Origin: Polyangiaceae bacterium
GTDB lineage: Bacteria > Myxococcota_A > Polyangia > Polyangiales > Polyangiaceae
Assembly (NCBI GenBank): GCA_015075635.1
Contig: JABTUA010000003.1
Coordinates: 434,001 to 498,000, forward strand
Direction of reading: 5' to 3'
DNA: 64,000 bases
Shown: positions 1-64,000 of the stretch, piece after piece
How the letters are laid out: the number at the start of each line of letters is the position of its first letter
How positions within the stretch are numbered: the first letter of the stretch is position 1
Notes under the pieces: model-generated
The model's input: the letters and a program-made list of their open reading frames with translations, nothing else
What the model was told of the DNA's origin: nothing
Database searches by the model: none
Program-made: the position numbers and the translations under genes

Positions 1-11
1 GAAACCACCTC

Positions 12-1328
12 TTGCTGCCCATCGCCCACTCCAGCTACTGGGTCGCGAGCGCGCTCGCGTCGCAGTACCTCCCCGCCCCGGCGCTCCAGGCGCTGCAGCT
101 GCGCCGGCTGCGCAGCATGCTGGCCTACGTCGAGCAGAACGTGGCGTTTTACCGGGAGCTCTGGGCTCGCGCGAACGTCGGCCCCGGCTCGGTGCGGAGC
201 CTCGAGGATCTGCGGCGCTTCCCCGTGCCGAACCGCCGTCAGATCGAGGAAGACCCGAGCTGCATCGTGAGCCAGGAGCACCGCGATCTGTACCTGGCCG
301 GCACCGGCTACATCCGCCGCTCGGGTGGCTCGTCCGGCGGACCCCAGCTCGAGATCCACAGCGACGAAGCGTCGTGGTCGCGGCTAGACGGCTTCTACTA
401 CCGGGCGTTCGCCGCGCTCGGCTTCCGGCCCTGGGATCCGCTCGCGTACTTCTGGAGCGCGCCCTTCAAGAAGCGCACGCACAACTACCTGGGCATCATG
501 CCCAAGGTCGGCGTGCCGGCGATGCTCGACGAAGCCGCGCAGCTCGCCATCCTCGAGCAGAACCCGGGTATCTGGTGGTACTACCATCCGACCAGCCTGT
601 TCCCCCTCGCGCGCAAGTTCCCGGAGCGCCTGCGGAAGACCGCACCCGCGCGCGTCATCTGTCACGCGGAGCTCTTGCCGGACTCGATGCGCAAGGTCAT
701 CGAGGACGTGATGGGTCAGCCCGTGTTCAACCAGTACGGCACCAGCGAGTTCAACCGAATGGCCTGGGAGTGCCCGGAGAAGCAGGGCTACCACATCGAC
801 GCCGACAGCGTGATCTTCGAGATCGTGGACGACGACGGCCGCCCGGTGCGTCCCGGGGAGACCGGCCGCGTCATCGCCACCGGGCTCATCAACCGGATGA
901 TGCCGCTGGTGCGCTACGAGCTCGGCGATCTCGTCGTGGCTTCGGACCGGCGCTGCGCGTGCGGGCGCACGCTGCCCATGATCGAGCGCATCGAAGGCCG
1001 GCTCAAGGACGTGTTCGTGCTGCCCGGCGGCGGCAAGCGCACGCCGCGGGAGATGCTCGAGCCCTACGCTTCCATCCCCGGCGTCGAGCAGTACCGCGTC
1101 ACGATCGCGAGCGACTCCAAGGTCGAGCTCGAGGTCGTGACGTCCGAGGCGGGCTTCTCCGGCGTGGAAGCCGAGGCCAAGAAGCGCTTCTCGGCCCTGT
1201 GTCCCGGCGTCGAGCTCGGGGTGAAGCGCATCCTGGACATCGAGAAGGCGCCGACCGGTAAGCGCGTGCTGATCCGGAATCGCCTGCGCGCCGCGGCAAA
1301 CCGCACGCGCCCCGAGTTCACGCTGTGA
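12..1328 (+). CDS. PaaK-like adenylate-forming enzyme (phenylacetate-CoA ligase family)
   Basis: The 438-residue protein has the layout of the phenylacetate-CoA ligase/coenzyme F390 synthetase branch of the ANL superfamily, which activates a carboxylic acid as an acyl-adenylate and passes it to a thiol. The phosphate-binding loop SGGSSGG lies at residues 104-110, the QYGTSE adenine motif at 241-246, a GRLKDVF motif near 329-335, and a C-terminal PTGK carrying the candidate catalytic lysine. A CxC pair near 315-317 is typical of the family. The frame is open to the window edge, so the TTG at 12 may be internal. The stop overlaps the GH13 start (GTGA), implying co-translation. The substrate cannot be read from sequence. 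Confidence 0.82.
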   Translation: MLPIAHSSYWVASALASQYLPAPALQALQLRRLRSMLAYVEQNVAFYRELWARANVGPGSVRSLEDLRRFPVPNRRQIEEDPSCIVSQEHRDLYLAGTGYIRRSGGSSGGPQLEIHSDEASWSRLDGFYYRAFAALGFRPWDPLAYFWSAPFKKRTHNYLGIMPKVGVPAMLDEAAQLAILEQNPGIWWYYHPTSLFPLARKFPERLRKTAPARVICHAELLPDSMRKVIEDVMGQPVFNQYGTSEFNRMAWECPEKQGYHIDADSVIFEIVDDDGRPVRPGETGRVIATGLINRMMPLVRYELGDLVVASDRRCACGRTLPMIERIEGRLKDVFVLPGGGKRTPREMLEPYASIPGVEQYRVTIASDSKVELEVVTSEAGFSGVEAEAKKRFSALCPGVELGVKRILDIEKAPTGKRVLIRNRLRAAANRTRPEFTL

Positions 1329-2746
1329 GACATGCGCCGCCGAGCTGGGTCGAGGACGCGATCTTCTACCAGATCTTCCCCGATCGTTTCGCGCGCTCCG
1401 GAAAGGTGAAGCAACTCGGCCGGCTCGAGGCCTGGGACGCGCCGCCGACCAGCGACGGCGTGAAGGGCGGGGACCTGCTTGGAGTGATCGAGCACCTGGA
1501 CCACCTCGCCGAGCTGGGCGTGAACGCGCTCTACCTGAATCCGATCTTCGCGAGCGCGGCGAACCACCGCTATCACACCGCGGACTTCTACTCCGTGGAC
1601 GCGACGCTGGGCGGCGAAGCCGCGTTCCGCACCCTGCTCGACGCTTGCCACGCTCGCGGCATGCGCGTGGTGATCGACGGCGTCTTCAACCACGTCGGGC
1701 GCGGCTTCTTCGCGTTCCACGACGTGCTGGAGAAGGGACCCGAGTCGCGCTTTCTGGACTGGTTCGAGATCGAGGGTTTCCCGCTGAACGCCTACGGTGG
1801 TGGCAGTCCGCGCTACGCCACCTGGGCGGGCCATGCTTCGCTGCCCAAGCTCGCCGTGCAAAACCCGGAGGTCCGCGAGTACCTGATGGGCGTCGCCGAG
1901 CACTGGGCGCGCTTCGGCATCGACGGCTGGCGCCTGGACACGCCGGAGGAGATCCGCGTGGCCGGCTTCTGGGAGGAGCTCTCCGCCCGCGTCAAGGCGG
2001 TCAACCCGGAGCTCTACCTGGTGGGTGAGGTGTGGACCGACCCGAGCGAATGGGTCGGTGCGAGCGCGCGCTTCGACGCCGTGTTGGGCTACTGGTTCGG
2101 CGGGCGCACGCTGGCCTTCGCCGCACGCGAGCACCTCGACCTCGAGGTCTGCAAGACCATCGACTACCCGCTGAAGACCCCGCTCGACGGAGTGGGCTAC
2201 GCGGAGTTCATCGAAACGCTGCTCGGCAAGCTGCCCGAGGCGACGCGCCGGGCTGCGCTCAACCTGGACTCTTCGCACGACACGCCGCGCCTGCTCACGC
2301 TGGTCCGCGAGGACTGGGCGTCCTTCGTGCTGTGCCGGATGCTGCTCTACTGCTTCGTGGGCGCGCCGTGCCTCTACTACGGGGACGAGGTCGGCCTGAC
2401 CGGCGGGCACGATCCCGGGTCGCGGGCGGCGTTTCCCTGGCAGCACCCGGAGCGCTGGAACCAACAGGCGCTCGCGCTCCACAAGAGCCTCGGCCGGTTG
2501 CGCCGCGAGCACGTGGCGCTCCGTCGCGGTAGCTACCGTCGCCTGTCGGCGACCGCGTCGAGCCTCGCCTTCGCCCGCGAAGCGCCGGACCAGACCTTGG
2601 TGGTGGTCGCCAACGCCGGCGACTCTGCGGAGGAGCTGGCGCTCGGCACGCGGGTCTCGGCGCCGCTGTTCGTGCACGGTCAGGTGGAGGTCGGGGCCGA
2701 CGGCGTCGTGCGCGTCGGTGCTCGAAGCGGTGCAGTGCTAGGCTGA
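1325..2746 (+). CDS. GH13 family alpha-glucan hydrolase/transferase (neopullulanase or cyclomaltodextrinase-like)
   Basis: The 473-residue protein is a cytoplasmic alpha-amylase-family enzyme with no signal peptide. All four conserved GH13 regions are visible: DGVFNHVG (118-125), GWRLDTPEE with the nucleophile Asp205, GEVW with the acid Glu235, and NLDSSHDTPR with the third Asp at 319. The N-terminus DAIFYQIFPDRF is typical of neopullulanase/cyclomaltodextrinase-like members that lack the extra N-terminal beta domain. The GTG start overlaps the stop of the PaaK-like gene, and the next gene follows after 4 bases, so the three form a coupled operon. Hydrolysis versus transglycosylation cannot be decided. 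Confidence 0.88.
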   Translation: MRHAPPSWVEDAIFYQIFPDRFARSGKVKQLGRLEAWDAPPTSDGVKGGDLLGVIEHLDHLAELGVNALYLNPIFASAANHRYHTADFYSVDATLGGEAAFRTLLDACHARGMRVVIDGVFNHVGRGFFAFHDVLEKGPESRFLDWFEIEGFPLNAYGGGSPRYATWAGHASLPKLAVQNPEVREYLMGVAEHWARFGIDGWRLDTPEEIRVAGFWEELSARVKAVNPELYLVGEVWTDPSEWVGASARFDAVLGYWFGGRTLAFAAREHLDLEVCKTIDYPLKTPLDGVGYAEFIETLLGKLPEATRRAALNLDSSHDTPRLLTLVREDWASFVLCRMLLYCFVGAPCLYYGDEVGLTGGHDPGSRAAFPWQHPERWNQQALALHKSLGRLRREHVALRRGSYRRLSATASSLAFAREAPDQTLVVVANAGDSAEELALGTRVSAPLFVHGQVEVGADGVVRVGARSGAVLG

Positions 2747-2750
2747 GCCC

Positions 2751-4658
2751 GTGGGGCTCGACCTGTTGTTCCTGGCGCCGCTGCAGCCGCTCACCGGCTC
2801 GTTCCAGGATGCGCCGATGCGCCGGACCGTCGGCGCGTTCACGCAGGCACCGCTGCTCGAGGCGCGCAGCGAGCTCGAGGTCTACCTCGGCGAGCGCCTC
2901 GAGACCCTGGCTCGGGCGCGCTTCGGCGCGGGCGCCGTGGGGCCGCGGGTCGCGCATCGCTCGCTCACCGCGGTCGCCCTGGCCACGCACCTCGAGCGTG
3001 CCGGCCTGTCCTGGAAGGTGCTGGACCCCGGCGCCATCGAGCTCGGGCGCTGGCATCGGGACTTGGCCCGGCTGCGACACACCGAGCCAGTCGCGGTGGG
3101 GATCTCCACCACCTTCCTGACCAGCGTGCCCTGGATGACCGCGCTGATCGCGCTGGTCCGACGTGTGTTCCCGCGGGCCAAGCTGCTCCTGGGCGGCTAC
3201 TACTACGCGACGAACGCCCGCGAGTTCCTCGCGCTCGACGGCGACGTGTTGTGCGTCGGCGAGGGCGAGCTGCGTCTGCCGCAGATCGTCCGGGCGCTCC
3301 GCGACGGCGCTTCGCTCGACGCCATCCCGGGGCTCTACCTGCGGGGGCCGGACGGCCAGCTGTCGTACACGGGGCCGAGCCCCGCCCTCGATCTTCAATC
3401 GCTTCCGCTCCCGGATTGGAGGCTCGCCGAGCGCATCGACCCGCCGGTGAGCCTGGCGAACGACTTCATCGAAGCCACCGTCGAGACGCAGCGGGGCTGC
3501 TTCTTCCGCTGCGAGTTCTGCACCTACCGGACCCTCGCCGAGATCGCGCGTTTGGACGTCGAGCGCGCCTGCGATGCGATCCTGGCGACGGCGCTTCCCC
3601 GGCACGGTTGGGTCTACCTGGTGGACGCGACCGCGACCTACCCGCATGCGCGCTGGAAGGCCATCCTGGAACGCCTGATCGAGCGCGGCGGGGTCTCGCT
3701 GCCGATGGGAGCTTATGCGCGCGTCTCGGACCTGGACGACGCAGCCGTCGCGTTGATGGCGCGGGCCGGCGTGCGCACGGTCTTCATCGGTCAGGAGAGC
3801 GGAGATCAGGGCATCTTGAACCGCATGAAGAAGGCGACGCGCGTCGAGCAGGTTGCGCCGGCGGTCGCGGCGCTGTCCCGCCACGGCGTGGACGCGTACT
3901 TCTCCTTCATCCACGGCTTTCCCGGCGAGACCCCGGAGTCACTCCAGGCCACCCGGGCGATGATCGAGGGCCTGAACCGACCCGATCCGGAGCGGCCCGC
4001 CTGCGTCTTCTACAACGTCACGCCCTTCTCGGTGATGGACCTGGCGACGGCATCCGGCTCCTCGGAGATCGTCGAAGCGAAGCACTTCATCGAGTACACG
4101 ACGCGGGGCTACAGCGCCGTGGACGTATCGCGCGAGGTGCTCGCGACGCTGGTCGCCGTCAGCCGCGTGCTCCACGCGCCGGTGTACAGCGGGGTCCTGA
4201 GCTGGGTAGGCGTCCCGCTCGGGACCGCCGCGCCGGTCGTGGGCGGCGCGGAGCGGCTCGAGACCCACCGCTGGCTCAAGGCCGTCGAACGCGGCGCCAT
4301 GTCGTTCGTCGAAGAGCGCGTGTTCGGGCGCCGGCCCGAGCCCGGCGAGAGGGAGCGAGTCCGCGCTGCGATCCTGGGCGGCGCGAGCCCAAAGCGCACA
4401 CCGTCGTTGCGCGGGCGCGCGCTGACGCTCGTGGCCCGGCGCCTGCGCGCGGAGTGGAGCGAGGAAGGGGAAGCCGGTGTGGGCCTCTTGACCCGAGCCG
4501 CGCTGGGGGCCTTCGCGCTCAGAGACACGCTCGACCCGCGCGCTGCGCTCGGCACGGCCCTTCGGCCCGAAGGGCAGCGCGAGCCGTCTTCGTCGGTCGA
4601 TCGCTTGGCGCGGGAGCTGATCGACTCGGCGCGCCTGGTGAGACGCGCGACGGGTTAG
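2751..4658 (+). CDS. B12-binding radical SAM protein
   Basis: The 635-residue protein has an N-terminal cobalamin-binding-like Rossmann region (about residues 70-200; VAVGISTTFL, LLLGGYYY, GEGELRLPQIV) followed by a radical SAM barrel with the cluster motif C250-FFR-C254-EF-C257. IGQESG and HGFPGETPES are typical of Elp3/MiaB-like radical SAM barrels. Such enzymes often catalyse methylation or rearrangement in natural-product pathways, but the substrate here is unknown. The GTG start lies 4 bases after the GH13 stop. The 3' end overlaps the convergent GST gene by 4 bases. Confidence 0.85.
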   Translation: MGLDLLFLAPLQPLTGSFQDAPMRRTVGAFTQAPLLEARSELEVYLGERLETLARARFGAGAVGPRVAHRSLTAVALATHLERAGLSWKVLDPGAIELGRWHRDLARLRHTEPVAVGISTTFLTSVPWMTALIALVRRVFPRAKLLLGGYYYATNAREFLALDGDVLCVGEGELRLPQIVRALRDGASLDAIPGLYLRGPDGQLSYTGPSPALDLQSLPLPDWRLAERIDPPVSLANDFIEATVETQRGCFFRCEFCTYRTLAEIARLDVERACDAILATALPRHGWVYLVDATATYPHARWKAILERLIERGGVSLPMGAYARVSDLDDAAVALMARAGVRTVFIGQESGDQGILNRMKKATRVEQVAPAVAALSRHGVDAYFSFIHGFPGETPESLQATRAMIEGLNRPDPERPACVFYNVTPFSVMDLATASGSSEIVEAKHFIEYTTRGYSAVDVSREVLATLVAVSRVLHAPVYSGVLSWVGVPLGTAAPVVGGAERLETHRWLKAVERGAMSFVEERVFGRRPEPGERERVRAAILGGASPKRTPSLRGRALTLVARRLRAEWSEEGEAGVGLLTRAALGAFALRDTLDPRAALGTALRPEGQREPSSSVDRLARELIDSARLVRRATG

Positions 4659-5362
4659 GTCGCCGCCGGTGTCAAGTCCACCGAGGCCTTGATTCCCAGT
4701 CGGGTCGCGGGTGCGGTGCGCTTGGGGCTCGCCCTGCCTTTCAGAAATTCCAGCCAGAGCGCGTGCAGGCCGTCCGGCGTGCTCGCCATCACGGCCTCGT
4801 GCGAAACCAGGTTGCGCTGCCAGGCTTCGACGCGCTCGAGCCCCGCGGCGGCGTTGGTCTCGGGGTCGATGGCGGCGCACCAAGCGAGCCGGATGAGCGC
4901 TGGCGCAGCCGTGACGTCCACCAAGTCGAGCTGAGCGCCCGAAAACAGAGGGCCGGTGATTCGGGGTTCGAGCCGGCAGAGGCGCTGACGAGCCGTCTCG
5001 ACGGCTTCGGCCGAGGTGCCGTCGTCCGGCGCCATCATGATTCGATGCACTTCCAGGTTGAGCGGCGAGACGGCCTCGATCCACATTCGGCTTCTCGCGC
5101 GCTCGAGTGCTGACTCGGGGTGAAGCCGGGCGCCCACGAAGACCTCTTCGAGGAATTCATTGATCACGGTCGACTCGGCCAAGAGCTCGCCGTCCACCTC
5201 GAGCAGAGGCACCTTCCCGGCATCGTTCAGCTCGAAAAGCCACGCAGGCTTGTCGAACAGGTCGACCCAGACCACCTCGAAATCCAGCTTTTTGGCGTGC
5301 ATCACGATCAGGTTCCGCTGCGCGAACGGGCACAGCCTCGACGTGATGAAACGCAAATGCAT
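4655..5362 (-). CDS. Glutathione S-transferase family protein
   Basis: The 235-residue protein has a thioredoxin-fold N-terminal domain with CPFAQR at residues 11-16, an omega-like active-site cysteine motif. GKVPLLEVDG carries the cis-proline that positions glutathione, and LLAESTVINEFLEE matches the conserved Glu-Ser glutathione-binding turn. An all-helical C-terminal domain follows. The length is normal. It is transcribed toward the radical SAM gene and the coding ends overlap. A role in thiol transfer or detoxification is inferred from the family. Confidence 0.85.
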   Translation of the reverse strand: MHLRFITSRLCPFAQRNLIVMHAKKLDFEVVWVDLFDKPAWLFELNDAGKVPLLEVDGELLAESTVINEFLEEVFVGARLHPESALERARSRMWIEAVSPLNLEVHRIMMAPDDGTSAEAVETARQRLCRLEPRITGPLFSGAQLDLVDVTAAPALIRLAWCAAIDPETNAAAGLERVEAWQRNLVSHEAVMASTPDGLHALWLEFLKGRASPKRTAPATRLGIKASVDLTPAAT

Positions 5363-5412
5363 CGAATCGCAGTGTACTCCGGTAGACTGCGTCCTGGAGC
5401 TACCGGATTCGC

Positions 5413-5622
5413 ATGGAAGACCCGGACATCGAGGACCCTCGGGTGCGTTGTCGGGCCTGCAAGCAGGCGGTGATCCCCGGACGCTTCTGCTCGAACTGTG
5501 GGCTCAGCCTGCCGCTCTTGGGTCGCTCGGGCGCGCGCTGTGCGAGCTGCGCGGCTCTGCTCGCGCACCATGCAGGCTTCTGCACCGACTGCGGGAACCC
5601 AACCGGGCGGCCAGCCCGCTGA
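5413..5622 (+). CDS. Small double zinc-ribbon protein
   Basis: The 69-residue protein is almost entirely two zinc-ribbon modules, with CRAC then CSNC followed by CASC then CTDC, eight cysteines in four CxxC knuckles. Such tiny proteins usually bind zinc and act as adaptors or regulators; no enzymatic function is expected. It stands alone between the GST and a decayed oxidoreductase gene. The start is the first ATG of the frame, upstream of the first knuckle. Confidence 0.65.
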   Translation: MEDPDIEDPRVRCRACKQAVIPGRFCSNCGLSLPLLGRSGARCASCAALLAHHAGFCTDCGNPTGRPAR

Positions 5623-5765
5623 GGCGGCACGGGCCAGCTGAGCTCGGCGCTTTGGGGAGCCTGCGAGGCCCAGGGGCGCCGAAGGGTCACGCCGCGCCCC
5701 TTCGTTCAATCCTTGCTGGGTGCCCGTGGGTAGGCTCGAACCACGACCTCGCTCGGGAGACCGTC

Positions 5766-6593
5766 ATGAAAGCCATCGTTCAAGACCGCTATGGATCGGC
5801 CGACGTTCTGCAGCTCCGGGAGATCGAGCGTCCTCGGCCGCGCGCGGGCGAGGTGATCGTCCGGGTCCGCGCCGCAGGCATTTACTTCGGGGTCTGGCAC
5901 CTCATGCAGGGGGTGCCCTACGCGGTGCGGCTGGCCGTCGGCCTGCGCCGACCGCGGAATCCCGTGCGCGGGCTCGAGCTCGCCGGGGTGGTCGAAGAGG
6001 TGGGCCCGAACGTGACGAGCTTCGCACCAGGCAACGAGGTCTTCGGCGTCGGGGAGGGAGCGTTCGCCGAATACGCGCGAGCCTCCGCGTCCAAGCTCCG
6101 GCGCAAGCCCTCGAAGCTCCGCTTCGCGGAGGCGGCGGCCGTGCCCGTGTCCGCGACCACCGCGCTCACGGGCCCGCGCGGCGGGGCTCGAAGCGGGGCA
6201 GACGGTGCTCATCACGGGTGCAGGCGGCGGCGTCGGCTCCTGCGCGCTGCAACTCGCGCGGGCGATGGGCGCCGAAGTGACCGGCGTGTGCAGCACGGGG
6301 AAGCTGGATGGTTGGAGCAGCACCTCGACGCCTCCCGCTCTCTGAGCGACGTCGCCACCTTCATGGGTTTGTCTCCAGGACGGGCGCGCCACCTCTTCGT
6401 CGAGCAGACGGGGCTACCGTTTCGCGCCTACTTGCTCTGGCTGGGCCTGACGAAGGCGGTGCAGGTGTACGCGGAGGGCGGATCGCTCACCGAGGCGGCG
6501 CACGCGGCGGGCTTCTCGGATTCGGCGCACCTCAGCCGCACGTTTCGACGGATATTCGGCATCTCGTCGGACTCGCTCCGCCTGGGCCAGTAG
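5766..6593 (+). pseudogene. Decayed quinone-oxidoreductase (MDR) gene fused to an AraC-type DNA-binding tail
   Basis: Residues read from ATG 5766 match the N-terminal GroES-like domain of zinc-independent MDR/quinone oxidoreductases (MKAIVQDRYGSADVLQLREI, then GLELAGVVEEVGPNV). Near 6172 the frame shifts: the Rossmann section (GQTVLITGAGGGVGS, then LARAMGAEVTGVCS) lies in another frame up to ~6310. From ~6312 to the stop the original frame encodes a C-terminal AraC/XylS domain with both helix-turn-helices (LSDVATFMGLSPGRARHLF; LTEAAHAAGFSDSAHLSRTF). Two unrelated genes have been joined by deletion and the oxidoreductase is broken, so a working product is unlikely. Confidence 0.75.
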
Positions 6594-6721
6594 CCCGCCT
6601 CGGTGCGCGCGCTCGACGATCTCTTGGCTCGGACTAGCCTCCGGCCGCCGCCGCACGATGGTGCGCCGGGCTCATGCCCACGGCGCGCGTCGGTGTTCGT
6701 GTGCGACGAGCAGCGCTCGCT

Positions 6722-7537
6722 CTAGCCTCCGCCCAACTCCTCCCGAAGCGCCTTCACCATCCAGCGCTCGTACAGGGCGGGCGCGAGGCGCGCGAGCCAC
6801 ACCGCCAGCTTTCCCACCGGAGAGAGCACCAGGAGCCGCTGGCGTCGCCGCGCAGCGCGGACCACGGCGTCGGCGACGTCGTCGGGCGAAGCCTCGGTGC
6901 CGACTCGGGAGCGCCCCCGCTCGACCCGCTCGCCGCTCGCCCCGAGCGCCCGCTGTTCGAAGGGTGTGCGGGTGAACGACGGGCAGACCATCAGCACTTC
7001 GACCCGGTCGTCGGAGAGCTCCGCGCGCAGCGACTCGAACAGCCCGTGCAGCGCGTGCTTGCTGGCGGAGTAGCCGCTGCGACCGTAGAGCGGCGACAGG
7101 CCCGCGATGCTCGACACCACGATGATCAGCCCCTGCGCCGCGATCAGCGGCTCGAGCAGCGCCTTGGTAACCGAGAGCGAGCCGAAGTAGTTCACCTCCA
7201 TCACGCGCCGGAACACGTCCACGTCGGTGTCGCGAAAGCTCGAGCGGTGGACGACGCCGGCGTTGTTGACCAGCACGTCCACGCACCCGAAGCGGTCGAG
7301 GATGGCGCGGGCAGCCCGCTCGTTGTCTTCGGCCCGGGTGATGTCGCAGGCGAGCGCCAGCACCTCGACGCCTTTGCCCAAGAGCAGCTCCTTCGAGGTG
7401 GAGAGGCCGACCTCGTCCACGTCCAGGAGCACCAGCCGTGCGCGCTCGAGCGCAAAACGCTCGGCGATCGCGCGGCCGATGCCGCCCGCCGCCCCGGTCA
7501 CGACCACCACCCTGCCGCCGAAGGAGCGCTGCGCCAT
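6722..7537 (-). CDS. Short-chain dehydrogenase/reductase
   Basis: The 271-residue classical SDR has the nucleotide-binding TGAAGGIG at residues 15-22, NNAG near 90, and the catalytic YSASK. It probably oxidises or reduces a hydroxyl/keto group with NAD(P)H; the substrate is unknown. It is divergent from a TetR gene, and the 72-bp gap contains a promoter and a palindromic site, so it is the likely repression target. Confidence 0.9.
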   Translation of the reverse strand: MAQRSFGGRVVVVTGAAGGIGRAIAERFALERARLVLLDVDEVGLSTSKELLLGKGVEVLALACDITRAEDNERAARAILDRFGCVDVLVNNAGVVHRSSFRDTDVDVFRRVMEVNYFGSLSVTKALLEPLIAAQGLIIVVSSIAGLSPLYGRSGYSASKHALHGLFESLRAELSDDRVEVLMVCPSFTRTPFEQRALGASGERVERGRSRVGTEASPDDVADAVVRAARRRQRLLVLSPVGKLAVWLARLAPALYERWMVKALREELGGG

Positions 7538-7559
7538 GAGCGCGATCTAGACCAGCCGC

Positions 7560-7588
7560 TTGACACCCGCCCCAGCAGCTATTAAACA
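7560..7588 (+). promoter_or_regulatory. Candidate sigma-70 promoter of the TetR gene
   Basis: TTGACA at 7560-7565 and TAAACA at 7583-7588 are separated by 17 bp. Transcription would start about 15 bp upstream of the ATG at 7610. The -10 region lies inside the palindromic operator, consistent with autoregulation. Predicted from sequence only. Confidence 0.4.
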
Positions 7589-7611
7589 GTCGCTTTAAAC
7601 GGACGTTTAAT
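7581..7611. promoter_or_regulatory. Palindromic candidate TetR operator
   Basis: ATTAAAC at 7581-7587 is inverted as GTTTAAT at 7605-7611, with further TTTAAAC between. It is an AT-rich island in GC-rich DNA between the divergent SDR and tetR genes, and it overlaps both the -10 element and the tetR start codon. Confidence 0.5.
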
Positions 7612-8215
7612 GACCACATCGGCAGCAATTCCCCTCGAAGTCAACGACGGCGTCCGGCAGCGCATCCTGGCTGCGGCCCGGGCGGAGTTCGCCTCCCGGG
7701 GCTTCGGGGCTGCCTCCGTCCGCACCATCGCCGAGCGCGCAGGCGCCACGGCGGCGATGATCAACTACTACTTCGGCGGCAAGCAGGCGCTCTACGACAC
7801 CGTCGTCGCCGAGGCTCAGGGGCGCCTGCTCGCGCGGCTCTCGGCTGCCGTGGGCAGCGGCGAGCGGGACGGCCTGCCGGTCCGGCTCGCGCTGGCCTAC
7901 TTCGACTTCCTGGTCGAGGAGCGCGAGCTGCAGCGCTTGCTGCTCCGGCAGATGCTCGACCGCGGGGACGACCTGCGAGAGCACGCGGACGACATCGCCG
8001 GTCCGCTCGCAGCCTTGCTCGAACGACACTTCGGCGATCGCGCGGTCGCGCGGCAGTTCGCCATCAGCGTGTTCGGAGCCATCGCCGGCTACTTCGTCTA
8101 CGAGCCCGTGCTCGGCGCCGTCTTGGGCAGAGACCCGATGTCGGCCGAGAGCGTGGCGGCGCGTCGCCGTCACGTGGAAGAGCTCGTCTCACTGATCGAG
8201 AGGTTTGCCCCATGA
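7610..8215 (+). CDS. TetR family transcriptional regulator
   Basis: The 201-residue protein has a typical N-terminal TetR helix-turn-helix (ILAAARAEFASRGFGAASV, then AGATAAMINYYFGGKQALYDTV) and a divergent all-helical ligand domain. It probably represses the divergent SDR and its own operon through the palindrome overlapping its start. No Shine-Dalgarno is visible before the ATG. The stop overlaps the next start (ATGA), so regulator and radical SAM enzyme are translationally coupled. Confidence 0.9.
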   Translation: MTTSAAIPLEVNDGVRQRILAAARAEFASRGFGAASVRTIAERAGATAAMINYYFGGKQALYDTVVAEAQGRLLARLSAAVGSGERDGLPVRLALAYFDFLVEERELQRLLLRQMLDRGDDLREHADDIAGPLAALLERHFGDRAVARQFAISVFGAIAGYFVYEPVLGAVLGRDPMSAESVAARRRHVEELVSLIERFAP

Positions 8216-9282
8216 ACGCCAGAGCCAACGTCTTCGAGCTCACCCGTCGCTTCGCCGGTGCCCGGCTCGGCCTGCGAAAGCCCATCTACCTGGTGCACGC
8301 GCTCACCGCGCGCTGCAACGCGCGTTGCGGGTTCTGCGCTTGGAACCCGGAGTTCTACGATCCGCGGCAGCAGCTCTCAACCCCGGCCATCAAGCAGCTC
8401 TACACGGACGCGCGCAAGGCGGGCTTCGTGGGCCTCTCCGTCTGGGGCGGGGAGCCGCTGGTGCACCCCGACTTCGAAGCCATCATGCGCCACGCCCACG
8501 AGCTGGGCCTGATCACCAACATGGTGACGAACGGCTTCCTGCTCCGGAAGCACCTGGAAGCGGTCACGACCTACATCGATCGGGTCAGCATCTCGCTGGA
8601 CTTCCCCTCGTCGAAGCACGACGAAGTCCGCAAGATCCGCGGCCTCTTCGCTGAGATCGTGGCGGCGACGCGGGCGCTCCGCGAGCGAGATCCCGACAAG
8701 AAGATCGTCTACATCTGCACGCTCCAGAAGGAGAACGTGGACCTCCCGACCCTGCGCCAGCTGGCGGAGCTGATGGCCGACCTCGGCGTGCTGGGCGTGT
8801 TCAACGGCTTGCGCGTCGAGGCGGCGACCGAGGGCGGCGACGCTGGGCTCGCGAAGTACGCCCCGTCGCAGGCCGAGCTCCGCGAGGCGTTCTTGTTCTT
8901 GCAGGACCTGAAGCGTCGCGGCTATCCCATCCTCAACTCCAACACGCACATGAGCATGATGGAGAGCGGCCCGCCGGTGTACCGCTGCCACTGGCCGAAG
9001 TTCATGCTGCCCGTAGAGGCCAACGGCGACGTCGTGGACTGCATGCATTGGGGCACCAAGCCCATCGCCAACTTGAAGCACACCTCGTTCGAGGAGGTGC
9101 TGAAGCACCCCCGGCTGCGCGAGCTCGCGGGCAAGGAGGGCGAGAGCTGCCACAAGTGCGTGTCGATCCACCGCGTCGAGATCTCCGAGGTGAGCTCGGG
9201 AAACTTCGAACCGCTCGAGTCCTGGCGCATGTTGAAGACGCCGCGGCGGCTGCCGCTCCTGTCCCAAGCCTTCGCGAGGTGA
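8212..9282 (+). CDS. Radical SAM/SPASM-type protein
   Basis: The 356-residue protein has the cluster motif C35-NAR-C39-GF-C42 followed by WGGEPLVHPDF, the radical SAM GGE motif. C-terminal cysteines (YRCHW, VDCMHWG, CHKC) suggest a SPASM- or twitch-like auxiliary cluster. SPASM enzymes commonly modify peptides or cofactors, but no precursor peptide is visible nearby. It is coupled to tetR by ATGA and followed after 3 bases by the dehydrogenase fusion. Its real substrate is unknown. Confidence 0.85.
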   Translation: MNARANVFELTRRFAGARLGLRKPIYLVHALTARCNARCGFCAWNPEFYDPRQQLSTPAIKQLYTDARKAGFVGLSVWGGEPLVHPDFEAIMRHAHELGLITNMVTNGFLLRKHLEAVTTYIDRVSISLDFPSSKHDEVRKIRGLFAEIVAATRALRERDPDKKIVYICTLQKENVDLPTLRQLAELMADLGVLGVFNGLRVEAATEGGDAGLAKYAPSQAELREAFLFLQDLKRRGYPILNSNTHMSMMESGPPVYRCHWPKFMLPVEANGDVVDCMHWGTKPIANLKHTSFEEVLKHPRLRELAGKEGESCHKCVSIHRVEISEVSSGNFEPLESWRMLKTPRRLPLLSQAFAR

Positions 9283-9285
9283 GCC

Positions 9286-11784
9286 ATGGGCACGTACAAG
9301 GACCGCGCCGAGCTGGAGCGCGTGATGGGCCGACTGTTCGAGCGCTTGATGGCGACGCCGGCGGTGGCCGGGCCGCTGACCAGCACCGAGCTGGTGGTGC
9401 GCTTTCGTTACCCCGACCTGGGCTCGGTGCTCACGTTCGACCTGAAGCACCGGCCCGCGGCCTTCTCGACTGGTGACGGCGGCGCCGCCGACGTGGAGAT
9501 GGTGCAGTCGTCGGACACCGCCCACGAGTTCTGGCTGGGCAAGCTGAACCCCGTGCGCGCCATCGCCACGGGGCGCGTGCGCGCGCGCGGCGACGTCGCC
9601 GGGGCGTTGAAGCTCTTGCCGGCGATCCGCCCTGCGTTCCAGATCTACCCCGACGTGCTCCAGGAGCTGGGCCTGGCCGGAAAGCTGGAGCGGGCGCCGA
9701 GCACGCCCAGGCGTCGCCTCGACTGGCGGCGCTGGCTCCGGCGCCGCGAGTCCCTCGACTCGAGCCGCCTGGCCCGCGACACCTTCCCGCCCACGGGCAA
9801 GGAGCCCTGCGTGCCCGCTACCGAGCGCGTGGCGCTGCCCGCGGAGGAGAGGCTCCTGCAACGGGAGATGCTCCAGCGCATGTGTCTGATCCGCGAGCTC
9901 GAAGAGCGGCTCGCGGCGGAGTGGAAGGACGGCGCGCTGCCCACCGCGGCCATCCACCTGAGCACGGGGCAGGAGGCCGTCGCCGTCGGCGTCTGCTTCG
10001 CCCTCGCACCCGACGACGTGATCGCCACGACCCACCGCGGTCACGGCCACATGCTGGCCAAGGGTGCGCCGGCCGATCGGATGATGGCCGAGATCTTCGG
10101 CAAGGAGTCCGGCCTGTGCGCCGGCAAGGGCGGCAGCATGCACGTCACGGACGCCAGCGTCGGAGCCATCGGCGCCAACGGCATCGTAGGCGCTTCCCCG
10201 CTCCTGGCGCTCGGGGCGGCGCTGTCGTTCCAGTACCAGAAGCGTGACGCCGTGGCGGTGGCCTTCTTGGGCGACGGCGCCACGAACCAGGGCATGTTCC
10301 ACGAGGCGCTGAACCTCTCCTCGGTGTGGAAGCTGCCCGTGGTGTTCGTGATCGAGAACAACGGCTACGGCGAGTTCACGCCGCAGTCCGGCTCGACCAA
10401 CGTCGCCGAGCTCGCGAATCGCGCCGCAGCCTACGGCATGCCCGGCGCGCGCGTGGACGGCAACGACGTGAACGCGGTGTTTCGCGCCGCCAAAGAAATG
10501 GTCGAGCGCGCGCGTACGGGTGCCGGCCCCGCGTTGCTCGAGTGCCTGACCTATCGCTGGCGCGGCCACATGGAGGGTGACGGGCAGAGCTACCGCAGCG
10601 CCGCCGAGCTCGAGGAGTGGAAGCAGAAGGACCCCTGCGTACGCCAGCGAGAGCTGCTCGGCAGCGAGGCCGACGGGCTCGCCGAGAAGGCTCGGTCCGA
10701 GATCGACGCCGCCCTCGACTTCGCGCGGCGCGCGCCGGAGCCGGGCCCCACGGCGCTCGTGACTCACGTCTTCTCCCCGGAGCCGAGGCGCTTCCAGAGC
10801 GAGTCGCCCGGCGAGAGCGTGATGATGACGGCGTCTGCCGCCATCAACCGCGCGCTCCGCGAGGAGATGGAGCGCGACCCGAACGTGCTGCTCCTGGGCG
10901 AGGACATCACTCTTGGCGGCTACCTCGCCGTGACGCAGGGCCTCGTGGACGTATTCGGCAAGCAGCGCGTGCGCGACACGCCGATCAGCGAGAACGCCAT
11001 CCTCGGCGGGGCGGTCGGCGCGGCCATGAACGGACTGCGTCCCGTGGCGGAGATCCTGTTCTCGGACTTCCTGACCGTGTGCGCGGATCCTCTGGTGAAC
11101 CAGGCGGCGAAGCTGCGCTACATGTCCGGCGGGCAGTATTCGGTGCCGATGGTGGTGCGCACGCCGGGCGGCGCGGGCCTCGGCATGGCGGCTCAACACT
11201 CGCAGTCGCTGGAGACCCTGTTCATGAACATCCCGGGGCTGATCATCGCGGCACCGGGCACGCCGCGGGACTGTCGTGCGCTGCTGAAGGCCGCCATCCG
11301 CTCGGACAACCCGGTGCTCTTCTTCGAGCACAAGCTGCTCTACCTGACCGAGGGCGCCGTGCCGCTCGCGGACGACGTGGCCCCGCTCGGGGTCGCGCGG
11401 GTGGTGCGCCCGGGCAAGGACGTCACCGTCGTCGCGCTCTCGTACATGGTGCAGGTCGCGCTCGAGGCTGCTGCTGAGCTCGAGAAGCAGGGCATCGACG
11501 TCGAGGTCATCGATCCGCGCACGGTCGCCCCCCTCGACGGCGAGACCATCCTGCGCTCGGTCGAGAAGACCCGGCGCTTGGTCACGGTCGAGGAGAGCCC
11601 GGTGCGCGGAGGCTTCGGCGCCGAGGTGGTGGCGCGGGTCGCCGCGGCGGCCCACGGCCTGCTTTCGGCTCCTCCGCTGCGGGTCGGTGCCGGCGACCAC
11701 CCGATCGCGTACAACAAGGCGCTCGAATGCCTCAGCGTCCCCGACGTGGCTCGTGTCGTCTCTGCGGTGAAGAGCTGCCTCTGA
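9286..11784 (+). CDS. SCP2-like domain fused to 2-oxoacid dehydrogenase E1 alpha and beta
   Basis: The 832-residue protein joins three parts. Residues 1-~130 resemble an SCP2 sterol-carrier lipid-binding domain. Residues ~185-480 are a thiamine-diphosphate E1 alpha subunit (HLSTGQEAVAVG; GDGATNQG at ~329-336, then IENNGYG). Residues ~509-832 are E1 beta (GEDITLGGY, ISENAILGGAVGAAMNGLRPV, then VIDPRTVAPLDGETI). E1 alpha/beta normally decarboxylates a 2-oxoacid or acetoin and passes the acyl group to a lipoyl E2. No E2 or E3 gene is adjacent, so the partner may be encoded elsewhere or absent. The lipid-binding leader suggests a hydrophobic substrate; this is inference. Confidence 0.85.
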   Translation: MGTYKDRAELERVMGRLFERLMATPAVAGPLTSTELVVRFRYPDLGSVLTFDLKHRPAAFSTGDGGAADVEMVQSSDTAHEFWLGKLNPVRAIATGRVRARGDVAGALKLLPAIRPAFQIYPDVLQELGLAGKLERAPSTPRRRLDWRRWLRRRESLDSSRLARDTFPPTGKEPCVPATERVALPAEERLLQREMLQRMCLIRELEERLAAEWKDGALPTAAIHLSTGQEAVAVGVCFALAPDDVIATTHRGHGHMLAKGAPADRMMAEIFGKESGLCAGKGGSMHVTDASVGAIGANGIVGASPLLALGAALSFQYQKRDAVAVAFLGDGATNQGMFHEALNLSSVWKLPVVFVIENNGYGEFTPQSGSTNVAELANRAAAYGMPGARVDGNDVNAVFRAAKEMVERARTGAGPALLECLTYRWRGHMEGDGQSYRSAAELEEWKQKDPCVRQRELLGSEADGLAEKARSEIDAALDFARRAPEPGPTALVTHVFSPEPRRFQSESPGESVMMTASAAINRALREEMERDPNVLLLGEDITLGGYLAVTQGLVDVFGKQRVRDTPISENAILGGAVGAAMNGLRPVAEILFSDFLTVCADPLVNQAAKLRYMSGGQYSVPMVVRTPGGAGLGMAAQHSQSLETLFMNIPGLIIAAPGTPRDCRALLKAAIRSDNPVLFFEHKLLYLTEGAVPLADDVAPLGVARVVRPGKDVTVVALSYMVQVALEAAAELEKQGIDVEVIDPRTVAPLDGETILRSVEKTRRLVTVEESPVRGGFGAEVVARVAAAAHGLLSAPPLRVGAGDHPIAYNKALECLSVPDVARVVSAVKSCL

Positions 11785-11797
11785 GCGGAGGCGGTGC

Positions 11798-12451
11798 ATG
11801 ACCGAAGCCTCGGTCCGCGCGCTGGAGTCGCTGCGCGATTTGCGCATGCTCCAGTGGTACGTGGTCCCGCTGCTCGCGATCGTGTTCTACGCGTACACGT
11901 CCGAGATCGCCAAGGCCAGGACCACCGGCAACTGGAACGCCATCTTCGCGGGACTGACCGTGTTCGGCATGGACTGCGTGAACGAGACCGTGAACGGCTG
12001 GATCCTGGTGCTCAGCGGTCGTTCGGCGCTCTGGACGGCCCCGGGCCCCACGGCGCTGCGCACGATGGTCGGCTGGAACATCGAGATCATGTTCATGTTC
12101 GCGCTGTCCGGCCTGATCTACTTCAACACGCTGTCCGGAGATCCCGCGAAGAAGGTCCTCGGCGTGCCGGAGCGCTGGTTCTGGGCCGCGGGCTACTCGG
12201 CGTTCTGCGTGTTCGTCGAGGTGCTCTTGAACCTGGGCGGGCACCTGGTCTGGGAGTACCCCTTCTGGAATCGCTCCTTCGCCGGGGTCTGGCTCATCTT
12301 CCTGTTCGGCTACTTCCACTTCTACGCGGCGGCGGCGCTGGTGATAGCCGCCAAGAAGCTGCGTACGAAGCTCGTAGCGGTGGGCTCCATGTACGGGCTC
12401 GCTGTCGTGTTGAACGTGGTGGGCCTCGGGATCCTGGGCTGGAAGTACTAG
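11798..12451 (+). CDS. Multi-spanning membrane protein
   Basis: The 217-residue protein shows about five or six hydrophobic segments (for example MLQWYVVPLLAIVFYAY, MFMFALSGLIYF, VWLIFLFGYFHFYAAAALVI and a C-terminal LAVVLNVVGLGILGW). It starts 13 bp after the SCP2-E1 fusion and probably belongs to that operon. No family was recognised with confidence. Confidence 0.7.
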   Translation: MTEASVRALESLRDLRMLQWYVVPLLAIVFYAYTSEIAKARTTGNWNAIFAGLTVFGMDCVNETVNGWILVLSGRSALWTAPGPTALRTMVGWNIEIMFMFALSGLIYFNTLSGDPAKKVLGVPERWFWAAGYSAFCVFVEVLLNLGGHLVWEYPFWNRSFAGVWLIFLFGYFHFYAAAALVIAAKKLRTKLVAVGSMYGLAVVLNVVGLGILGWKY

Positions 12452-12455
12452 GGCA

Positions 12456-12833
12456 TCAGGCCGTCTTGCAGCGCGCGATCATCTGCCGGACGCAGCGCTC
12501 GGTCTCGGCCCCGAGCCAGCCCATCACGTGCGCGTCGCCGCACACGAACAGAGGGACGCCGGGATCGCGGATATTCAGCCGTTTCACCTCCTTGGCGAAG
12601 CGGCGCCGCCCCTCCGCGTCCTTCTTCACCTCCCAGGACTCGAAGCGCACGCCCCTGTGTTGTTTCTCCAGCTTGGCGACGAAGGGCTTCGCCTTCTTGC
12701 AGTGCGGGCAGTCGAAGGCGTGGAAGAACTGGAACAGCGGCCGATCGTCGGCCCGTGTCGGGCTCGGAAGACCCGCCACGACGGCGCCGGCGAGTAGGCC
12801 GAGGAGCTGCCGTCGCGACGGACCTTTCGCCAT
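12456..12833 (-). CDS. Tat-exported thioredoxin/glutaredoxin-like protein
   Basis: From ATG 12833 the 125-residue protein begins with a twin-arginine leader (SRRQLLGLLAGAVVAG), followed by a thioredoxin-fold region with the redox motif CPHC (HAFDCPHCKKAKPFV) and a likely cis-Pro strand (DPGVPLFVCGD). A periplasmic thiol-disulphide or metal-related role is inferred. A longer upstream start was rejected because it runs into the Dps gene. It lies 7 bp after Dps on the same strand, suggesting co-transcription with that oxidative-stress protein. Confidence 0.72.
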   Translation of the reverse strand: MAKGPSRRQLLGLLAGAVVAGLPSPTRADDRPLFQFFHAFDCPHCKKAKPFVAKLEKQHRGVRFESWEVKKDAEGRRRFAKEVKRLNIRDPGVPLFVCGDAHVMGWLGAETERCVRQMIARCKTA

Positions 12834-12840
12834 CGAGCCC

Positions 12841-13320
12841 TCACTCTTCCAGCAGACTGCGCAGCATCCAGGCGGTCTTCTCGTGGAGCTGCAGGCGCTG
12901 GGTCGCGACGTCCGCGGTGGACTGGTCGTGTGCCTCTTCCGCGACACCGAGCACCTTGCGCGCGGTGCGCACCACCGTCTCGTGCCCCTCGACCAGCTGA
13001 GCGATCATCTCCTTGGCCTTGGGGACCGACTCCGAGTCCTTGATGTTCGACAGCTTGGCGAAGGCGGCATAGCTGCCCGGCGCCGTGTGCCCGAGGGAGC
13101 GGATGCGCTCCGCGATGGTGTCCACCGCCAGCGCCAGCTCGTTGTAGTGCTGCTCGAACATCAGGTGCAGCGTCTGGAACATCGGGCCGGTAACGTTCCA
13201 GTGGAAGTAGTGGGTCTTCAGGTAGAGCGTGTAGCTGTCCGCCAGGAGCACCGACAGCTCCTGCGCGAGGCGCGCACGGTCCTGATCCTTGATCCCGATG
13301 TCGATCTTGACGGCCTTCAT
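12841..13320 (-). CDS. dps: Dps family DNA-binding ferritin-like protein
   Basis: The 159-residue protein has the Dps signature THYFHWNVTGPMFQTLHLMF with the ferroxidase His and nearby acidic ligands (EQHYNEL, DTIAERIRSLG). Dps dodecamers oxidise and store iron and protect DNA during starvation and peroxide stress. The ATG at 13320 has a strong GGAGG Shine-Dalgarno, which decides it over the longer upstream frame. Confidence 0.92.
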   Translation of the reverse strand: MKAVKIDIGIKDQDRARLAQELSVLLADSYTLYLKTHYFHWNVTGPMFQTLHLMFEQHYNELALAVDTIAERIRSLGHTAPGSYAAFAKLSNIKDSESVPKAKEMIAQLVEGHETVVRTARKVLGVAEEAHDQSTADVATQRLQLHEKTAWMLRSLLEE

Positions 13321-13437
13321 GGACAATCCTCCGGCCGGGGGCGTGCATCGTACGTGCCAGCGAATCACCGCGAGCCGAGGCTACCGGCGTCGGCACTCGC
13401 TGCGCCGGCCCTCTCGCGGCCCGCAAGCGATGCGCGT

Positions 13438-13723
13438 CAGCGCTGCTTCGGCGGAGCGGGGAGATCTCGAGGCAAGGCTGCGGGGCGGCGCTCGCGTCCG
13501 CGCCCGCGTCTGGTCGCGAGGCCCAGGCGGCGTCGGCGGGTATCGGCGGCGGGCTGAGGCATGGCATGGGCGCGCCGCCGTCGCGCACCACCTCCACGCT
13601 CAAGCACGGTTGGGCCGACTTCTCGCAGCCGGACTGCGCCACGGCGATGCCGGCCAGCGCCGACACCATCAAGCGCCGGCGTCGCGCCAGGATCACGTCC
13701 TTGTCGTGCTTTTCGTCGCTCAC
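13438..13723 (-). CDS. Small putative lipoprotein after the kinase (C-terminus uncertain)
   Basis: The GTG at 13723 overlaps the kinase stop (GTGA). The product starts MSDEKHDKDVILARRRR and continues into a hydrophobic stretch ending AVAQSGC, a lipobox. It contains spaced CLS/CLE cysteine repeats and Pro/Ala-rich linkers. The frame has no stop before the Dps gene, while a TGA in the -1 frame lies near 13438, so a sequencing slip or frameshift is possible and the 3' boundary is a guess. Function unknown. Confidence 0.35.
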
Positions 13724-15063
13724 AGCGCCGCCGCCACCAGCCGATAGCCGCCGTACACCAGGCCCAGCACGAGGGACAGGCACGTGCCGTAGAACGCGAT
13801 CAGGTAGACCACTGGGTGGCGGTCCACCCAGTGCAGCGCCTCGTGCACGACCCGCTTGGTCAAGGTCAGGTGGCACTGGATGGGGATCTTGCCGTCGAGC
13901 ACTCCCCGCACGGCCTTCTCCAGCTCGGCCACGGATTGGAAGCGCTTGTCGCGGTCCTTCTCCAGGCCGCGCACGATCACCTGGACCCACTCGCCGCCGA
14001 CCCCCGCGAACACGGCGCGCTCGCCCACTTTGTCGAGATCCAGCCCCGAGATGATCGCGGCGAGCACCTCGGGGACGGTCTGCACGTTCTCCAGCGGGTG
14101 TTGCAGCGTGAGCCATTCGTAGAACAGCACGCACAGCGAGTAGACGTCGCTGCGCTCGTCGAGCTCGGAGTTACGCCCGGCGGCCTGCTCCGGCGACATG
14201 TAGAGCGGCGTCCCCGCCAGCGAGCCGAATTGAGTCTCCTGCAAGCGCGTGTCTTGGGTGTCGATGGCCGTGCGATCGAGCGCCTGCACGTCCGCCGATT
14301 CTTCCTTGGACTTGATCGGCTTGGCGATGCCCCAGTCCAGCACCGTCACCTCGCCGTAGGGGCCGATCATCACGTTTGCGGGCTTCATATCGCGATGGAT
14401 GACGCCCCGGGCGTGGGCGAAGCGCAGCGCGTCCAGCACGTTCATGAACAGGTGGACTCGGAACTCCAGCGAGTACTTTTCGGTGTAGCTCGGGTCCTTG
14501 GCGCGGAGCTTCTCGATGATCTGCTCCATGGTCTCGCCGTTCAGGTGCTTCATCACCAGGTACACCTGGCCCGTCTCGTCTCGCCCCACGTCGTACACCG
14601 GGACGATGGCGGGGTGCTCGAGCTGCCCGACGATGCGGACCTCGTCGGCGAAGCGCAGGAGCGCGGCCTCGGACTGCGCGTCGGCGTGCAGGCGCTTCAC
14701 CGCGACGGTGCGGCGGATGTCGTTGTCACGGACCAGCTCGACCTGCCCCATGCCGCCTTCGCCCAGCAGGCGCACGCGGTCGAAGCGCGGCCGCTGCTCC
14801 ACGGGCGCCACGGCGGCGGCCTTGCGGCGCGGCAAGACGGTCGAGCGCCCCGCCGCGCTCACCAGCGGCGACGCGGAGGCCACCGGGTTCGAGCCGAGCG
14901 CGGAGGCGTCGATGGTCTCGTCGAGATCCACGGGCATCGGCGCCGACGGCGCCAACCCCGCGAGAGTGCTCGCGGCCGAGGTCAGCCCACCGGCGGCGTC
15001 ACCCGCGTCGAATGCCCCGTAACGTAACGTCGCTTTCAGCGAAGGACTCGAGGTTTCCCCCAT
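13720..15063 (-). CDS. Ser/Thr protein kinase with C-terminal membrane anchor
   Basis: The 447-residue Hanks-type kinase has a ~90-residue low-complexity N-terminus, the glycine loop LLGEGGMGQVELV, the VAIK-equivalent VAVKRL, the catalytic loop HRDMKPANV, a DWG instead of DFG metal loop, and GTPLYMSPEQAAG as activation segment. A hydrophobic segment near the C-terminus (VVYLIAFYGTCLSLVLGLVYGG) probably anchors it in the inner membrane. Such kinases are abundant in myxobacteria; the target is unknown. Confidence 0.9.
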   Translation of the reverse strand: MGETSSPSLKATLRYGAFDAGDAAGGLTSAASTLAGLAPSAPMPVDLDETIDASALGSNPVASASPLVSAAGRSTVLPRRKAAAVAPVEQRPRFDRVRLLGEGGMGQVELVRDNDIRRTVAVKRLHADAQSEAALLRFADEVRIVGQLEHPAIVPVYDVGRDETGQVYLVMKHLNGETMEQIIEKLRAKDPSYTEKYSLEFRVHLFMNVLDALRFAHARGVIHRDMKPANVMIGPYGEVTVLDWGIAKPIKSKEESADVQALDRTAIDTQDTRLQETQFGSLAGTPLYMSPEQAAGRNSELDERSDVYSLCVLFYEWLTLQHPLENVQTVPEVLAAIISGLDLDKVGERAVFAGVGGEWVQVIVRGLEKDRDKRFQSVAELEKAVRGVLDGKIPIQCHLTLTKRVVHEALHWVDRHPVVYLIAFYGTCLSLVLGLVYGGYRLVAAAL

Positions 15064-15106
15064 GACGCCCGAGAATACACCCCGCCCAACCTCGAGTCAT
15101 CGACCG

Positions 15107-16027
15107 TTACCGCCCGAGCGCGCGCCGCACCAAGAGCGCCGGAGCGCCGAGCCAGAGCGCGCGCGGGCCGCCGACCAGGGGGCGCCCACGGGCTTCGGGT
15201 CCGGGATTGTCCCGAGGCGCCAGCGCCAGGAGCTTCTCGGTCAGCTCGGTGCGCCGGCGGAGCGCGTCCTTGCGCCGCCAGAGCGCGCCGCGGCGGGCCT
15301 CGCTGGGGCAGTCGAGCACGGGGCCGAGGTCGTGGACGAGCGGGCGTCCGGCGCCGCAGAAGGAGAGAACGATGTCGTCGTCCAGGCGGCGCAGCTCGGC
15401 TTCACTCGAGACGCCGAGCTCGCCGAGCAGCTCGAAGTAGCGGTCGCGGTGCGCGGCGCTGAAGGCGTAGGCGCGGTTCAACAGATCGACCTCGCCTTCC
15501 GCGCGCGTGACGTTGTCGGTGAAGCTGCCCGCGCGGTAGAGCTGCCCGTGCAGCCCGTGAGGCACCTCGGGGCGCCGAACGAGCTCGCGCGAAAGCCGCT
15601 CGAGCTGGAGCGGCGACAGGAACAGGTCGTCGTCGAGAGCCAAGAACCAAGGCCCCGGCTCGTCCCTGAGCACCTGGTAGCGCGTGATCGGACCCGACTC
15701 GCGGGGTTGCACCACCAGTCGGAGCCGCGGGTCTTCGGGGAGCCGCGGCGCTGGCCGAGTCGGGTCGTTGTGCGAGACGATCACGCGCTCGACACCGGGA
15801 GTGGACAAGCACAAGTGAGCCTGAAGCGCCGTGTTCCAGCCGCGCCGGTAGCTCAGCAGCACCACGGTGATGCGCCCCGGCCCCGGCGCTGCGATCGCGT
15901 CGCGAGCCGCCGCCCTGAGCACGGCGCGGGCTGCCTGGGCGTTCTCCTCGAACGTGCTCGACCAGGCGCGATAGCCGTAGAGGCGCGCCGCGCGCCAGAG
16001 CAGCCGGAGTCGTTCGCGCGGGACCAT
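15107..16027 (-). CDS. Glycosyltransferase, exostosin C-terminal (GT64)-like
   Basis: The 306-residue protein has ITVVLLSYRRGWN at the start of a nucleotide-sugar fold, the metal-binding LALDDDLFL, and a later RRLDDDIVLSFCG, a layout reminiscent of GT64 exostosin C-terminal domains. It lies 1 bp after an FkbM-type methyltransferase gene on the same strand, suggesting joint action on a glycan. No membrane segment is seen. Family assignment is by motif only. Confidence 0.6.
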   Translation of the reverse strand: MVPRERLRLLWRAARLYGYRAWSSTFEENAQAARAVLRAAARDAIAAPGPGRITVVLLSYRRGWNTALQAHLCLSTPGVERVIVSHNDPTRPAPRLPEDPRLRLVVQPRESGPITRYQVLRDEPGPWFLALDDDLFLSPLQLERLSRELVRRPEVPHGLHGQLYRAGSFTDNVTRAEGEVDLLNRAYAFSAAHRDRYFELLGELGVSSEAELRRLDDDIVLSFCGAGRPLVHDLGPVLDCPSEARRGALWRRKDALRRRTELTEKLLALAPRDNPGPEARGRPLVGGPRALWLGAPALLVRRALGR

Positions 16028-16028
16028 C

Positions 16029-17045
16029 TCAGAAGAAATCCGGATCGTGCCAGTCGTCGGCGGGTGCTTCGCGCAGCGCGACCGCGAGCGCGCGTACGGT
16101 CAGGTGATGGGGCAGGTGAAGCAGCGATCGCCGGACGCTCCGCCAGAGCGGGCGGATCTCCGGCACCAAACGGAGTCGGAGCGCTTTGCGCTGGCTCGAG
16201 GTCAGCTCCGCCGCGCGGGGGTGCTCGGCCAGGAGGTACTCGATGAAGTCGTGCTGCCGATAGGCGGAGAGTCCGAGCAGGAAGCGCACCAGCTCCGCCG
16301 AAGAAGGCAGCGCGTCGAGGCGAGCGCGGTTCAGGTACAGCGCGTCGGCGTGGATGAGCTGCCCTCCGGCCACGCTGTCGCTCGTGCCGCGAGGGGATCG
16401 CCTGCGCCAGGAGCTGCGCCGCAGGCCGAGCAGCTCGTAGCCGCGCTGGCGCATGAAGGGGTCGACGTCGCTGAACAGAGGCTGGCCGACGTATTGGGGC
16501 GCGAGCTCGACCTCGAGCTCCACCAGCGCGAGGCGCCCGAGCAGCTCGCCGGCTCCGCGCAGGACCGACAGCTCCGCGCCTTGCACGTCCACGGCGAGCA
16601 CGTCCGGCTCGAGCGACTCCTGTGCGACGAGCTCGTCGAGCGGCGCCGTCTCGACCTCGGTGCTGCCGACCACCTCGAACATGCGGGCGATGTCGGGCGG
16701 AAACTGCGAGAGGAGCGCACGGTTCGGTTCGTAGAAGCTGGAGCAGCCCGCCTGGCGCGTCAGGTTCAGGCGCGCGCGCCCGCGCTCCGAGCCGGCTGCG
16801 ACGCACAAGTAGCGCTCGCCGGCGCGGGCCTCGCGCTCGAGTCGCGCGTGCTCGGCCGGATCGGGCTCGAGGCCGATCAGCGCGACGTCGCGCCCGTATT
16901 CGGTCCAGCGCGACGCCGGGCCGCCGCGAGCACCCACGAAGAGCACCGTGAGCGGTCGTCCCCCCATCAGCGGAACCAGCGACGGTCCGCGGGGTGGCGC
17001 GAAGATGCGCTTCCCACGCTCGAGCCAGGCTGCGAGCCCGCTCAC
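16029..17045 (-). CDS. FkbM-type SAM-dependent methyltransferase
   Basis: From GTG 17045 the 338-residue protein contains VLFVGARGG as SAM-binding motif I, IGLEPDPAEHARLE as the acidic loop, and LDELVAQESLEPDVLAVDVQGAE with the FkbM-type DVQGAE motif. FkbM enzymes O-methylate sugars or polyketides. The GTG overlaps the stop of the large secreted protein gene (GTGA), and the glycosyltransferase follows directly. The frame reads far upstream without a stop, but that part is the shadow of the next gene. Confidence 0.75.
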   Translation of the reverse strand: MSGLAAWLERGKRIFAPPRGPSLVPLMGGRPLTVLFVGARGGPASRWTEYGRDVALIGLEPDPAEHARLEREARAGERYLCVAAGSERGRARLNLTRQAGCSSFYEPNRALLSQFPPDIARMFEVVGSTEVETAPLDELVAQESLEPDVLAVDVQGAELSVLRGAGELLGRLALVELEVELAPQYVGQPLFSDVDPFMRQRGYELLGLRRSSWRRRSPRGTSDSVAGGQLIHADALYLNRARLDALPSSAELVRFLLGLSAYRQHDFIEYLLAEHPRAAELTSSQRKALRLRLVPEIRPLWRSVRRSLLHLPHHLTVRALAVALREAPADDWHDPDFF

Positions 17046-20000
17046 TGCACGCTGCCGCAGGTGACCTTCTGAGTCGCCGCGCCGGTGTTGTTGCCGTCGT
17101 TGCACTCGGCGATGGCGTTGTCCGGATCCACGACGGCGTAGATCAATACGCTCAGCCCCTGAGGGAAGCTGGTCATGGTCGGGCTCACGTTCACGCTGCT
17201 GCCGGCCGGGATAGGCCCCGGCACGGTCTCGTCGTGGATGGCCTTGGCGCCAGCCTGCGGATCGCCGGCGAAGTAGCGCACCAGCACGTTGCTCGCCGGC
17301 GCCGAGCCGTCGTTCCACACCGTGGTCGGGACCTTGGGCTTCGGCCCCGGTGGGCAGCCGGTGGGCGCGCCGAGCGTCACCCGCAGATCCGGCGCTTGCG
17401 CTCCGGCCACCACGTCCTTGTCCAGGGAGTTGTTGTTCTCCTTGCACTCCCGTGCCACGTCGCCGTCGTCCACGGTCACCGTGATCTTGCCGGGCAGCAC
17501 GCCAGGAGAATTGTTGGCGGCGTCGTAGCTGGCCGTGAGCCAGATCACGTCGCCGGGCTCCAGGTTCTGCGTGATGGTCACGGTGAGCGGCAGGTTGCCC
17601 GGGATCTTCAGCGCCTCGCTCAGCGCCGGCGAGGTCCAGGTGCCGCTGAAGCTGACGACCACGCCGGGGCCCACGCGCAGATCGCCGATGTTGGCGATCT
17701 GCACGGTGATGTCGAGCTTCTTCGAGAGTTGACCGCAGGTCGCGTCCGGGCTCGACACCTGGATGGCCTGCACGGTCAGATCGGGCGCGACGCCTGCCGA
17801 GCGCGGGTTCGAGCGGTAGGTGTTGTAGAGACGCCCGTTGAACTTGCGCCAGCTCTCCGGCTCGAACACCGGGACCATGCCGTTCTCGGTGACGTTCGTG
17901 ACGTGGTAGGCGTGCTGGTTCCAGATTCGCCGCGCGCTGACCCAGGTGTCCTTCGAGTCGCCCCAGACCTCGATGCCGGCGTTGTACTGGTTGTCTTTGT
18001 TCTCCGAACAGAAGCCGCTCTCGGTGCTGGTCGAGAACACGATCTCCGCGTTGCCGTCGTTGTCCACGTCGGCCACGATCGGGTACTCGATGCGGGTGCG
18101 GCTCTCGCTCGGCTGTTTGAACAGCTCGCCGCCGTTCAGCCCGTCGTAGATGCGGAAGTTGCACTCGTCGTTGTAGATGACCTCCGCGGCTCCGTCGCCG
18201 TTGAAGTCGAACACGCTGGAGCCCGTCACCCGGCTCGAGTCGTCCTCCGTGGTGCGCCGCCAGCCGTTGTGCAGGCACACGCACTGGCTCGTGGACTCGT
18301 TGCAGGAGAACTTGGCCGTGTCGCCGCAGTCCGAGTCCTTCGTGCAGGTGAGCGTCGGCGGAGTGCGCGGCTTGTTCGTGTTCGAGTCGCCGACCGCGGT
18401 CCAGGCCGGGCACTCGGTGGCGGTGGCTTGCAGATCGAAGACCACGTAGGCGGCGCCGAAGGCGGTGCCAACCTCCGGGAAGCCGTCGCCGTCGAAATCG
18501 TCCACGTTGGGCGGGCCGCCGTTGTTGCCTGCGGCGGCGTCGAGGTTCAGCGCCAGCTTGCCGGTCTGCCCGTTCAAGACCAGGAGGCGGCCGTTCGACA
18601 CCACGATCACCTCCGCCACGCCGTCGAGGGCGTTCTGCGGTCCCGGCGCCTTGGTCTGATCGGCGCCGAGCACATCGGCGATGGCGCAGAAGCCCTCGCG
18701 GTTGCCGCTGGGCAGCGCCGTCGTCCCGTTGACCGCCTGTCCGTCCCACACCACCACGAGCTGGCCGTCGCACCAGGTCTTCGCCTCGCCGGTCTCGCTG
18801 CCGGTGCAGTCCGCGCGCTTCTTGGCGCCCGCCGGCGGCGTCGCCATGCGGTACACGGTGGTGCCGGCGACGATCTCTTGCTTCGGGTCCCCGACCAGGT
18901 TGGCCACGCACGAGATCGGCCCCTGACCGTTGATGCCGTGCATCAGCGCGCCCTCGAAGCGATCCAGGATCTTCAGCTTGCCGTTCGAGTCTTTCTCCAG
19001 AGAAAACACGCTGCGGCCGATGACGATCTCGGCGAAGCCGGCGTTGTCCACGTTGACCAGCGACGGCGTCGGATCGGCGCCGCCGAAGCTGTAGTTGGCG
19101 CTCTTGGACTGCACCTCGCCCAGGTTGTCGTAGATGATCACGGCGTCGGTCTCGCTGATGCCGACGATCTCCGGCTTGCCGTCGCCGTCCAGATCCCCGG
19201 CGGCGAGCACCGCCGTCGAGTCGAGCTCGGCGTTTGCGCACGGACACGACAGCGTCAGCGGGTCTCCCTCCTTCCACAGCGTACCGCCGCAGTTGGCGAA
19301 GAAGTCCTTGCCCTTGTTCTTGCCGCCGCCGTGGATGGCGCGCAGCACGCCGTTCGACGTGAACTCCGAGTTGCAGAAGGAGCTGAAGACGATCTCGGGG
19401 AAGTCTCGCTCGTCGATCACGCCATCGCCGGTGTCGTCGTCCAGGTTCACGACCAGCGGGGTCATCACCACCTGGGTCGAGGCGGGGAACGGGCTGCCGA
19501 CGGCCTGGGGATTGGCGAAGGTCCCGCCCCAGGTGATCTCGTTCGACGGCAAGACGTTCTTGAACGGCTCCGGTGGCAGCGAGCAGGTCGGCGCGACGCC
19601 GGTGCCCTCGCAGCTGGCCACGTTGCACTCGGTGAACGCCGGGCAGTCCCAGTCGTCCTCGCAGGGGCAGTCGGCGCTGCCGCTCCCGCTCTGGGTGCAG
19701 GTGCTCAGGTAGTAGGGCGAGCCGCTGCCGCAGGTCAGCTTCTTCTCGGTGCCGCTGCCGTTCGGCTTGCACACGTAGAGGTCCTGCAACGTGCAGCTCT
19801 CGCTGCCCGGCGCGCATTTGTCATCCACGCAGGTGGTGCCGTTGCAGTACTTGGTATCGGGGCAGTCCACGTCGCTGGTGCAGGAGTTGTCGTCGCAATA
19901 AGCGCCGGCGTCGGTGGTGACGCAGAGCTCCGTCGCCTTGCAGCCGAGCGACGCGCAGGTGTTGGGCACGCAGGCTCCGCTCTGCGGATCGCAGTGCTGC

Positions 20001-20254
20001 TCCTTGGTGCAGGTCGTCGTGCCGCAAGGACTGCCGTCGGTCACCGACGAGTCGCCGCCGGCGCCGCCGCTGTCGAGGATGATGCCGCCGGTGGCCGCGG
20101 TCCCGCCGCCCGAGCCGGCCATTCCCGCGGCGCCGCCGCCCGCGCTGCCGCCGGTGCCGGGGCTCGACGTGAACTCGGGGTTGTCGCCGCAAGCGGCGAG
20201 GCCGACGAAGGCGATGAGGAAGGACGACCCGAGGAGGGCGAGAGTGCGACGCAT
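17042..20254 (-). CDS. Large secreted lipoprotein with FG-GAP/VCBS and CARDB-like repeats
   Basis: The 1070-residue protein starts with a lipoprotein signal (ALLGSSFLIAFVGLAACGD, Cys22), a Gly/Ala/Ser linker, and a cysteine-rich region with repeated CxxxxxC units. Several FG-GAP/VCBS-like calcium-loop units follow (DLDGDGKPEIVG, NVDNAGFAEIVIG, DFDGDGFPEVG, DFNGDGAAEVIY, DVDNDGNAEIVF), probably an extracellular beta-propeller. The C-terminal ~270 residues hold CARDB-like Ig domains (PDLTVQAIQVSSP, PDLRVTLGAPTG). The layout is common in Myxococcota; the ligand is unknown. Confidence 0.85.
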   Translation of the reverse strand: MRRTLALLGSSFLIAFVGLAACGDNPEFTSSPGTGGSAGGGAAGMAGSGGGTAATGGIILDSGGAGGDSSVTDGSPCGTTTCTKEQHCDPQSGACVPNTCASLGCKATELCVTTDAGAYCDDNSCTSDVDCPDTKYCNGTTCVDDKCAPGSESCTLQDLYVCKPNGSGTEKKLTCGSGSPYYLSTCTQSGSGSADCPCEDDWDCPAFTECNVASCEGTGVAPTCSLPPEPFKNVLPSNEITWGGTFANPQAVGSPFPASTQVVMTPLVVNLDDDTGDGVIDERDFPEIVFSSFCNSEFTSNGVLRAIHGGGKNKGKDFFANCGGTLWKEGDPLTLSCPCANAELDSTAVLAAGDLDGDGKPEIVGISETDAVIIYDNLGEVQSKSANYSFGGADPTPSLVNVDNAGFAEIVIGRSVFSLEKDSNGKLKILDRFEGALMHGINGQGPISCVANLVGDPKQEIVAGTTVYRMATPPAGAKKRADCTGSETGEAKTWCDGQLVVVWDGQAVNGTTALPSGNREGFCAIADVLGADQTKAPGPQNALDGVAEVIVVSNGRLLVLNGQTGKLALNLDAAAGNNGGPPNVDDFDGDGFPEVGTAFGAAYVVFDLQATATECPAWTAVGDSNTNKPRTPPTLTCTKDSDCGDTAKFSCNESTSQCVCLHNGWRRTTEDDSSRVTGSSVFDFNGDGAAEVIYNDECNFRIYDGLNGGELFKQPSESRTRIEYPIVADVDNDGNAEIVFSTSTESGFCSENKDNQYNAGIEVWGDSKDTWVSARRIWNQHAYHVTNVTENGMVPVFEPESWRKFNGRLYNTYRSNPRSAGVAPDLTVQAIQVSSPDATCGQLSKKLDITVQIANIGDLRVGPGVVVSFSGTWTSPALSEALKIPGNLPLTVTITQNLEPGDVIWLTASYDAANNSPGVLPGKITVTVDDGDVARECKENNNSLDKDVVAGAQAPDLRVTLGAPTGCPPGPKPKVPTTVWNDGSAPASNVLVRYFAGDPQAGAKAIHDETVPGPIPAGSSVNVSPTMTSFPQGLSVLIYAVVDPDNAIAECNDGNNTGAATQKVTCGSVQ

Positions 20255-20345
20255 CGCCCGATGTTAGGCCGATTTGCCCGCGGCGGCGACTGGCGCTGAC
20301 GCCTCGGAGGGGGCCGATATAGCCTGAGCGTCGGAGGGAGGACGC

Positions 20346-20885
20346 ATGGCCGAAATCAGCATCACTGGCAAGGACCTGGTCATCGACATCAAGGGGCTCG
20401 ATCAGCTCCTGGCGCTCCGGAGCTCGCTCACGATCCCGCTCACCAACGTGAAGGCCGTCGCGGTGAGGCCGCCGGACGCGAAGGGCCAAGGCAACATCAA
20501 GGCGTACCGGGTGGCTGGCGCTTACGTCGGCAACATCATGGCCGGATACTTCTGGGCGAGCGAGGGGCTGGGCGCCAGCCCGGGACCGGTGTTGCAGAAG
20601 CTCGAGCAAGCGCGGGAGGCCGTCGAGGCCTGGCCCGACGAAGCACGTTCGCGAGCCGCCGAGCACGTCCGCGAGGCGGAGAAGATCGTCCGAGAAGCGG
20701 CCGATCGCGCAGGTTACGCCTCGACCGACCAGGGGCGGGGCTGGGCGTTCTTCATGGTGGGCGATTCGGAGCGCGCCATCGGCATCGACGTGGAGCACGG
20801 CAAGATCCGTCGCGTCGTCGTCGAGGTGGACGGCGAGACTCCGGAGAGCGCCGCAGCGCGGATCCGCGCTGCCATCGGTCAGTGA
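20346..20885 (+). CDS. Conserved hypothetical protein with PH-like N-terminal segment
   Basis: The 179-residue soluble protein opens with alternating beta strands (ISITGKDLVIDIKGLDQLLAL, IPLTNVKAVAV) as in small PH-like proteins. A helical alanine/glutamate-rich middle and a C-terminal strand pair (AIGIDVEHGKIRRVVVEVDG) follow. No catalytic motif is seen. It has its own ATG with a GGGAGG sequence just upstream and is convergent with the following kinase. Confidence 0.6.
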   Translation: MAEISITGKDLVIDIKGLDQLLALRSSLTIPLTNVKAVAVRPPDAKGQGNIKAYRVAGAYVGNIMAGYFWASEGLGASPGPVLQKLEQAREAVEAWPDEARSRAAEHVREAEKIVREAADRAGYASTDQGRGWAFFMVGDSERAIGIDVEHGKIRRVVVEVDGETPESAAARIRAAIGQ

Positions 20886-20886
20886 G

Positions 20887-22569
20887 TCACGCGCGAGCTC
20901 GGACCTCGGAGCCCCAGGGCTCGGTGGCGAGCAGCTCGCGTGCGGCGTCCCGGAGCCGCGGCTCGAGCTCGCCGCGGACGGCCGCCGCCAGGGCGTGGGA
21001 GAACTCCGCCACCGTCTGGAATCGGCGCGCGCGGTCCTTGGCGAGCACCAGCGCCAGCGCCAGCTCGACGTCGCCGTGCTCGGTCATGAAGTCATCCGGG
21101 TTTGCCGGCTGCACGTGCATGATCTGGTACATGGTCGCCATGCTGTCGTGGCCCGCGAAGGGCGGCCGGCCCGTCAGCACGCGATAGGTCACGACGCCGA
21201 GCGAGAAGACGTCCGAGCGCCGGTCCACGGCGTGCCCGCGCGCCTGCTCGGGAGACATGTAGCGGGGGGTGCCCACGACCGCGCCGCCGTGCGTGAGCGT
21301 TCCGCCGGCCTCGGCGATCTTCGAGATGCCGAAGTCGAGGACGCGCCAGAGCGCCGGCCCGTTCGCCGCGTCCTCGGCCAGGAACAGGTTCTGCGGTTTG
21401 AGGTCGCGATGGACGATGCCCGCCTCGTGAGCCGTGGTCAGGGCGTGGCTCGCGTGGCTCACCAGCTCGAGCACTTCGCTCGAGCTCATGCGCGAGCGCT
21501 CGCGCAAGAGGCGCGAGAGGTCCGCGCCCTGCAAGAGCTCCATGGCCAGGTAGGGCGTTCCGTCCGCCGCATAGCCGCTGTCGAGCACCTTCACGACGTG
21601 CGGTGACGAGAGCCCGCTCGAGACCCGCGCCTCGCGAAAGAAGCGCTCGACGTGGGTCGGCTCGCCGAGAACGGAGGAGTGCAGGACCTTCATCGCAGCG
21701 GCCTCGCCGGAGCTCGCGTGTACCGCCCGGTAGATTTCGCTCATTCCACCGCGTCCGATCACGTCGTCCACCAGCCACGCGCCCACCCGCGTCCCACTCA
21801 GGCGTCCGAAGCGTCCCGCTTCCATCGCGCGGTCGAGGTCCGCGTGCGCCTCCTCGAGCAAGGCGTCTCGCTGCTCGACGCGGAGGCGCGCCGCCTCCAG
21901 CTCCTCCATGGCGGCCAACGCAGCGCGCCGAGTTCGCCGTCCCATGAAATACGTTGCGACCAGGACGACCTCGACGAACCCCCCGAGCATCGCCAGGGCC
22001 GGCAGGTTCATCTTGGAGATGGCGAGCTCGACCAGCGAGTCGCGAAGCGGGACGAGCCCGGCGCTCGCGAGCCCGACCACGAGCGCGTAGCCGACCGCCG
22101 TGAGCGCGAACAGCCACACTGCCTTCGCGACCGAGTCTCCGAACGCGAAGTAGTAGACGATGATGGGCAGCACGCACGCGACGGCGGAGAGCGGCCCGAC
22201 GTGCGCGACGGCGGCCAGGGCGGAGAGGGTGACGAGCACGCCGTTCGCCAGCGCGCTGGCCGATGGCGCCCAGCGCGCACCGCGGGCGGAGAGCCAGCTC
22301 ATCCCGCTCACCGCGCACGTCACCGCGAGCATCGCCGTCAAGAGCCAGTGGGTGAGCGGCTTCGCCAGCGCGAACTGGAGCGCCAGCACGCCGATGCCGG
22401 AGAGCACAGTGGCGACTGCCAGCGCCGTGCGCCGCTGCGTTCCCCGCTCCGTCTTGAGCGCGTCGGTGGAGAGCAGGCTGGTCGAGCCCGACGGGTCGGC
22501 GCCCGACGAGAAAGCGCGCGGGCTGTCTCCGCGGGTCTTGTCGCCGTCGGCCTCCGCCTCCCCCGTCAC
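20887..22569 (-). CDS. Membrane-bound Ser/Thr protein kinase
   Basis: From GTG 22569 the 560-residue protein has about six N-terminal transmembrane segments, a short coiled coil (EELEAARLRVEQRDALLEEAHADL, broken here as two runs), then a cytoplasmic Hanks kinase: VIGRGGMSEIYRA, AAMKVLH, HRDLKPQNLF, a canonical DFG and GTPRYMSPEQARG. The membrane domain may sense a signal. A start far upstream is possible but that stretch is Arg/Pro-rich and looks like a shadow. Confidence 0.85.
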   Translation of the reverse strand: MTGEAEADGDKTRGDSPRAFSSGADPSGSTSLLSTDALKTERGTQRRTALAVATVLSGIGVLALQFALAKPLTHWLLTAMLAVTCAVSGMSWLSARGARWAPSASALANGVLVTLSALAAVAHVGPLSAVACVLPIIVYYFAFGDSVAKAVWLFALTAVGYALVVGLASAGLVPLRDSLVELAISKMNLPALAMLGGFVEVVLVATYFMGRRTRRAALAAMEELEAARLRVEQRDALLEEAHADLDRAMEAGRFGRLSGTRVGAWLVDDVIGRGGMSEIYRAVHASSGEAAAMKVLHSSVLGEPTHVERFFREARVSSGLSSPHVVKVLDSGYAADGTPYLAMELLQGADLSRLLRERSRMSSSEVLELVSHASHALTTAHEAGIVHRDLKPQNLFLAEDAANGPALWRVLDFGISKIAEAGGTLTHGGAVVGTPRYMSPEQARGHAVDRRSDVFSLGVVTYRVLTGRPPFAGHDSMATMYQIMHVQPANPDDFMTEHGDVELALALVLAKDRARRFQTVAEFSHALAAAVRGELEPRLRDAARELLATEPWGSEVRARA

Positions 22570-22822
22570 CCGGCGATTGTCGCCGGACCGGCGCGGCGCG
22601 CCAAGCGGGACTGCGCTCAGCGCCAGTCTCGATCGGTTCTCCGCGAGTCGACCTGCGTCGCCACCACCGGCCGGGCAATGGTGACCCGAGACGGGGCGGT
22701 GGAGAGGTACTGGGCCGCACAGGAGCAAGTGCCATCGAGCCTCTACGGGGGCAGGAGCCCGAGGGCGGTGATCGACGCGGAGTCTGTCAAAGAGCAGGTC
22801 GGCGCGAAGGCCTCGGCACGGG
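22570..22822. other. Gene-free stretch upstream of the kinase, with one copy of a 23-bp repeat
   Basis: No credible gene was found here. A 23-bp sequence at 22604-22626 recurs exactly at 25558-25580 in direct orientation, bracketing the decayed mobile islet. The kinase promoter should also lie here but no clear -35/-10 pair was found. Confidence 0.5.
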
Positions 22823-23545
22823 TCACGCAGGCGCCGGCGGGAGCCGGCGGTCACTCGAGTTTCGAGGGGTCTCTGCGGTGGCCTTGACTGTGCAGAGCCA
22901 GATGTCGCGCATCAGGTCGCGCCAGGGCCGCCTACGCTGTTCGTCGCTGCGCAAAGTCACCCCGCGCCAGAGCGCGAGCAGCGTGTATGCGATGCGCCGC
23001 AGCACCATCACGACGACCGTGGCTCGCGGGTTCTGTTCGATCCACGGATGATGGTCCTCGGCGAAGGCGCCATCGAGAAGCTGATGGGCAGTCTCGACGC
23101 CCCAGTGGCGCCGTACGACGAGCAGCCACTCGGCATCGGTGAGACGAGAGCGTGGCAAGCTGGAGACGAAGTAGCGGTTGTCGTTCGCGACCCGGACGCC
23201 ATTGGAGTCGAGGGTCTCGACCTCGACGCGGAGCACGGTCCTGAGATGCTCCCAACCTTCCGGCGCGGCAAGGGCTTCACCGAGGTAGATGCGCCGCACG
23301 ACGGAGCGACTGTGGTCGAGATCCGTGCTGGTGGCGGCGGCCTGGTCAGGCTCCAGGCCACCCATCCAGCGCACGGCCTCGGTGTGGAGGGAGGGTTGGG
23401 TGCTCTTGACGGCAAACAGGTAGTGAAGTCCGAGGTCGCGCACCGCCCGAGCGCCAGCGACGCCCGCGTGGGTTGCGCGGGTCGCGGACCTCGTCGAGGC
23501 GCGCGTCGCCGAAGCGTTTGACGAGCATGCCGATGACTCTGCGTT
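22823..23545 (-). pseudogene. ISAs1-family transposase remnant
   Basis: The C-terminal half reads RDLGLHYLFAVKSTQPSLH, then a strand-rich part, then RRHWGVETAHQLLDGAFAEDHHPW, the characteristic ISAs1-family C-terminal acidic region. In another frame upstream, MLVKRFGDARLDEVRDPR matches the family's N-terminal start. The catalytic middle is missing, so the gene has a large internal deletion and frameshift. Inverted ends were not identified. Confidence 0.65.
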
Positions 23546-23600
23546 GAGTGCGACCTGTTCGAGGCACAGATGAGCTCCTTTCCTTCGTCCGCATGCGTGC

Positions 23601-23646
23601 CCACGGCGCTGCCGCTGACAATGACCACCAAGGGCAATCCGTGCAC
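23601..23646 (-). repeat. 46-bp imperfect inverted repeat, left copy
   Basis: Read on the minus strand it matches 25225-25270 at 42 of 46 positions, encoding GLPLVV-VSGSAVG-like peptides in both. The pair flanks the HNH pseudogene and is probably left from a lost transposable element. Confidence 0.6.
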
Positions 23647-23679
23647 ACCCCATTCGACGTGGGGTGTGCCCGAACCGTC

Positions 23680-24959
23680 TCACGGTGTGAGAATGGCGAG
23701 CGTCGCGCGAAGCATCGGCTCGAGCAGCGGCTCCACCTCGCAGAGGCGCGCTTGCTCGACGGCTCGCCGCGCGTCCGCTCGCTTGAACCCCATCCGAACC
23801 AGCGCTCCGAGCACCTTTTCGGACACGCCGCCCTCGGGCGCGGGCGTCGGCGCTGGTGGCGCCGGTGGCGTGCTCTGTCTTCGCCTCGCTCGCGCCTCCG
23901 AGATCTCGTTCTGGATGTGGTCCTCACCGAAGACCTGGCGCGCTCGGTGGGCGTTGTGAGGTCTGCAAAGCAAGCAGCAGTTGTCCACCGTCGTGGGCCC
24001 GCCCTTCGCGAACGGGTCGATGTGCTCGATGGTCAAGAAGCGCGTCGCCGAACACCGCCGCCCTTCGGCGTCGGTGAAGGTGCACTGGTCGCCGTCCCGC
24101 TCCCTGACCGCTCGCTGGACTTCCACCGGAACGTGCCGCGAGCCCGGCTTCGTCTCGCGGCGCTTGCGGGGCTTGCCCGCGCCGGCGCGGCGCTTCGTCT
24201 CCCGCTCGATGAGCAGGTCCAGCGCGCGCTCGAGGATCGTCGCGAGGTCGCCGCTGGGCACCGTGTGGCTGAGCAGCGCCCGGGCCTGCTCGAGCTTGTC
24301 GCGGAACGCAGCGTGGGCGCTGAATTCCACGCGAACGCTCTCCGGCGAGAGCGGCTCGACGCGAGGGCGAGGCGCCTGGGCCGGCGGGGCCGGGGTACCT
24401 GCCCCGGACCATGTGGACAACTGCCCTTGTACCGGCTCGGGCGTGACCGGGGTGATGGTCGGCGGCACGGCCGGCCGCGGGAACCAGCGGGCGAGCAGCT
24501 CCTCGAGCTGTCGCTTGGACTTCCCTCGCGCCTCGGCGAGGAGCTGCTCGGCGTTGTCGTCCGTCAGGTGGCCGGAGAGCAGGAACAGCCCCGTCAGGTG
24601 GAGCTCGCCGCTGGCGAGGTCATCGAGCACCTGGGGGAACTGCTGGGCCAGGCGGGCCACACGCACACGCTTGGTCGCGCTGTCCTCGGAATAGCCGAGG
24701 CGCTCGGTGCAGTACGCGAAGAGCGAGGAGCAGGCGTCGAAATAGACAGTCCGGCCGAGCCGGAGGAACTCGCTTCCGGTCTGCCGCAGTCGCGGAATCG
24801 CTGTCGGTGGTGTGGCGTGGAACGGGAACAACACAGCCTGCGGCGGTCGAGCTCTGCCAGGTGGAAGATGACGTTGGCGCACGCCGACCGCTCCGAGCTC
24901 ACGGCGGCCGAAAGTCGCTCGCGGAGCTCGTGGTCGGAGACCGAAGAGAGAGCGTTCAT
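23680..24959 (-). pseudogene. HNH endonuclease (DUF222-type) gene broken by an ~89-bp insertion
   Basis: Starting from ATG 24959 (MNALSSVSDHELRERL, then FHLAELDRRRL) the frame should continue into YFDACSSLFAYCTERLGYSE but is interrupted between ~24750 and ~24838 by about 89 extra bases, which shift the frame. Downstream is intact: a helical DUF222-like domain, a Pro-rich linker, and an HNH nuclease core (RERDGDQCTF, TIEHIDPFAKGG, NCCLLCRPHN) with a short UBA/RuvA-like tail. Relatives are often repeated, selfish-looking genes. A shortened product from an internal start is conceivable. Confidence 0.65.
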
Positions 24960-25557
24960 GCTTTCTGGCATATCACGCGATTTTTCGAGCTCGCTGCTGA
25001 CACGCTGAGCGCGTTTCGAGCACCGTAAAGCGTCGCGCGTCGTCGCGCGCACGAACGCGCACGAGCGCGTCACCACGCGCGAGCGAGAGGCCCTCACCCG
25101 CGTGGTCGTCGAACGCGAACGCGCGTCGCTCGAGAATGCGTCAAGAGAAATCGACGTCTCGATGCTCCTTCCTTCAGGTCACCGTACGCTGAAACGCTGC
25201 TCGCACGCCCGCAAACAAACGGGCGTGCACGGGATGCCCTTGGTTGTCTTTGTCAGCGGCAGCGCCGTGGGTCCGGAAGCTGCGCGTCGAGCTCGAGTCC
25301 GATGGCGCTCCCTCCAGGCAGCTGCACGCAGTGCCGCACTCGCGGTCATCGAGCTCTGCGTCGTGCGCTCGACCACTGCGCCGACGCCGCCAGCGCTTCA
25401 CCAACGCCCGGCGCCACCCGAGAGCCACGCCCCGACCTCCAGCGCCGGCCCGTCCTGACCTCGAGTGCGAATTTGCGCCTGCTCGCGCGCCGTACCCGTG
25501 ACCGTCCTCAACTCTTCGAGAACGCGTCGCTTCTCAACCTCTGTCCGGCCCGAACCG
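24960..25557. other. Gene-free stretch with mobile-element debris
   Basis: No credible gene was found. 25225-25270 is the right copy of the 46-bp inverted repeat. 25020-25140 is rich in short GCGCG/ACGCGC words. The 23-bp direct repeat at 25558-25580 closes the islet. Confidence 0.5.
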
Positions 25558-25580
25558 AGCGGGACTGCGCTCAGCGCCAG
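25558..25580 (+). repeat. 23-bp direct repeat, right copy
   Basis: Identical over 23 bp to 22604-22626. It overlaps the last codons of the beta-helix protein gene, so the copy near 22604 may be the transposed one. Confidence 0.6.
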
Positions 25581-27247
25581 CGCCGCCACGCGAGGACGGC
25601 GATGCCCAGCCCGAGCACGAGCCAGCGCGCGCTCCCCTCTCGGCTCGAGAGGCTGCACCCGCACCCACCGGGCTCCGCGGCGGTCTCGCTCCCACACGGT
25701 CGGGCCGTCTCCACGCAGCTGCCGGTTGCCACGTCCCAGGCCAAGCGCACGCACGCGCTCGAGGGCGCTCCACACAGCCGCGCAGCGAGCTGGGCGTCGT
25801 ACAGGTTCGCCGGATCCGGCGCGCCGAGCTGCTCCAGCCACTCGCGATCCGGCGTCTGGATCGGCACGAGCTCCGGGGCGAGGTCCCCGACCACGTTCGT
25901 CTGCAGCACGGTCCAGAGCAGCGGCGCCGTCATGGGCGCGGCCAGGTTCCAGTAGGTGTTGCGGGCCCCCGCCTGGGGACCGGCGCAGGCCGAGCCTCCG
26001 CTCTGAAAGCCGAAAGCGCCGAGCTCCGTGAACAGGTTCTCGAACGGGCCGTCGCGGTGGTGGTCCAGGCTCATGGGCAGCGCGCTCTGCCCGCGCGTCA
26101 CCACCGTACCGTTGGTGCGGTGGTCCACCGTGACCGAGTGCCACCACTCGCTGTCGAGCACGAAGCCGTCGATCAAGACGTCGGCGCTCTGGTTCAGATT
26201 GAAGCCGTGGTGCCCGGGGCGACCTTCGGTGCGTACCTGCACGAAGCTCACGTTTTTCACGCGCGACTCGGTGAGGAAGGCGTCGTCCGCGTTGACCACG
26301 GTCACGTCGCGGACCCAGGCGTCCACGACGCCGTCGCTGAAGAAGACGGCGTTGTAACCCGGCTCCTTCAGGTGGCCTGCGTAGGGCACGTCCGGGAACT
26401 CGACGCGCAGATGCTCCACGCCCACCTCCGAGAGCGCTGGCAGCGTCCACAGCTCCGGCTGCCACTCGGCGCGCACGTCGGTGCGGAGCGGCTGCCGCAG
26501 CGAGACCTCGCCAGCGTCCACGGCGTCCACGCGCACCGGCCAGTCGAAGCGGAGCGGCACCTGGTAGGCGCAGTCGCCGCTGTTAGCCAGCTCGGCGTGT
26601 AGGTGCCGTCCCAGACTTCCGGAGCCGTCGTCCACCTGGCGGAGCTCGATCAACTGGCCGGGTTTCAGCGCCGCCGAAGCGGAGAGCGTGCGGTCGCCCC
26701 GGGGTGCGGCCTTCGTCACCGGTGCGACGAGAGAGCCGGCCTCGGTCGAGCGGAAGTGGAGGAAGCCGCCGCTGTAGGACCACTTCACGTCGGCGCCGAG
26801 CACGTCGGAGAGGCTCGTGTCCACGACCAGCACGCTGCCGCTCGGGCCCGAGCCTTCGCCGCGCAACACCACCCCGCTCTTTTCGACGCGCAGCACCTGA
26901 CTCAGGCGATAGCGGCCCTTGGGCAGGAGCACCGCCCCGGAGTCGATCGCGTCGATGGCCGCCTGGATCGCCGGGCCGTCGTCGGCCGTGCCGTCGCCCT
27001 TGGCGCCGAAGTCGAGGACGCTGACGGCCACCGGGACATCCGGCAGCGGCGCTTCACCTGCTCGGTAACCCGCGTGGGAGAAATCCGGCAGTCGGCTCTG
27101 AGGGCTCCAGAGCTCGCCGTGGGCTCCCCAGAGCGCGGAGGTCTGGGCGCTGGCGGCGCCGGCGACACACGAGACGATCGCGAAGGCCGCAGCCGTCACG
27201 GCGGCGTGTGCCAGGCGGCGATCGGCGAGATGGGGCCGCCGGCGCAT
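25571..27247 (-). CDS. Secreted right-handed beta-helix (pectate-lyase superfamily) protein with MYXO-CTERM-like tail
   Basis: The 558-residue protein has an N-terminal signal peptide (AAFAIVSCVAGAASA), the pectate-lyase-superfamily entry motif DFGAKGDGTADDGPAIQAAI, and long beta-helix-type strand repeats with NADDAFLTES and HGFNLNQSADV. The C-terminus has GGCGCS, a hydrophobic helix (WLVLGLGIAVLAW) and RRWR, matching the MYXO-CTERM sorting layout of Cys-Gly motif, transmembrane helix and Arg cluster. It is probably surface-attached and may bind or cleave polysaccharide. Confidence 0.85.
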   Translation of the reverse strand: MRRRPHLADRRLAHAAVTAAAFAIVSCVAGAASAQTSALWGAHGELWSPQSRLPDFSHAGYRAGEAPLPDVPVAVSVLDFGAKGDGTADDGPAIQAAIDAIDSGAVLLPKGRYRLSQVLRVEKSGVVLRGEGSGPSGSVLVVDTSLSDVLGADVKWSYSGGFLHFRSTEAGSLVAPVTKAAPRGDRTLSASAALKPGQLIELRQVDDGSGSLGRHLHAELANSGDCAYQVPLRFDWPVRVDAVDAGEVSLRQPLRTDVRAEWQPELWTLPALSEVGVEHLRVEFPDVPYAGHLKEPGYNAVFFSDGVVDAWVRDVTVVNADDAFLTESRVKNVSFVQVRTEGRPGHHGFNLNQSADVLIDGFVLDSEWWHSVTVDHRTNGTVVTRGQSALPMSLDHHRDGPFENLFTELGAFGFQSGGSACAGPQAGARNTYWNLAAPMTAPLLWTVLQTNVVGDLAPELVPIQTPDREWLEQLGAPDPANLYDAQLAARLCGAPSSACVRLAWDVATGSCVETARPCGSETAAEPGGCGCSLSSREGSARWLVLGLGIAVLAWRRWR

Positions 27248-27368
27248 CGGGTGAAGCTACCAAGGCCGCGAGGTCGGGGCAGCCCCGCCGGCGAACTCGA
27301 GCGATTTTGGTGACAAATTGCCGACACTTCTGGCGTTCATCGGCGGCCGAGGGTATTTGCCCCGGGGA

Positions 27369-28037
27369 ATGGGCCCCGACGGACAGCGCCTCCCCGCCAA
27401 GAAGGACGTCGCGCTCGCGTTGCTCGAGCAGAGCGACGTGTTCGTCCACCTCGACCCGCGCCCCGAAGAGGTGCGCGTGCCGCAGTGGTTCAAGAAGCAA
27501 GCGCACCTGGTGCTGCAAATCGGGCTCAACATGCCCGTGCCGATCCGCGACCTGGAGGTCAGCGACGACAGCATCTCGTGCACGCTCAGCTTCAATCGCT
27601 CGCCGTTCTTCTGTTTCTTGCCGTGGAAAGCCATCTACGCCCTGGTGGGCTCGGACGGTCGCGCCATGGTCTGGCCCGACGACATCCCGCCTGAGGTCGC
27701 CGCGCAGGCCGCCAAGGCCGCCGCCGCAGTGGAGGAGAAGGCCGCGAAGCGCGCGCACCTGCGCGCCGTCTCCAGCGAGCCGCCGACCTCGGGCCCCGCG
27801 ACGGATCCGGCGCCGGCGCCGGCGAGCAGCGAGCCCGGCCCCAAGATCCAGGAGCTCGGCGCCGTCGCCACCGACCCCGCGCCGCCGCCCATCGCCGCCG
27901 GCGAAGGCATCAGCGAAGACGCGCCGCGCGTGTCCACTACTCCGGATGCCTCCTCGCCGCGCGCGGCGACGCCGTCGGAGCCGCCGACCGGCAAAGGCAA
28001 GAAGCCGCTGCCGCCTTGGCTTCGCGTCGTGAAGTGA
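27369..28037 (+). CDS. sspB: SspB-like ClpXP adaptor
   Basis: The core (KKDVALALLEQSDVFVHLDP, NMPVPIRDLEVSDDSISCTL, WKAIYALVGSDGRAMVWPDD) matches the SspB fold that delivers ssrA-tagged proteins to ClpXP. A long Pro/Ala-rich linker ends in PPWLRVVK; LRVVK is the ClpX zinc-domain-binding tail known from E. coli SspB. ATG 27369 with GGGG upstream is preferred because SspB starts shortly before KKDVAL; a TTG at 27318 is possible. This gives 222 residues, longer than E. coli SspB because of the linker. Confidence 0.85.
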   Translation: MGPDGQRLPAKKDVALALLEQSDVFVHLDPRPEEVRVPQWFKKQAHLVLQIGLNMPVPIRDLEVSDDSISCTLSFNRSPFFCFLPWKAIYALVGSDGRAMVWPDDIPPEVAAQAAKAAAAVEEKAAKRAHLRAVSSEPPTSGPATDPAPAPASSEPGPKIQELGAVATDPAPPPIAAGEGISEDAPRVSTTPDASSPRAATPSEPPTGKGKKPLPPWLRVVK

Positions 28038-28045
28038 GCGGCAGC

Positions 28046-28567
28046 TCAGTCGCTCGCGGCGTCGCTGCCGCCGCTGCCACCGCTCGCGGCGTCGTTGCCT
28101 GCGGCGCCACCCGTCGCGGCGTCGCTCCCGGCGCTGCCACCGGTCCCGCCGGACGACGCGTCGACGCCGGAGTCGATGTCGGCGTCGCTCGCGGCGTCGC
28201 TCCCGGCGTCGCTGCCACCGGTGCCGCCGCTACCGCCGCCCACGCAGGTCCACGTGCCCTCTTCGACGGCGCACGTGTATCCAGCGACGCAGCCGTGGAA
28301 CTTGCAGGTGCCCGTCTTGCAGACGCCCTTGGAGCTGCAGGTCTCGTTGAAGTCGCAGTCCTTCGGCTCGTCGCAGCTCCCGCCGCTCGTCCCGCCCCCG
28401 CTGCCGCTGCTCGGCAGGTAGCAGTAGCCGGTCGCCGCGCTGCAGGCGTAGCCGTCGGGGCAGTCCAGGCTGGTCTCGCACACCAGGCGGTCCTCCGGGT
28501 AGATCGGGCATCCGGACAGCAAGGTCGCCCCGACCAACAAAAACCCCGTGAGCAGTGCTCGCTTCAT
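28046..28567 (-). CDS. Cysteine-rich lipoprotein with Gly/Ser/Asp tail
   Basis: From ATG 28567 the 173-residue protein begins MKRALLTGFLLVGATLLSGC, a clear lipobox. A cysteine-rich domain with repeated CxxxxDC units (CETSLDCPDGYACS, CDEPKDCDFNETCS) and a low-complexity GGS/DAAS tail follow. This architecture is widespread in myxobacteria. It is convergent with sspB, 8 bp apart. Function unknown. Confidence 0.75.
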   Translation of the reverse strand: MKRALLTGFLLVGATLLSGCPIYPEDRLVCETSLDCPDGYACSAATGYCYLPSSGSGGGTSGGSCDEPKDCDFNETCSSKGVCKTGTCKFHGCVAGYTCAVEEGTWTCVGGGSGGTGGSDAGSDAASDADIDSGVDASSGGTGGSAGSDAATGGAAGNDAASGGSGGSDAASD

Positions 28568-28715
28568 GACCAGGCCTCTCGCGCAGCCCTCCAGGGCCGG
28601 CTGGTGCGACAGCGTAGCAAGGCATGTGCCCCGTTCAAGCCCGGGGTGCATCCGAAAGTCCCCCTGGTCCGGGACCTCATGCTAAGTTTTTCCGCCGCTT
28701 TACCGAGGCACTTCG

Positions 28716-30860
28716 ATGGACGTCCGCTGCGGTCGTTGCGGAACTGAATACGAGTTCGACGACGCGCTGGTCTCAGACCGTGGGACCACCGTGAAGTGCA
28801 CGAATTGCGGGCACCAGTTCAAGGTGCACCCCGAGGCGCAGCAGGCCGTTCCGGAGCGCTGGGTGGTCCGCACCGCGACCGGGCGCGAGCTCGTGTACAC
28901 CTCGCTGCGCGAGTTGCAGCGCGGCATCGCGCAGCGGCAGGTCGGTCCGGAAGACCTGTTGGCCCGCGGCAACCAACCTCCACGCCCGCTCGGCTCCATC
29001 GCCGAGCTCGAGCCGTTCTTCCACGGTCGCTCCGGCGCCAGCCTCCGGGCGCCGGCGCAGGCGCGCACCCTGGTGGGCGTCGCGCCGCCGGCAGCGGGCT
29101 CGTACGCTGGACCGCTCCCCCACGCGCTGCCGCCGCCGCCGGTGCTACCGCCGCGCATCCCCGACACCGAGGCGCCGACCCAGACGTCGAGCGAGGCTCC
29201 GACCGACAACGTTCAGGTTCGCGCGCCGAGCTCCAAGCCCGCGGACCCGCTGGCGAAGACCCAGCCGGAGATGGACGCCGAGCCTCCCACCTTGCCGCGC
29301 AACGCGCTGCCTCCGGACGCGTCCGGGGTGCCCGCGCCGGCGGTGCCGAAGAACGTGATGATCCGCGAGTCCGTTCCGGATCTCGACTACTCGCCGACCC
29401 CCAGCGACGTGCGCATGGGCGGCTACCGTGCGGAGCAAGCGTCGCTCTACATGCCGGAGCCCCACTCGCGCCGCCTGCGCTCGCGTTGGATCGCGGGCTT
29501 CGTGCTCGTGGGCGTGGCCGTGCTCCTGGCCGCGACCGTGGGCCGGCGCTACCTGGAACAGTATCGTCAGGCCGCGCCGCAGCCGCAGGCCAGCGCGGAT
29601 GGTCGCGTCGCCGGCTTCCTGACCGAGGCCGAACGCAAGCTCGACGACGGCGATTTCGAAGGCGCACGCGGTGAGCTCGACAAGGCGTCCGTGCTCGCCG
29701 ACAAAGACGCGGCGGTGCTGGCCGCGATGGCGCGGCTCGAAGCCATGCGCGCAGACACGCTCTGGCTGAAGCTCCGCCTGCTCGATCCGGCGGAGAAGCA
29801 GGTGGTCCAGACCACGCACCGCCAGCTCGGCGCGCGGGTCGGCAAGGCCAAGGAAGCCCTGGAGCGTGCGGTCGCGGTCGCGCCCGACGACCCCGCGGTC
29901 GTGCGCTCGCGGGTGGACATCCTGCGCCTGGCCGGAGATCTGAAGGAGGCACGCGGTCTGGTGGCGCCGCTCTCGTCGAGCCCGACCGGCGAGAACGCCT
30001 ACGTGCTGGCGGCTCTCGATCTCGCGGAGGCCCAGCCCGTCTGGGCGAGCGTCGTCGATCGGCTGCGCAGCGCGGCGCAGGCGGAGCGCTCCCTGGGTCG
30101 CGCGCGTGCGGCGCTGGTCTACGCGCTGGTGCGGGCCGGCCAGGTCGATCAGGCCCAGAGCGAGCTCGACAAGCACGCCGCAAAGGCCGAGGGTCACCCG
30201 CTCTACGACGACCTGGCCGCGTTCGTGAAGCGCCACGCGACGCCCGGCGACGCCGGACCCGATTCCGGCGCGGAGGTCGCGGCGGTCGATCCAGCGAGCT
30301 TGCCCATGCTCGACACCTCGCAGGCGCCCATCGTGGACGACGAGGCTCCCAAGGGCGGGCCCGGCGATTTCCGCGTGAAGCTCCAGCAAGCGGCGTCCGC
30401 GATGAAGTCCGGCAACGTCGATCGCGCCGAGCAGCTCTACAACGAGGTCCTCGCCAAGGAACCCGGCAACACGGAGGCCATGGCGGGGCTCGCGGACGTG
30501 GCCAAGGCGAAGAAGGATCCCGAGGCGGCCGCCAAGATGTACGACAAGGTCCTCAAGGAGAACCCGAGCTACCTGCCCGCGCTGGTGGCGCGCGCCGATC
30601 AGAAGTGGGACTCCGGCGATCGCAAGGGCGCCCTGGTGCTGTACCGCCGGGTGCTGGAGCAGGCGGGCGCCGGCTCGAGCTACGGGCAGAAGGCCGCGCA
30701 GCGCATCGGCGAGGGCGAAGGCCCTGCCGCTCCGCCCAGCACCGGCTCGGACAAACCTCCGGAGAAGGCGCCAGAGAAGCCGCCGGAGCCGAAGCCCGAA
30801 GAGAAGAAGGAAGAGAAGCCTCACATCGACACCACGGATCTGCCCGGAGTGAAGCCGTGA
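28716..30860 (+). CDS. Zinc-ribbon, single-pass membrane TPR protein
   Basis: The 714-residue protein starts with an MJ0042-type zinc ribbon (CGRCGTEYEF, CTNCGHQF), followed by a GYF/DUF4339-like segment. A Pro-rich linker, a transmembrane helix at ~257-275 (IAGFVLVGVAVLLAATVG) and a C-terminal TPR superhelix come next (including AEQLYNEVLAKEPGNTEAM, AAKMYDKVLKENPSYLPAL), with a Pro/Lys/Glu tail. It is probably a scaffold in the inner membrane. Its stop overlaps the sppA start (GTGA). Confidence 0.82.
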   Translation: MDVRCGRCGTEYEFDDALVSDRGTTVKCTNCGHQFKVHPEAQQAVPERWVVRTATGRELVYTSLRELQRGIAQRQVGPEDLLARGNQPPRPLGSIAELEPFFHGRSGASLRAPAQARTLVGVAPPAAGSYAGPLPHALPPPPVLPPRIPDTEAPTQTSSEAPTDNVQVRAPSSKPADPLAKTQPEMDAEPPTLPRNALPPDASGVPAPAVPKNVMIRESVPDLDYSPTPSDVRMGGYRAEQASLYMPEPHSRRLRSRWIAGFVLVGVAVLLAATVGRRYLEQYRQAAPQPQASADGRVAGFLTEAERKLDDGDFEGARGELDKASVLADKDAAVLAAMARLEAMRADTLWLKLRLLDPAEKQVVQTTHRQLGARVGKAKEALERAVAVAPDDPAVVRSRVDILRLAGDLKEARGLVAPLSSSPTGENAYVLAALDLAEAQPVWASVVDRLRSAAQAERSLGRARAALVYALVRAGQVDQAQSELDKHAAKAEGHPLYDDLAAFVKRHATPGDAGPDSGAEVAAVDPASLPMLDTSQAPIVDDEAPKGGPGDFRVKLQQAASAMKSGNVDRAEQLYNEVLAKEPGNTEAMAGLADVAKAKKDPEAAAKMYDKVLKENPSYLPALVARADQKWDSGDRKGALVLYRRVLEQAGAGSSYGQKAAQRIGEGEGPAAPPSTGSDKPPEKAPEKPPEPKPEEKKEEKPHIDTTDLPGVKP

Positions 30861-32680
30861 GGCGCGCCGCGCTGGCGCTGGTGCTCGGCGCGGCCTTGTC
30901 GCTGTCGTGCGAGGGCCGACCACGTAGCGGGCCCTACGGCGGCGGCGGCAAGTCCGCGGCCGCGTCGCTGTTCTCCGGCGCCACGGGCAAGCTGGTCGAG
31001 ATCGACATTTCCCGCGGCGCCCCCGAGTCGGCTGAAGGTGGCTTCTTCCCGCTGCCCGCCTCGCGCACCTTCGTGGGCCTGGTGCGCGCGCTGGAGCGGG
31101 CGCGCGACGATCAGGACACCAAGGGCGTGTTCGTGCGCCTGGGTGAGCGCGCGGTGGGCTTCGCGCGGGCGCAGGAGATCGGCACGCTGCTCGCCGGCAT
31201 CCGCCAGAAGGGCAAGCCGGTGGTCTGCCACGCCCACGGGCTCGACAACGCCGGCGCTTGGGTCGCGCTCACCGGCTGCGATCGAATCTGGCTCTCCCCC
31301 GCCGGCGAGGTCGCCTCCGTGGGCATCGCCGGCCAGGTCGTCTACTTCAAGAGCGCGCTCGACAAGCTGAAGATCGGCGCCGACTTCCTGCACGTCGGCA
31401 AGTTCAAGAGCGCCTCGGAGCCGATGACCCGAGATGGTCCCAGCGACGAGGCTCGCTTGGCGCTGACGGAGACGCTCGCTTCGATCCGCAAGAGCTGGCT
31501 CGACGGCGTCGAGGCCGCGAAGAAGGGCCGCGCGCCTCGCGCCGACATGGAGAACGGTCCCTGGTCGCCGCGCGAGGCGAAGGAGCGCGGGCTGGTGGAC
31601 GAGCTCGGCTACGAAGCACAAGCGCTCGACGACGCCAAGAAGCGCGCGGCCACCGAGCGCGTGGCGACGGGCTTTGGCGCCAAGAGCCAGCCCGCCGAGG
31701 GCCCCGACATCGGCGAGCTGATCCGCATCCTGGCCGGCGCCGACGAGAGCGCCGGCGGCCGGCCGCACATCGCGCTGGTGCCGGCGGAGGGCGCCATCAG
31801 CATGGCCCCGGGCGGGCTCCTCGACAGCGGCGGCATCACCGCCAAGGCGCTGACCAAGACGCTGCGCAAGCTGGCCAAAGACGACTCGGTGAAGGTCGTC
31901 GTGTTACGCATCGACTCGCCCGGGGGCTCGGCCTTGGCCAGCGATCTGCTCTGGTTCGAGCTGCGCGAGCTCCAGAAGAAGAAGCCCATCGTCGCTTCCG
32001 TCGGCGAGATGGCCGCGAGCGGCGGCTATTACCTGGCCTGCGCCGCGGATCGCATCGTGGCCGAGCCCACCAGCATCGTGGGCAGCATCGGCGTGCTCGG
32101 CGGCAAGCTCGTGCTGAACGACGCGCTCGCGGAATACGGCGTCAACACCGTGACCTTCCCGGCCAGCCCGGAGCCCGGCGCCGCGTCCCGCGCGGCCTAC
32201 CTCTCCGCGCTCAGCAAGTGGGACGACCCGACCAAGGCGCGCGTGCAGAAGCAGATGGACGAGGTCTACCAGCTCTTCCTGGAGCGCGTCGCCGAGGGCC
32301 GGAAGCTGCCCATAGAGCAGGTGCGTGAGAGCGCGGAGGGCCGCATCTGGAGCGGGCAGCAGGGCTTCGATCGCAAGCTGGTGGACGACCTCGGCGGCCT
32401 GTCCCGCGCGCTTCAGATCGCCCGCGAGCTCGGCAAGCTGGACGAGCGCGCGCCGGTCGAGGTCGCTGGGCGGGACGAGAGCTTGCTCGAGGTCTTGCTG
32501 GTGGGCGAGGGCGCCGAAGCCAAGGCGGTCGAGGAGGCCACGCGCCGCGTGATCGCCGCACGCGCGCCGCTCGGGCTGGCAGTAGCGCCCGACTTGCGTC
32601 CGTTCGTCTCGGGCCTGGCCCCGCTGATGAACGACGAGACGGCGCTGGCCACGCTGCCCTTCGCGCTGGTCGTGCGCTGA
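30857..32680 (+). CDS. sppA: Signal peptide peptidase SppA, long (67K) type lipoprotein
   Basis: The 607-residue protein starts at GTG 30857 with a lipoprotein-like leader ending LSLSC. Two tandem S49/ClpP-like domains follow, as in E. coli SppA. The N-domain region DMENGPWSPREAKERGLVDEL contains the candidate general-base Lys, and the C-domain carries the nucleophile Ser in VGEMAASGGYYLA. SppA degrades leftover signal peptides in or outside the membrane. Coupling to the TPR protein suggests that protein may recruit or regulate it. Confidence 0.88.
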   Translation: MRRAALALVLGAALSLSCEGRPRSGPYGGGGKSAAASLFSGATGKLVEIDISRGAPESAEGGFFPLPASRTFVGLVRALERARDDQDTKGVFVRLGERAVGFARAQEIGTLLAGIRQKGKPVVCHAHGLDNAGAWVALTGCDRIWLSPAGEVASVGIAGQVVYFKSALDKLKIGADFLHVGKFKSASEPMTRDGPSDEARLALTETLASIRKSWLDGVEAAKKGRAPRADMENGPWSPREAKERGLVDELGYEAQALDDAKKRAATERVATGFGAKSQPAEGPDIGELIRILAGADESAGGRPHIALVPAEGAISMAPGGLLDSGGITAKALTKTLRKLAKDDSVKVVVLRIDSPGGSALASDLLWFELRELQKKKPIVASVGEMAASGGYYLACAADRIVAEPTSIVGSIGVLGGKLVLNDALAEYGVNTVTFPASPEPGAASRAAYLSALSKWDDPTKARVQKQMDEVYQLFLERVAEGRKLPIEQVRESAEGRIWSGQQGFDRKLVDDLGGLSRALQIARELGKLDERAPVEVAGRDESLLEVLLVGEGAEAKAVEEATRRVIAARAPLGLAVAPDLRPFVSGLAPLMNDETALATLPFALVVR

Positions 32681-32792
32681 GCGCCGGCAACCCGCTGCGC
32701 CAACCCCAAGTTGGCGTCACGCGGGATCGCCCGAAGAATCTAGCGGGTTTCCCGCCTGCCCGCGCTGGTCCGACGCTTGCACTGGACCGCGG

Positions 32793-33806
32793 GTGATGCG
32801 CGCTGTGTCTCTGGTGATGGGCGTCCTCGTGGCCGGCTGCGCGCTCGACCCCGGATCCGACTCGAACGACGGCTCGGACACCGGTGGCAGCGCCGGCACC
32901 GGGGTCGTGACCGGCAGCGGCGGCTGGAGCAGCGGCGGCGCGTCGGGCGCGGCTGGCGCGGCGGGTGCGGCGGGTGCGGCGGGCGCGGCGGGCGCAGCGG
33001 GCGCAGCGGGCGCAGGTGGAGATGGCGGCACGGGCGGCGGCGGAGGCACGGCGGACTGCCCGCGAGTCGAGGTCCAGGTCGCCGCGGGCGCGACGCTCAA
33101 CGTGCGGCCGACGCCGGCGACCACGCAGCCCGCGGTCGGCACGCTGAACGACGGCGACATCGTGGACGTGCTGGCGCAGGTCAAGGGCGAGCCGGTGAGC
33201 GGCAACGATCTCTGGTTCCAGATCAAGGCGCCCAGCGTCACCGGGTACATCTCGGGGGAGTTCGCCGCGTGCACGCTCGAGAAGCCGCCGGTCGTCACCG
33301 CGCCGGACGGCTACTACCTGCCGCTGAAGTGCGGCAAGAGCGCCAAGATCGCGCAGGGCAACTACGGCAACTTCAGCCACCAGGGCAAGAGCGCCTACGC
33401 TTACGACTTCTCCATCCCGCTCGACACGCCGATGGTCGCGATGGCGGACGGCGTGGTGAAATACCTCTACGCCAAGACCGGCCCTGGCGACCCCTGCTAC
33501 AACGGCGGCGGTTCGTCCTGCTACCCGTACGCGAACTACGTCGTGCTGAAGCACGGCGACGGCAAGCTCACCACCTACAAACACTTGAACAAGGTCAGCG
33601 TGACCCTCGGCCAGTCGGTGAAGCGCGGCACGGTGATCGGCCTCTCCGGCTCGACCGGGTACTCGACGGGCCCGCACGCCCACGTGATGCGGATGGACGA
33701 CTGCGGCCAGTACTCCTGCCAGTCCATCCCGCTGAAGTTCGCCGACGTGGGTGGCGACCACGTGCCGGACACCGGTCAGACGGTGACGAGCGGGAACTGT
33801 CCTTGA
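32793..33806 (+). CDS. Secreted M23 (LytM-like) peptidase with SH3 domain
   Basis: The 337-residue lipoprotein has a lipobox (GVLVAGC), a long GAAGAAG low-complexity linker and an SH3b-like domain (ATLNVRPTPATTQPAVGTLNDG, read in parts). An M23 domain follows with SHQGKSAYAYDF, metal-binding GPHAHV near the end and a GSTGYSTGP signature. It probably cleaves peptidoglycan cross-links. GTG 32793 or ATG 32796 are both possible starts. It is the last clearly chromosomal gene before the cassette array. Confidence 0.82.
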   Translation: MMRAVSLVMGVLVAGCALDPGSDSNDGSDTGGSAGTGVVTGSGGWSSGGASGAAGAAGAAGAAGAAGAAGAAGAGGDGGTGGGGGTADCPRVEVQVAAGATLNVRPTPATTQPAVGTLNDGDIVDVLAQVKGEPVSGNDLWFQIKAPSVTGYISGEFAACTLEKPPVVTAPDGYYLPLKCGKSAKIAQGNYGNFSHQGKSAYAYDFSIPLDTPMVAMADGVVKYLYAKTGPGDPCYNGGGSSCYPYANYVVLKHGDGKLTTYKHLNKVSVTLGQSVKRGTVIGLSGSTGYSTGPHAHVMRMDDCGQYSCQSIPLKFADVGGDHVPDTGQTVTSGNCP

Positions 33807-33837
33807 CGGGGACGGCTGCGGGCGATTAGGCAGTTCT

Positions 33838-34002
33838 GCATAACGCGATAAGTGTGCGCGCCACGTTCCCCGCAAGTGCCGGCATGACGGCGAAACCCCG
33901 GAGTGACGAAGTCGGGCAAGTACCGCGGCGGAGGCGTATAGCGAAGTGCCTGGACGAGAGCTGGCGACGCGCTATCGAGATAGGTAGAATTTGGAGTTAT
34001 TC
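33838..34002 (+). other. Possible degenerate attC or attI-like site at the array start
   Basis: GCATAAC at 33838-33844 and GTTATTC at 33996-34002 lie 165 bp apart end to end, the same span as the true attC sites, and GTTATTC recurs as an R' box at 45820. The inner arms do not show the conserved stem, so this may be a decayed attC, an attI, or chance for the left box. Confidence 0.35.
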
Positions 34003-34007
34003 GGCCA

Positions 34008-34268
34008 ATGAGGACCATGCCACGGCACTGCAACGCGCTTCTGCTCGCCGTCCTTGCGACTGCCGTGCAGGCCTGCACCGTGCAGTCTGGTGAGACAGAC
34101 ACCGACTGCCCCTCGCATTCCGTCACACTCGACGCGGCGGCGACGGGCTTTTCCAAGGTCGGCGAGTGGCGCCACGACGACGTCTGCCTTCAATACTGCA
34201 CCGACCCTCACGAGGCGTGCACCCTGGTGACTGCCACGACGGTCAAGTGCCAGGTGCCCTGCGGCTAG
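34008..34268 (+). CDS. Small lipoprotein-like cassette protein
   Basis: The 86-residue product has a signal peptide ending in AVQAC (lipobox) and a short cysteine-containing mature part (HDDVCLQYCTDPHEACTLV). It is the only gene of cassette 1, beginning 6 bp after GTTATTC and ending 36 bp before attC1, as typical for cassette cargo. No family was recognised. Confidence 0.55.
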   Translation: MRTMPRHCNALLLAVLATAVQACTVQSGETDTDCPSHSVTLDAAATGFSKVGEWRHDDVCLQYCTDPHEACTLVTATTVKCQVPCG

Positions 34269-34304
34269 CGCTGCGACCGGTTTCAACCTCACCTCGCGAG
34301 TGCC

Positions 34305-34468
34305 GCATAACTCGACGTTGCACCCGCCGAACGCCGTGATGGCGTGTTTCACCGTCCGTTCCGCGTCGCGGGCGCTCTCACTGTCTGCGGCATTGCGCCC
34401 GCTCAGCTGCGCCTCGCGGTCTGATAAGATGATGCTCGGCGTTCGCGGGTGAACGCCGTTCGTTATAC
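34305..34468 (+). other. attC1
   Basis: R'' GCATAAC, R' GTTATAC, with arms pairing GTTGCACCCGCCGAACGCC to GGCGTTCGCGGGTGAAC. 164 bp. Confidence 0.9.
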
Positions 34469-34833
34469 CGCTGTCTCCTGACCGGAAACGATCACGCAAG
34501 ACCACCGCGCCGAGCCCGCTGTTCTCTCGACCCTGCGGTCTCAGAGTTCCTCCGCTTCGAACCAGCGCGGCCCAAGACCACAGCGGTTTGCCCGCGGTTG
34601 ATGATGGAAGTCTCTCACGCGGCCGGTCGCGCCATGCCGACCCCGACCGTGGTCGCGCTCGAGGACGAGCCGGCTGTTGAGCAGCCGCGCTGGGACCAAG
34701 ACAACGGCGCCTTGCCGACTGAACCGATCGACCAGAAGACGGGCGAGCTGTCGCGGAGCTCCGAGATCACGGCGTCGCGGCGCGCTGCGACGCCAACGGT
34801 CGCTGCTCCCCGAACAACCGTGGTTCCACCACG
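34463..34833 (+). repeat. Cassette 2: gene-less, divergent member of the non-coding cassette family
   Basis: It contains two copies of a CCAAGACmACrGCG-type module start (34571, 34697) followed by TTGCCCGCGGTTGA, TCGCGCTCGAGG and GAGCTCCGAGATCACGG blocks in the same order as the amplified 524-bp cassette. No credible gene. Confidence 0.6.
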
Positions 34834-34999
34834 GTATAACTCGCGTTCCACCCGCCGAACGCGCGCCTTGCTCTTTTCACCGTCCGTTCCGATGCCCGCG
34901 GGCGCCCTCACTGTCTGCGGCACTGCGCCCGCGCTGCTGCGCCTCGCGGTCTGGTAGGATGACCCCGGCGTTCGCGGGTGAACGCCCTACTCGTTATAC
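34834..34999 (+). other. attC2
   Basis: R'' GTATAAC, R' GTTATAC; 166 bp. The central hairpin and right arm closely match those of the amplified cassette, while the left-arm bases differ. Confidence 0.9.
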
Positions 35000-35518
35000 A
35001 GCTTTGTGGCTTCGCTGTTGGGCAGCGCCGCTCGTTCCGCCGGTCGAAGTTGTAGGTCTCCGCCGCTTCGCACAGCGCCCTGACGAGCCCCAGCCGTCGT
35101 CGCGCTCGCGGCGATGGCTGCTGCACCGCGCAAGACCACGGCGCCTTGCCCGCGGTTGAAGCTGACGGTCTCTGACGCTTCGCACAGCGCCGTGCCAAGC
35201 CCCCGCCGAGCTCGCGCTCGAGGCGGAGCTGACTGTTGAAGTTCGCGGCGCTGCGGCCAAGACCACGGCGCCATGACGACTGTACCGTTCGGACAAGCAG
35301 AGCCGAGCCCACGCGCCTCGCCACTGCTCCGAGAATCACCGTCGTGCCAAGACCTGTATAACTGGTCGTTGCACCCGCCGAACGCCGTTGTGGCCTTGCC
35401 CAAGCGTCCGTTCCGATGCCCGCGGGCGCCCTCACTGTCTGCGGCACTGCGCCCGCGCTGCTGCGCCTCGCGGTCTGGTAGGATGACCCCCGGCGTTCGC
35501 GGGTGAACGCCCTACTCG
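34994..35518 (+). repeat. Amplified gene-less cassette, copy 1 (cassette 3)
   Basis: Full 525-bp unit bounded exactly by the GTT crossover points of attC2 and attC3. It starts TTATACAGCTTTGTGGC and carries its own attC at 35356-35524. Near-identical to nine other copies; no gene is supported. Confidence 0.88.
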
Positions 35519-35524
35519 TTATGC
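35356..35524 (+). other. attC3
   Basis: Amplified-cassette attC; R'' GTATAAC, R' GTTATGC donated by cassette 4; 169 bp. Confidence 0.92.
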
Positions 35525-35552
35525 AGATTAATGCCTAAGCCCCTTGCTGCGC

Positions 35553-36056
35553 ATGTCCCCCTCTAACCCTCTTCACTTGATGTTGATCCTTGCCGCATCG
35601 GTCGGAGCCTGCGCAGCACAACAACCTCAACAGGCGCCGCCGCCGGCCGCACCGTCGACCGCGAGCGCTGCGGCGCCGGGTGCAAGCGACCCTGTCCGAG
35701 CCGGACCAAGCGCAAATCCATCAGGTGAGGCTTGCCGCGGCGTCGCAACCCCGCGGCTGGTCGACGAACTACGCGCCCGTACAACCGACACCCGCCTCTG
35801 TTACGAGCGTGCGCTCCGTGACAGCCCAGCTCTCGCCGGCCGTCTGGTCGTGAGCGTGCGTGTCACCGAGGACGGCTCTGTCGCCGCGGTGGAATTTCCT
35901 GAGGATGACCTACGGACCGACTCGGTTCGCGATTGCGCCCGGCAGATCTTTTTGCGGCCGTTCTCCACACCTCCCGAGCGGGGATGCCTCGTCGCGGTCG
36001 TGCCGATCCGGTTTAAGCCGAAACCACCTGCAGGCCCGACCGGTGCTGGTCCGTAG
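35553..36056 (+). CDS. AgmX/PglI C-terminal-like lipoprotein (cassette 4)
   Basis: The 167-residue protein has a signal peptide ending ASVGAC, a Pro/Ala-rich linker, then a domain (TRLCYERALRDSPALAGRL, VSVRVTEDGSVAAVEF) like the TonB-fold AgmX/PglI C-terminal domain found in many myxobacterial envelope proteins. Its presence as cassette cargo suggests capture from a myxobacterial host. ATG 35553 is preferred to an upstream TTG. The stop lies 31 bp before attC4. Confidence 0.7.
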   Translation: MSPSNPLHLMLILAASVGACAAQQPQQAPPPAAPSTASAAAPGASDPVRAGPSANPSGEACRGVATPRLVDELRARTTDTRLCYERALRDSPALAGRLVVSVRVTEDGSVAAVEFPEDDLRTDSVRDCARQIFLRPFSTPPERGCLVAVVPIRFKPKPPAGPTGAGP

Positions 36057-36086
36057 CATACGTGCCCGTCTGTGCTCCGACGCCCT

Positions 36087-36251
36087 GCATAACTCACGTT
36101 CCACCCGCCGAACGCCGGCCCTGCCGACTTCATTGTCCGTTCCGCGCCCGCGGGCGAACATTCTGATGCGGCACTCGCCCGCGTCTGTTGCGCCCTGCCG
36201 ACTGACGACTTGACGCTCGGCGTTCGCGGGTGAACGTGTGTCTCGTTATCC
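36087..36251 (+). other. attC4
   Basis: R'' GCATAAC (complement of cassette 4's own TTATGC start), R' GTTATCC; 165 bp. Confidence 0.9.
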
Positions 36252-36486
36252 AGCCGCACTTTAGCGCGCTGTTGTGCAGCGCCGCCAAGACCACGGCGCC
36301 TCGCTGACGGTTGAAGTTCGAAAGTCACTCGCGCGTTCCCACGCGTCCCGCGCACCCCAGACGTCTTGGCGCTGGAGGCGGAGCCACCGGTGACGAACCG
36401 GCGCTGCTCGCGGTCCATCGCGCTTTCGCCACTTTCACCGTCAGGAACCGACGAAGCACGGAACTTCACCGTCGATTTTCAACGCT
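36246..36486 (+). repeat. Cassette 5: short gene-less cassette with one family module
   Basis: CCAAGACCACGGCGCC at ~36285 followed by GACGGTTGAAGTTCG resembles one module of the amplified cassette. The remaining sequence shows no credible gene. Confidence 0.5.
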
Positions 36487-36652
36487 GGCTAACTCGACGT
36501 TGCACCCGCCGAACGCCGGTCTGGCCTTGCCCAAGCGTCCGTTCCACGACCGCGGGCGACCACTCTGTCTTCGGCACTCGCCCGCGGCTGTAGCGCCTCC
36601 CGCTCTGCTAAGATGCTCTCCGGCGTTCGCGGGTGAACGCCGTTCGTTATAC
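36487..36652 (+). other. attC5
   Basis: R'' GGCTAAC, R' GTTATAC; 166 bp. R'' differs by one base from the complement of cassette 5's first bases. Confidence 0.88.
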
Positions 36653-37171
36653 AGCTTTGTGGCTTCGCTGTTGGGCAGCGCCGCTCGTTCCGCCGGTCGA
36701 AGTTGTAGGTCTCCGCCGCTTCGCACAGCGCCCTGACGAGCCCCAGCCGTCGTCGCGCTCGCGGCGATGGCTGCTGCACCGCGCAAGACCACGGCGCCTT
36801 GCCCGCGGTTGAAGCTGACGGTCTCTGACGCTTCGCACAGCGCCGTGCCAAGCCCCCGCCGAGCTCGCGCTCGAGGCGGAGCTGACTGTTGAAGTTCGCG
36901 GCGCTGCGGCCGGGACCACGGCGCCATGACGACTGTACCGTTCGGACAAGCAGAGCCGAGCCCACGCGCCTCGCCACTGCTCCGAGAATCACCGTCGTGC
37001 CAAGACCTGTATAACTGGTCGTTGCACCCGCCGAACGCCGTTGTGGCCTTGCCCAAGCGTCCGTTCCGATGCCCGCGGGCGCCCTCACTGTCTGCGGCAC
37101 TGCGCCCGCGCTGCTGCGCCTCGCGGTCTGGTAGGATGACCCCCGGCGTTCGCGGGTGAACGCCCTACTCG
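36647..37171 (+). repeat. Amplified gene-less cassette, copy 2 (cassette 6)
   Basis: 525 bp, near-identical to copy 1; it shares the GGCCGGGACC variant with copy 11 (at ~36907) where the others read GGCCAAGACC. Confidence 0.88.
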
Positions 37172-37177
37172 TTAGGC
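37009..37177 (+). other. attC6
   Basis: Amplified-cassette attC; R' is the consensus GTTAGGC donated by cassette 7; 169 bp. Confidence 0.92.
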
Positions 37178-37183
37178 GGACAA

Positions 37184-37714
37184 GTGAGCCTCTCCAAGAA
37201 AGAGCGCCGTCGCCTCGCTGAGGAGGAACTCGACGCTCGTCAGCGGGCGCGCGCCAGCCGGTCCCCACTCACGCGCGAGGAGCTCGACGAGTTGTACGCC
37301 TTCGTCGCCGAGCGCGCATTTCGAGATGGCCGCGACAAGTCGCTTGCGCTCACCACGGAGTGGCTTACTTCCCACGACCGCGTGCCAGCGATCGCGTTCC
37401 TGAACGAACACGGGGTCGCGACGGACTGGGACGTGCTTGTCAACGCCGATCCATGCGCGCTATTTGGACCGACAGCGACCCGCCTTGCGCGCATGCCGCT
37501 CGAACCCGACCAGCTTCTGGCGCTCATTGATTCCATCGACACTCAAGTGCGGGCGGTCGGCTGCCAGCACGATCTACGGCTGACGCGAGCATGGCTTGAG
37601 GAGCGCGGGCTACCCACCGCACTCGTCGAGTTTGCGCTCATCGCTCAGGGCGGAGGCTGCGACTGCGAGGTCGTGCTCAATGTGGACCCGGAACGGATCT
37701 ACCCGGGCGAGTGA
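37184..37714 (+). CDS. DUF2695-like protein (cassette 7)
   Basis: The 176-residue soluble protein has a C-terminal unit CQHDLRLTRAWLEERG followed by CDCEVVLNVDP, the DUF2695 signature of Cys/His and a CDCE motif. A preceding degenerate repeat of the same fold (KSLALTTEWLTSHD, DWDVLVN) lacks the cysteines. The charged N-terminus (SKKERRRLAEEEL) is helical. It starts at GTG 37184, 6 bp after the crossover box, and stops 4 bp before the attC7 R'' box. Role unknown; metal binding is plausible. Confidence 0.65.
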   Translation: MSLSKKERRRLAEEELDARQRARASRSPLTREELDELYAFVAERAFRDGRDKSLALTTEWLTSHDRVPAIAFLNEHGVATDWDVLVNADPCALFGPTATRLARMPLEPDQLLALIDSIDTQVRAVGCQHDLRLTRAWLEERGLPTALVEFALIAQGGGCDCEVVLNVDPERIYPGE

Positions 37715-37718
37715 TGCC

Positions 37719-37886
37719 GCCTAACTCGCGTTCGACCCGCCGAGCGCCGGTCGTGGCGCGTTTCACCGTCCGTTCCGCGCCCGCGGGCGAACACTCTGTC
37801 TTCGGCACTCGCCCGCGTGCGTTCACGCCTTGCCGTCTGTTACGATGAGCCACGGCGCTCGCGGGTCAACGCGTGCCCCGTTATAC
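37719..37886 (+). other. attC7
   Basis: R'' GCCTAAC exactly complements cassette 7's TTAGGC start. The left arm GTTCGACCCGCCGAGCGCC pairs with GGCGCTCGCGGGTCAAC, leaving two extrahelical C. 168 bp. Confidence 0.93.
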
Positions 37887-38309
37887 AGCTTTGTGGCTTC
37901 GCTGTTGGGCAGCGCCGCTCACGCGACGCACAGCGCCTTGCCCGCGGTTGAAGCTGACGGTCTCAGACGCTTCGCACAGCGCCTTGCCAAGCCCCCACCG
38001 AGCTCGCGCTCGAAGCGGTGCCGACTGTCAAAGTTCGCGGCGCCGCATCCGAGACCACGGCGCCACGACGACTGGACCGTTCGGACAAGCAGAGCCGAGC
38101 CCACACGCCTCGCTACTTTTCCGGGAATTACCGCCGTGCCAAGACCTGTATAACTCGCGGTTGCTCCCGACGAACGCGGGTCTGGCCTTGCCCAACCGTC
38201 CGTTCCGCAACGGCCGGCGCCCTCTCTGTCTACGGCTTGCGCCGGCCTCGGATTACGCCTTGCCGTCTGTTACGATAGAGCCCGCGTTCGCGGGAGAACG
38301 CGACGATCG
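37881..38309 (+). repeat. Shortened divergent copy of the amplified cassette, copy 3 (cassette 8)
   Basis: It shares the first ~35 bp and the last two modules with the 524-bp unit but lacks ~95 bp near the start and has many substitutions. Its attC is also diverged, so it is an older relative rather than a recent copy. Confidence 0.8.
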
Positions 38310-38315
38310 TTATAC
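38148..38315 (+). other. attC8
   Basis: Diverged site; the stem uses CTCCCG paired with CGGGAG in place of CACCCG/CGGGTG, a compensatory change. R' GTTATAC; 168 bp. Confidence 0.88.
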
Positions 38316-38833
38316 AGCTTTGTGGCTTCGCTGTTGGGCAGCGCCGCTCGTTCCGCCGGTCGAAGTTGTAGGTCTCCGCCGCTTCGCACAGCGCCCTGAC
38401 GAGCCCCAGGCGTCGTCGCGCTCGCGGCGATGGCTGCTGCACCGCGCAAGACCACGGCGCCTTGCCCGCGGTTGAAGCTGACGGTCTCTGACGCTTCGCA
38501 CAGCGCCGTGCCAAGCCCCCGCCGAGCTCGCGCTCGAGGCGGAGCTGACTGTTGAAGTTCGCGGCGCTGCGGCCAAGACCACGGCGTCATGACGACTGTA
38601 CCGTTCGGACAAGCAGAGCCGAGCCCACGCGCCTCGCCACTGCTCCGAGAATCACCGTCGTGCCAAGACCTGTATAACTGGTCGTTGCACCCGCCGAACG
38701 CCGTTGTGGCCTTGCCCAAGCGTCCGTTCCGATGCCCGCGGGCGCCCTCACTGTCTGCGGCACTGCGCCCGCGCTGCTGCGCCTCGCGGTCTGGTAGGAT
38801 GACCCCGGCGTTCGCGGGTGAACGCCCTACTCG
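38310..38833 (+). repeat. Amplified gene-less cassette, copy 4 (cassette 9)
   Basis: 524 bp; first of three tandem copies. Point differences (for example GGCGTCATG at ~38584) separate it from its neighbours. Confidence 0.88.
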
Positions 38834-38839
38834 TTATAC
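38672..38839 (+). other. attC9
   Basis: Amplified-cassette attC, R' GTTATAC; 168 bp. Confidence 0.92.
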
Positions 38840-39357
38840 AGCTTTGTGGCTTCGCTGTTGGGCAGCGCCGCTCGTTCCGCCGGTCGAAGTTGTAGGTCTC
38901 CGCCGCTTCGCACAGCGCCCTGACGAGCCCCAGCCGTCGTCGCGCTCGCGGCGATGGCTGCTGCACCGCGCAAGACCACGGCGCCTTGCCCGCGGTTGAA
39001 GCTGACGGTCTCTGACGCTTCGCACAGCGCCGTGCCAAGCCCCGCCGAGCTCGCGCTCGAGGCGGAGCTGACTGTTGAAGTTCGCGGCGCTGCGGCCAAG
39101 ACCACGGCGCCATGACGACTGTACCGTTCGGACAAGCAGAGCCGAGCCCACGCGCCTCGCCACTGCTCCGAGAATCACCGTCGTGCCAAGACCTGTATAA
39201 CTGGTCGTTGCACCCGCCGAACGCCGTTGTGGCCTTGCCCAAGCGTCCGTTCCGATGCCCGCGGGCGCCCTCACTGTCTGCGGCACTGCGCCCGCGCTGC
39301 TGCGCCTCGCGGTCTGGTAGGATGACCCGCGGCGTTCGCGGGTGAACGCCCTACTCG
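38834..39357 (+). repeat. Amplified gene-less cassette, copy 5 (cassette 10)
   Basis: 524 bp; one C shorter in the CCAAGCCCC run near 39038, a single-base indel that argues against coding. Confidence 0.88.
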
Positions 39358-39363
39358 TTATAC
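39195..39363 (+). other. attC10
   Basis: Amplified-cassette attC, R' GTTATAC; 169 bp. Confidence 0.92.
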
Positions 39364-39880
39364 AGCTTTGTGGCTTCGCTGTTGGGCAGCGCCGCTCGTT
39401 CCGCCGGTCGAAGTTGTAGGTCTCCGCCGCTTCGCACAGCGCCCTGACGAGCCCAGCCGTCGTCGCGCTCGCGGCGATGGCTGCTGCACCGCGCAAGACC
39501 ACGGCGCCTTGCCCGCGGTTGAAGCTGACGGTCTCTGACGCTTCGCACAGCGCCGTGCCAAGCCCCGCCGAGCTCGCGCTCGAGGCGGAGCTGACTGTTG
39601 AAGTTCGCGGCGCTGCGGCCAAGACCACGGCGCCATGACGACTGTACCGTTCGGACAAGCAGAGCCGAGCCCACGCGCCTCGCCACTGCTCCGAGAATCA
39701 CCGTCGTGCCAAGACCTGTATAACTGGTCGTTGCACCCGCCGAACGCCGTTGTGGCCTTGCCCAAGCGTCCGTTCCGATGCCCGCGGGCGCCCTCACTGT
39801 CTGCGGCACTGCGCCCGCGCTGCTGCGCCTCGCGGTCTGGTAGGATGACCCCCGGCGTTCGCGGGTGAACGCCCTACTCG
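39358..39880 (+). repeat. Amplified gene-less cassette, copy 6 (cassette 11)
   Basis: 523 bp; carries two single-base deletions relative to copy 1 (near 39451 and 39561). Confidence 0.88.
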
Positions 39881-39886
39881 TTATGC
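39718..39886 (+). other. attC11
   Basis: Amplified-cassette attC, R' GTTATGC from cassette 12; 169 bp. Confidence 0.92.
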
Positions 39887-40233
39887 CGGTGTGACCCAAG
39901 ACCCACGGCGCCTTGCCGACTGTCTTTGCGGTCTCAGATTCAGAGTTCCTCCGCTTCGAGGCGGGAGGCAGCGCGGCCGAGCCCACGGCGCGTTGCCCGC
40001 GGTTGACGCCGAAAGTCTCTCACGCGTCCGGTCGCGCCATGACGACCCCGACCGTCATCGCGGTGGCGCACGAGCCGATTGTTGAACGAGCCGCGCTGCG
40101 ACCAAGGCCGCGGCGCCTTGCCGACCGTAGCGCGCAGAGCAGAAGCCGGGCCAGCTGGCGCCGAGCTCCGAGATCACGGCGCCACGCCGCACGGTGGCGC
40201 CCACGGCTTCGCGCCCTGAACCACCGACGCACG
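39881..40233 (+). repeat. Cassette 12: gene-less, divergent member of the non-coding family
   Basis: CCCAAGACCCACGGCGCC (39895), GAGCCCACGGCGCGTTGCCCGCGG (in part, 39979) and CCAAGGCCGCGGCGCC (40100) mark three module starts in the same order as cassette 2. GAGCTCCGAGATCACGG is shared with cassette 2. No credible gene. Confidence 0.6.
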
Positions 40234-40400
40234 GCATAACTCGCGTTCCACCCGCCGAACGCGCGCCATGGCGAGTTTCACCGTCCGTTCCGCGGCGGCC
40301 GGCGCCCTCTCTGTCTACGGCTTGCGCCGGCCTGCGAAAACGCCGCGCTGTCTGTTACGATGTTCTCGCGCGTTCGCGGGTGAACGCGCATCCGTTATAC
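40234..40400 (+). other. attC12
   Basis: R'' GCATAAC complements cassette 12's TTATGC start; R' GTTATAC; 167 bp. Confidence 0.9.
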
Positions 40401-40712
40401 AGATCAGATTCTTCCGTCGAGGAGGGCAGCGCTGCGAACCAGCACCGCCGCGACTCCATCACCGCCGTAAGTCACTCACGCCTCCGGTCGCGCTTTGCCA
40501 AGCCCCGACCGTCGTGCCGCTCGAGGCCGTGCCCACTGCGAAGAAGGCGGCGCTGCTTGGTGGCCCAACGCGGCGGCGCTTCCTGTTTCGTCCTCGAACG
40601 CCGAGCAACCAGAACCGCGCAGCGCTGAACCCGAGCTCCAAGACCACGGCGCTGCGACAAACGGCGACGCCAGGAGCCTCAGTGCCCAGAATCACCGAGT
40701 TTCCTGCGCACT
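40395..40712 (+). repeat. Cassette 13: gene-less, more distant member of the non-coding family
   Basis: It has GTCACTCACGC, CCAAGCCCCGACCGTCGTG and CCAAGACCACGGCGCTG blocks in family order, ending CAGAATCACCG like the amplified unit. No credible gene. Confidence 0.5.
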
Positions 40713-40879
40713 GTATAACTTGTCGTTCCACCCGCCGAACGCCGGCTATGCCCTGTTTCACCGTCCGTTCCGCGCCGGCGGGCGACACACTGTCTGCGGC
40801 ACTCGCCCGCCTCTGCGACGCCTCGCGCTCTGCTAAACTCAGGACCCGGCGTTCGCGGGTGAACGCCAATTCGTTATAC
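40713..40879 (+). other. attC13
   Basis: R'' GTATAAC, R' GTTATAC; 167 bp. Confidence 0.9.
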
Positions 40880-40902
40880 CGCTGGCCCGACCTGACGCGT
40901 CG

Positions 40903-41754
40903 TCACTCCATCCAGCCCGAGTTGAACAGCACAACGTACTCATCGCTGGATGGGTCCTGGGCTCCCACTGATGGCCGATATCGGAGCAAGACGATGTCGT
41001 AGCCCCCGATCTGCGCGAGCCCCGATGGCAGCGCTGTCGCGCGTACGCGCTTCAACGCCTTGTCGATCTCCCCCGCAGGCAGCGGCAGGCCTCCGGTCCC
41101 GAGATCGAAGCTCCGAACCTTGGGGAGCGAGACCGGCGCGCAGTCCTCGCCCAGCGGATCGTGCAGCCAGGTTTTCGGCCATTTGATATCGCCCTTCCCG
41201 GCCCACACGATCCCTCCGCCGAACACGGTGAGTCCGGTCCTTGCGCTCACGACCGCAGCGCCGCCGAAGTCCAGTGGCTCAACGAGAAAGACCCAGGCGT
41301 CCGCGGGCGCCGGGCCGGAGAGCAACACGCCACTGCCGAACCCGGTGTCCTGCTGCGCTGTCGCGCGCGCGGCTAGCTCGTCGGGGGGCGCGTACGTCCC
41401 GCACACCCACTGATGACCCAAGAGCGTCAGCGTGGTTTGTGTGAAGCGAACGATGATCGTACACGACCCAACAATCTGAGCCTTCTTCGCAATCGCTTTG
41501 GCCACCTCCGAGCAGCTGGGCGTGCCGCCCGCATCGGCAGTAGAACCGCCGCTTGCGCCGGCGCCCGCTGTTCCTCCCGTCGCGCCACTGCCGGTCGTCG
41601 CGCCGCTGGCCACCGTCCCGCCGCTCCCGGCCGCAGCACCAGAACCGGTCGCGTGTCCACCGCCGCCCCCGCTCCCACCGCTCGCGCTGCCCTCGTCTCG
41701 GACTTGGCCGCCGCAGTTGGCAACCAAGAGTCCGATGAGAAGCGCGCCGCGCAC
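40903..41754 (-). CDS. Lipoprotein with Gly/Ala/Ser/Thr linker (cassette 14, reverse orientation)
   Basis: The 283-residue protein has a lipobox (LLIGLLVANC), a ~60-residue GSGG/GATTGSG linker and a ~200-residue mature domain rich in strands (IVRFTQTTLTLLGHQWVCG, then GGGIVWAGKGDIKW). No family was recognised. It is transcribed against the attC orientation, so it probably has its own promoter in 41755-41912. The Gly-rich lipoprotein style is that of the host's own genes. Confidence 0.65.
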   Translation of the reverse strand: MRGALLIGLLVANCGGQVRDEGSASGGSGGGGGHATGSGAAAGSGGTVASGATTGSGATGGTAGAGASGGSTADAGGTPSCSEVAKAIAKKAQIVGSCTIIVRFTQTTLTLLGHQWVCGTYAPPDELAARATAQQDTGFGSGVLLSGPAPADAWVFLVEPLDFGGAAVVSARTGLTVFGGGIVWAGKGDIKWPKTWLHDPLGEDCAPVSLPKVRSFDLGTGGLPLPAGEIDKALKRVRATALPSGLAQIGGYDIVLLRYRPSVGAQDPSSDEYVVLFNSGWME

Positions 41755-41912
41755 ACGAGAAAGCTAGCACTTTGGTCGAGCAAGCTCATCCACCGTTCCA
41801 TCTCGCCGCGAGGCGGCATCAGCCGACGCGGTCGCCGTCGGCCAGATCAACGCGCAATGACGCGCCGCCCGCCAAGGGTCTCTGCTCCCCGAACTACCGT
41901 GCTGCCACCACG

Positions 41913-42080
41913 GTATAACTCGCGTTCGACCCGCCGAGCGCCGGCAGTGGCGAATTTCACCGCCCGTTCCGCGCCCGCGGGCGACCACTCTGTCTTCGGC
42001 ACTCGCCCGCGTGCGTTCACGCCTTGCCGTCTGTTACGATGACCTACGGCGCTCGCGGGTCAACGCGTGCCCCGTTATAC
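41913..42080 (+). other. attC14
   Basis: R'' GTATAAC, R' GTTATAC; the arms match attC7 closely. The ~40 bp just before it resemble the end of cassette 2. 168 bp. Confidence 0.9.
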
Positions 42081-42599
42081 AGCTTTGTGGCTTCGCTGTT
42101 GGGCAGCGCCGCTCGTTCCGCCGGTCGAAGTTGTAGGTCTCCGCCGCTTCGCACAGCGCCCTGACGAGCCCCAGCCGTCGTCGCGCTCGCGGCGATGGCT
42201 GCTGCACCGCGCAAGACCACGGCGCCTTGCCCGCGGTTGAAGCTGACGGTCTCTGACGCTTCGCACAGCGCCGTGCCAAGCCCCCGCCGAGCTCGCGCTC
42301 GAGGCGGAGCTGACTGTTGAAGTTCGCTGCGCTGCGGCCAAGACCACGGCGCCATGACGACTGTACCGTTCGGACAAGCAGAGCCGAGCCCACGCGCCTC
42401 GCCACTGCTCCGAGAATCACCGTCGTGCCAAGACCTGTATAACTGGTCGTTGCACCCGCCGAACGCCGTTGTGGCCTTGCCCAAGCGTCCGTTCCGATGC
42501 CCGCGGGCGCCCTCACTGTCTGCGGCACTGCGCCCGCGCTGCTGCGCCTCGCGGTCTGGTAGGATGACCCGCGGCGTTCGCGGGTGAACGCCCTACTCG
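42075..42599 (+). repeat. Amplified gene-less cassette, copy 7 (cassette 15)
   Basis: 525 bp; near-identical, with TTCGCTGCGCTG at ~42323 in place of TTCGCGGCGCTG. Confidence 0.88.
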
Positions 42600-42605
42600 T
42601 TATGC
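42437..42605 (+). other. attC15
   Basis: Amplified-cassette attC, R' GTTATGC from cassette 16; 169 bp. Confidence 0.92.
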
Positions 42606-42631
42606 AGACAACACGCCGTCGAGAAGAAGCG

Positions 42632-43081
42632 ATGCCCAGTTCCTCGCTACCGCTCCTCTTCTTGCTCGTCGGCTTGGTCTCTTGTTCTGGTTCCACGAAG
42701 TCGAGTGATTCCAACGGCACCGACACCGAAAAGCTCTGCTTTTTGATGTGCAAGAAACTCGCCACGGGCGGGTGCCCGGAGGCCAAATCGGGAAGTTACA
42801 AGGACTGCGGGGAACCTTGCATCGAGCAGTGGCACAATTGCGATGCATGGCCTGAGCTGGTGGCTTGCCTCGATCAATTCGAATCCTATTCCTGCGCGGG
42901 CGAACCCGCCTGCGCGGCTCCGATGAAATCGGTACTCGCGTGCGCCGGGCCCCCGCCGGACGCTGGGCTGGTCGACTGCGTTCCCGGCCAACCCGTGCCC
43001 GCCTGCGTCTGCGATGGTGGCACAGGTCCCGTCAAGGTGTGCGGCCCTTCGGGAAAGACGGAGCCGTGCGCGTGCCCCTAG
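42632..43081 (+). CDS. Cysteine-rich lipoprotein (cassette 16)
   Basis: The 149-residue protein has a signal peptide ending LLVGLVSCSG (lipobox) and a mature part with 16 or so cysteines in CxxxC spacings (LCFLMCKKL, CGEPCIEQWHNC). The start at ATG 42632 is preceded by GAGAAGAAG. Only 17 bp separate the stop from attC16. The function is unknown; cysteines suggest a disulphide-stabilised surface protein. Confidence 0.65.
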   Translation: MPSSSLPLLFLLVGLVSCSGSTKSSDSNGTDTEKLCFLMCKKLATGGCPEAKSGSYKDCGEPCIEQWHNCDAWPELVACLDQFESYSCAGEPACAAPMKSVLACAGPPPDAGLVDCVPGQPVPACVCDGGTGPVKVCGPSGKTEPCACP

Positions 43082-43098
43082 GCTCGCCACGAATCACT

Positions 43099-43263
43099 GC
43101 ATAACTCACGTTGCACCCGCCGAACGCCGGCCCTGCCGACATCACCGTCCGTTCCGCTTCCGCGGGCGAACATTCTGATGCGGCACTCGCCCGCGTCTGT
43201 CGCGCCTTGCCGACTGACGACTTGACGCTCGGCGTTCGCGGGTGAACGTGTGTCTCGTTATGC
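43099..43263 (+). other. attC16
   Basis: R'' GCATAAC complements cassette 16's TTATGC start; R' GTTATGC; 165 bp. Confidence 0.92.
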
Positions 43264-43275
43264 GGCGGCAGAGCC

Positions 43276-43896
43276 ATGCTCGACGGTCTTGATGACATCG
43301 ACTGGGGTTGCCTCACTCACGCCTACGGACCGGCATCGGACGTACCTGGCCTCATTCGCGGGCTCTTGTCGGCTGACAAGCCTCAACGCGACTCAGCGCT
43401 TCGAGAACTCTTCTCGAGCATCTGGCATCAAGGCACGGTCTACGAGGCCGCGATTCACGCTCTCCCTTTCTTGATCGAGCTCCTCGGAGCTCCCGATGAG
43501 CAGACGCCCGATCGCGAGTCCGTCGCACTCCTGGTCGCGTCCATTGTTGGCGGGCGCGGCTACTTTGAGGTTCATCACACGCGGGAGCTGATCAACCCCT
43601 TCACTCGCGAGCCCATGCCACCACCACCGGACCTGGACGAGCGACTCGCGGCGGAGCGCGTCATCGTTGCCGAGGTTCGGCGGCGTGGCGAACGCGCCAT
43701 TCCTCTTCTTGTCCCCTACTTGAAGCACGAGGAACCCGACATCCGCCGCTCCGTGGCTGAGGCCATTTCGTGCTACCCAAGGTTGTCAGCGACAACCGTG
43801 CCCGCCCTGCATGACGCGCTCGCCACCGAGACGGATGACGAAACGCGGACTGCGCTGAACGCTGCGTTGACCGCAGTCGCGTCGGGCCCCGCATAA
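43276..43896 (+). CDS. HEAT-like repeat protein (cassette 17)
   Basis: The 206-residue all-helical protein opens DGLDDIDWGCLTHAYGPASD and has helix pairs such as AAIHALPFLIELLG and RAIPLLVPYLKHEEPDIRR, characteristic of HEAT/PBS-lyase-like repeats in bacterial proteins that begin with a similar HAYG motif. The TAA stop is part of the attC17 R'' box (GCATAAC), the compact layout typical of cassettes. It is probably a protein-binding scaffold. Confidence 0.7.
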   Translation: MLDGLDDIDWGCLTHAYGPASDVPGLIRGLLSADKPQRDSALRELFSSIWHQGTVYEAAIHALPFLIELLGAPDEQTPDRESVALLVASIVGGRGYFEVHHTRELINPFTREPMPPPPDLDERLAAERVIVAEVRRRGERAIPLLVPYLKHEEPDIRRSVAEAISCYPRLSATTVPALHDALATETDDETRTALNAALTAVASGPA

Positions 43897-44056
43897 CTTG
43901 ACGCTGCAGCAGCCGAGCGCCGGTCAGGCGAGTTTCAGCGTCCGTCCCACGGCGGCGGGCGACCACTCTGTCTTCGGCACTCGCCCGCCTCTGCGGCGCC
44001 CCGCGCTCTGCTACGATGTTCTCCAGCGCTCGCTGCTGAGCGCAAATTCGTTATAC
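43891..44056 (+). other. attC17
   Basis: The stem is CAGCAG paired with CTGCTG instead of GACCCG/CGGGTC, with extrahelical G and C kept. This two-sided compensatory change shows selection for the fold. R' GTTATAC; 166 bp. Confidence 0.92.
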
Positions 44057-44575
44057 AGCTTTGTGGCTTCGCTGTTGGGCAGCGCCGCTCGTTCCGCCGG
44101 TCGAAGTTGTAGGTCTCCGCCGCTTCGCACAGCGCCCTGACGAGCCCCAGCCGTCGTCGCGCTCGCGGCGATGGCTGCTGCACCGCGCAAGACCACGGCG
44201 CCTTGCCCGCGGTTGAAGCTGACGGTCTCTGACGCTTCGCACAGCGCCGTGCCAAGCCCCCGCCGAGCTCGCGCTCGAGGCGGAGCTGACTGTTGAAGTT
44301 CGCGGCGCTGCGGCCAAGACCACGGCGCCATGACGACTGTACCGTTCGGACAAGCAGAGCCGAGCCCACGCGCCTCGCCACTGCTCCGAGAATCACCGTC
44401 GTGCCAAGACCTGTATAACTGGTCGTTGCACCCGCCGAACGCCGTTGTGGCCTTGCCCAAGCGTCCGTTCCGATGCCCGCGGGCGCCCTCACTGTCTGCG
44501 GCACTGCGCCCGCGCTGCTGCGCCTCGCGGTCTGGTAGGATGACCCCCGGCGTTCGCGGGTGAACGCCCTACTCG
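44051..44575 (+). repeat. Amplified gene-less cassette, copy 8 (cassette 18)
   Basis: 525 bp; first of a tandem pair. Confidence 0.88.
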
Positions 44576-44581
44576 TTATAC
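44413..44581 (+). other. attC18
   Basis: Amplified-cassette attC, R' GTTATAC; 169 bp. Confidence 0.92.
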
Positions 44582-45100
44582 AGCTTTGTGGCTTCGCTGT
44601 TGGGCAGCGCCGCTCGTTCCGCCGGTCGAAGTTGTAGGTCTCCGCCGCTTCGCACAGCGCCCTGACGAGCCCCAGCCGTCGTCGCGCTCGCGGCGATGGC
44701 TGCTGCACCGCGCAAGACCACGGCGCCTTGCCCGCGGTTGAAGCTGACGGTCTCTGACGCTTCGCACAGCGCCGTGCCAAGCCCCCGCCGAGCTCGCGCT
44801 CGAGGCGGAGCTGACTGTTGAAGTTCGCGGCGCTGCGGCCAAGACCACGGCGCCATGACGACTGTACCGTTCGGACAAGCAGAGCCGAGCCCACGCGCCT
44901 CGCCACTGCTCCGAGAATCACCGTCGTGCCAAGACCTGTATAACTGGTCGTTGCACCCGCCGAACGCCGTTGTGGCCTTGCCCAAGCGTCCGTTCCGATG
45001 CCCGCGGGCGCCCTCACTGTCTGCGGCACTGCGCCCGCGCTGCTGCGCCTCGCGGTCTGGTAGGATGACCCCCGGCGTTCGCGGGTGAACGCCCTACTCG
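44576..45100 (+). repeat. Amplified gene-less cassette, copy 9 (cassette 19)
   Basis: 525 bp; second of a tandem pair, apparently identical to copy 8 by eye. Confidence 0.88.
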
Positions 45101-45106
45101 TTAGGC
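44938..45106 (+). other. attC19
   Basis: Amplified-cassette attC, R' GTTAGGC from cassette 20; 169 bp. Confidence 0.92.
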
Positions 45107-45144
45107 GGACCGCAGCACTGCCGTTTCGATTGATCGGCGCGGCG

Positions 45145-45627
45145 CTACTCGTCGGGCGGCGGCGAGAACGGCACCGGCGCCGGCAACGCTTCGCAGTACG
45201 CCACCGCGTCCTCGAGCAACCGTCCGAACACCACATGGATTTCTGCGTTGTTCGTCCCTTTGCCGTGGTCCATCACCGCTTGCACGTCCAGGGCGATTCG
45301 CTTCCGCGCATCATCGCCGAATACGCGCGCATCCGGGAGCGTCGCTCCGAGAAACCTTGCTAGGTTCTCGTAGTAGTCGCCGCGGTACCAGTTGACGCTC
45401 CCGTTCCGACGCTCCTCGCTGGCAAGTCGCGCCACAGCTCGGATCACCTCGCCCTGGACCGTCTCACTCGGGCCCTCATCTGGCACGAGATCGAAGTGTA
45501 GCCGGGCGAAGCGACGCATTCGGTCGTCGAAGTCCGTCGCCCCGGTGTCATGGTACTTCAGCAACGCGACATGGTGAGCAACATCCGCCTCCATGTCGGC
45601 GCGGCTCTGCGAACCCGACATCCACAA
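45145..45627 (-). CDS. Hypothetical protein (cassette 20, reverse orientation)
   Basis: The 160-residue soluble protein (for example DFDDRMRRFARLHFDLVPDE, VNWYRGDYYENLARFLG) shows no signal peptide or recognised domain. Start uncertain between 45627 and the internal ATG at 45621. It opposes the attC orientation. It lies wholly inside one cassette bounded by TTAGGC and a GCCTAAC R'' box. Confidence 0.55.
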   Translation of the reverse strand: MWMSGSQSRADMEADVAHHVALLKYHDTGATDFDDRMRRFARLHFDLVPDEGPSETVQGEVIRAVARLASEERRNGSVNWYRGDYYENLARFLGATLPDARVFGDDARKRIALDVQAVMDHGKGTNNAEIHVVFGRLLEDAVAYCEALPAPVPFSPPPDE

Positions 45628-45658
45628 AACAGTACCATGTCGAGTTCCCTGTTGAGCC

Positions 45659-45826
45659 GCCTAACTCGCGTTCGACCCGCCGAGCGCCGGTATTGGCGAG
45701 TTTCACCGTTCGTTCCGCGCCCGCGGGCGAACACTCTGTCTTCGGCACTCGCCCGCGTGGGTTCACGCCCCGCGCTCTGTTACGATGAGCCACGGCGCTC
45801 GCGGGTCAACGCGTGCCCCGTTATTC
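45659..45826 (+). other. attC20
   Basis: R'' GCCTAAC complements cassette 20's TTAGGC start; R' GTTATTC; 168 bp. Confidence 0.92.
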
Positions 45827-45835
45827 GGCCGACCA

Positions 45836-46336
45836 CTACTCCCAGCCGATCATCCCAACCACCCTGAAGTTCCCGACTTCCACAGTGCCGGTCGCGTTGG
45901 GACCTGGCTCCGCGGGCACTCCGCATGCTCCATTCCCGCCCATTCTGTATTCGCGCATCAGTTGGTCCTCGTGGACCTTCTTGTGCTGGGTCACTTCCAG
46001 TGTGCACCCACCCCCCGGAGTGCTCCAGCTGGTGCCAGCGCTCGCCTCGCTAACCGCGACCACGGTGGGAAATATCCCAGTCGCTCCCTCCGACACCCCG
46101 TCGAGCGTGAACGCGAGCTTCAACTCCCCGACATCCATGAACGTCACCACCGTCCGAGGGCCGGGCGGGTATACGCCGCTCCCGCCGCACGCGTGTGAAC
46201 CGTCCGCTTGAACCGCGACGGCGCCGGTCAACTTGATCGTCAACGCACAGCCATCTTCGGCGGGCGAGTCCTCGTTCGCGCCGCACGCTGCGCAGTGCCA
46301 CGCGCAAGCTACGACTCCGGCCCTCAACCACTTCAT
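45836..46336 (-). CDS. Putative lipoprotein (cassette 21, reverse orientation)
   Basis: The 166-residue protein starts MKWLRAGVVACAWHCAACGA, a signal peptide with lipobox-like AAC. A beta-rich mature domain with paired cysteines follows (CALTIKLTGAV, PRTVVTFMDVGELKLAFTL). It is reverse to attC and occupies almost the whole cassette. No family was recognised. Confidence 0.6.
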   Translation of the reverse strand: MKWLRAGVVACAWHCAACGANEDSPAEDGCALTIKLTGAVAVQADGSHACGGSGVYPPGPRTVVTFMDVGELKLAFTLDGVSEGATGIFPTVVAVSEASAGTSWSTPGGGCTLEVTQHKKVHEDQLMREYRMGGNGACGVPAEPGPNATGTVEVGNFRVVGMIGWE

Positions 46337-46421
46337 GGCCCGAATCTAGCAGCTGGCTAGGTCGGGCGTCACGTCGGACAGTCGACCGAACCTTCGCTTC
46401 ACCCACGCGCAAGCGACTGCC

Positions 46422-46588
46422 GCATAACTGGACGTTGCACCCGACGAACGCCGGCCACGCCTTGCCCCAGCGTCCGTTCCGCCGCGCGGGCGAACACACT
46501 GTCTTCGGCACTCGCCCGCGTTTACAGCGCCGCGCCGTCTGCTAGCTTCGGATCTCGGCGTTCGCGGGTGAACGCCAATTCGTTATAC
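46422..46588 (+). other. attC21
   Basis: R'' GCATAAC, R' GTTATAC; left arm ACCCGACGAACGCC has extrahelical A. 167 bp. Confidence 0.9.
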
Positions 46589-47106
46589 AGCTTTGTGGCT
46601 TCGCTGTTGGGCAGCGCCGCTCGTTCCGCCGGTCGAAGTTGTAGGTCTCCGCCGCTTCGCACAGCGCCCTGACGAGCCCCAGCCGTCGTCGCGCTCGCGG
46701 CGATGGCTGCTGCACCGCGCAAGACCACGGCGCCTTGCCCGCGGTTGAAGCTGACGGTCTCTGACGCTTCGCACAGCGCCGTGCCAAGCCCCCGCCGAGC
46801 TCGCGCTCGAGGCGGAGCTGACTGTTGAAGTTCGCGGCGCTGCGGCCAAGACCACGGCGCCATGACGACTGTACCGTTCGGACAAGCAGAGCCGAGCCCA
46901 CGCGCCTCGCCACTGCTCCGAGAATCACCGTCGTGCCAAGACCTGTATAACTGGTCGTTGCACCGCCGAACGCCGTTGTGGCCTTGCCCAAGCGTCCGTT
47001 CCGATGCCCGCGGGCGCCCTCACTGTCTGCGGCACTGCGCCCGCGCTGCTGCGCCTCGCGGTCTGGTAGGATGACCCCCGGCGTTCGCGGGTGAACGCCC
47101 TACTCG
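46583..47106 (+). repeat. Amplified gene-less cassette, copy 10 (cassette 22)
   Basis: 524 bp; one C is missing in the attC left arm (GCACCGCCGAAC at ~46960), which should weaken the stem. Confidence 0.88.
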
Positions 47107-47112
47107 TTATAC
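46945..47112 (+). other. attC22
   Basis: Amplified-cassette attC with a 1-bp deletion in the left arm; R' GTTATAC; 168 bp. Confidence 0.9.
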
Positions 47113-47631
47113 AGCTTTGTGGCTTCGCTGTTGGGCAGCGCCGCTCGTTCCGCCGGTCGAAGTTGTAGGTCTCCGCCGCTTCGCACAGCGCCCTGACGAG
47201 CCCCAGCCGTCGTCGCGCTCGCGGCGATGGCTGCTGCACCGCGCAAGACCACGGCGCCTTGCCCGCGGTTGAAGCTGACGGTCTCTGACGCTTCGCACAG
47301 CGCCGTGCCAAGCCCCCGCCGAGCTCGCGCTCGAGGCGGAGCTGACTGTTGAAGTTCGCGGCGCTGCGGCCGGGACCACGGCGCCATGACGACTGTACCG
47401 TTCGGACAAGCAGAGCCGAGCCCACGCGCCTCGCCACTGCTCCGAGAATCACCGTCGTGCCAAGACCTGTATAACTGGTCGTTGCACCCGCCGAACGCCG
47501 TTGTGGCCTTGCCCAAGCGTCCGTTCCGATGCCCGCGGGCGCCCTCACTGTCTGCGGCACTGCGCCCGCGCTGCTGCGCCTCGCGGTCTGGTAGGATGAC
47601 CCCCGGCGTTCGCGGGTGAACGCCCTACTCG
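47107..47631 (+). repeat. Amplified gene-less cassette, copy 11 (cassette 23)
   Basis: 525 bp; shares the GGCCGGGACC variant with copy 2, suggesting that these two derive from one another. Confidence 0.88.
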
Positions 47632-47637
47632 TTAGGC
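47469..47637 (+). other. attC23
   Basis: Amplified-cassette attC, R' GTTAGGC from cassette 24; 169 bp. Confidence 0.92.
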
Positions 47638-47643
47638 GGACCG

Positions 47644-48234
47644 ATGGGGTGGCTTCTCCTTCTTGGCGTTGTTGGATTTGCCTGCTTGTTCGTGGCTGCG
47701 CCGTGGGGACCCATTCCTTCGACAACTTTTCGGGCGCGCGCCGCGCTGTTGGCGCTCTCCACGCTTTGCCTGACATCGGAGGCTACGGCGCAGCAGGACA
47801 GTCGCGCGAACTTGGCGCCAGAATCCGGCGCTCGCCAGTCTGAACACCGCCCTGACATCACATTGACCATCGTTGGTGCGGCGATGTTCGTTGTTCCGTA
47901 CGTCGCTGGAGTCGGATATGCCACGTTCACCGAATCAGCGCCGCGGGGCATGGATCCCCAGCCGCTCTACGTGCCGATCCTCGGTCCGGTGCTTGCGATT
48001 CGGGGCGTCGGCTGCGACGACAACGCTGATGCCTCGTGTTCGACGTCGGGTGGAGCGGGCACATGGGCGCTTTTGGTGCTGGACAGCGTCCTTCAAGCGA
48101 CCGGGGTTGTGATCGCAGTCGTCGGACTCTCGAAGCACAAAGAGGTCCGGGTTCGACACCGTCAGAGCATTCGCGTCCTTCCACATCCGACCGGTGTCGG
48201 GCAGTACGGAGTCAGCGCCTGGGGTGTCTTCTAG
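47644..48234 (+). CDS. Membrane protein of an array-specific family (cassette 24)
   Basis: The 196-residue protein has an N-terminal transmembrane helix or signal (LLLLGVVGFACLFVAA), a second hydrophobic segment before TAQQDSR, and two C-terminal segments (IVGAAMFVVPYVAGVGYATF; TWALLVLDSVLQATGVVIAVVG). The C-terminal part resembles the truncated gene at 62063-62383 in order of segments and in VVP, P-x-GP-L and GVV/GLVV motifs. Function unknown. Confidence 0.6.
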   Translation: MGWLLLLGVVGFACLFVAAPWGPIPSTTFRARAALLALSTLCLTSEATAQQDSRANLAPESGARQSEHRPDITLTIVGAAMFVVPYVAGVGYATFTESAPRGMDPQPLYVPILGPVLAIRGVGCDDNADASCSTSGGAGTWALLVLDSVLQATGVVIAVVGLSKHKEVRVRHRQSIRVLPHPTGVGQYGVSAWGVF

Positions 48235-48264
48235 CGCCCGGAGATCACGTGCTATGCTTCGCGC

Positions 48265-48489
48265 ATGCGCACCGTCGAGGCTCTGTACGTGGACGGCCTG
48301 CTCAAACCCGACCGACCACTGCCGTTGCAGCCGGGTGAGCGCGTTGGCGTGATTCTCGTGCGCCGGCCGGACCCAGCGCGCTGGGATCTGCGGCGCATCG
48401 CCGCGGCCAGTGGCGGAGAGGACGAAGCTCTCGCGGCGGCGGGACTGGAGAGCTGGGCCGACGCGCTCGACGCAGAGGACCATCGGTGA
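48265..48489 (+). CDS. DUF104/AF2212-like antitoxin (cassette 24)
   Basis: The 74-residue protein starts MRTVEALYVDGLLKPDRPLP with PLQPGERVGVILV, the small beta-barrel start typical of DUF104/AF2212-type antitoxins. The acidic C-terminus (DEALAAAGLESWADALDAED) would wrap the toxin. Its TGA overlaps the GTG of a mazF-like toxin gene, the usual coupled order of antitoxin then toxin. Confidence 0.72.
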   Translation: MRTVEALYVDGLLKPDRPLPLQPGERVGVILVRRPDPARWDLRRIAAASGGEDEALAAAGLESWADALDAEDHR

Positions 48490-48617
48490 AGCGTGGCGAG
48501 ATCTGGTGGGCCAATCTTGGTGCTCATCGAGCCAGAGAGCAGACCGGGCGGCGACCGGTCATCGTATGGCAAAGCAACGCGCTCACGAGTGTTCTGCAAT
48601 CTGTTCTCGTGATCCCG

Positions 48618-48625
48618 TTAACAAC
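48618..48625. repeat. 8-bp target duplication TTAACAAC, left copy
   Basis: Repeated at 51008-51015 directly outside both inverted ends of the IS66-type element; 8 bp is the known duplication length for IS66. Confidence 0.88.
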
Positions 48626-48699
48626 GTGACCCATCAGCGACACCGGGATGATTTCCGCGGACGTGGCCGCCAGGCTCGGCTTCGACGCGGAGGTCATCA

Positions 48700-49059
48700 G
48701 TGGCAAATGGACGGAAGATCGAGGACGAGGCGGAGGCGCGGCGGTGCCTGCTCGCGGCGAAGCGGAAGGGCCTGAGCGCCGGGGAGTGGGCGCGGGCGCA
48801 CGACATCGACGGGCGGTCTCTGAACGCGTGGCGGGTGAATCTCGAACGGCGGGGAGCGAGCGCTCAGCCGCGACGGCGAAAGTCGAAGGCGGCAGCGACG
48901 GCGCACGCGTTGGTCGAGCTTGTTCCCGCTTCGCCGAGCATCGCCGTGGCCGGGAGGGGCCGGTACGTTCTCGAGGTTGCCAGGGCTCGGGTGGAGTTCG
49001 GTGACGACGTTTCGGTCGAGACGCTGCACCGGGTACTCGAGGCTTTGCGCTCGTGCTGA
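48700..49059 (+). CDS. tnpA: IS66 accessory protein TnpA
   Basis: The 119-residue protein has the helix-turn-helix-like start of IS66 TnpA (CLLAAKRKGLSAGEWARAHD, then SLNAWRVNLERR) and a beta-rich C-terminus. TnpA assists transposition by the IS66 DDE enzyme. The stop overlaps the tnpB start by a few bases. Confidence 0.78.
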   Translation: MANGRKIEDEAEARRCLLAAKRKGLSAGEWARAHDIDGRSLNAWRVNLERRGASAQPRRRKSKAAATAHALVELVPASPSIAVAGRGRYVLEVARARVEFGDDVSVETLHRVLEALRSC

Positions 49060-49436
49060 GCCTACCTCCGACGGTGCGCGTGTTCGTGGCGGTGGCCCCA
49101 CTCGACATGCGCGGCTCCTTCGACGCCCTCGCCGGCGCTGTGCGCGGCCTGGGGCTCGATCCAGTCGATGGCCACCTGTATCTCTTCCTCAACAAGCGCA
49201 GGCGGATCGCGAAGGCTCTGTGGTTCGACGGGTCGGGCTGGTGTGTTCTCGCCAAGCGCCTCGAGGCTGGGAGCTTTCAGCTTCCGCTGCTGGACGGCGA
49301 CAAGCCGCAGGTGGTGATCGACGGCTCGGCGTTCGCCTCGCTGCTGGCTGGGATCGACTTCACAGCGGCGCGGCGCGGCTGGTACCGGCGGCCTCGATTC
49401 GAAAAAGCACGCAAGGATCGACACGGATCTCAAAGT
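49053..49436 (+). CDS. tnpB: IS66 accessory protein TnpB (3' end uncertain)
   Basis: It opens MLSLPPTVRVFVAVAPLDMR then GSFDALAGAVR, GHLYLFLNKRR and KALWFDGSGWCVLAKRLE, the IS66 Orf2 signature. GTG 49053 overlaps the tnpA stop. The frame has no stop where TnpB should end but runs into tnpC, so a small frameshift near 49400 is likely; a stop in the +1 frame at 49438-49440 would give the usual length. Confidence 0.7.
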
Positions 49437-49453
49437 ATGATCTCTACTCGTCT

Positions 49454-50955
49454 GTGGACGGGCTGGAAGCGCTGCGCAAGGAGAACGCCGAGCTCCGTGC
49501 GCAAGTCGCGCAGCTCCTCACCGAGCTGGCACGGCTCAACGATCGCGTCTCGGGCTGCTCGCGGTAGCGCAGCGCAAGCAGCGAAAGGCTCCTGCTCCCG
49601 GCGCTGCAGCGCCAGCCGCTGCCCGCCCGTCGTCGAGGGAGAAGCCCAGCGTGCTTTCGAGGAGCGGCCCAAGGCCCCGGACAAGCCTGCCGCCGAGCCT
49701 CCGCCGAAGAAGAAGGCGAGGCCAACGGGGCGCAAGCCGATCCCCAGCCACCTCGAAGCCGAAGAGCACGAGCTCCGCCCCGATGCGTGCGGCGAGTGCG
49801 GCGGAGCTGCCCTGGACGTCGTCGACGAGCTCGTCGAGGAGAAGCTCCACGTCGTCAAGGAACACCAGCGCCGGCGCGTCGTTCGTCGCTACACGTGTCG
49901 CTGTCGCGAGTGTGGCGAGCGCACGACGCTGCGCTCTCTGCCTGCCCCTTACGAGCGCTCCAGGTCACCTGCGAGTGGCTCGCGTGGCTCGTGTACCAGA
50001 AGTTCTGGCTGCTCACGCCGCTCGACCGCATCCGGCGCGACCTCGCCGAGCGCGGAGTCCCGATCGCGATGAGCACGCTGGTGACCTTCATCGAGCGCGC
50101 TGCCGACCTGCTGTCGGGCATCGACGGTTTGCACTGGAAGCAGCTGCTCGCCGGCTCCTGGATGGCTACCGACGGCACCGGGTTGAAGGTCATCATCAAG
50201 AAGCTTCCCGCTGCGCACAACGGTTACGTGGAGCTCTACCGCAACCACGACGTCGCGGTCTTTCAGTACGAGCCGACAAGAGCGGCGAGGTCGTCGCCGC
50301 GAAGCTCAGACCCTTCCGAGGTACCCTCACCGCCGATGCCGAGCATCGCTTCAACGACGTCTTCGCTTCAGGCCGCGTGCTCGAGGCCGGGTGCAACGCC
50401 CACGGCCGTCGCAAGTTCCGTGACGCAGAAGACACCCAGCCGGTGCTCGCTCTCGAAGGCGGCGCCTTCCTGGGCGCGATCTACGGCGAAGAGGGAGAGG
50501 CGCAGAAGCTCGGCCTGGTCGGAGAGGCGCTCAGAGAACATCGCCAGCGGTGCATTCGCCCCATCGTCCAGGACTTCGAGCGCTGGCGCGACGCCGTCGA
50601 GCCGACGCTCTTGCCCTCCGAGCCGCTGGCGGCGGCGATTCGGTACTACAAGAACCATCGGGACGCGCTCTTCCGTTTCGTCGACGACCCGCTGGTCCCC
50701 ATCGACAACTCTCCCACCGAGCGCGAGTTTCAGAACGTCGCCAAGCTGCGCCTCAACATGCTCTTCGCCGGCAGCACGGAAGGCGCCCACCGTGCTTGCG
50801 TGCTCCTCGGCATCATCGCCACCTGTCGAGCTCTAGGTGTCCCTGCGCAGGCCTATCTCACCTGGGCCTTCGAGCGCCTCGGGACCCACCGCGATGTCTT
50901 CGCGCTGCCGCTCGAGGCCCTGACCCCCGCCGCGTTCAAGAAGACCCTCGGCTGA
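49454..50955 (+). pseudogene. tnpC: IS66 transposase TnpC, multiply frameshifted
   Basis: The expected order of IS66 TnpC domains is present but spread over three frames: coiled coil LEALRKENAELRAQVAQLL, a zinc-finger part PDACGECGGAALDVVDE, DDE core KQLLAGSWMATDGTGLKVII, then GCNAHGRRKFRD and the C-terminal RYYKNHRDALFRFVDD with LVPIDNSPTEREFQNVAKLR. At least three frameshifts (near 49545, 49960 and 50276) make it non-functional. Confidence 0.82.
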
Positions 50956-51253
50956 GCCCCACGCACGATTCCACCCGCCGCGCATCCCGGCGTCGCTGAT
51001 CGGTCACTTAACAACGAACATGGACCGCGCGCGTCTCGCCGGGACCGCCGTGATCTCCGCAACCGAAGTTGGACCTGCCACGGATTCGATTGCACTCGCC
51101 TTCCAGATGCGGGCCATTCCGAAGCTCGCACTGGACACCTTCGTCCGTGCACTCGACGAGTCCGAAATGACAGAGCTCGAGCTCGCGACAGACGAAGCCC
51201 TAGGGCGACTTGATCCGGACCCGTGAACGCCCGCCGCACCGTCGCCGCCTAAC

Positions 51254-52869
51254 TGCCATGAAGTGACCCAGTCAAGCAGCGCCACGTGTTCTCCCGTTAC
51301 CTTTTCGTATTCTAGCTCCTGATCCTGATGGGTGAGAGGTTCGAAGACCGAAGTAGACCAACGACGCGAGGGCGCTTCGACGACGAATCACACTGCCATT
51401 CGCGGGTTGCGGCTGCGAAGCCGTAGAGCCGCATGATCGTTCTCCGTCGGGAGGAGCGCCTACTCACGGCGCGGGTTTGGGGCCGAAGCCCCTACCGCAG
51501 AGTTAGGTCGCGCGTTTCTCCTTTCGTGCCTCGCGGCGCTGGCCTGCTTCGATCTTCGAGGATTTCTTCGTGCGACGCGCATTCGAGCGCGGCGCGGCGC
51601 TCATGGCGGCACCCGAGGCTTGTGTCGACGTGCGGACGCGGTGACGCGCGGGCTGGCGGTCTTCGCGCAGCGCAGCCCACATGAAGCCAACGAGCTCGCG
51701 AGCAACGGCGATGACGACTTTGTTCTTCGCCTTCCCGCGCTCGGCGAGGCGGCGGAAGCGCACGGTGAGGCGACGCTGCGCTTCGTCGGCGATCGTGAGC
51801 ACGCTCTCGGGCTGCCCTTCGCGGCGCAGACGGAGCTTGCGCCCGACACCTGCGCGTCGACCATACTGCCAGGCCGCTTGCACGATGGCGCGCCGGACGT
51901 GCCCGTTGCCGGTCTTGGTGATCCCGCCGCGTCGCGTGGTGTCGGCGCTTGAGTGGACACTGGGCACGAGCCCGAGGTACGCAGCGAGCTCGCGTGGCGA
52001 TTCGAAACGATCGACGCCGTGGATCTCCGCGACGAAGATCATCGCGATGACCGTGTCGACGCCGCGGAAGCAGCGCAGCCACGCGACGTGCTCGCGATAC
52101 AGCGGATGCCGTGCAGCCTGCTCGAGCGCGTGGTCCATCGCCGTGAGGCGTCGCTCCGCTTGCTCGATGGCCAGCGTGTATTCTGCAAATACCACGCGAT
52201 CCGTCTCGTTCTCGAAGCTGACGGCGGCGAGCCATGCGCGATGAGCAGCGCTCCAGAGACCGCTGGTCGAATTGAAGACATGGCCTCGACGCACGAGCAT
52301 TTGACGAGCCGGTGACGGCATCGTCCGAGATCCGCACGCACGTCTTCGCGACAACGACAGAGATCGCGGATGGCCTCTTGTTCCGGCGTTGGCGGGCTGA
52401 CCATCGTGAGCATGCCCGCTCGATACAGCTCGGCGAGCTTGCGCGCATCTCGGCGATCCGTCTTGACCCGCTCGCCCGGCTTGCGCGGAATGAGCGACGG
52501 AGCAACGACCTCGCACACGACCGGACCCGCCGCTTCGAGTCGCCGTTGAAGCGCATACCCGCAGGGCCCCGCCTCGTAGCAGATGCGGACCTCTCCCCCG
52601 CCAGCGTCGCGCTCCAGGCGCCTCACGAGCCTGCGGATGGATCGCTCGTCGTTCTCCAGCGTGAATTCCTCCGCCTCCTGCCTCCCCGGATGGAGAACCG
52701 CGATGACCAGCGTCTTCTTGTGCGCGTCCACCCCGACCCACGTGATACATCCCTTCATTGACCGGCTCCCTTCGCTTGCGGCTCTGGCGCAAGTTAACCC
52801 GCGATACTCGCGTGGGCGCCTAACGGCTTCTCACGACCTCGCGATCGGAGCCGGTCACTTCATACGTAC
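51254..52869 (-). mobile_element. IS1111/IS110-type insertion sequence in attC24, copy A
   Basis: 1616 bp, near-identical to copy B (56724-58340) and inserted directly after the AAC of the R'' box, exactly as copy B is. Subterminal inverted ATGAAGTGACC motifs lie at both ends, and no target duplication is evident. A long non-coding end follows the transposase gene. A one-base deletion breaks the transposase. Confidence 0.88.
51503..52758 (-). pseudogene. IS110-family transposase, frameshifted copy A
   Basis: The sequence matches copy B except for a missing T near 52301 (GAGCATTTGACG instead of GAGCATTTTGACG), which breaks the frame after ~150 residues. The N-terminal DEDD-type part (WVGVDAHKKTLVIAVL) and the C-terminal Transposase_20-like part (TTRRGGITKTGNGHVRRAIV) are both recognisable in separate frames. 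Confidence 0.85.
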
Positions 52870-53123
52870 TCACGTTCCACCCGCCGAACGCCGGTCTTGC
52901 CGACTTCACCGTGCGTTCCGCTTCCGCGGGCGAACATTCTGATGCGGCACTCGCCCGCGTCTGTGTCGCCGCGCGCACTGCCGACTTGACGCTCGGCGTT
53001 CGCGGGTGAACGTGGTTCCGTTATGCAGACACGCCGCACTGCTAGCCGGTGCATCTCGCGTAGTCTGCTACGCTGAAGCTCATTGTGTGGCTTGGAGTGC
53101 GGGTCTTTCCCTTGTTCATCGGT

Positions 53124-54562
53124 GATCGCTTAGGCCGCTGCACGACGTGAACTCGCTGAGTTTCCGGGGGCTCGATAGGCATGTGCACGGCGCTCGACGG
53201 ACTGAAGCAGGTGAAGGCGACGACGGTTCGGGTCTGGGGCCTCGTGGAGCAGCAGGTCGAGCAAGACTGGGTCGTCGCGGCCTTCGATGACGACGGCGAG
53301 CAGGTCGGTTGCGTGCTGGCTCATGAGCACGCTCCAGCGTCGTGCCGGGAGAAGGAATCCCGGGCGGACCGCGCTGCGCAAGGCGTGAAGGAGCGCTCGG
53401 CTCGCGGCCAGCGAGAGAAGAGCGGCGTAGAGCATGGCCTCTACGACGGCGCGCTTTCGGCTCGATCTGGTCGAGCCGGTAGTGCGACTTCAGCTCCTTG
53501 AAGAGCAACTCGACTTCCCAGCGGACGGCGTACGCGCGGGCGATATCGGCCGGCTGGAGCGCCTCGACGCCGATGTTGGTGATGTACAGGTGGTACTCGC
53601 CGGAGGCTTCGTCCCGCACGCCGACGACACGGAAGGTGCGGACCTCGCTGGAGCAGCGCCCGGCGTAGACGCGATGGCGGGAGCGAACCTGTACGGTGAC
53701 GTCGAGTTCCTCGCGCTGCAGGCGGTCGACGACATCCCAGATGCACTGCCCGACGACGGCGACCGACCGGCCGCGCCAGCGTCGATTCTGAGCAACGATG
53801 ACCGGGTTGGAGCTGCGCTTGAGCCGGGACACGAAGTAGCCACGGATCTCGTCGAGCCGGCGGAAGAGGCGGAAGTCGAAGTAGCCGAGGTCGAAGAGCA
53901 ACAACTTGCCGCGAGCCCACGGGCCGAGGACGAGGGCACGGCGATCATGGCGGCGCTCGGCGGTCACCTTGACGGTCTGCTTGCCAGCCCCGCCACGCAC
54001 ATCACCACATGCACCTTCGCGGCAGCCCGGGTGTGGTTGGTGCGGCAGGCCGGAAACGCCTTGGCCAGCAGCTCGTGCAGGCGGATGACCGTCGAGTCCG
54101 CGATCAGGATGTCGCGGAACTGATTGAGCCGCCCAGATGCGGGCCGGCTCAGCCCCAGGACTGCTGGAGCACGCCGTCGAGCAGCTGCCGGAGCAGCCTC
54201 ACCAGCGCCGGCGTGAACCGGCAGTAGAAGCTGCTCTCCTCCAGCGTGGTCCGCGAGACCCTCTCGTAGACGCGACGCAGGCCCGCGATGGTCCGGACTT
54301 TCCCCGCGGAAAAGCCGAGGATAAGGCTCCAGACCAGGGCGTAGGCGTCGACCTTCCGGACGCGCTGGAACGCGCCCGTCGCCCGAGCGCTCGCTTCGAC
54401 GAGCGCCGGCGGAAGGAACTTGCGGAGCGTGCGGTGAATCGGTACCGATGGCGAGCGGGGCATGCGTCCTCCGAGCTGTGTCGCAACCGCGAGGTCGCAC
54501 GCTTGCCCCGTTTCCACAACTCCGCGCACCGCGCGAACGGTGGATCACGCGCGCAAGCGATC
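53124..54562 (-). pseudogene. IS4-family element relic with frameshifted transposase
   Basis: Transposase fragments in at least three frames read from the N-terminus at ~54529: KVDAYALVWSLILGFSAGKV, then FRDILIADSTVIRLHELL (first Asp), then KLLLFDLGYFDFRLFRRLDE (second Asp), then RAYAVRWEVELLFKELKSHY (Glu, YREK-like). GATCGCTT at 53124 and its complement at 54555 are tentative ends giving 1439 bp; no target duplication was found. It sits in cassette 25. Confidence 0.7.
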
Positions 54563-54565
54563 GGA

Positions 54566-55213
54566 ATGATCCAGGATTCCGCTTACCCGAACACCCATGT
54601 TCCCTTGTTCAACTTGGGGCTGCTCGCGTTTCTCGCGGGCGCCGCGACCGCGCAGGCTGAGCCGGAAGTCCGATCGCGAGACGCAGGCTCGTTGTGGGCG
54701 CGCGGCACCGCAGGCCCCGCGTATCTCGCCGGAACGTACTCGCAGACCGAGGATTCACCGGCTGGCAGGCGAACCTACGCCGGCACGGTCGATGGTCCTG
54801 GGGCCGAGCTCTCTTTCGCGGCCGGGCCGCTGCTGGCTCCGGCGCTTGGGATTGGCGGATACTTGGACATTGGCATGTTCGGCGCCGGGACCAAGATGGG
54901 CCTGACGACGGCCTCGATGCCATACCAGGCCTCACTCGGTGTCCTCTTCTCTCTCGCCGCCACCGACGAGCTGTACTCCTCGGCATCTGTCGGTGCCGCC
55001 CAGGTCGGGTGGCTATCTGGTAGCCGAGCAGCCGTTGCTGGCGCCCCGCGCCTTGCCGGGCGCCTGCGTGGACCGCTCGCGGCCCTCAGCGCGGGTTGGT
55101 TCGGTGGCTCGCTCGGGTTCGAAGGGCGTCTCGCGTACTCCCATGTGTTCGGCGACGACGCGGACCTGGAATCACTCATCTTCGGAATCGCGTTCGCCGC
55201 GCAGCACTGGTAG
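54566..55213 (+). CDS. Putative secreted/outer-membrane protein (cassette 25)
   Basis: From ATG 54566 the 215-residue protein has a signal peptide-like stretch (FNLGLLAFLAGAATAQA). Alternating small/aromatic strands follow (GPAYLAGTYSQTE, GLGIGGYLDIGMFGAGTK-like, LGFEGRLAYSHVFG) and it ends in QHW, suggesting a beta-barrel. The start lies immediately after the IS4 relic, so the native N-terminus or promoter may have been lost. No family was recognised. Confidence 0.55.
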   Translation: MIQDSAYPNTHVPLFNLGLLAFLAGAATAQAEPEVRSRDAGSLWARGTAGPAYLAGTYSQTEDSPAGRRTYAGTVDGPGAELSFAAGPLLAPALGIGGYLDIGMFGAGTKMGLTTASMPYQASLGVLFSLAATDELYSSASVGAAQVGWLSGSRAAVAGAPRLAGRLRGPLAALSAGWFGGSLGFEGRLAYSHVFGDDADLESLIFGIAFAAQHW

Positions 55214-55285
55214 TGCGACCGAACTCGTCGTGCGGTGCGTAGACCAGGGATTGAGTGAGCTGGAAGTCACCACGCTCCGTGCCCT

Positions 55286-55452
55286 GCATAACTCGCGTTC
55301 GACCCGCCGAACGCCGGTCATGCCGCGTTTCACCGTCCGTTCCGCGCCCGCGGGCGACCACTCTGTCTGCGGCACTCGCCCGCCTCTGCAGCGCCACGCG
55401 GTCTGCTACGATGACGCTCGGCGTTCGCGGGAGAACGCGATGGTCGTTATTC
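55286..55452 (+). other. attC25
   Basis: R'' GCATAAC complements cassette 25's TTATGC start; R' GTTATTC; 167 bp. Confidence 0.9.
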
Positions 55453-55511
55453 AGCCGGAACCCGGATACTCGCCGGCCTCGTGCCCGTGCCTGTCACGGT
55501 CAGTTGCACAA

Positions 55512-55531
55512 GTATAGACGTCTGTCTATAC
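55512..55531. promoter_or_regulatory. Perfect inverted repeat before vapB, candidate operator
   Basis: GTATAGAC-GTCT-GTCTATAC has 8-bp perfect arms with a 4-bp spacer, ending 8 bp before the vapB start. Such palindromes are bound by VapBC for conditional autorepression. Confidence 0.65.
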
Positions 55532-55539
55532 TTCCTCTC

Positions 55540-55776
55540 GTGACTGCTCGAGCCAAATTGTTCCAAAACGGCGGGAGCCAGGCGGTTCGATTGCCCAAGT
55601 CGTGCCGGTTTCCGGGCAACCAACAAGAGGTCGTCGTCCATCGCGAAGGGCGCCGCGTCGTGCTGGAGGCGCCCGACGAATGGCCAGCCGAGTTCGTTCG
55701 ATGCCTTGGCGCATGGCCAGAAGAGATCGAGCGGCCCAAGGCACATCGCCTGCGTGCGCTCAAGGATCCCTTCTGA
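55540..55776 (+). CDS. vapB: VapB-type antitoxin with AbrB-like fold (cassette 26)
   Basis: From GTG 55540 the 78-residue protein has LFQNGGSQAVRLPKSCRF and VVVHREGRRVVLEAPDEW, the SpoVT/AbrB swapped-hairpin DNA-binding pattern of VapB. A C-terminal tail follows that should block the VapC active site. The frame is open far upstream but the operator position favours this GTG. The vapC ATG follows the stop with no gap. Confidence 0.85.
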   Translation: MTARAKLFQNGGSQAVRLPKSCRFPGNQQEVVVHREGRRVVLEAPDEWPAEFVRCLGAWPEEIERPKAHRLRALKDPF

Positions 55777-56169
55777 ATGAAGTACATGCTCGACACCGAC
55801 ACCATAAGCTACGCGCTGCGTGGTCAAGGCGGGGTTGGTGCGCGCCTCTTGCAGCATCGCCCATCCGAACTCTGCATGAGCACCGTGACGCTGGCGGAGT
55901 TGCGTTTCGGTGCGGACAAGCGCGCTTCACGCAAGTTGCACCGTCTGATCGACACGTTCACCGCGAGCGTCACGCCGCTCCCCTTCGACGCCGAAGCGGC
56001 TGCCCACTTTGGCCGACTTGCTTCCTCCTTGGCGGCCAAAGGGACACCGATCGACGGCTTCGACGCGATGATCGCTGCGCACGCGATCGCTCAGCAGGTC
56101 GTTCTCGTGACGAACAATGCCAAGCACTTCGCTCGCGTGCCCGGACTTCGTTGCGAGAACTGGGTCTGA
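55777..56169 (+). CDS. vapC: VapC PIN-domain toxin (cassette 26)
   Basis: The 130-residue PIN ribonuclease has MLDTDTISY with Asp6, TLAELRFGA with the Glu, and GFDAMIAAHA with the third acidic residue. It ends VTNNAKHFARVPGLRCENW as in classic VapC. It cleaves RNA, usually initiator tRNA or rRNA loops, when VapB is degraded. It is intact and directly adjacent to vapB. Confidence 0.88.
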   Translation: MKYMLDTDTISYALRGQGGVGARLLQHRPSELCMSTVTLAELRFGADKRASRKLHRLIDTFTASVTPLPFDAEAAAHFGRLASSLAAKGTPIDGFDAMIAAHAIAQQVVLVTNNAKHFARVPGLRCENWV

Positions 56170-56186
56170 TGTCGCGCGCAGCCGCT

Positions 56187-56352
56187 GCATAACTCACGTT
56201 GCACCCGCCGAACGCCAGTCTTGCCGGACTTCACCGTTCGTTCCGCGCCCGCGGGCGAACACTCTGATGCGGCACTCGCCCGCCTCTGCAGCGCTTTGCC
56301 GACCGACGACTTGACGCTCGGCGTTCGCGGGTGAACGTGTGTCTCGTTAGGC
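56187..56352 (+). other. attC26
   Basis: R'' GCATAAC, R' GTTAGGC; 166 bp. Confidence 0.92.
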
Positions 56353-56404
56353 GGACACACGTCACTGCGATCACTGACTAGCTCCACCCGCGCACACCGA
56401 AGAC

Positions 56405-56722
56405 GTGGCAGATCAACCCTCAGTTCCAAAACGCTCGGCCAAGCCGTTGATCGTCACCGGTCTGGCATTCTTCGCGGCTGCCATCACCGCGCTTGTCGCC
56501 TGGAGCTCGGCAGCATTCGCCGCGTGGCAGACTGCACTCCGACCCCAGACACGTACCATGACCCTTCAGGAGGCCCGGGAGCAGTACCAACTCGCCATAA
56601 CAATCTCCAAGGCGAGCGCCGCCGCCGCTCTGTTACTCCTGCTCCTGCTGGCCTTCCTCTTCTGGCGCCGCGCGAGATCCAAGGCCCCCGCACCCAAGGA
56701 TGCCAACGGCGATGCCGCCTAA
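56405..56722 (+). CDS. Small protein with two transmembrane helices (cassette 27)
   Basis: The 105-residue protein has hydrophobic helices LIVTGLAFFAAAITALVAW and ASAAAALLLLLLLAFLFW joined by a short polar loop (TMTLQEAREQYQ), with a basic tail. It starts at GTG 56405. The TAA stop is embedded in the attC27 R'' box (GCCTAAC). No family was recognised. Confidence 0.55.
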   Translation: MADQPSVPKRSAKPLIVTGLAFFAAAITALVAWSSAAFAAWQTALRPQTRTMTLQEAREQYQLAITISKASAAAALLLLLLLAFLFWRRARSKAPAPKDANGDAA

Positions 56723-56723
56723 C

Positions 56724-56972
56724 TGCCATGAAGTGACCCAGTCAAGCAGCGCCACGTGTTCTCCCGTTACCTTTTCGTATTCTAGCTCCTGATCCTGATG
56801 CGTGAGAGGTTCGAAGACCGAAGTAGACCAACGACGCGAGGGCGCTTCGACGACGAATCACACTGCCATTCGCGGGTTGCGGCTGCGAAGCCGTAGAGCC
56901 GCATGATCGTTCTCCGTCGGGAGGAGCGCCTACTCACGGCGCGGGTTTGGGGCCGAAGCCCCTACCGCAGAG
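56724..56972 (-). ncRNA. Candidate bridge RNA region of the IS1111-type element
   Basis: IS110-family elements encode a bridge RNA in a non-coding end; in the IS1111 group this lies after the transposase gene, as here. Stable hairpins are visible (GGGGC-CGAA-GCCCC near 56951 and CGGCT-GCGA-AGCCG near 56880). GCCTACTCACG at 56928-56938 resembles the joined target GCCTAAC/TCACG. Prediction only. Confidence 0.4.
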
Positions 56973-58229
56973 TTAGGTCGCGCGTTTCTCCTTTCGTGCC
57001 TCGCGGCGCTGGCCTGCTTCGATCTTCGAGAATTTCGTAGTGCGACGCGCATTCGAGCGCGGCGCGGCGCTCATGGCGGCACCCGAGGCTTGTGTCGACG
57101 TGCGGACGCGGTGACGCGCGGGCTGGCGGTCTTCGCGCAGCGCAGCCCACATGAAGCCAACGAGCTCGCGAGCAACGGCGATGACGACTTTGTTCTTCGC
57201 CTTCCCGCGCTCGGCGAGGCGGCGGAAGCGCACGGTGAGGCGACGCTGCGCTTCGTCGGCGATCGTGAGCACGCTCTCGGGCTGCCCTTCGCGGCGCAGA
57301 CGGAGCTTGCGCCCGACACCTGCGCGTCGACCATACTGCCAGGCCGCTTGCACGATGGCGCGCCGGACGTGCCCGTTGCCGGTCTTGGTGATCCCGCCGC
57401 GTCGCGTGGTGTCGGCGCTTGAGTGGACACTGGGCACGAGCCCGAGGTACGCAGCGAGCTCGCGTGGCGATTCGAAACGATCGACGCCGTGGATCTCCGC
57501 GACGAAGACCATCGCGATGACCGTGTCGACGCCGCGGAAGCAGCGCAGCCACGCGACGTGCTCGCGATACAGCGGATGCCGTGCAGCCTGCTCGAGCGCG
57601 TGGTCCATCGCCGTGAGGCGTCGCTCCGCTTGCTCGATGGCCAGCGTGTATTCTGCAAATACCACGCGATCCGTCTCGTTCTCGAAGCTGACGGCGGCGA
57701 GCCATGCGCGATGAGCAGCGCTCCAGAGACCGCTGGTCGAATTGAAGACATGGCCTCGACGCACGAGCATTTTGACGAGCCGGTGACGGCATCGTCCGAG
57801 ATCCGCACGCACGTCTTCGCGACAACGACAGAGATCGCGGATGGCCTCTTGTTCCGGCGTTGGCGGGCTCACCATCGTGAGCATGCCCGCTCGATACAGC
57901 TCGGCGAGCTTGCGCGCATCTCGGCGATCCGTCTTGACCCGCTCGCCCGGCTTGCGCGGAATGAGCGACGGAGCAACGACCTCGCACACGACCGGACCCG
58001 CCGCTTCGAGTCGCCGTTGAAGCGCATACCCGCAGGGCCCCGCCTCGTAGCAGATGCGGACCTCTCCCCCGCCAGCGTCGCGCTCCAGGCGCCTCACGAG
58101 CCTGCGGATGGATCGCTCGTCGTTCTCCAGCGTGAATTCCTCCGCCTCCTGCCTCCCCGGATGGAGAACCGCGATGACCAGCGTCTTCTTGTGCGCGTCC
58201 ACCCCGACCCACGTGATACATCCCTTCAT
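56973..58229 (-). CDS. IS110/IS1111-family transposase
   Basis: The 418-residue protein has the RuvC-like DEDD N-terminus (WVGVDAHKKTLVIAVLHPG, CYEAGPCGYALQRRL, KTDRRDARKLAELYRAGML) and the C-terminal Transposase_20 region (TVIAMVFVAEIHGVDRF, AYLGLVPSVHSS, RRGGITKTGNGHVRRAIV). It cuts and rejoins DNA guided by a bridge RNA. The start at ATG 58229 is the first residue before CITWVGVD. It could act on both copies. Confidence 0.92.
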   Translation of the reverse strand: MKGCITWVGVDAHKKTLVIAVLHPGRQEAEEFTLENDERSIRRLVRRLERDAGGGEVRICYEAGPCGYALQRRLEAAGPVVCEVVAPSLIPRKPGERVKTDRRDARKLAELYRAGMLTMVSPPTPEQEAIRDLCRCREDVRADLGRCRHRLVKMLVRRGHVFNSTSGLWSAAHRAWLAAVSFENETDRVVFAEYTLAIEQAERRLTAMDHALEQAARHPLYREHVAWLRCFRGVDTVIAMVFVAEIHGVDRFESPRELAAYLGLVPSVHSSADTTRRGGITKTGNGHVRRAIVQAAWQYGRRAGVGRKLRLRREGQPESVLTIADEAQRRLTVRFRRLAERGKAKNKVVIAVARELVGFMWAALREDRQPARHRVRTSTQASGAAMSAAPRSNARRTTKFSKIEAGQRREARKEKRAT

Positions 58230-58505
58230 TGACCGGCTCCCTTCGCTTGCGGCTCTGGCGCAAGTTAACCCGCGATACTCGCGTGGGCGCCTAACGGCTT
58301 CTCACGACCTCGCGATCGGAGCCGGTCACTTCATACGTACTCACGTTCGACCCGCCGAGCGCCGGCCATGGCGAGTTTCACCGTCCGTTCCGCTTCCGCG
58401 GGCGAGCACTCTGTCTTCGGCACTCGCCCGCGTGCGTTCACGCCTTGCCGTCTGATACGATGAGCCACGGCGCTCGCAGGTCAACGCGTGTGCCGTTATT
58501 CGGAC

Positions 58506-58919
58506 TCACGTCTCCCGACGCGCTCGATGGAGCCTGATGTGCAGGACTCGTGCGTAGTGTCCGAAGTCGGCGTCTGTCGAGAACACGGCGAAGCGACGAC
58601 GCAATGCCACGGCGCAGATCAAGAAGTCTGTGTTCGAACCCTGAATCCCGCGTCCGCGGCACTTGTTGAAGCAACTGGCGGCTTCTTCGAAGTCCTCGTG
58701 CGAGAGTTCAAGGTCTGGAAACGCCCTCAAGCGGTCGCGCAACCCTCGGTACTGTTCGGGGGTCTTGATCCCCGAGAGCAGCTCTTGCCGGATTGGCCCA
58801 ATGATGACGACTCGCCCCTCGCGAATCAGCTCCACCAACTCGCGCTCCTCGGGCGTTCCCCGTGGCGCGCTGCGGCGAATCGCGTGTGACCAAACCGACG
58901 AATCGACGAGAACGTTCAC
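58506..58919 (-). CDS. VapC-like PIN toxin (cassette 28, reverse orientation)
   Basis: The 137-residue PIN protein has MNVLVDSSVWSHA with the first Asp, IIGPIRQELLSG with the Glu, and GSNTDFLICAVALRR with the third Asp, ending FSTDADFGHYARVL. It starts at GTG 58919, overlapping the antitoxin stop (GTGA). It opposes the attC orientation. A 70-bp fragment of its 3' part recurs at 62440. Confidence 0.85.
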   Translation of the reverse strand: MNVLVDSSVWSHAIRRSAPRGTPEERELVELIREGRVVIIGPIRQELLSGIKTPEQYRGLRDRLRAFPDLELSHEDFEEAASCFNKCRGRGIQGSNTDFLICAVALRRRFAVFSTDADFGHYARVLHIRLHRARRET

Positions 58920-59116
58920 TTCCTTCGCCGCTGCTTCCTGTAATCGTAGGCTGGGTCGACGTCGATCTTGCCAAACAGCCCCACGATTTGGCCCTGCTTA
59001 CGCCGTTGGATGTACTCCAACAGCGCTTCGGTCACGGTCGCCTTCTTGGTCGGGTGCCCGCCCACGCGCAGGGCTTCATCCAGAAGCTTCTCGTCGATGG
59101 CCAGGTTTGTTGCCAT
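58916..59116 (-). CDS. VapB-family antitoxin (cassette 28)
   Basis: From ATG 59116 the 66-residue protein reads MATNLAIDEKLLDEALRVGG with TKKATVTEALLEYIQRRKQ, the ribbon-helix-helix-like VapB pattern (DUF2191-like), then a short tail. Translation is coupled to the PIN toxin by the GTGA overlap. The longer frame upstream enters attC28 and was rejected. Confidence 0.83.
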   Translation of the reverse strand: MATNLAIDEKLLDEALRVGGHPTKKATVTEALLEYIQRRKQGQIVGLFGKIDVDPAYDYRKQRRRK

Positions 59117-59158
59117 GTGTGAACTCTTACACACAGAAGCGTGTGGCGCAAGAGTGCC

Positions 59159-59327
59159 GCATGACTCGCGTTCGACCCGCCGAGCGCCGGTAGTGCCGAG
59201 TTTCACCGACCGTTCCGCGACGGCCGGCGCCCTCCCTGTCTACGGCTTTGCGCCGGCCTGCGAAAACGCAGTGCCGTCTGTTACGATGAGCCACGGCGTT
59301 CGCGGGTGAACGTGTGTCTCGTTAGAC
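59159..59327 (+). other. attC28
   Basis: The R'' box is degenerate (GCATGAC), R' GTTAGAC; the arms are otherwise conserved. 169 bp. Confidence 0.85.
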
Positions 59328-59379
59328 CGACCGAACAGCGCACCGTTGCATGGCGGGGCGGCGCCAGGAATTGTCGGAC

Positions 59380-59397
59380 GGTATCACCCGTGATACC
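59380..59397. promoter_or_regulatory. Perfect inverted repeat, candidate toxin-antitoxin operator
   Basis: GGTATCAC-CC-GTGATACC, 8-bp arms with a 2-bp spacer, lies 9 bp upstream of the PIN gene start; probably bound by the ribbon-helix-helix antitoxin encoded downstream. Confidence 0.65.
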
Positions 59398-59405
59398 GTG
59401 CCAAA

Positions 59406-59819
59406 GTGCTGGTCGTTCTCGACACGTCTGTCCTGGTCGCCGCATGGAGGTCGCGACTTGGGGCCTCCTTCGAGCTCATTCGCTTGCTTCGTGCCGGTCG
59501 ATTCGAGATAGCGGTCTCCGTCCCGCTCGTGGTTGAGTACGAATCCGCCCTCCTGCGAAATATGTCGCCCGGCCAGCGTCCGAGCCACGTGACTGCGTTT
59601 GTCGACTACCTCTGCCGGGTCGCCCATAAGCAGGACGTGTTCTTCCTGTGGCGCCCGGTGCTCAACGACCCCAACGACGACATGGTCGTGGAATTGGCGA
59701 TGGCGAGTCGTGCAAGCGCCATCATCACCCACAACCTGCGCGACTTCGTCCCGGCCGCGGGACTGGGAGTCCGCGTGCTTGCACCGGCTCAGTTTCTCCT
59801 TCACCTTCAAGGACGGTAG
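59406..59819 (+). CDS. PIN-domain toxin, COG1569-like (cassette 29)
   Basis: The 137-residue protein has VVLDTSVLVAAWRS with the first Asp, VPLVVEYESALL with the Glu, DPNDDMVVELAMAS with the third acidic site and IITHNLRDF. This matches the putative PIN toxin family in which the toxin gene precedes the antitoxin gene. GTG 59406 follows the palindrome. The antitoxin gene starts 2 bp after the stop. Confidence 0.83.
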   Translation: MLVVLDTSVLVAAWRSRLGASFELIRLLRAGRFEIAVSVPLVVEYESALLRNMSPGQRPSHVTAFVDYLCRVAHKQDVFFLWRPVLNDPNDDMVVELAMASRASAIITHNLRDFVPAAGLGVRVLAPAQFLLHLQGR

Positions 59820-59821
59820 CG

Positions 59822-60622
<801 letters not shown>

Positions 60623-60631
60623 CTGGTCGTT

Positions 60632-61950
60632 CTGAGGGATCCCCACGAAAACTAGACGGGCACCGGGGGCAACAAGTGCCGGCGCAGAGTGATGAGTGCC
60701 GCCAGAAGAGGTGGGAGCAAGGACGCCGGACGAGCGAGTAGCTGTCGGCCGATGAAGAAGGTCGAGAGCACCTCGCGTTTGCGCACTGTGTTGGCCTGCA
60801 GGTGCCTGGTCCAGTCCATTGCACGAGCTCCGAGCCCAACGAGCCAGGTGACGAGGGCAGCGAGAGTTCCGACGAGGAGCAGCAGCTCGAGTCGCTTCGC
60901 GGTACGGCAGTTCGCGTATCGCAGTCCGAAGCCCCAACGATGGCACTTGAGGTCGCGAAAGGTTTCTTCAATCTGCATGCGCAAGGTGTAAAGCTGCTTG
61001 ATCCTGCGCTCACTGCCTTGGGTGTGAGGAAGCGATGTCGCGAGCAGCCATGGAGCTCGGTGAAGGCGACGATACATCGCTGCGTTTGGCCCTCTGGGAC
61101 CGCGGCGCGGGGGGCGCCCAGCGCGAGGCCTGTACGCCCGGACCAGGTAGAGATGGAAGCGGTAGTGATGGCGCCGCGAGAGCGCGACCTCGCCAACGTA
61201 GCGCGCCTTGGTGGTTGCCAGCGGATAGAGCGAGTGGGTGTAACACCAACGCCCCGTCTGCTCACGGAGGTACTTGATCTGGTTTCGAATTCGCCCGACC
61301 CAATCCCAACCGTAGGATTCGACTGCGCGAAACCATGGCCCGCGGAAACCTGCGTCCGTGACGATGATCGGTCGACAGTCTTCCGGCAGCACCAGACGCA
61401 GCGCCTGCAGGAACTCGCGGTGCGCGCCAGGGCTGTTGTAGCGCTTGAACGGGAACACACGCTCGTAGACAGAAATGGCCCGCCCACCCACTGGAATCGC
61501 CGCCTTGAGCATGAGCCATTGGCGCCCGAGCTCGAAGTCCGACCAGTCGACGATGATTACCGGCCGCTTGTTCCCGGCCAAAAGCGTTCGAGCCACGGCC
61601 CGGTAGATCCGGTCACGCTCGCCCTGTAGGTGTTGATTGCCGAGCAGCCTGTCAACGGCCTTGATCTGATGCTTCACGTGCGCGCGGCCAGCGAGGTTGC
61701 GCCCGAGCTGCGTCAGCGAGAGCTTCCCGCCGACCAGGAGAGCCTGGACGACTCGCACGAGTGCCGCGGCGCGTGCCGTGTGCCCGACCACTTCTCGACG
61801 CCCAAGCCAGCGTGATAGAACCTGAACGGCGTGCATGTGGATTCTCCGATCGTTGGGGTTGTCGCAAACACCAATTGATCAGAAGTCCGCATGCACGTCG
61901 ATCCCCCATTTCTCTAGCGATCCGTCACCAAATTCGAGGGGATTCCTCAG
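60632..61950 (-). mobile_element. IS4-family (IS10-like) insertion sequence, 1319 bp, intact
   Basis: The ends are inverted: left CTGAGGGATCCCC and, read on the minus strand, right CTGAGGAATCCCC. A 9-bp direct repeat CTGGTCGTT flanks it (60623-60631 and 61951-61959). One full-length transposase gene fills the element. It lies inside an attC left arm. Confidence 0.9.
60652..61836 (-). CDS. IS4-family transposase
   Basis: The 394-residue protein has the IS4/IS10 DDE arrangement: VIIVDWSDFELGR (first Asp), PIIVTDAGFRGPWFRAVESY (second Asp) and QLYTLRMQIEETFRDLKCHR (Glu, YREK-type). The N-terminal helical domain binds the ends. The length and frame are intact, so the element may be active. Confidence 0.9.
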   Translation of the reverse strand: MHAVQVLSRWLGRREVVGHTARAAALVRVVQALLVGGKLSLTQLGRNLAGRAHVKHQIKAVDRLLGNQHLQGERDRIYRAVARTLLAGNKRPVIIVDWSDFELGRQWLMLKAAIPVGGRAISVYERVFPFKRYNSPGAHREFLQALRLVLPEDCRPIIVTDAGFRGPWFRAVESYGWDWVGRIRNQIKYLREQTGRWCYTHSLYPLATTKARYVGEVALSRRHHYRFHLYLVRAYRPRAGRPPRRGPRGPNAAMYRRLHRAPWLLATSLPHTQGSERRIKQLYTLRMQIEETFRDLKCHRWGFGLRYANCRTAKRLELLLLVGTLAALVTWLVGLGARAMDWTRHLQANTVRKREVLSTFFIGRQLLARPASLLPPLLAALITLRRHLLPPVPV

Positions 61951-62062
61951 CTGGTCGTTGCACCCGACGAACGCCGCTCTGGCCTTGCCAAGCGTCCGTT
62001 CCGACCCGCGGGCGCAATCACTGTCTTCGGCGCTGCGCCCGCCTCTGCAGCCCCTCGCGCTC

Positions 62063-62383
62063 TGGGTCGGGGCTTCGTACGTCGTGCCGCTCGCCATTGC
62101 GGGCGCGACCGGATTCGAGGATCACAGCGCCTGGCTGGCAGTCCCGGTTGCAGGTCCGTTTCTGTGGCAGAAACGCTCGTGCGCCGACGCGAGAAACCGA
62201 CTCGAGGACTCGGCCGGTTGCGGGTCCATGTGGCCGCTGCTCGCGCTGCCGCAGCTCACGGGCTTTACGTTGCTCGCGGTCGGTTTGGTCGTGCGGAAGC
62301 GTCACTTAGTTCGACAGGATCTCGCGCTGACAGTCTTCCCCTCGTTTGGCGGCCACCAAGTCGGCGTCGTCGGAGAATTCTGA
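62063..62383 (+). pseudogene. 5'-truncated membrane protein related to the cassette 24 gene
   Basis: The frame gives GASYVVPLAIAGATG, WLAVPVAGPFLWQK, then LLALPQLTGFTLLAVGLVVR and ends SFGGHQVGVVGEF. The order of hydrophobic segments and the VVP, PVxGP and GLVVxK motifs parallel residues ~75-196 of the protein at 47644-48234. The 5' part is lost at the junction with the truncated attC30. Confidence 0.6.
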
Positions 62384-62418
62384 GCCCGGTCTCACTTCCA
62401 CGACTCACCGAAAGCCCT

Positions 62419-62439
62419 GCATGAGTCGCGTTCGACCCG
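62419..62439 (+). other. attC31, left-arm fragment
   Basis: GCATGAG then TCGCGTTCGACCCG matches the start of an attC left arm and then passes directly into a vapC gene fragment at 62440. Confidence 0.7.
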
Positions 62440-62509
62440 TCGAGAACACGGCGAAGCCACGACGCAATGCCACGGCGCAGATCAGGAAGTCCGTATTCGA
62501 ACCCTGAAT
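62440..62509 (+). repeat. 70-bp duplicated fragment of the cassette 28 vapC gene
   Basis: Matches 58577-58646 with about five differences and in the same orientation. The junction lies at TCGAG, shared by the attC arm and the gene, suggesting recombination at short homology. Confidence 0.75.
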
Positions 62510-62518
62510 TAGCCTGAC

Positions 62519-62941
62519 CTAGCGTCCGCCCACCCAGTTCTCGACGACCAGCCCTTTGAACGACTTGAAGTCGGCCGGGTTCGCCGTGATCAGTGGAATG
62601 CCACAGGTCACGGCGATTGCTGCGATCTGTCCGTCGACGAACGGGGGCTTCCTTCCTGAGCGCTCGAGCCGCGCGCGCTCTTCGCCGTGCCACTCCGCCG
62701 CACGCTCGTCGTAGGGGAAGATCGGCAGTGTCGCACGCACGACCTCCTCGAGGAAGCCCTCCAATGCGGTCCTGCGCTTCCCCCGAGGAAGTCGCCGGAC
62801 GCCGAACTGGAGCTCATGCCAGACTGGTGCGCACGTCGCGCACTCTCCACCATGTTCGGTCAAGCGCGCCAGCACCCCCGGGTCCGGGACCTTCCACACA
62901 ACCGCAGAAATCGTACTCGTGTCCAACAGGAATCGCGTCAC
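62519..62941 (-). CDS. vapC: VapC-type PIN toxin
   Basis: The 140-residue PIN protein has MTRFLLDTSTISAVVW (first Asp), PVWHELQFGVRRL (Glu) and PPFVDGQIAAIAVTCG (third Asp). It ends ITANPADFKSFKGLVVENWV, as in enterobacterial-type VapC. It starts at GTG 62941, overlapping the antitoxin stop (GTGA). It appears intact although it lies in the degraded end of the array. Confidence 0.87.
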   Translation of the reverse strand: MTRFLLDTSTISAVVWKVPDPGVLARLTEHGGECATCAPVWHELQFGVRRLPRGKRRTALEGFLEEVVRATLPIFPYDERAAEWHGEERARLERSGRKPPFVDGQIAAIAVTCGIPLITANPADFKSFKGLVVENWVGGR

Positions 62942-63216
62942 AGTTTGACGCCTCGACCCACGTCGCGATCACGAAGTTCCTTCGCCCAGCCCGGCTCGAC
63001 TCCGACCTGGCTCAAATCGGTATCCTCGCGAAAGGTCTCGTACGCCGTCATGAACGCCACGCGGTCGCCGCGCAGACGGGCGTACCTCGTGGCCGACATC
63101 ACCACGGCGACCTTTCTTCCTCGCCGCGTGATTTCGACTTCCTTCCCGGACTCGACTTCATCAACGATCTTGGCCAGCTTCGCCCGTGCAGTCGCCACGG
63201 TGTAGCTCTTCGACAT
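62938..63216 (-). CDS. Phd/YefM-family antitoxin
   Basis: From ATG 63216 the 92-residue protein reads MSKSYTVATARAKLAKIVDE with VESGKEVEITRRGRKVAVVM, the Phd/YefM fold. A longer helical C-terminus (AFMTAYETFREDTDLSQVG) probably binds VapC. It is coupled to the toxin by a 4-bp overlap. Confidence 0.87.
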   Translation of the reverse strand: MSKSYTVATARAKLAKIVDEVESGKEVEITRRGRKVAVVMSATRYARLRGDRVAFMTAYETFREDTDLSQVGVEPGWAKELRDRDVGRGVKL

Positions 63217-63224
63217 GCAACGAG

Positions 63225-63242
63225 TGTACACCCACATGTACA
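63225..63242. promoter_or_regulatory. Paired TGTACA boxes, candidate antitoxin operator
   Basis: Two TGTACA palindromes separated by 6 bp lie 9 bp upstream of the antitoxin ATG on the minus strand; Phd-type antitoxins bind such repeated palindromes. Confidence 0.5.
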
Positions 63243-63257
63243 TCCTGTCGAGGGCGG

Positions 63258-63313
63258 GCCGCGCGCTCTGTTACGATGAGCCTCGGCGTTCGCGGGTGAA
63301 CGTGTGTCCCGTT
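63258..63313 (+). other. attC32, right-arm fragment, end of the array
   Basis: CGCTCTGTTACGATGAGCC and GGCGTTCGCGGGTGAACG match the right part of attC28 and others, ending CCCGTTTCC instead of GTTATNC. The left arm is absent. This marks the distal edge of the array. Confidence 0.8.
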
Positions 63314-63332
63314 TCCACGGAGTAAGGAGTAC

Positions 63333-63956
63333 ATGAAGAGAGAGCGAGCGCAGACAGCAGCGACTGTCGGCGTCGCCGAGCACGGCAACTCCGCGGTGCT
63401 CGTCACCGTGGCCGCAGGCGGGGAGCTCCTCGATCGCCGGCGCGTCGACCTCACCCGCGGTCTACCGACGCACCCGTATCACCACGAAGGATCCTGGGCG
63501 GTGGGCCGCTACCTGAATAGCCCATGGGCGCGGACGATCTCGCTGGCCGATGCCGTGGCGCTCGTCGAGCTCGTGCGCGAGGCCGCTGCGCGCGGCGCGG
63601 GGGAGAGCCTCGAGGCGTTGGCCAGAGAGGTGCCCGTGCCGATAGCGGGCATCGCAATCCGCGTCTGCCCCGAGCTTCCGGCGACGACCGAGGCGCGGAT
63701 CGCCGACACTCGCGCGGCGAACGTCGCCGACTCGGTCATGTATCGCCAGGCGCTGGCCACTGCAGGCGAGGCCCGCGGTTGGTCCGTGGTCTGGTACGAC
63801 CGAGAGCGCGTGTTTCGCGACGCAGCTGCCTCGCTCGAGCACGAAGACCTCGATGCTCACTTGCGCGCAATGGGGCGATCGATCGGGCCGCCCTGGCGGG
63901 CCGAGCACAGGCTCGCGGCAGCTGCGGCGCTGGCTGCCAGGGTCGCGCTCCGCTGA
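63333..63956 (+). CDS. Conserved hypothetical protein after the array
   Basis: The 207-residue soluble protein starts MKRERAQTAATVGVAEHGNS then LVTVAAGGELLDRRRVDL, strand-turn-strand with an RNase H-like feel. It ends in an alanine-rich helix (AEHRLAAAAALAARVALR). No catalytic motif was assigned. Its ATG follows GTAAGGAGTAC, a good Shine-Dalgarno. It has the host's codon style and is probably chromosomal rather than cassette cargo. Confidence 0.65.
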   Translation: MKRERAQTAATVGVAEHGNSAVLVTVAAGGELLDRRRVDLTRGLPTHPYHHEGSWAVGRYLNSPWARTISLADAVALVELVREAAARGAGESLEALAREVPVPIAGIAIRVCPELPATTEARIADTRAANVADSVMYRQALATAGEARGWSVVWYDRERVFRDAAASLEHEDLDAHLRAMGRSIGPPWRAEHRLAAAAALAARVALR

Positions 63957-64000
63957 ACCCCGCTTGCGCGTTCCGGCCATTGGGGCGCATGCATTGCGTG

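Follow-up and report, generated by a model that had tools for sequence, protein, structure and literature searches.

The question raised by this locus is why an array of integron cassettes holds a single cassette without a gene in ten near-identical copies. The window analyzed here (the whole stretch of 64,000 nucleotides, C3:434001-498000) belongs to a genome of 9.47 Mb in five contigs. A search with an attC profile located 30 attC sites on the forward strand of the window (34305 to 63313, the last two incomplete), and 83 sites in one array on contig C1; smaller clusters are present at C1:3.42M, C2:1-5k, and C2:1.556M. Of the 134 attC matches in the arrays analyzed, 133 share the orientation of their own array. 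No integrase-family match above the cut-off was obtained in the window, and its array would therefore be an integrase-less cluster that is served, if at all, in trans. A complete IntI gene is located on a contig other than that of the window, at C1:667804-668748. Its product scores 450.7 bits against TIGR02249 (cut-off, 265), matches the solved Vibrio IntI (PDB accession number 2A3V) over the full length, and contains the tyrosine-recombinase motifs, and its relatives in a wider contig scan are at most 65% identical and come from many phyla. The first cassette of the C1 array starts at C1:668922, directly after GGTAGAATGTTAG. With intI adjoining attI and an array of 83 attC sites, C1 thus carries a chromosomal integron. 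The array shares the direction of intI and lies on its 3' side, so that the gene points into it (region C1:667804-669000); this arrangement is inverted relative to that of class 1 integrons.

The window copies of the cassette, hereafter the 524 type, are all on the forward strand and occupy six places. Single copies are found at 34994-35518, 36647-37171, and 42075-42599, and tandem copies are found at three places, i.e., three at 38310-38833, 38834-39357, and 39358-39880, two at 44051-44575 and 44576-45100, and two at 46583-47106 and 47107-47631. The ten starts given in the first-pass annotation, as well as that of a 429-bp relative at 37881, are correct to the base, and its statement that the copies are bounded exactly by crossover points also holds, since each is cut between the G and the TT of an attC. 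The first letters of each copy, TTATACAGCTTTG, directly adjoin the G of the attC before it, and the last, CTACTCG, are followed by the next TTA. Six copies are 525 bp long, three are 524 bp, and one is 523 bp. The cassette is composed of a non-coding body of approximately 363 bp and an attC of approximately 163 bp (34994-35355 and 35356-35518, respectively, in the first copy). These boundaries and copies bear out the view of a gene-less integron cassette that was reinserted repeatedly, in part in tandem. The genome holds an eleventh copy outside the window, in a different array (C1:720761-721284); it is 100% identical to the copy at 34994. Matches to the 524 type within the genome are limited to arrays. 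In the alignment of the 11 copies, 10 of 525 columns are variable, the mean pairwise difference is 2.4, and 7 of the 55 pairs are identical. The copy number is far beyond chance. Sublineage markers are common to copies that are not adjacent: an AA-to-GG change at aligned columns 266-267 is shared by the copies at 36647 and 47107, and a G at aligned column 497 is shared by those at 38834 and 42075, as would be expected from repeated movement or conversion.

The cassette ends at the R' crossover and carries an attC with paired R and L boxes, and the attC has a long L''/L' stem with compensatory changes. The L'' arm is broken by unpaired columns 16 and 23, which are the extrahelical bases, while the opposite L' arm is continuous. 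R'' and R' are complementary, and in more than one-third of all cassettes they pair over 9 bp without a mismatch. A hyper-recombinogenic attC had been suggested as a cause of the amplification; however, the bottom-strand folding energy per nucleotide of the 524-type attC is -0.288, compared with -0.284 ± 0.022 for the other 114 sites. This ordinary value lends no support to a special attC, which was rejected.

The 524 type is not an isolated element. Clustering showed that 48 of the 128 attC-to-attC cassettes have homologous gene-less bodies of approximately 244 to 382 nt, which are divided into several branches. The ten window copies are real, as the first-pass annotation had it, but they represent only one branch of a gene-less superfamily and not one amplified cassette. 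The attI-proximal cassette at C1:668922 is a 49th member, and the superfamily takes more than one-third of the cassette slots of the integron. Further members on the forward strand of the window are the 429-bp sister cassette (37881-38309), which is without a segment of approximately 95 to 100 nt that is present in the 524 type; a relative with a 380-nt body and a hybrid attC (34463-34993); a member with a 245-nt body (36246-36646); a member with a 358-nt body (39881-40394); and a 326-type member (40395-40873), a near-identical copy of which is present in the C1 array (C1a:57256-57735).

Among 60 genomes of the taxonomic family, clear superfamily matches are confined to three genomes of the source genus; one weak match elsewhere in the 60 (E value of 8e-4) is doubtful, and a search of plasmids and phages gave no relatives. 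Many homologous copies, with relatives limited to close relatives, define a family comparable to the paralogous non-coding cassettes of Vibrio. The cassette nearest attI belongs to the superfamily in each of the three genomes of the genus (G000 C1:668922, the source genome; G001 C12:1-112; G002 C83:1-113), and those of the two genus-mates come from other branches. The contigs of both genus-mates break off within this gene-less cassette, at nearly the same position. One genus-mate has 43 attC matches with three superfamily matches and the other has 20 with one; these superfamily counts are lower bounds, because the fragmented assemblies end inside such cassettes. A body of the 296 branch is 86% identical over 296 nt between the source genome and a genus-mate, whereas fourfold-degenerate sites of intI agree at approximately 59% in the same pair. 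This conservation may reflect either constraint on the body or transfer of cassettes between the species.

Other contents of the window array were also noted. A cassette gene encoding a DUF2695 domain is located at 37184-37714. PIN-domain genes are present at 55777-56169, 58506-58919, 59406-59819, and 62519-62941, some of which adjoin small ORFs and resemble toxin-antitoxin cassettes. Insertion sequences are clustered in the distal part of the array. Two IS110-family insertions (51240-52870 and 56720-58340) are 98.9% identical to each other and share one insertion point, which directly follows the R'' box of an attC (TAACTGCCATGAAGTGACC ... GGTCACTTCATACGTACTCACG) and resembles that of attC-targeting IS1111-like elements, and IS66 and DDE transposase genes are found in oversized cassettes at 49787-50836, 53116-54000, and 60652-61836.

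Traces of exchange can be read in two members. The first 40 nt and the core are common to the 429-bp sister and the 524 type, and the additional segment of the latter is similar to the 296-branch core. The 524 type therefore looks like a chimera of two superfamily members. In the cassette at 34463-34993, the body and the 5' arm of attC differ by one mismatch from a C1-array cassette (C1a:35645-36178), and the attC then switches at ...CCGTTCCG to the 3' half of the 524 type, with one missing base. The next cassette is a 524 copy, and the hybrid is therefore most simply read as the product of a homologous crossover inside attC that deleted a neighboring 524 copy.

What the body might do, if anything, was considered at the level of the family. 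Long open frames in the 524 copies (e.g., 100 amino acids on the minus strand) might point to a protein encoded by a conserved frame; such frames are, however, expected at 68% G+C. The family-level comparison provides strong evidence against coding. Substitutions are distributed nearly evenly over the three phases, in the 245 group (609/622/628) as in the other groups, 225 of 242 indels in within-group pairwise comparisons have a length that is not a multiple of three, stops occur in all six frames across the members, and a Pfam search of the long frames in gene-less bodies gave no match. A protein reading frame is thus rejected, and we consider a protein product extremely unlikely. The bodies are gene-less in that they contain no ORF under coding selection; a stricter published definition, which requires that no ORF exceed 150 or 210 bp, does not literally hold, since ORFs that arise by chance are long at such a G+C content. 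The first-pass annotation had excluded a shared frame on the basis of single-base indels among the copies. Its conclusion stands at the family level, but the argument itself is weak because those indels occur in some copies only and lie within C runs, and they could be sequencing errors. C runs are the usual site of error in long reads. The same indels, the near-identity of the repeats, and the fact that contig C2 begins within an array are also what might be expected if repeats had been misassembled into extra copies. On the other hand, every copy group has different unique neighbors on both sides, the copies carry private as well as shared substitutions, a further copy is present on another contig, and misassembly is likelier to collapse copies than to add them; an assembly artefact is very unlikely. 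The conservation of a body without a coding signal would also suit a regulatory RNA transcribed from it, as would the inverted repeat GCAGCGC...GCGCTGC that is found in most members, and folding and covariance had been proposed as a check. Covariation on alignments A1 and A2 was at first suggestive for an outer stem and for GCAGCGC/GCGCTGC. However, the fully pairing pairs near the top are the outer R''/R' pairs of attC, and no internal pair rises above a null simulated on the tree. Excess folding stability was not observed, with mean z-scores of -0.38 for one strand and -0.40 for the other, as in gene bodies, and an Rfam search gave no match up to an E value of 0.1. With neither covariation above this null nor excess folding, a structured RNA is unsupported, and a regulatory RNA appears improbable. 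The known sRNA-Xcc1 cassette of Xanthomonas is similar in that a cassette holds a non-coding element, and it carries a symE gene as well (discussed in PMC12444791); the gene-less superfamily differs in that a structural RNA signal was not found.

A further explanation is promoter supply: the cassettes would be retained and amplified for promoters that transcribe the cassettes behind them, which lie a long way from the promoter of the integron itself. Cassettes without a gene are likewise found within arrays of Vibrionaceae (PMC11014356) and among ORF-less oral cassettes (PMC6557892), and promoter activity was measured in these systems. Most of the 29 gene-less Vibrio cassettes drive a sense-strand reporter, and their promoters cannot be predicted in silico from the sequence (PMC11014356). 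Five of the six 524 groups are followed by an ORF cassette, four of these on the forward strand, and the conservation of the bodies between species would fit such a role. The placement of the superfamily in the source genome, however, gives no such hint: across the genome, 13 members stand before forward genes, compared with 14.2 expected, and members instead tend to follow each other (23 observed versus 18.6 expected, P = 0.06). A scan of 34994-47700 for sigma-70-like sites found none, though, as noted, such promoters were not predictable in Vibrio. Promoter supply as the reason for the multiplication is doubtful, though not negligible. The gene-less cassettes might also spread by themselves as a pool of recombination sites, serving both as landing pads and as donors from which new gene cassettes would obtain their attC. 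There are 3' halves of attC that are at least 99% identical between gene-less and gene-bearing cassettes, and these, together with the hybrid attC, are compatible with such a role; they are equally compatible with ordinary homogenization of attC within the genome, and we give the donor role only a small chance.

The explanation that we consider best, with a probability of roughly 0.62, is that the cassettes are copied by IntI, are multiplied and lost by homologous exchange, and persist as cheap passengers. IntI would excise or copy a cassette via the folded bottom strand of its attC and use attI or a different attC for its insertion. Replication would resolve the junction, so that the donor can be kept and copies build up; one-strand, replicative resolution of cassette junctions is described in a review (PMC8946536), and we infer that it applies to these cassettes. 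The window array, which has no integrase of its own, would receive copies in trans, and tandem copies would then grow and shrink by homologous exchange, inside attC too. The cassettes would persist mainly as short, cheap passengers or by selfish spread and not through an encoded product, and in places promoter activity that reads into the following cassettes may add value. A cassette-level selfish or near-neutral element, one of the possibilities raised at the outset, remains the best reading, as gene-less cassettes are over-duplicated: 25 of 48 have a near-identical copy (95% identity), compared with 6 of the 80 other cassettes (P = 2e-8). When the 524 type is left out, 14 of 37 gene-less cassettes are duplicated (P = 1e-4). 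When the 524 type is again left out and the comparison is limited to gene cassettes of at most 900 bp, the difference weakens (P = 0.002 at 95% identity) and is not significant at 99% (P = 0.10), and cassette size could account for part of the over-duplication. Passenger or selfish spread is favored by this over-duplication, the ordinary attC, the absence of preferential placement before forward genes, and replicative resolution. The conservation between species could mean function and so count against passengers, yet cassette transfer explains it equally well. The superfamily also looks much rarer in the genus-mates, which counts against the passenger reading, although their assemblies are fragmented. 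The movement by IntI is deduced from the sequences, and homologous recombination alone could explain the tandem runs.

The phenomenon is already known from Vibrio. Chromosomal integron arrays of Vibrio contain 6 to 49% non-coding cassettes, and one non-coding family has 45 copies in V. vulnificus CMCP6 and 34 in YJ016 (Boucher et al. 2006, PMC1382264). Selfish or regulatory explanations were already proposed for that family (PMC1382264), and the present finding is therefore not new in kind. As judged from its description, the Vibrio family resembles the superfamily in its homologous gene-less bodies, in its many copies per array, and in the limitation of its relatives to closely related integrons (PMC1382264). 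The superfamily differs in that it occurs in another host lineage and is spread over several arrays, one of its branches is near-identical and partly in tandem, and its chimeric branches, like the hybrid attC, are directly readable. The traces of copying and exchange are unusually clear in this lineage, and the history of the copies can be read from the shared variants and the hybrid attC. The genome thus represents a second system, outside Vibrio, in which homologous cassettes without a gene make up more than one-third of the total. It touches on the open questions of why integrons hold such cassettes and of how gene cassettes originate, and it makes promoter supply versus cassette-level selfishness directly testable.
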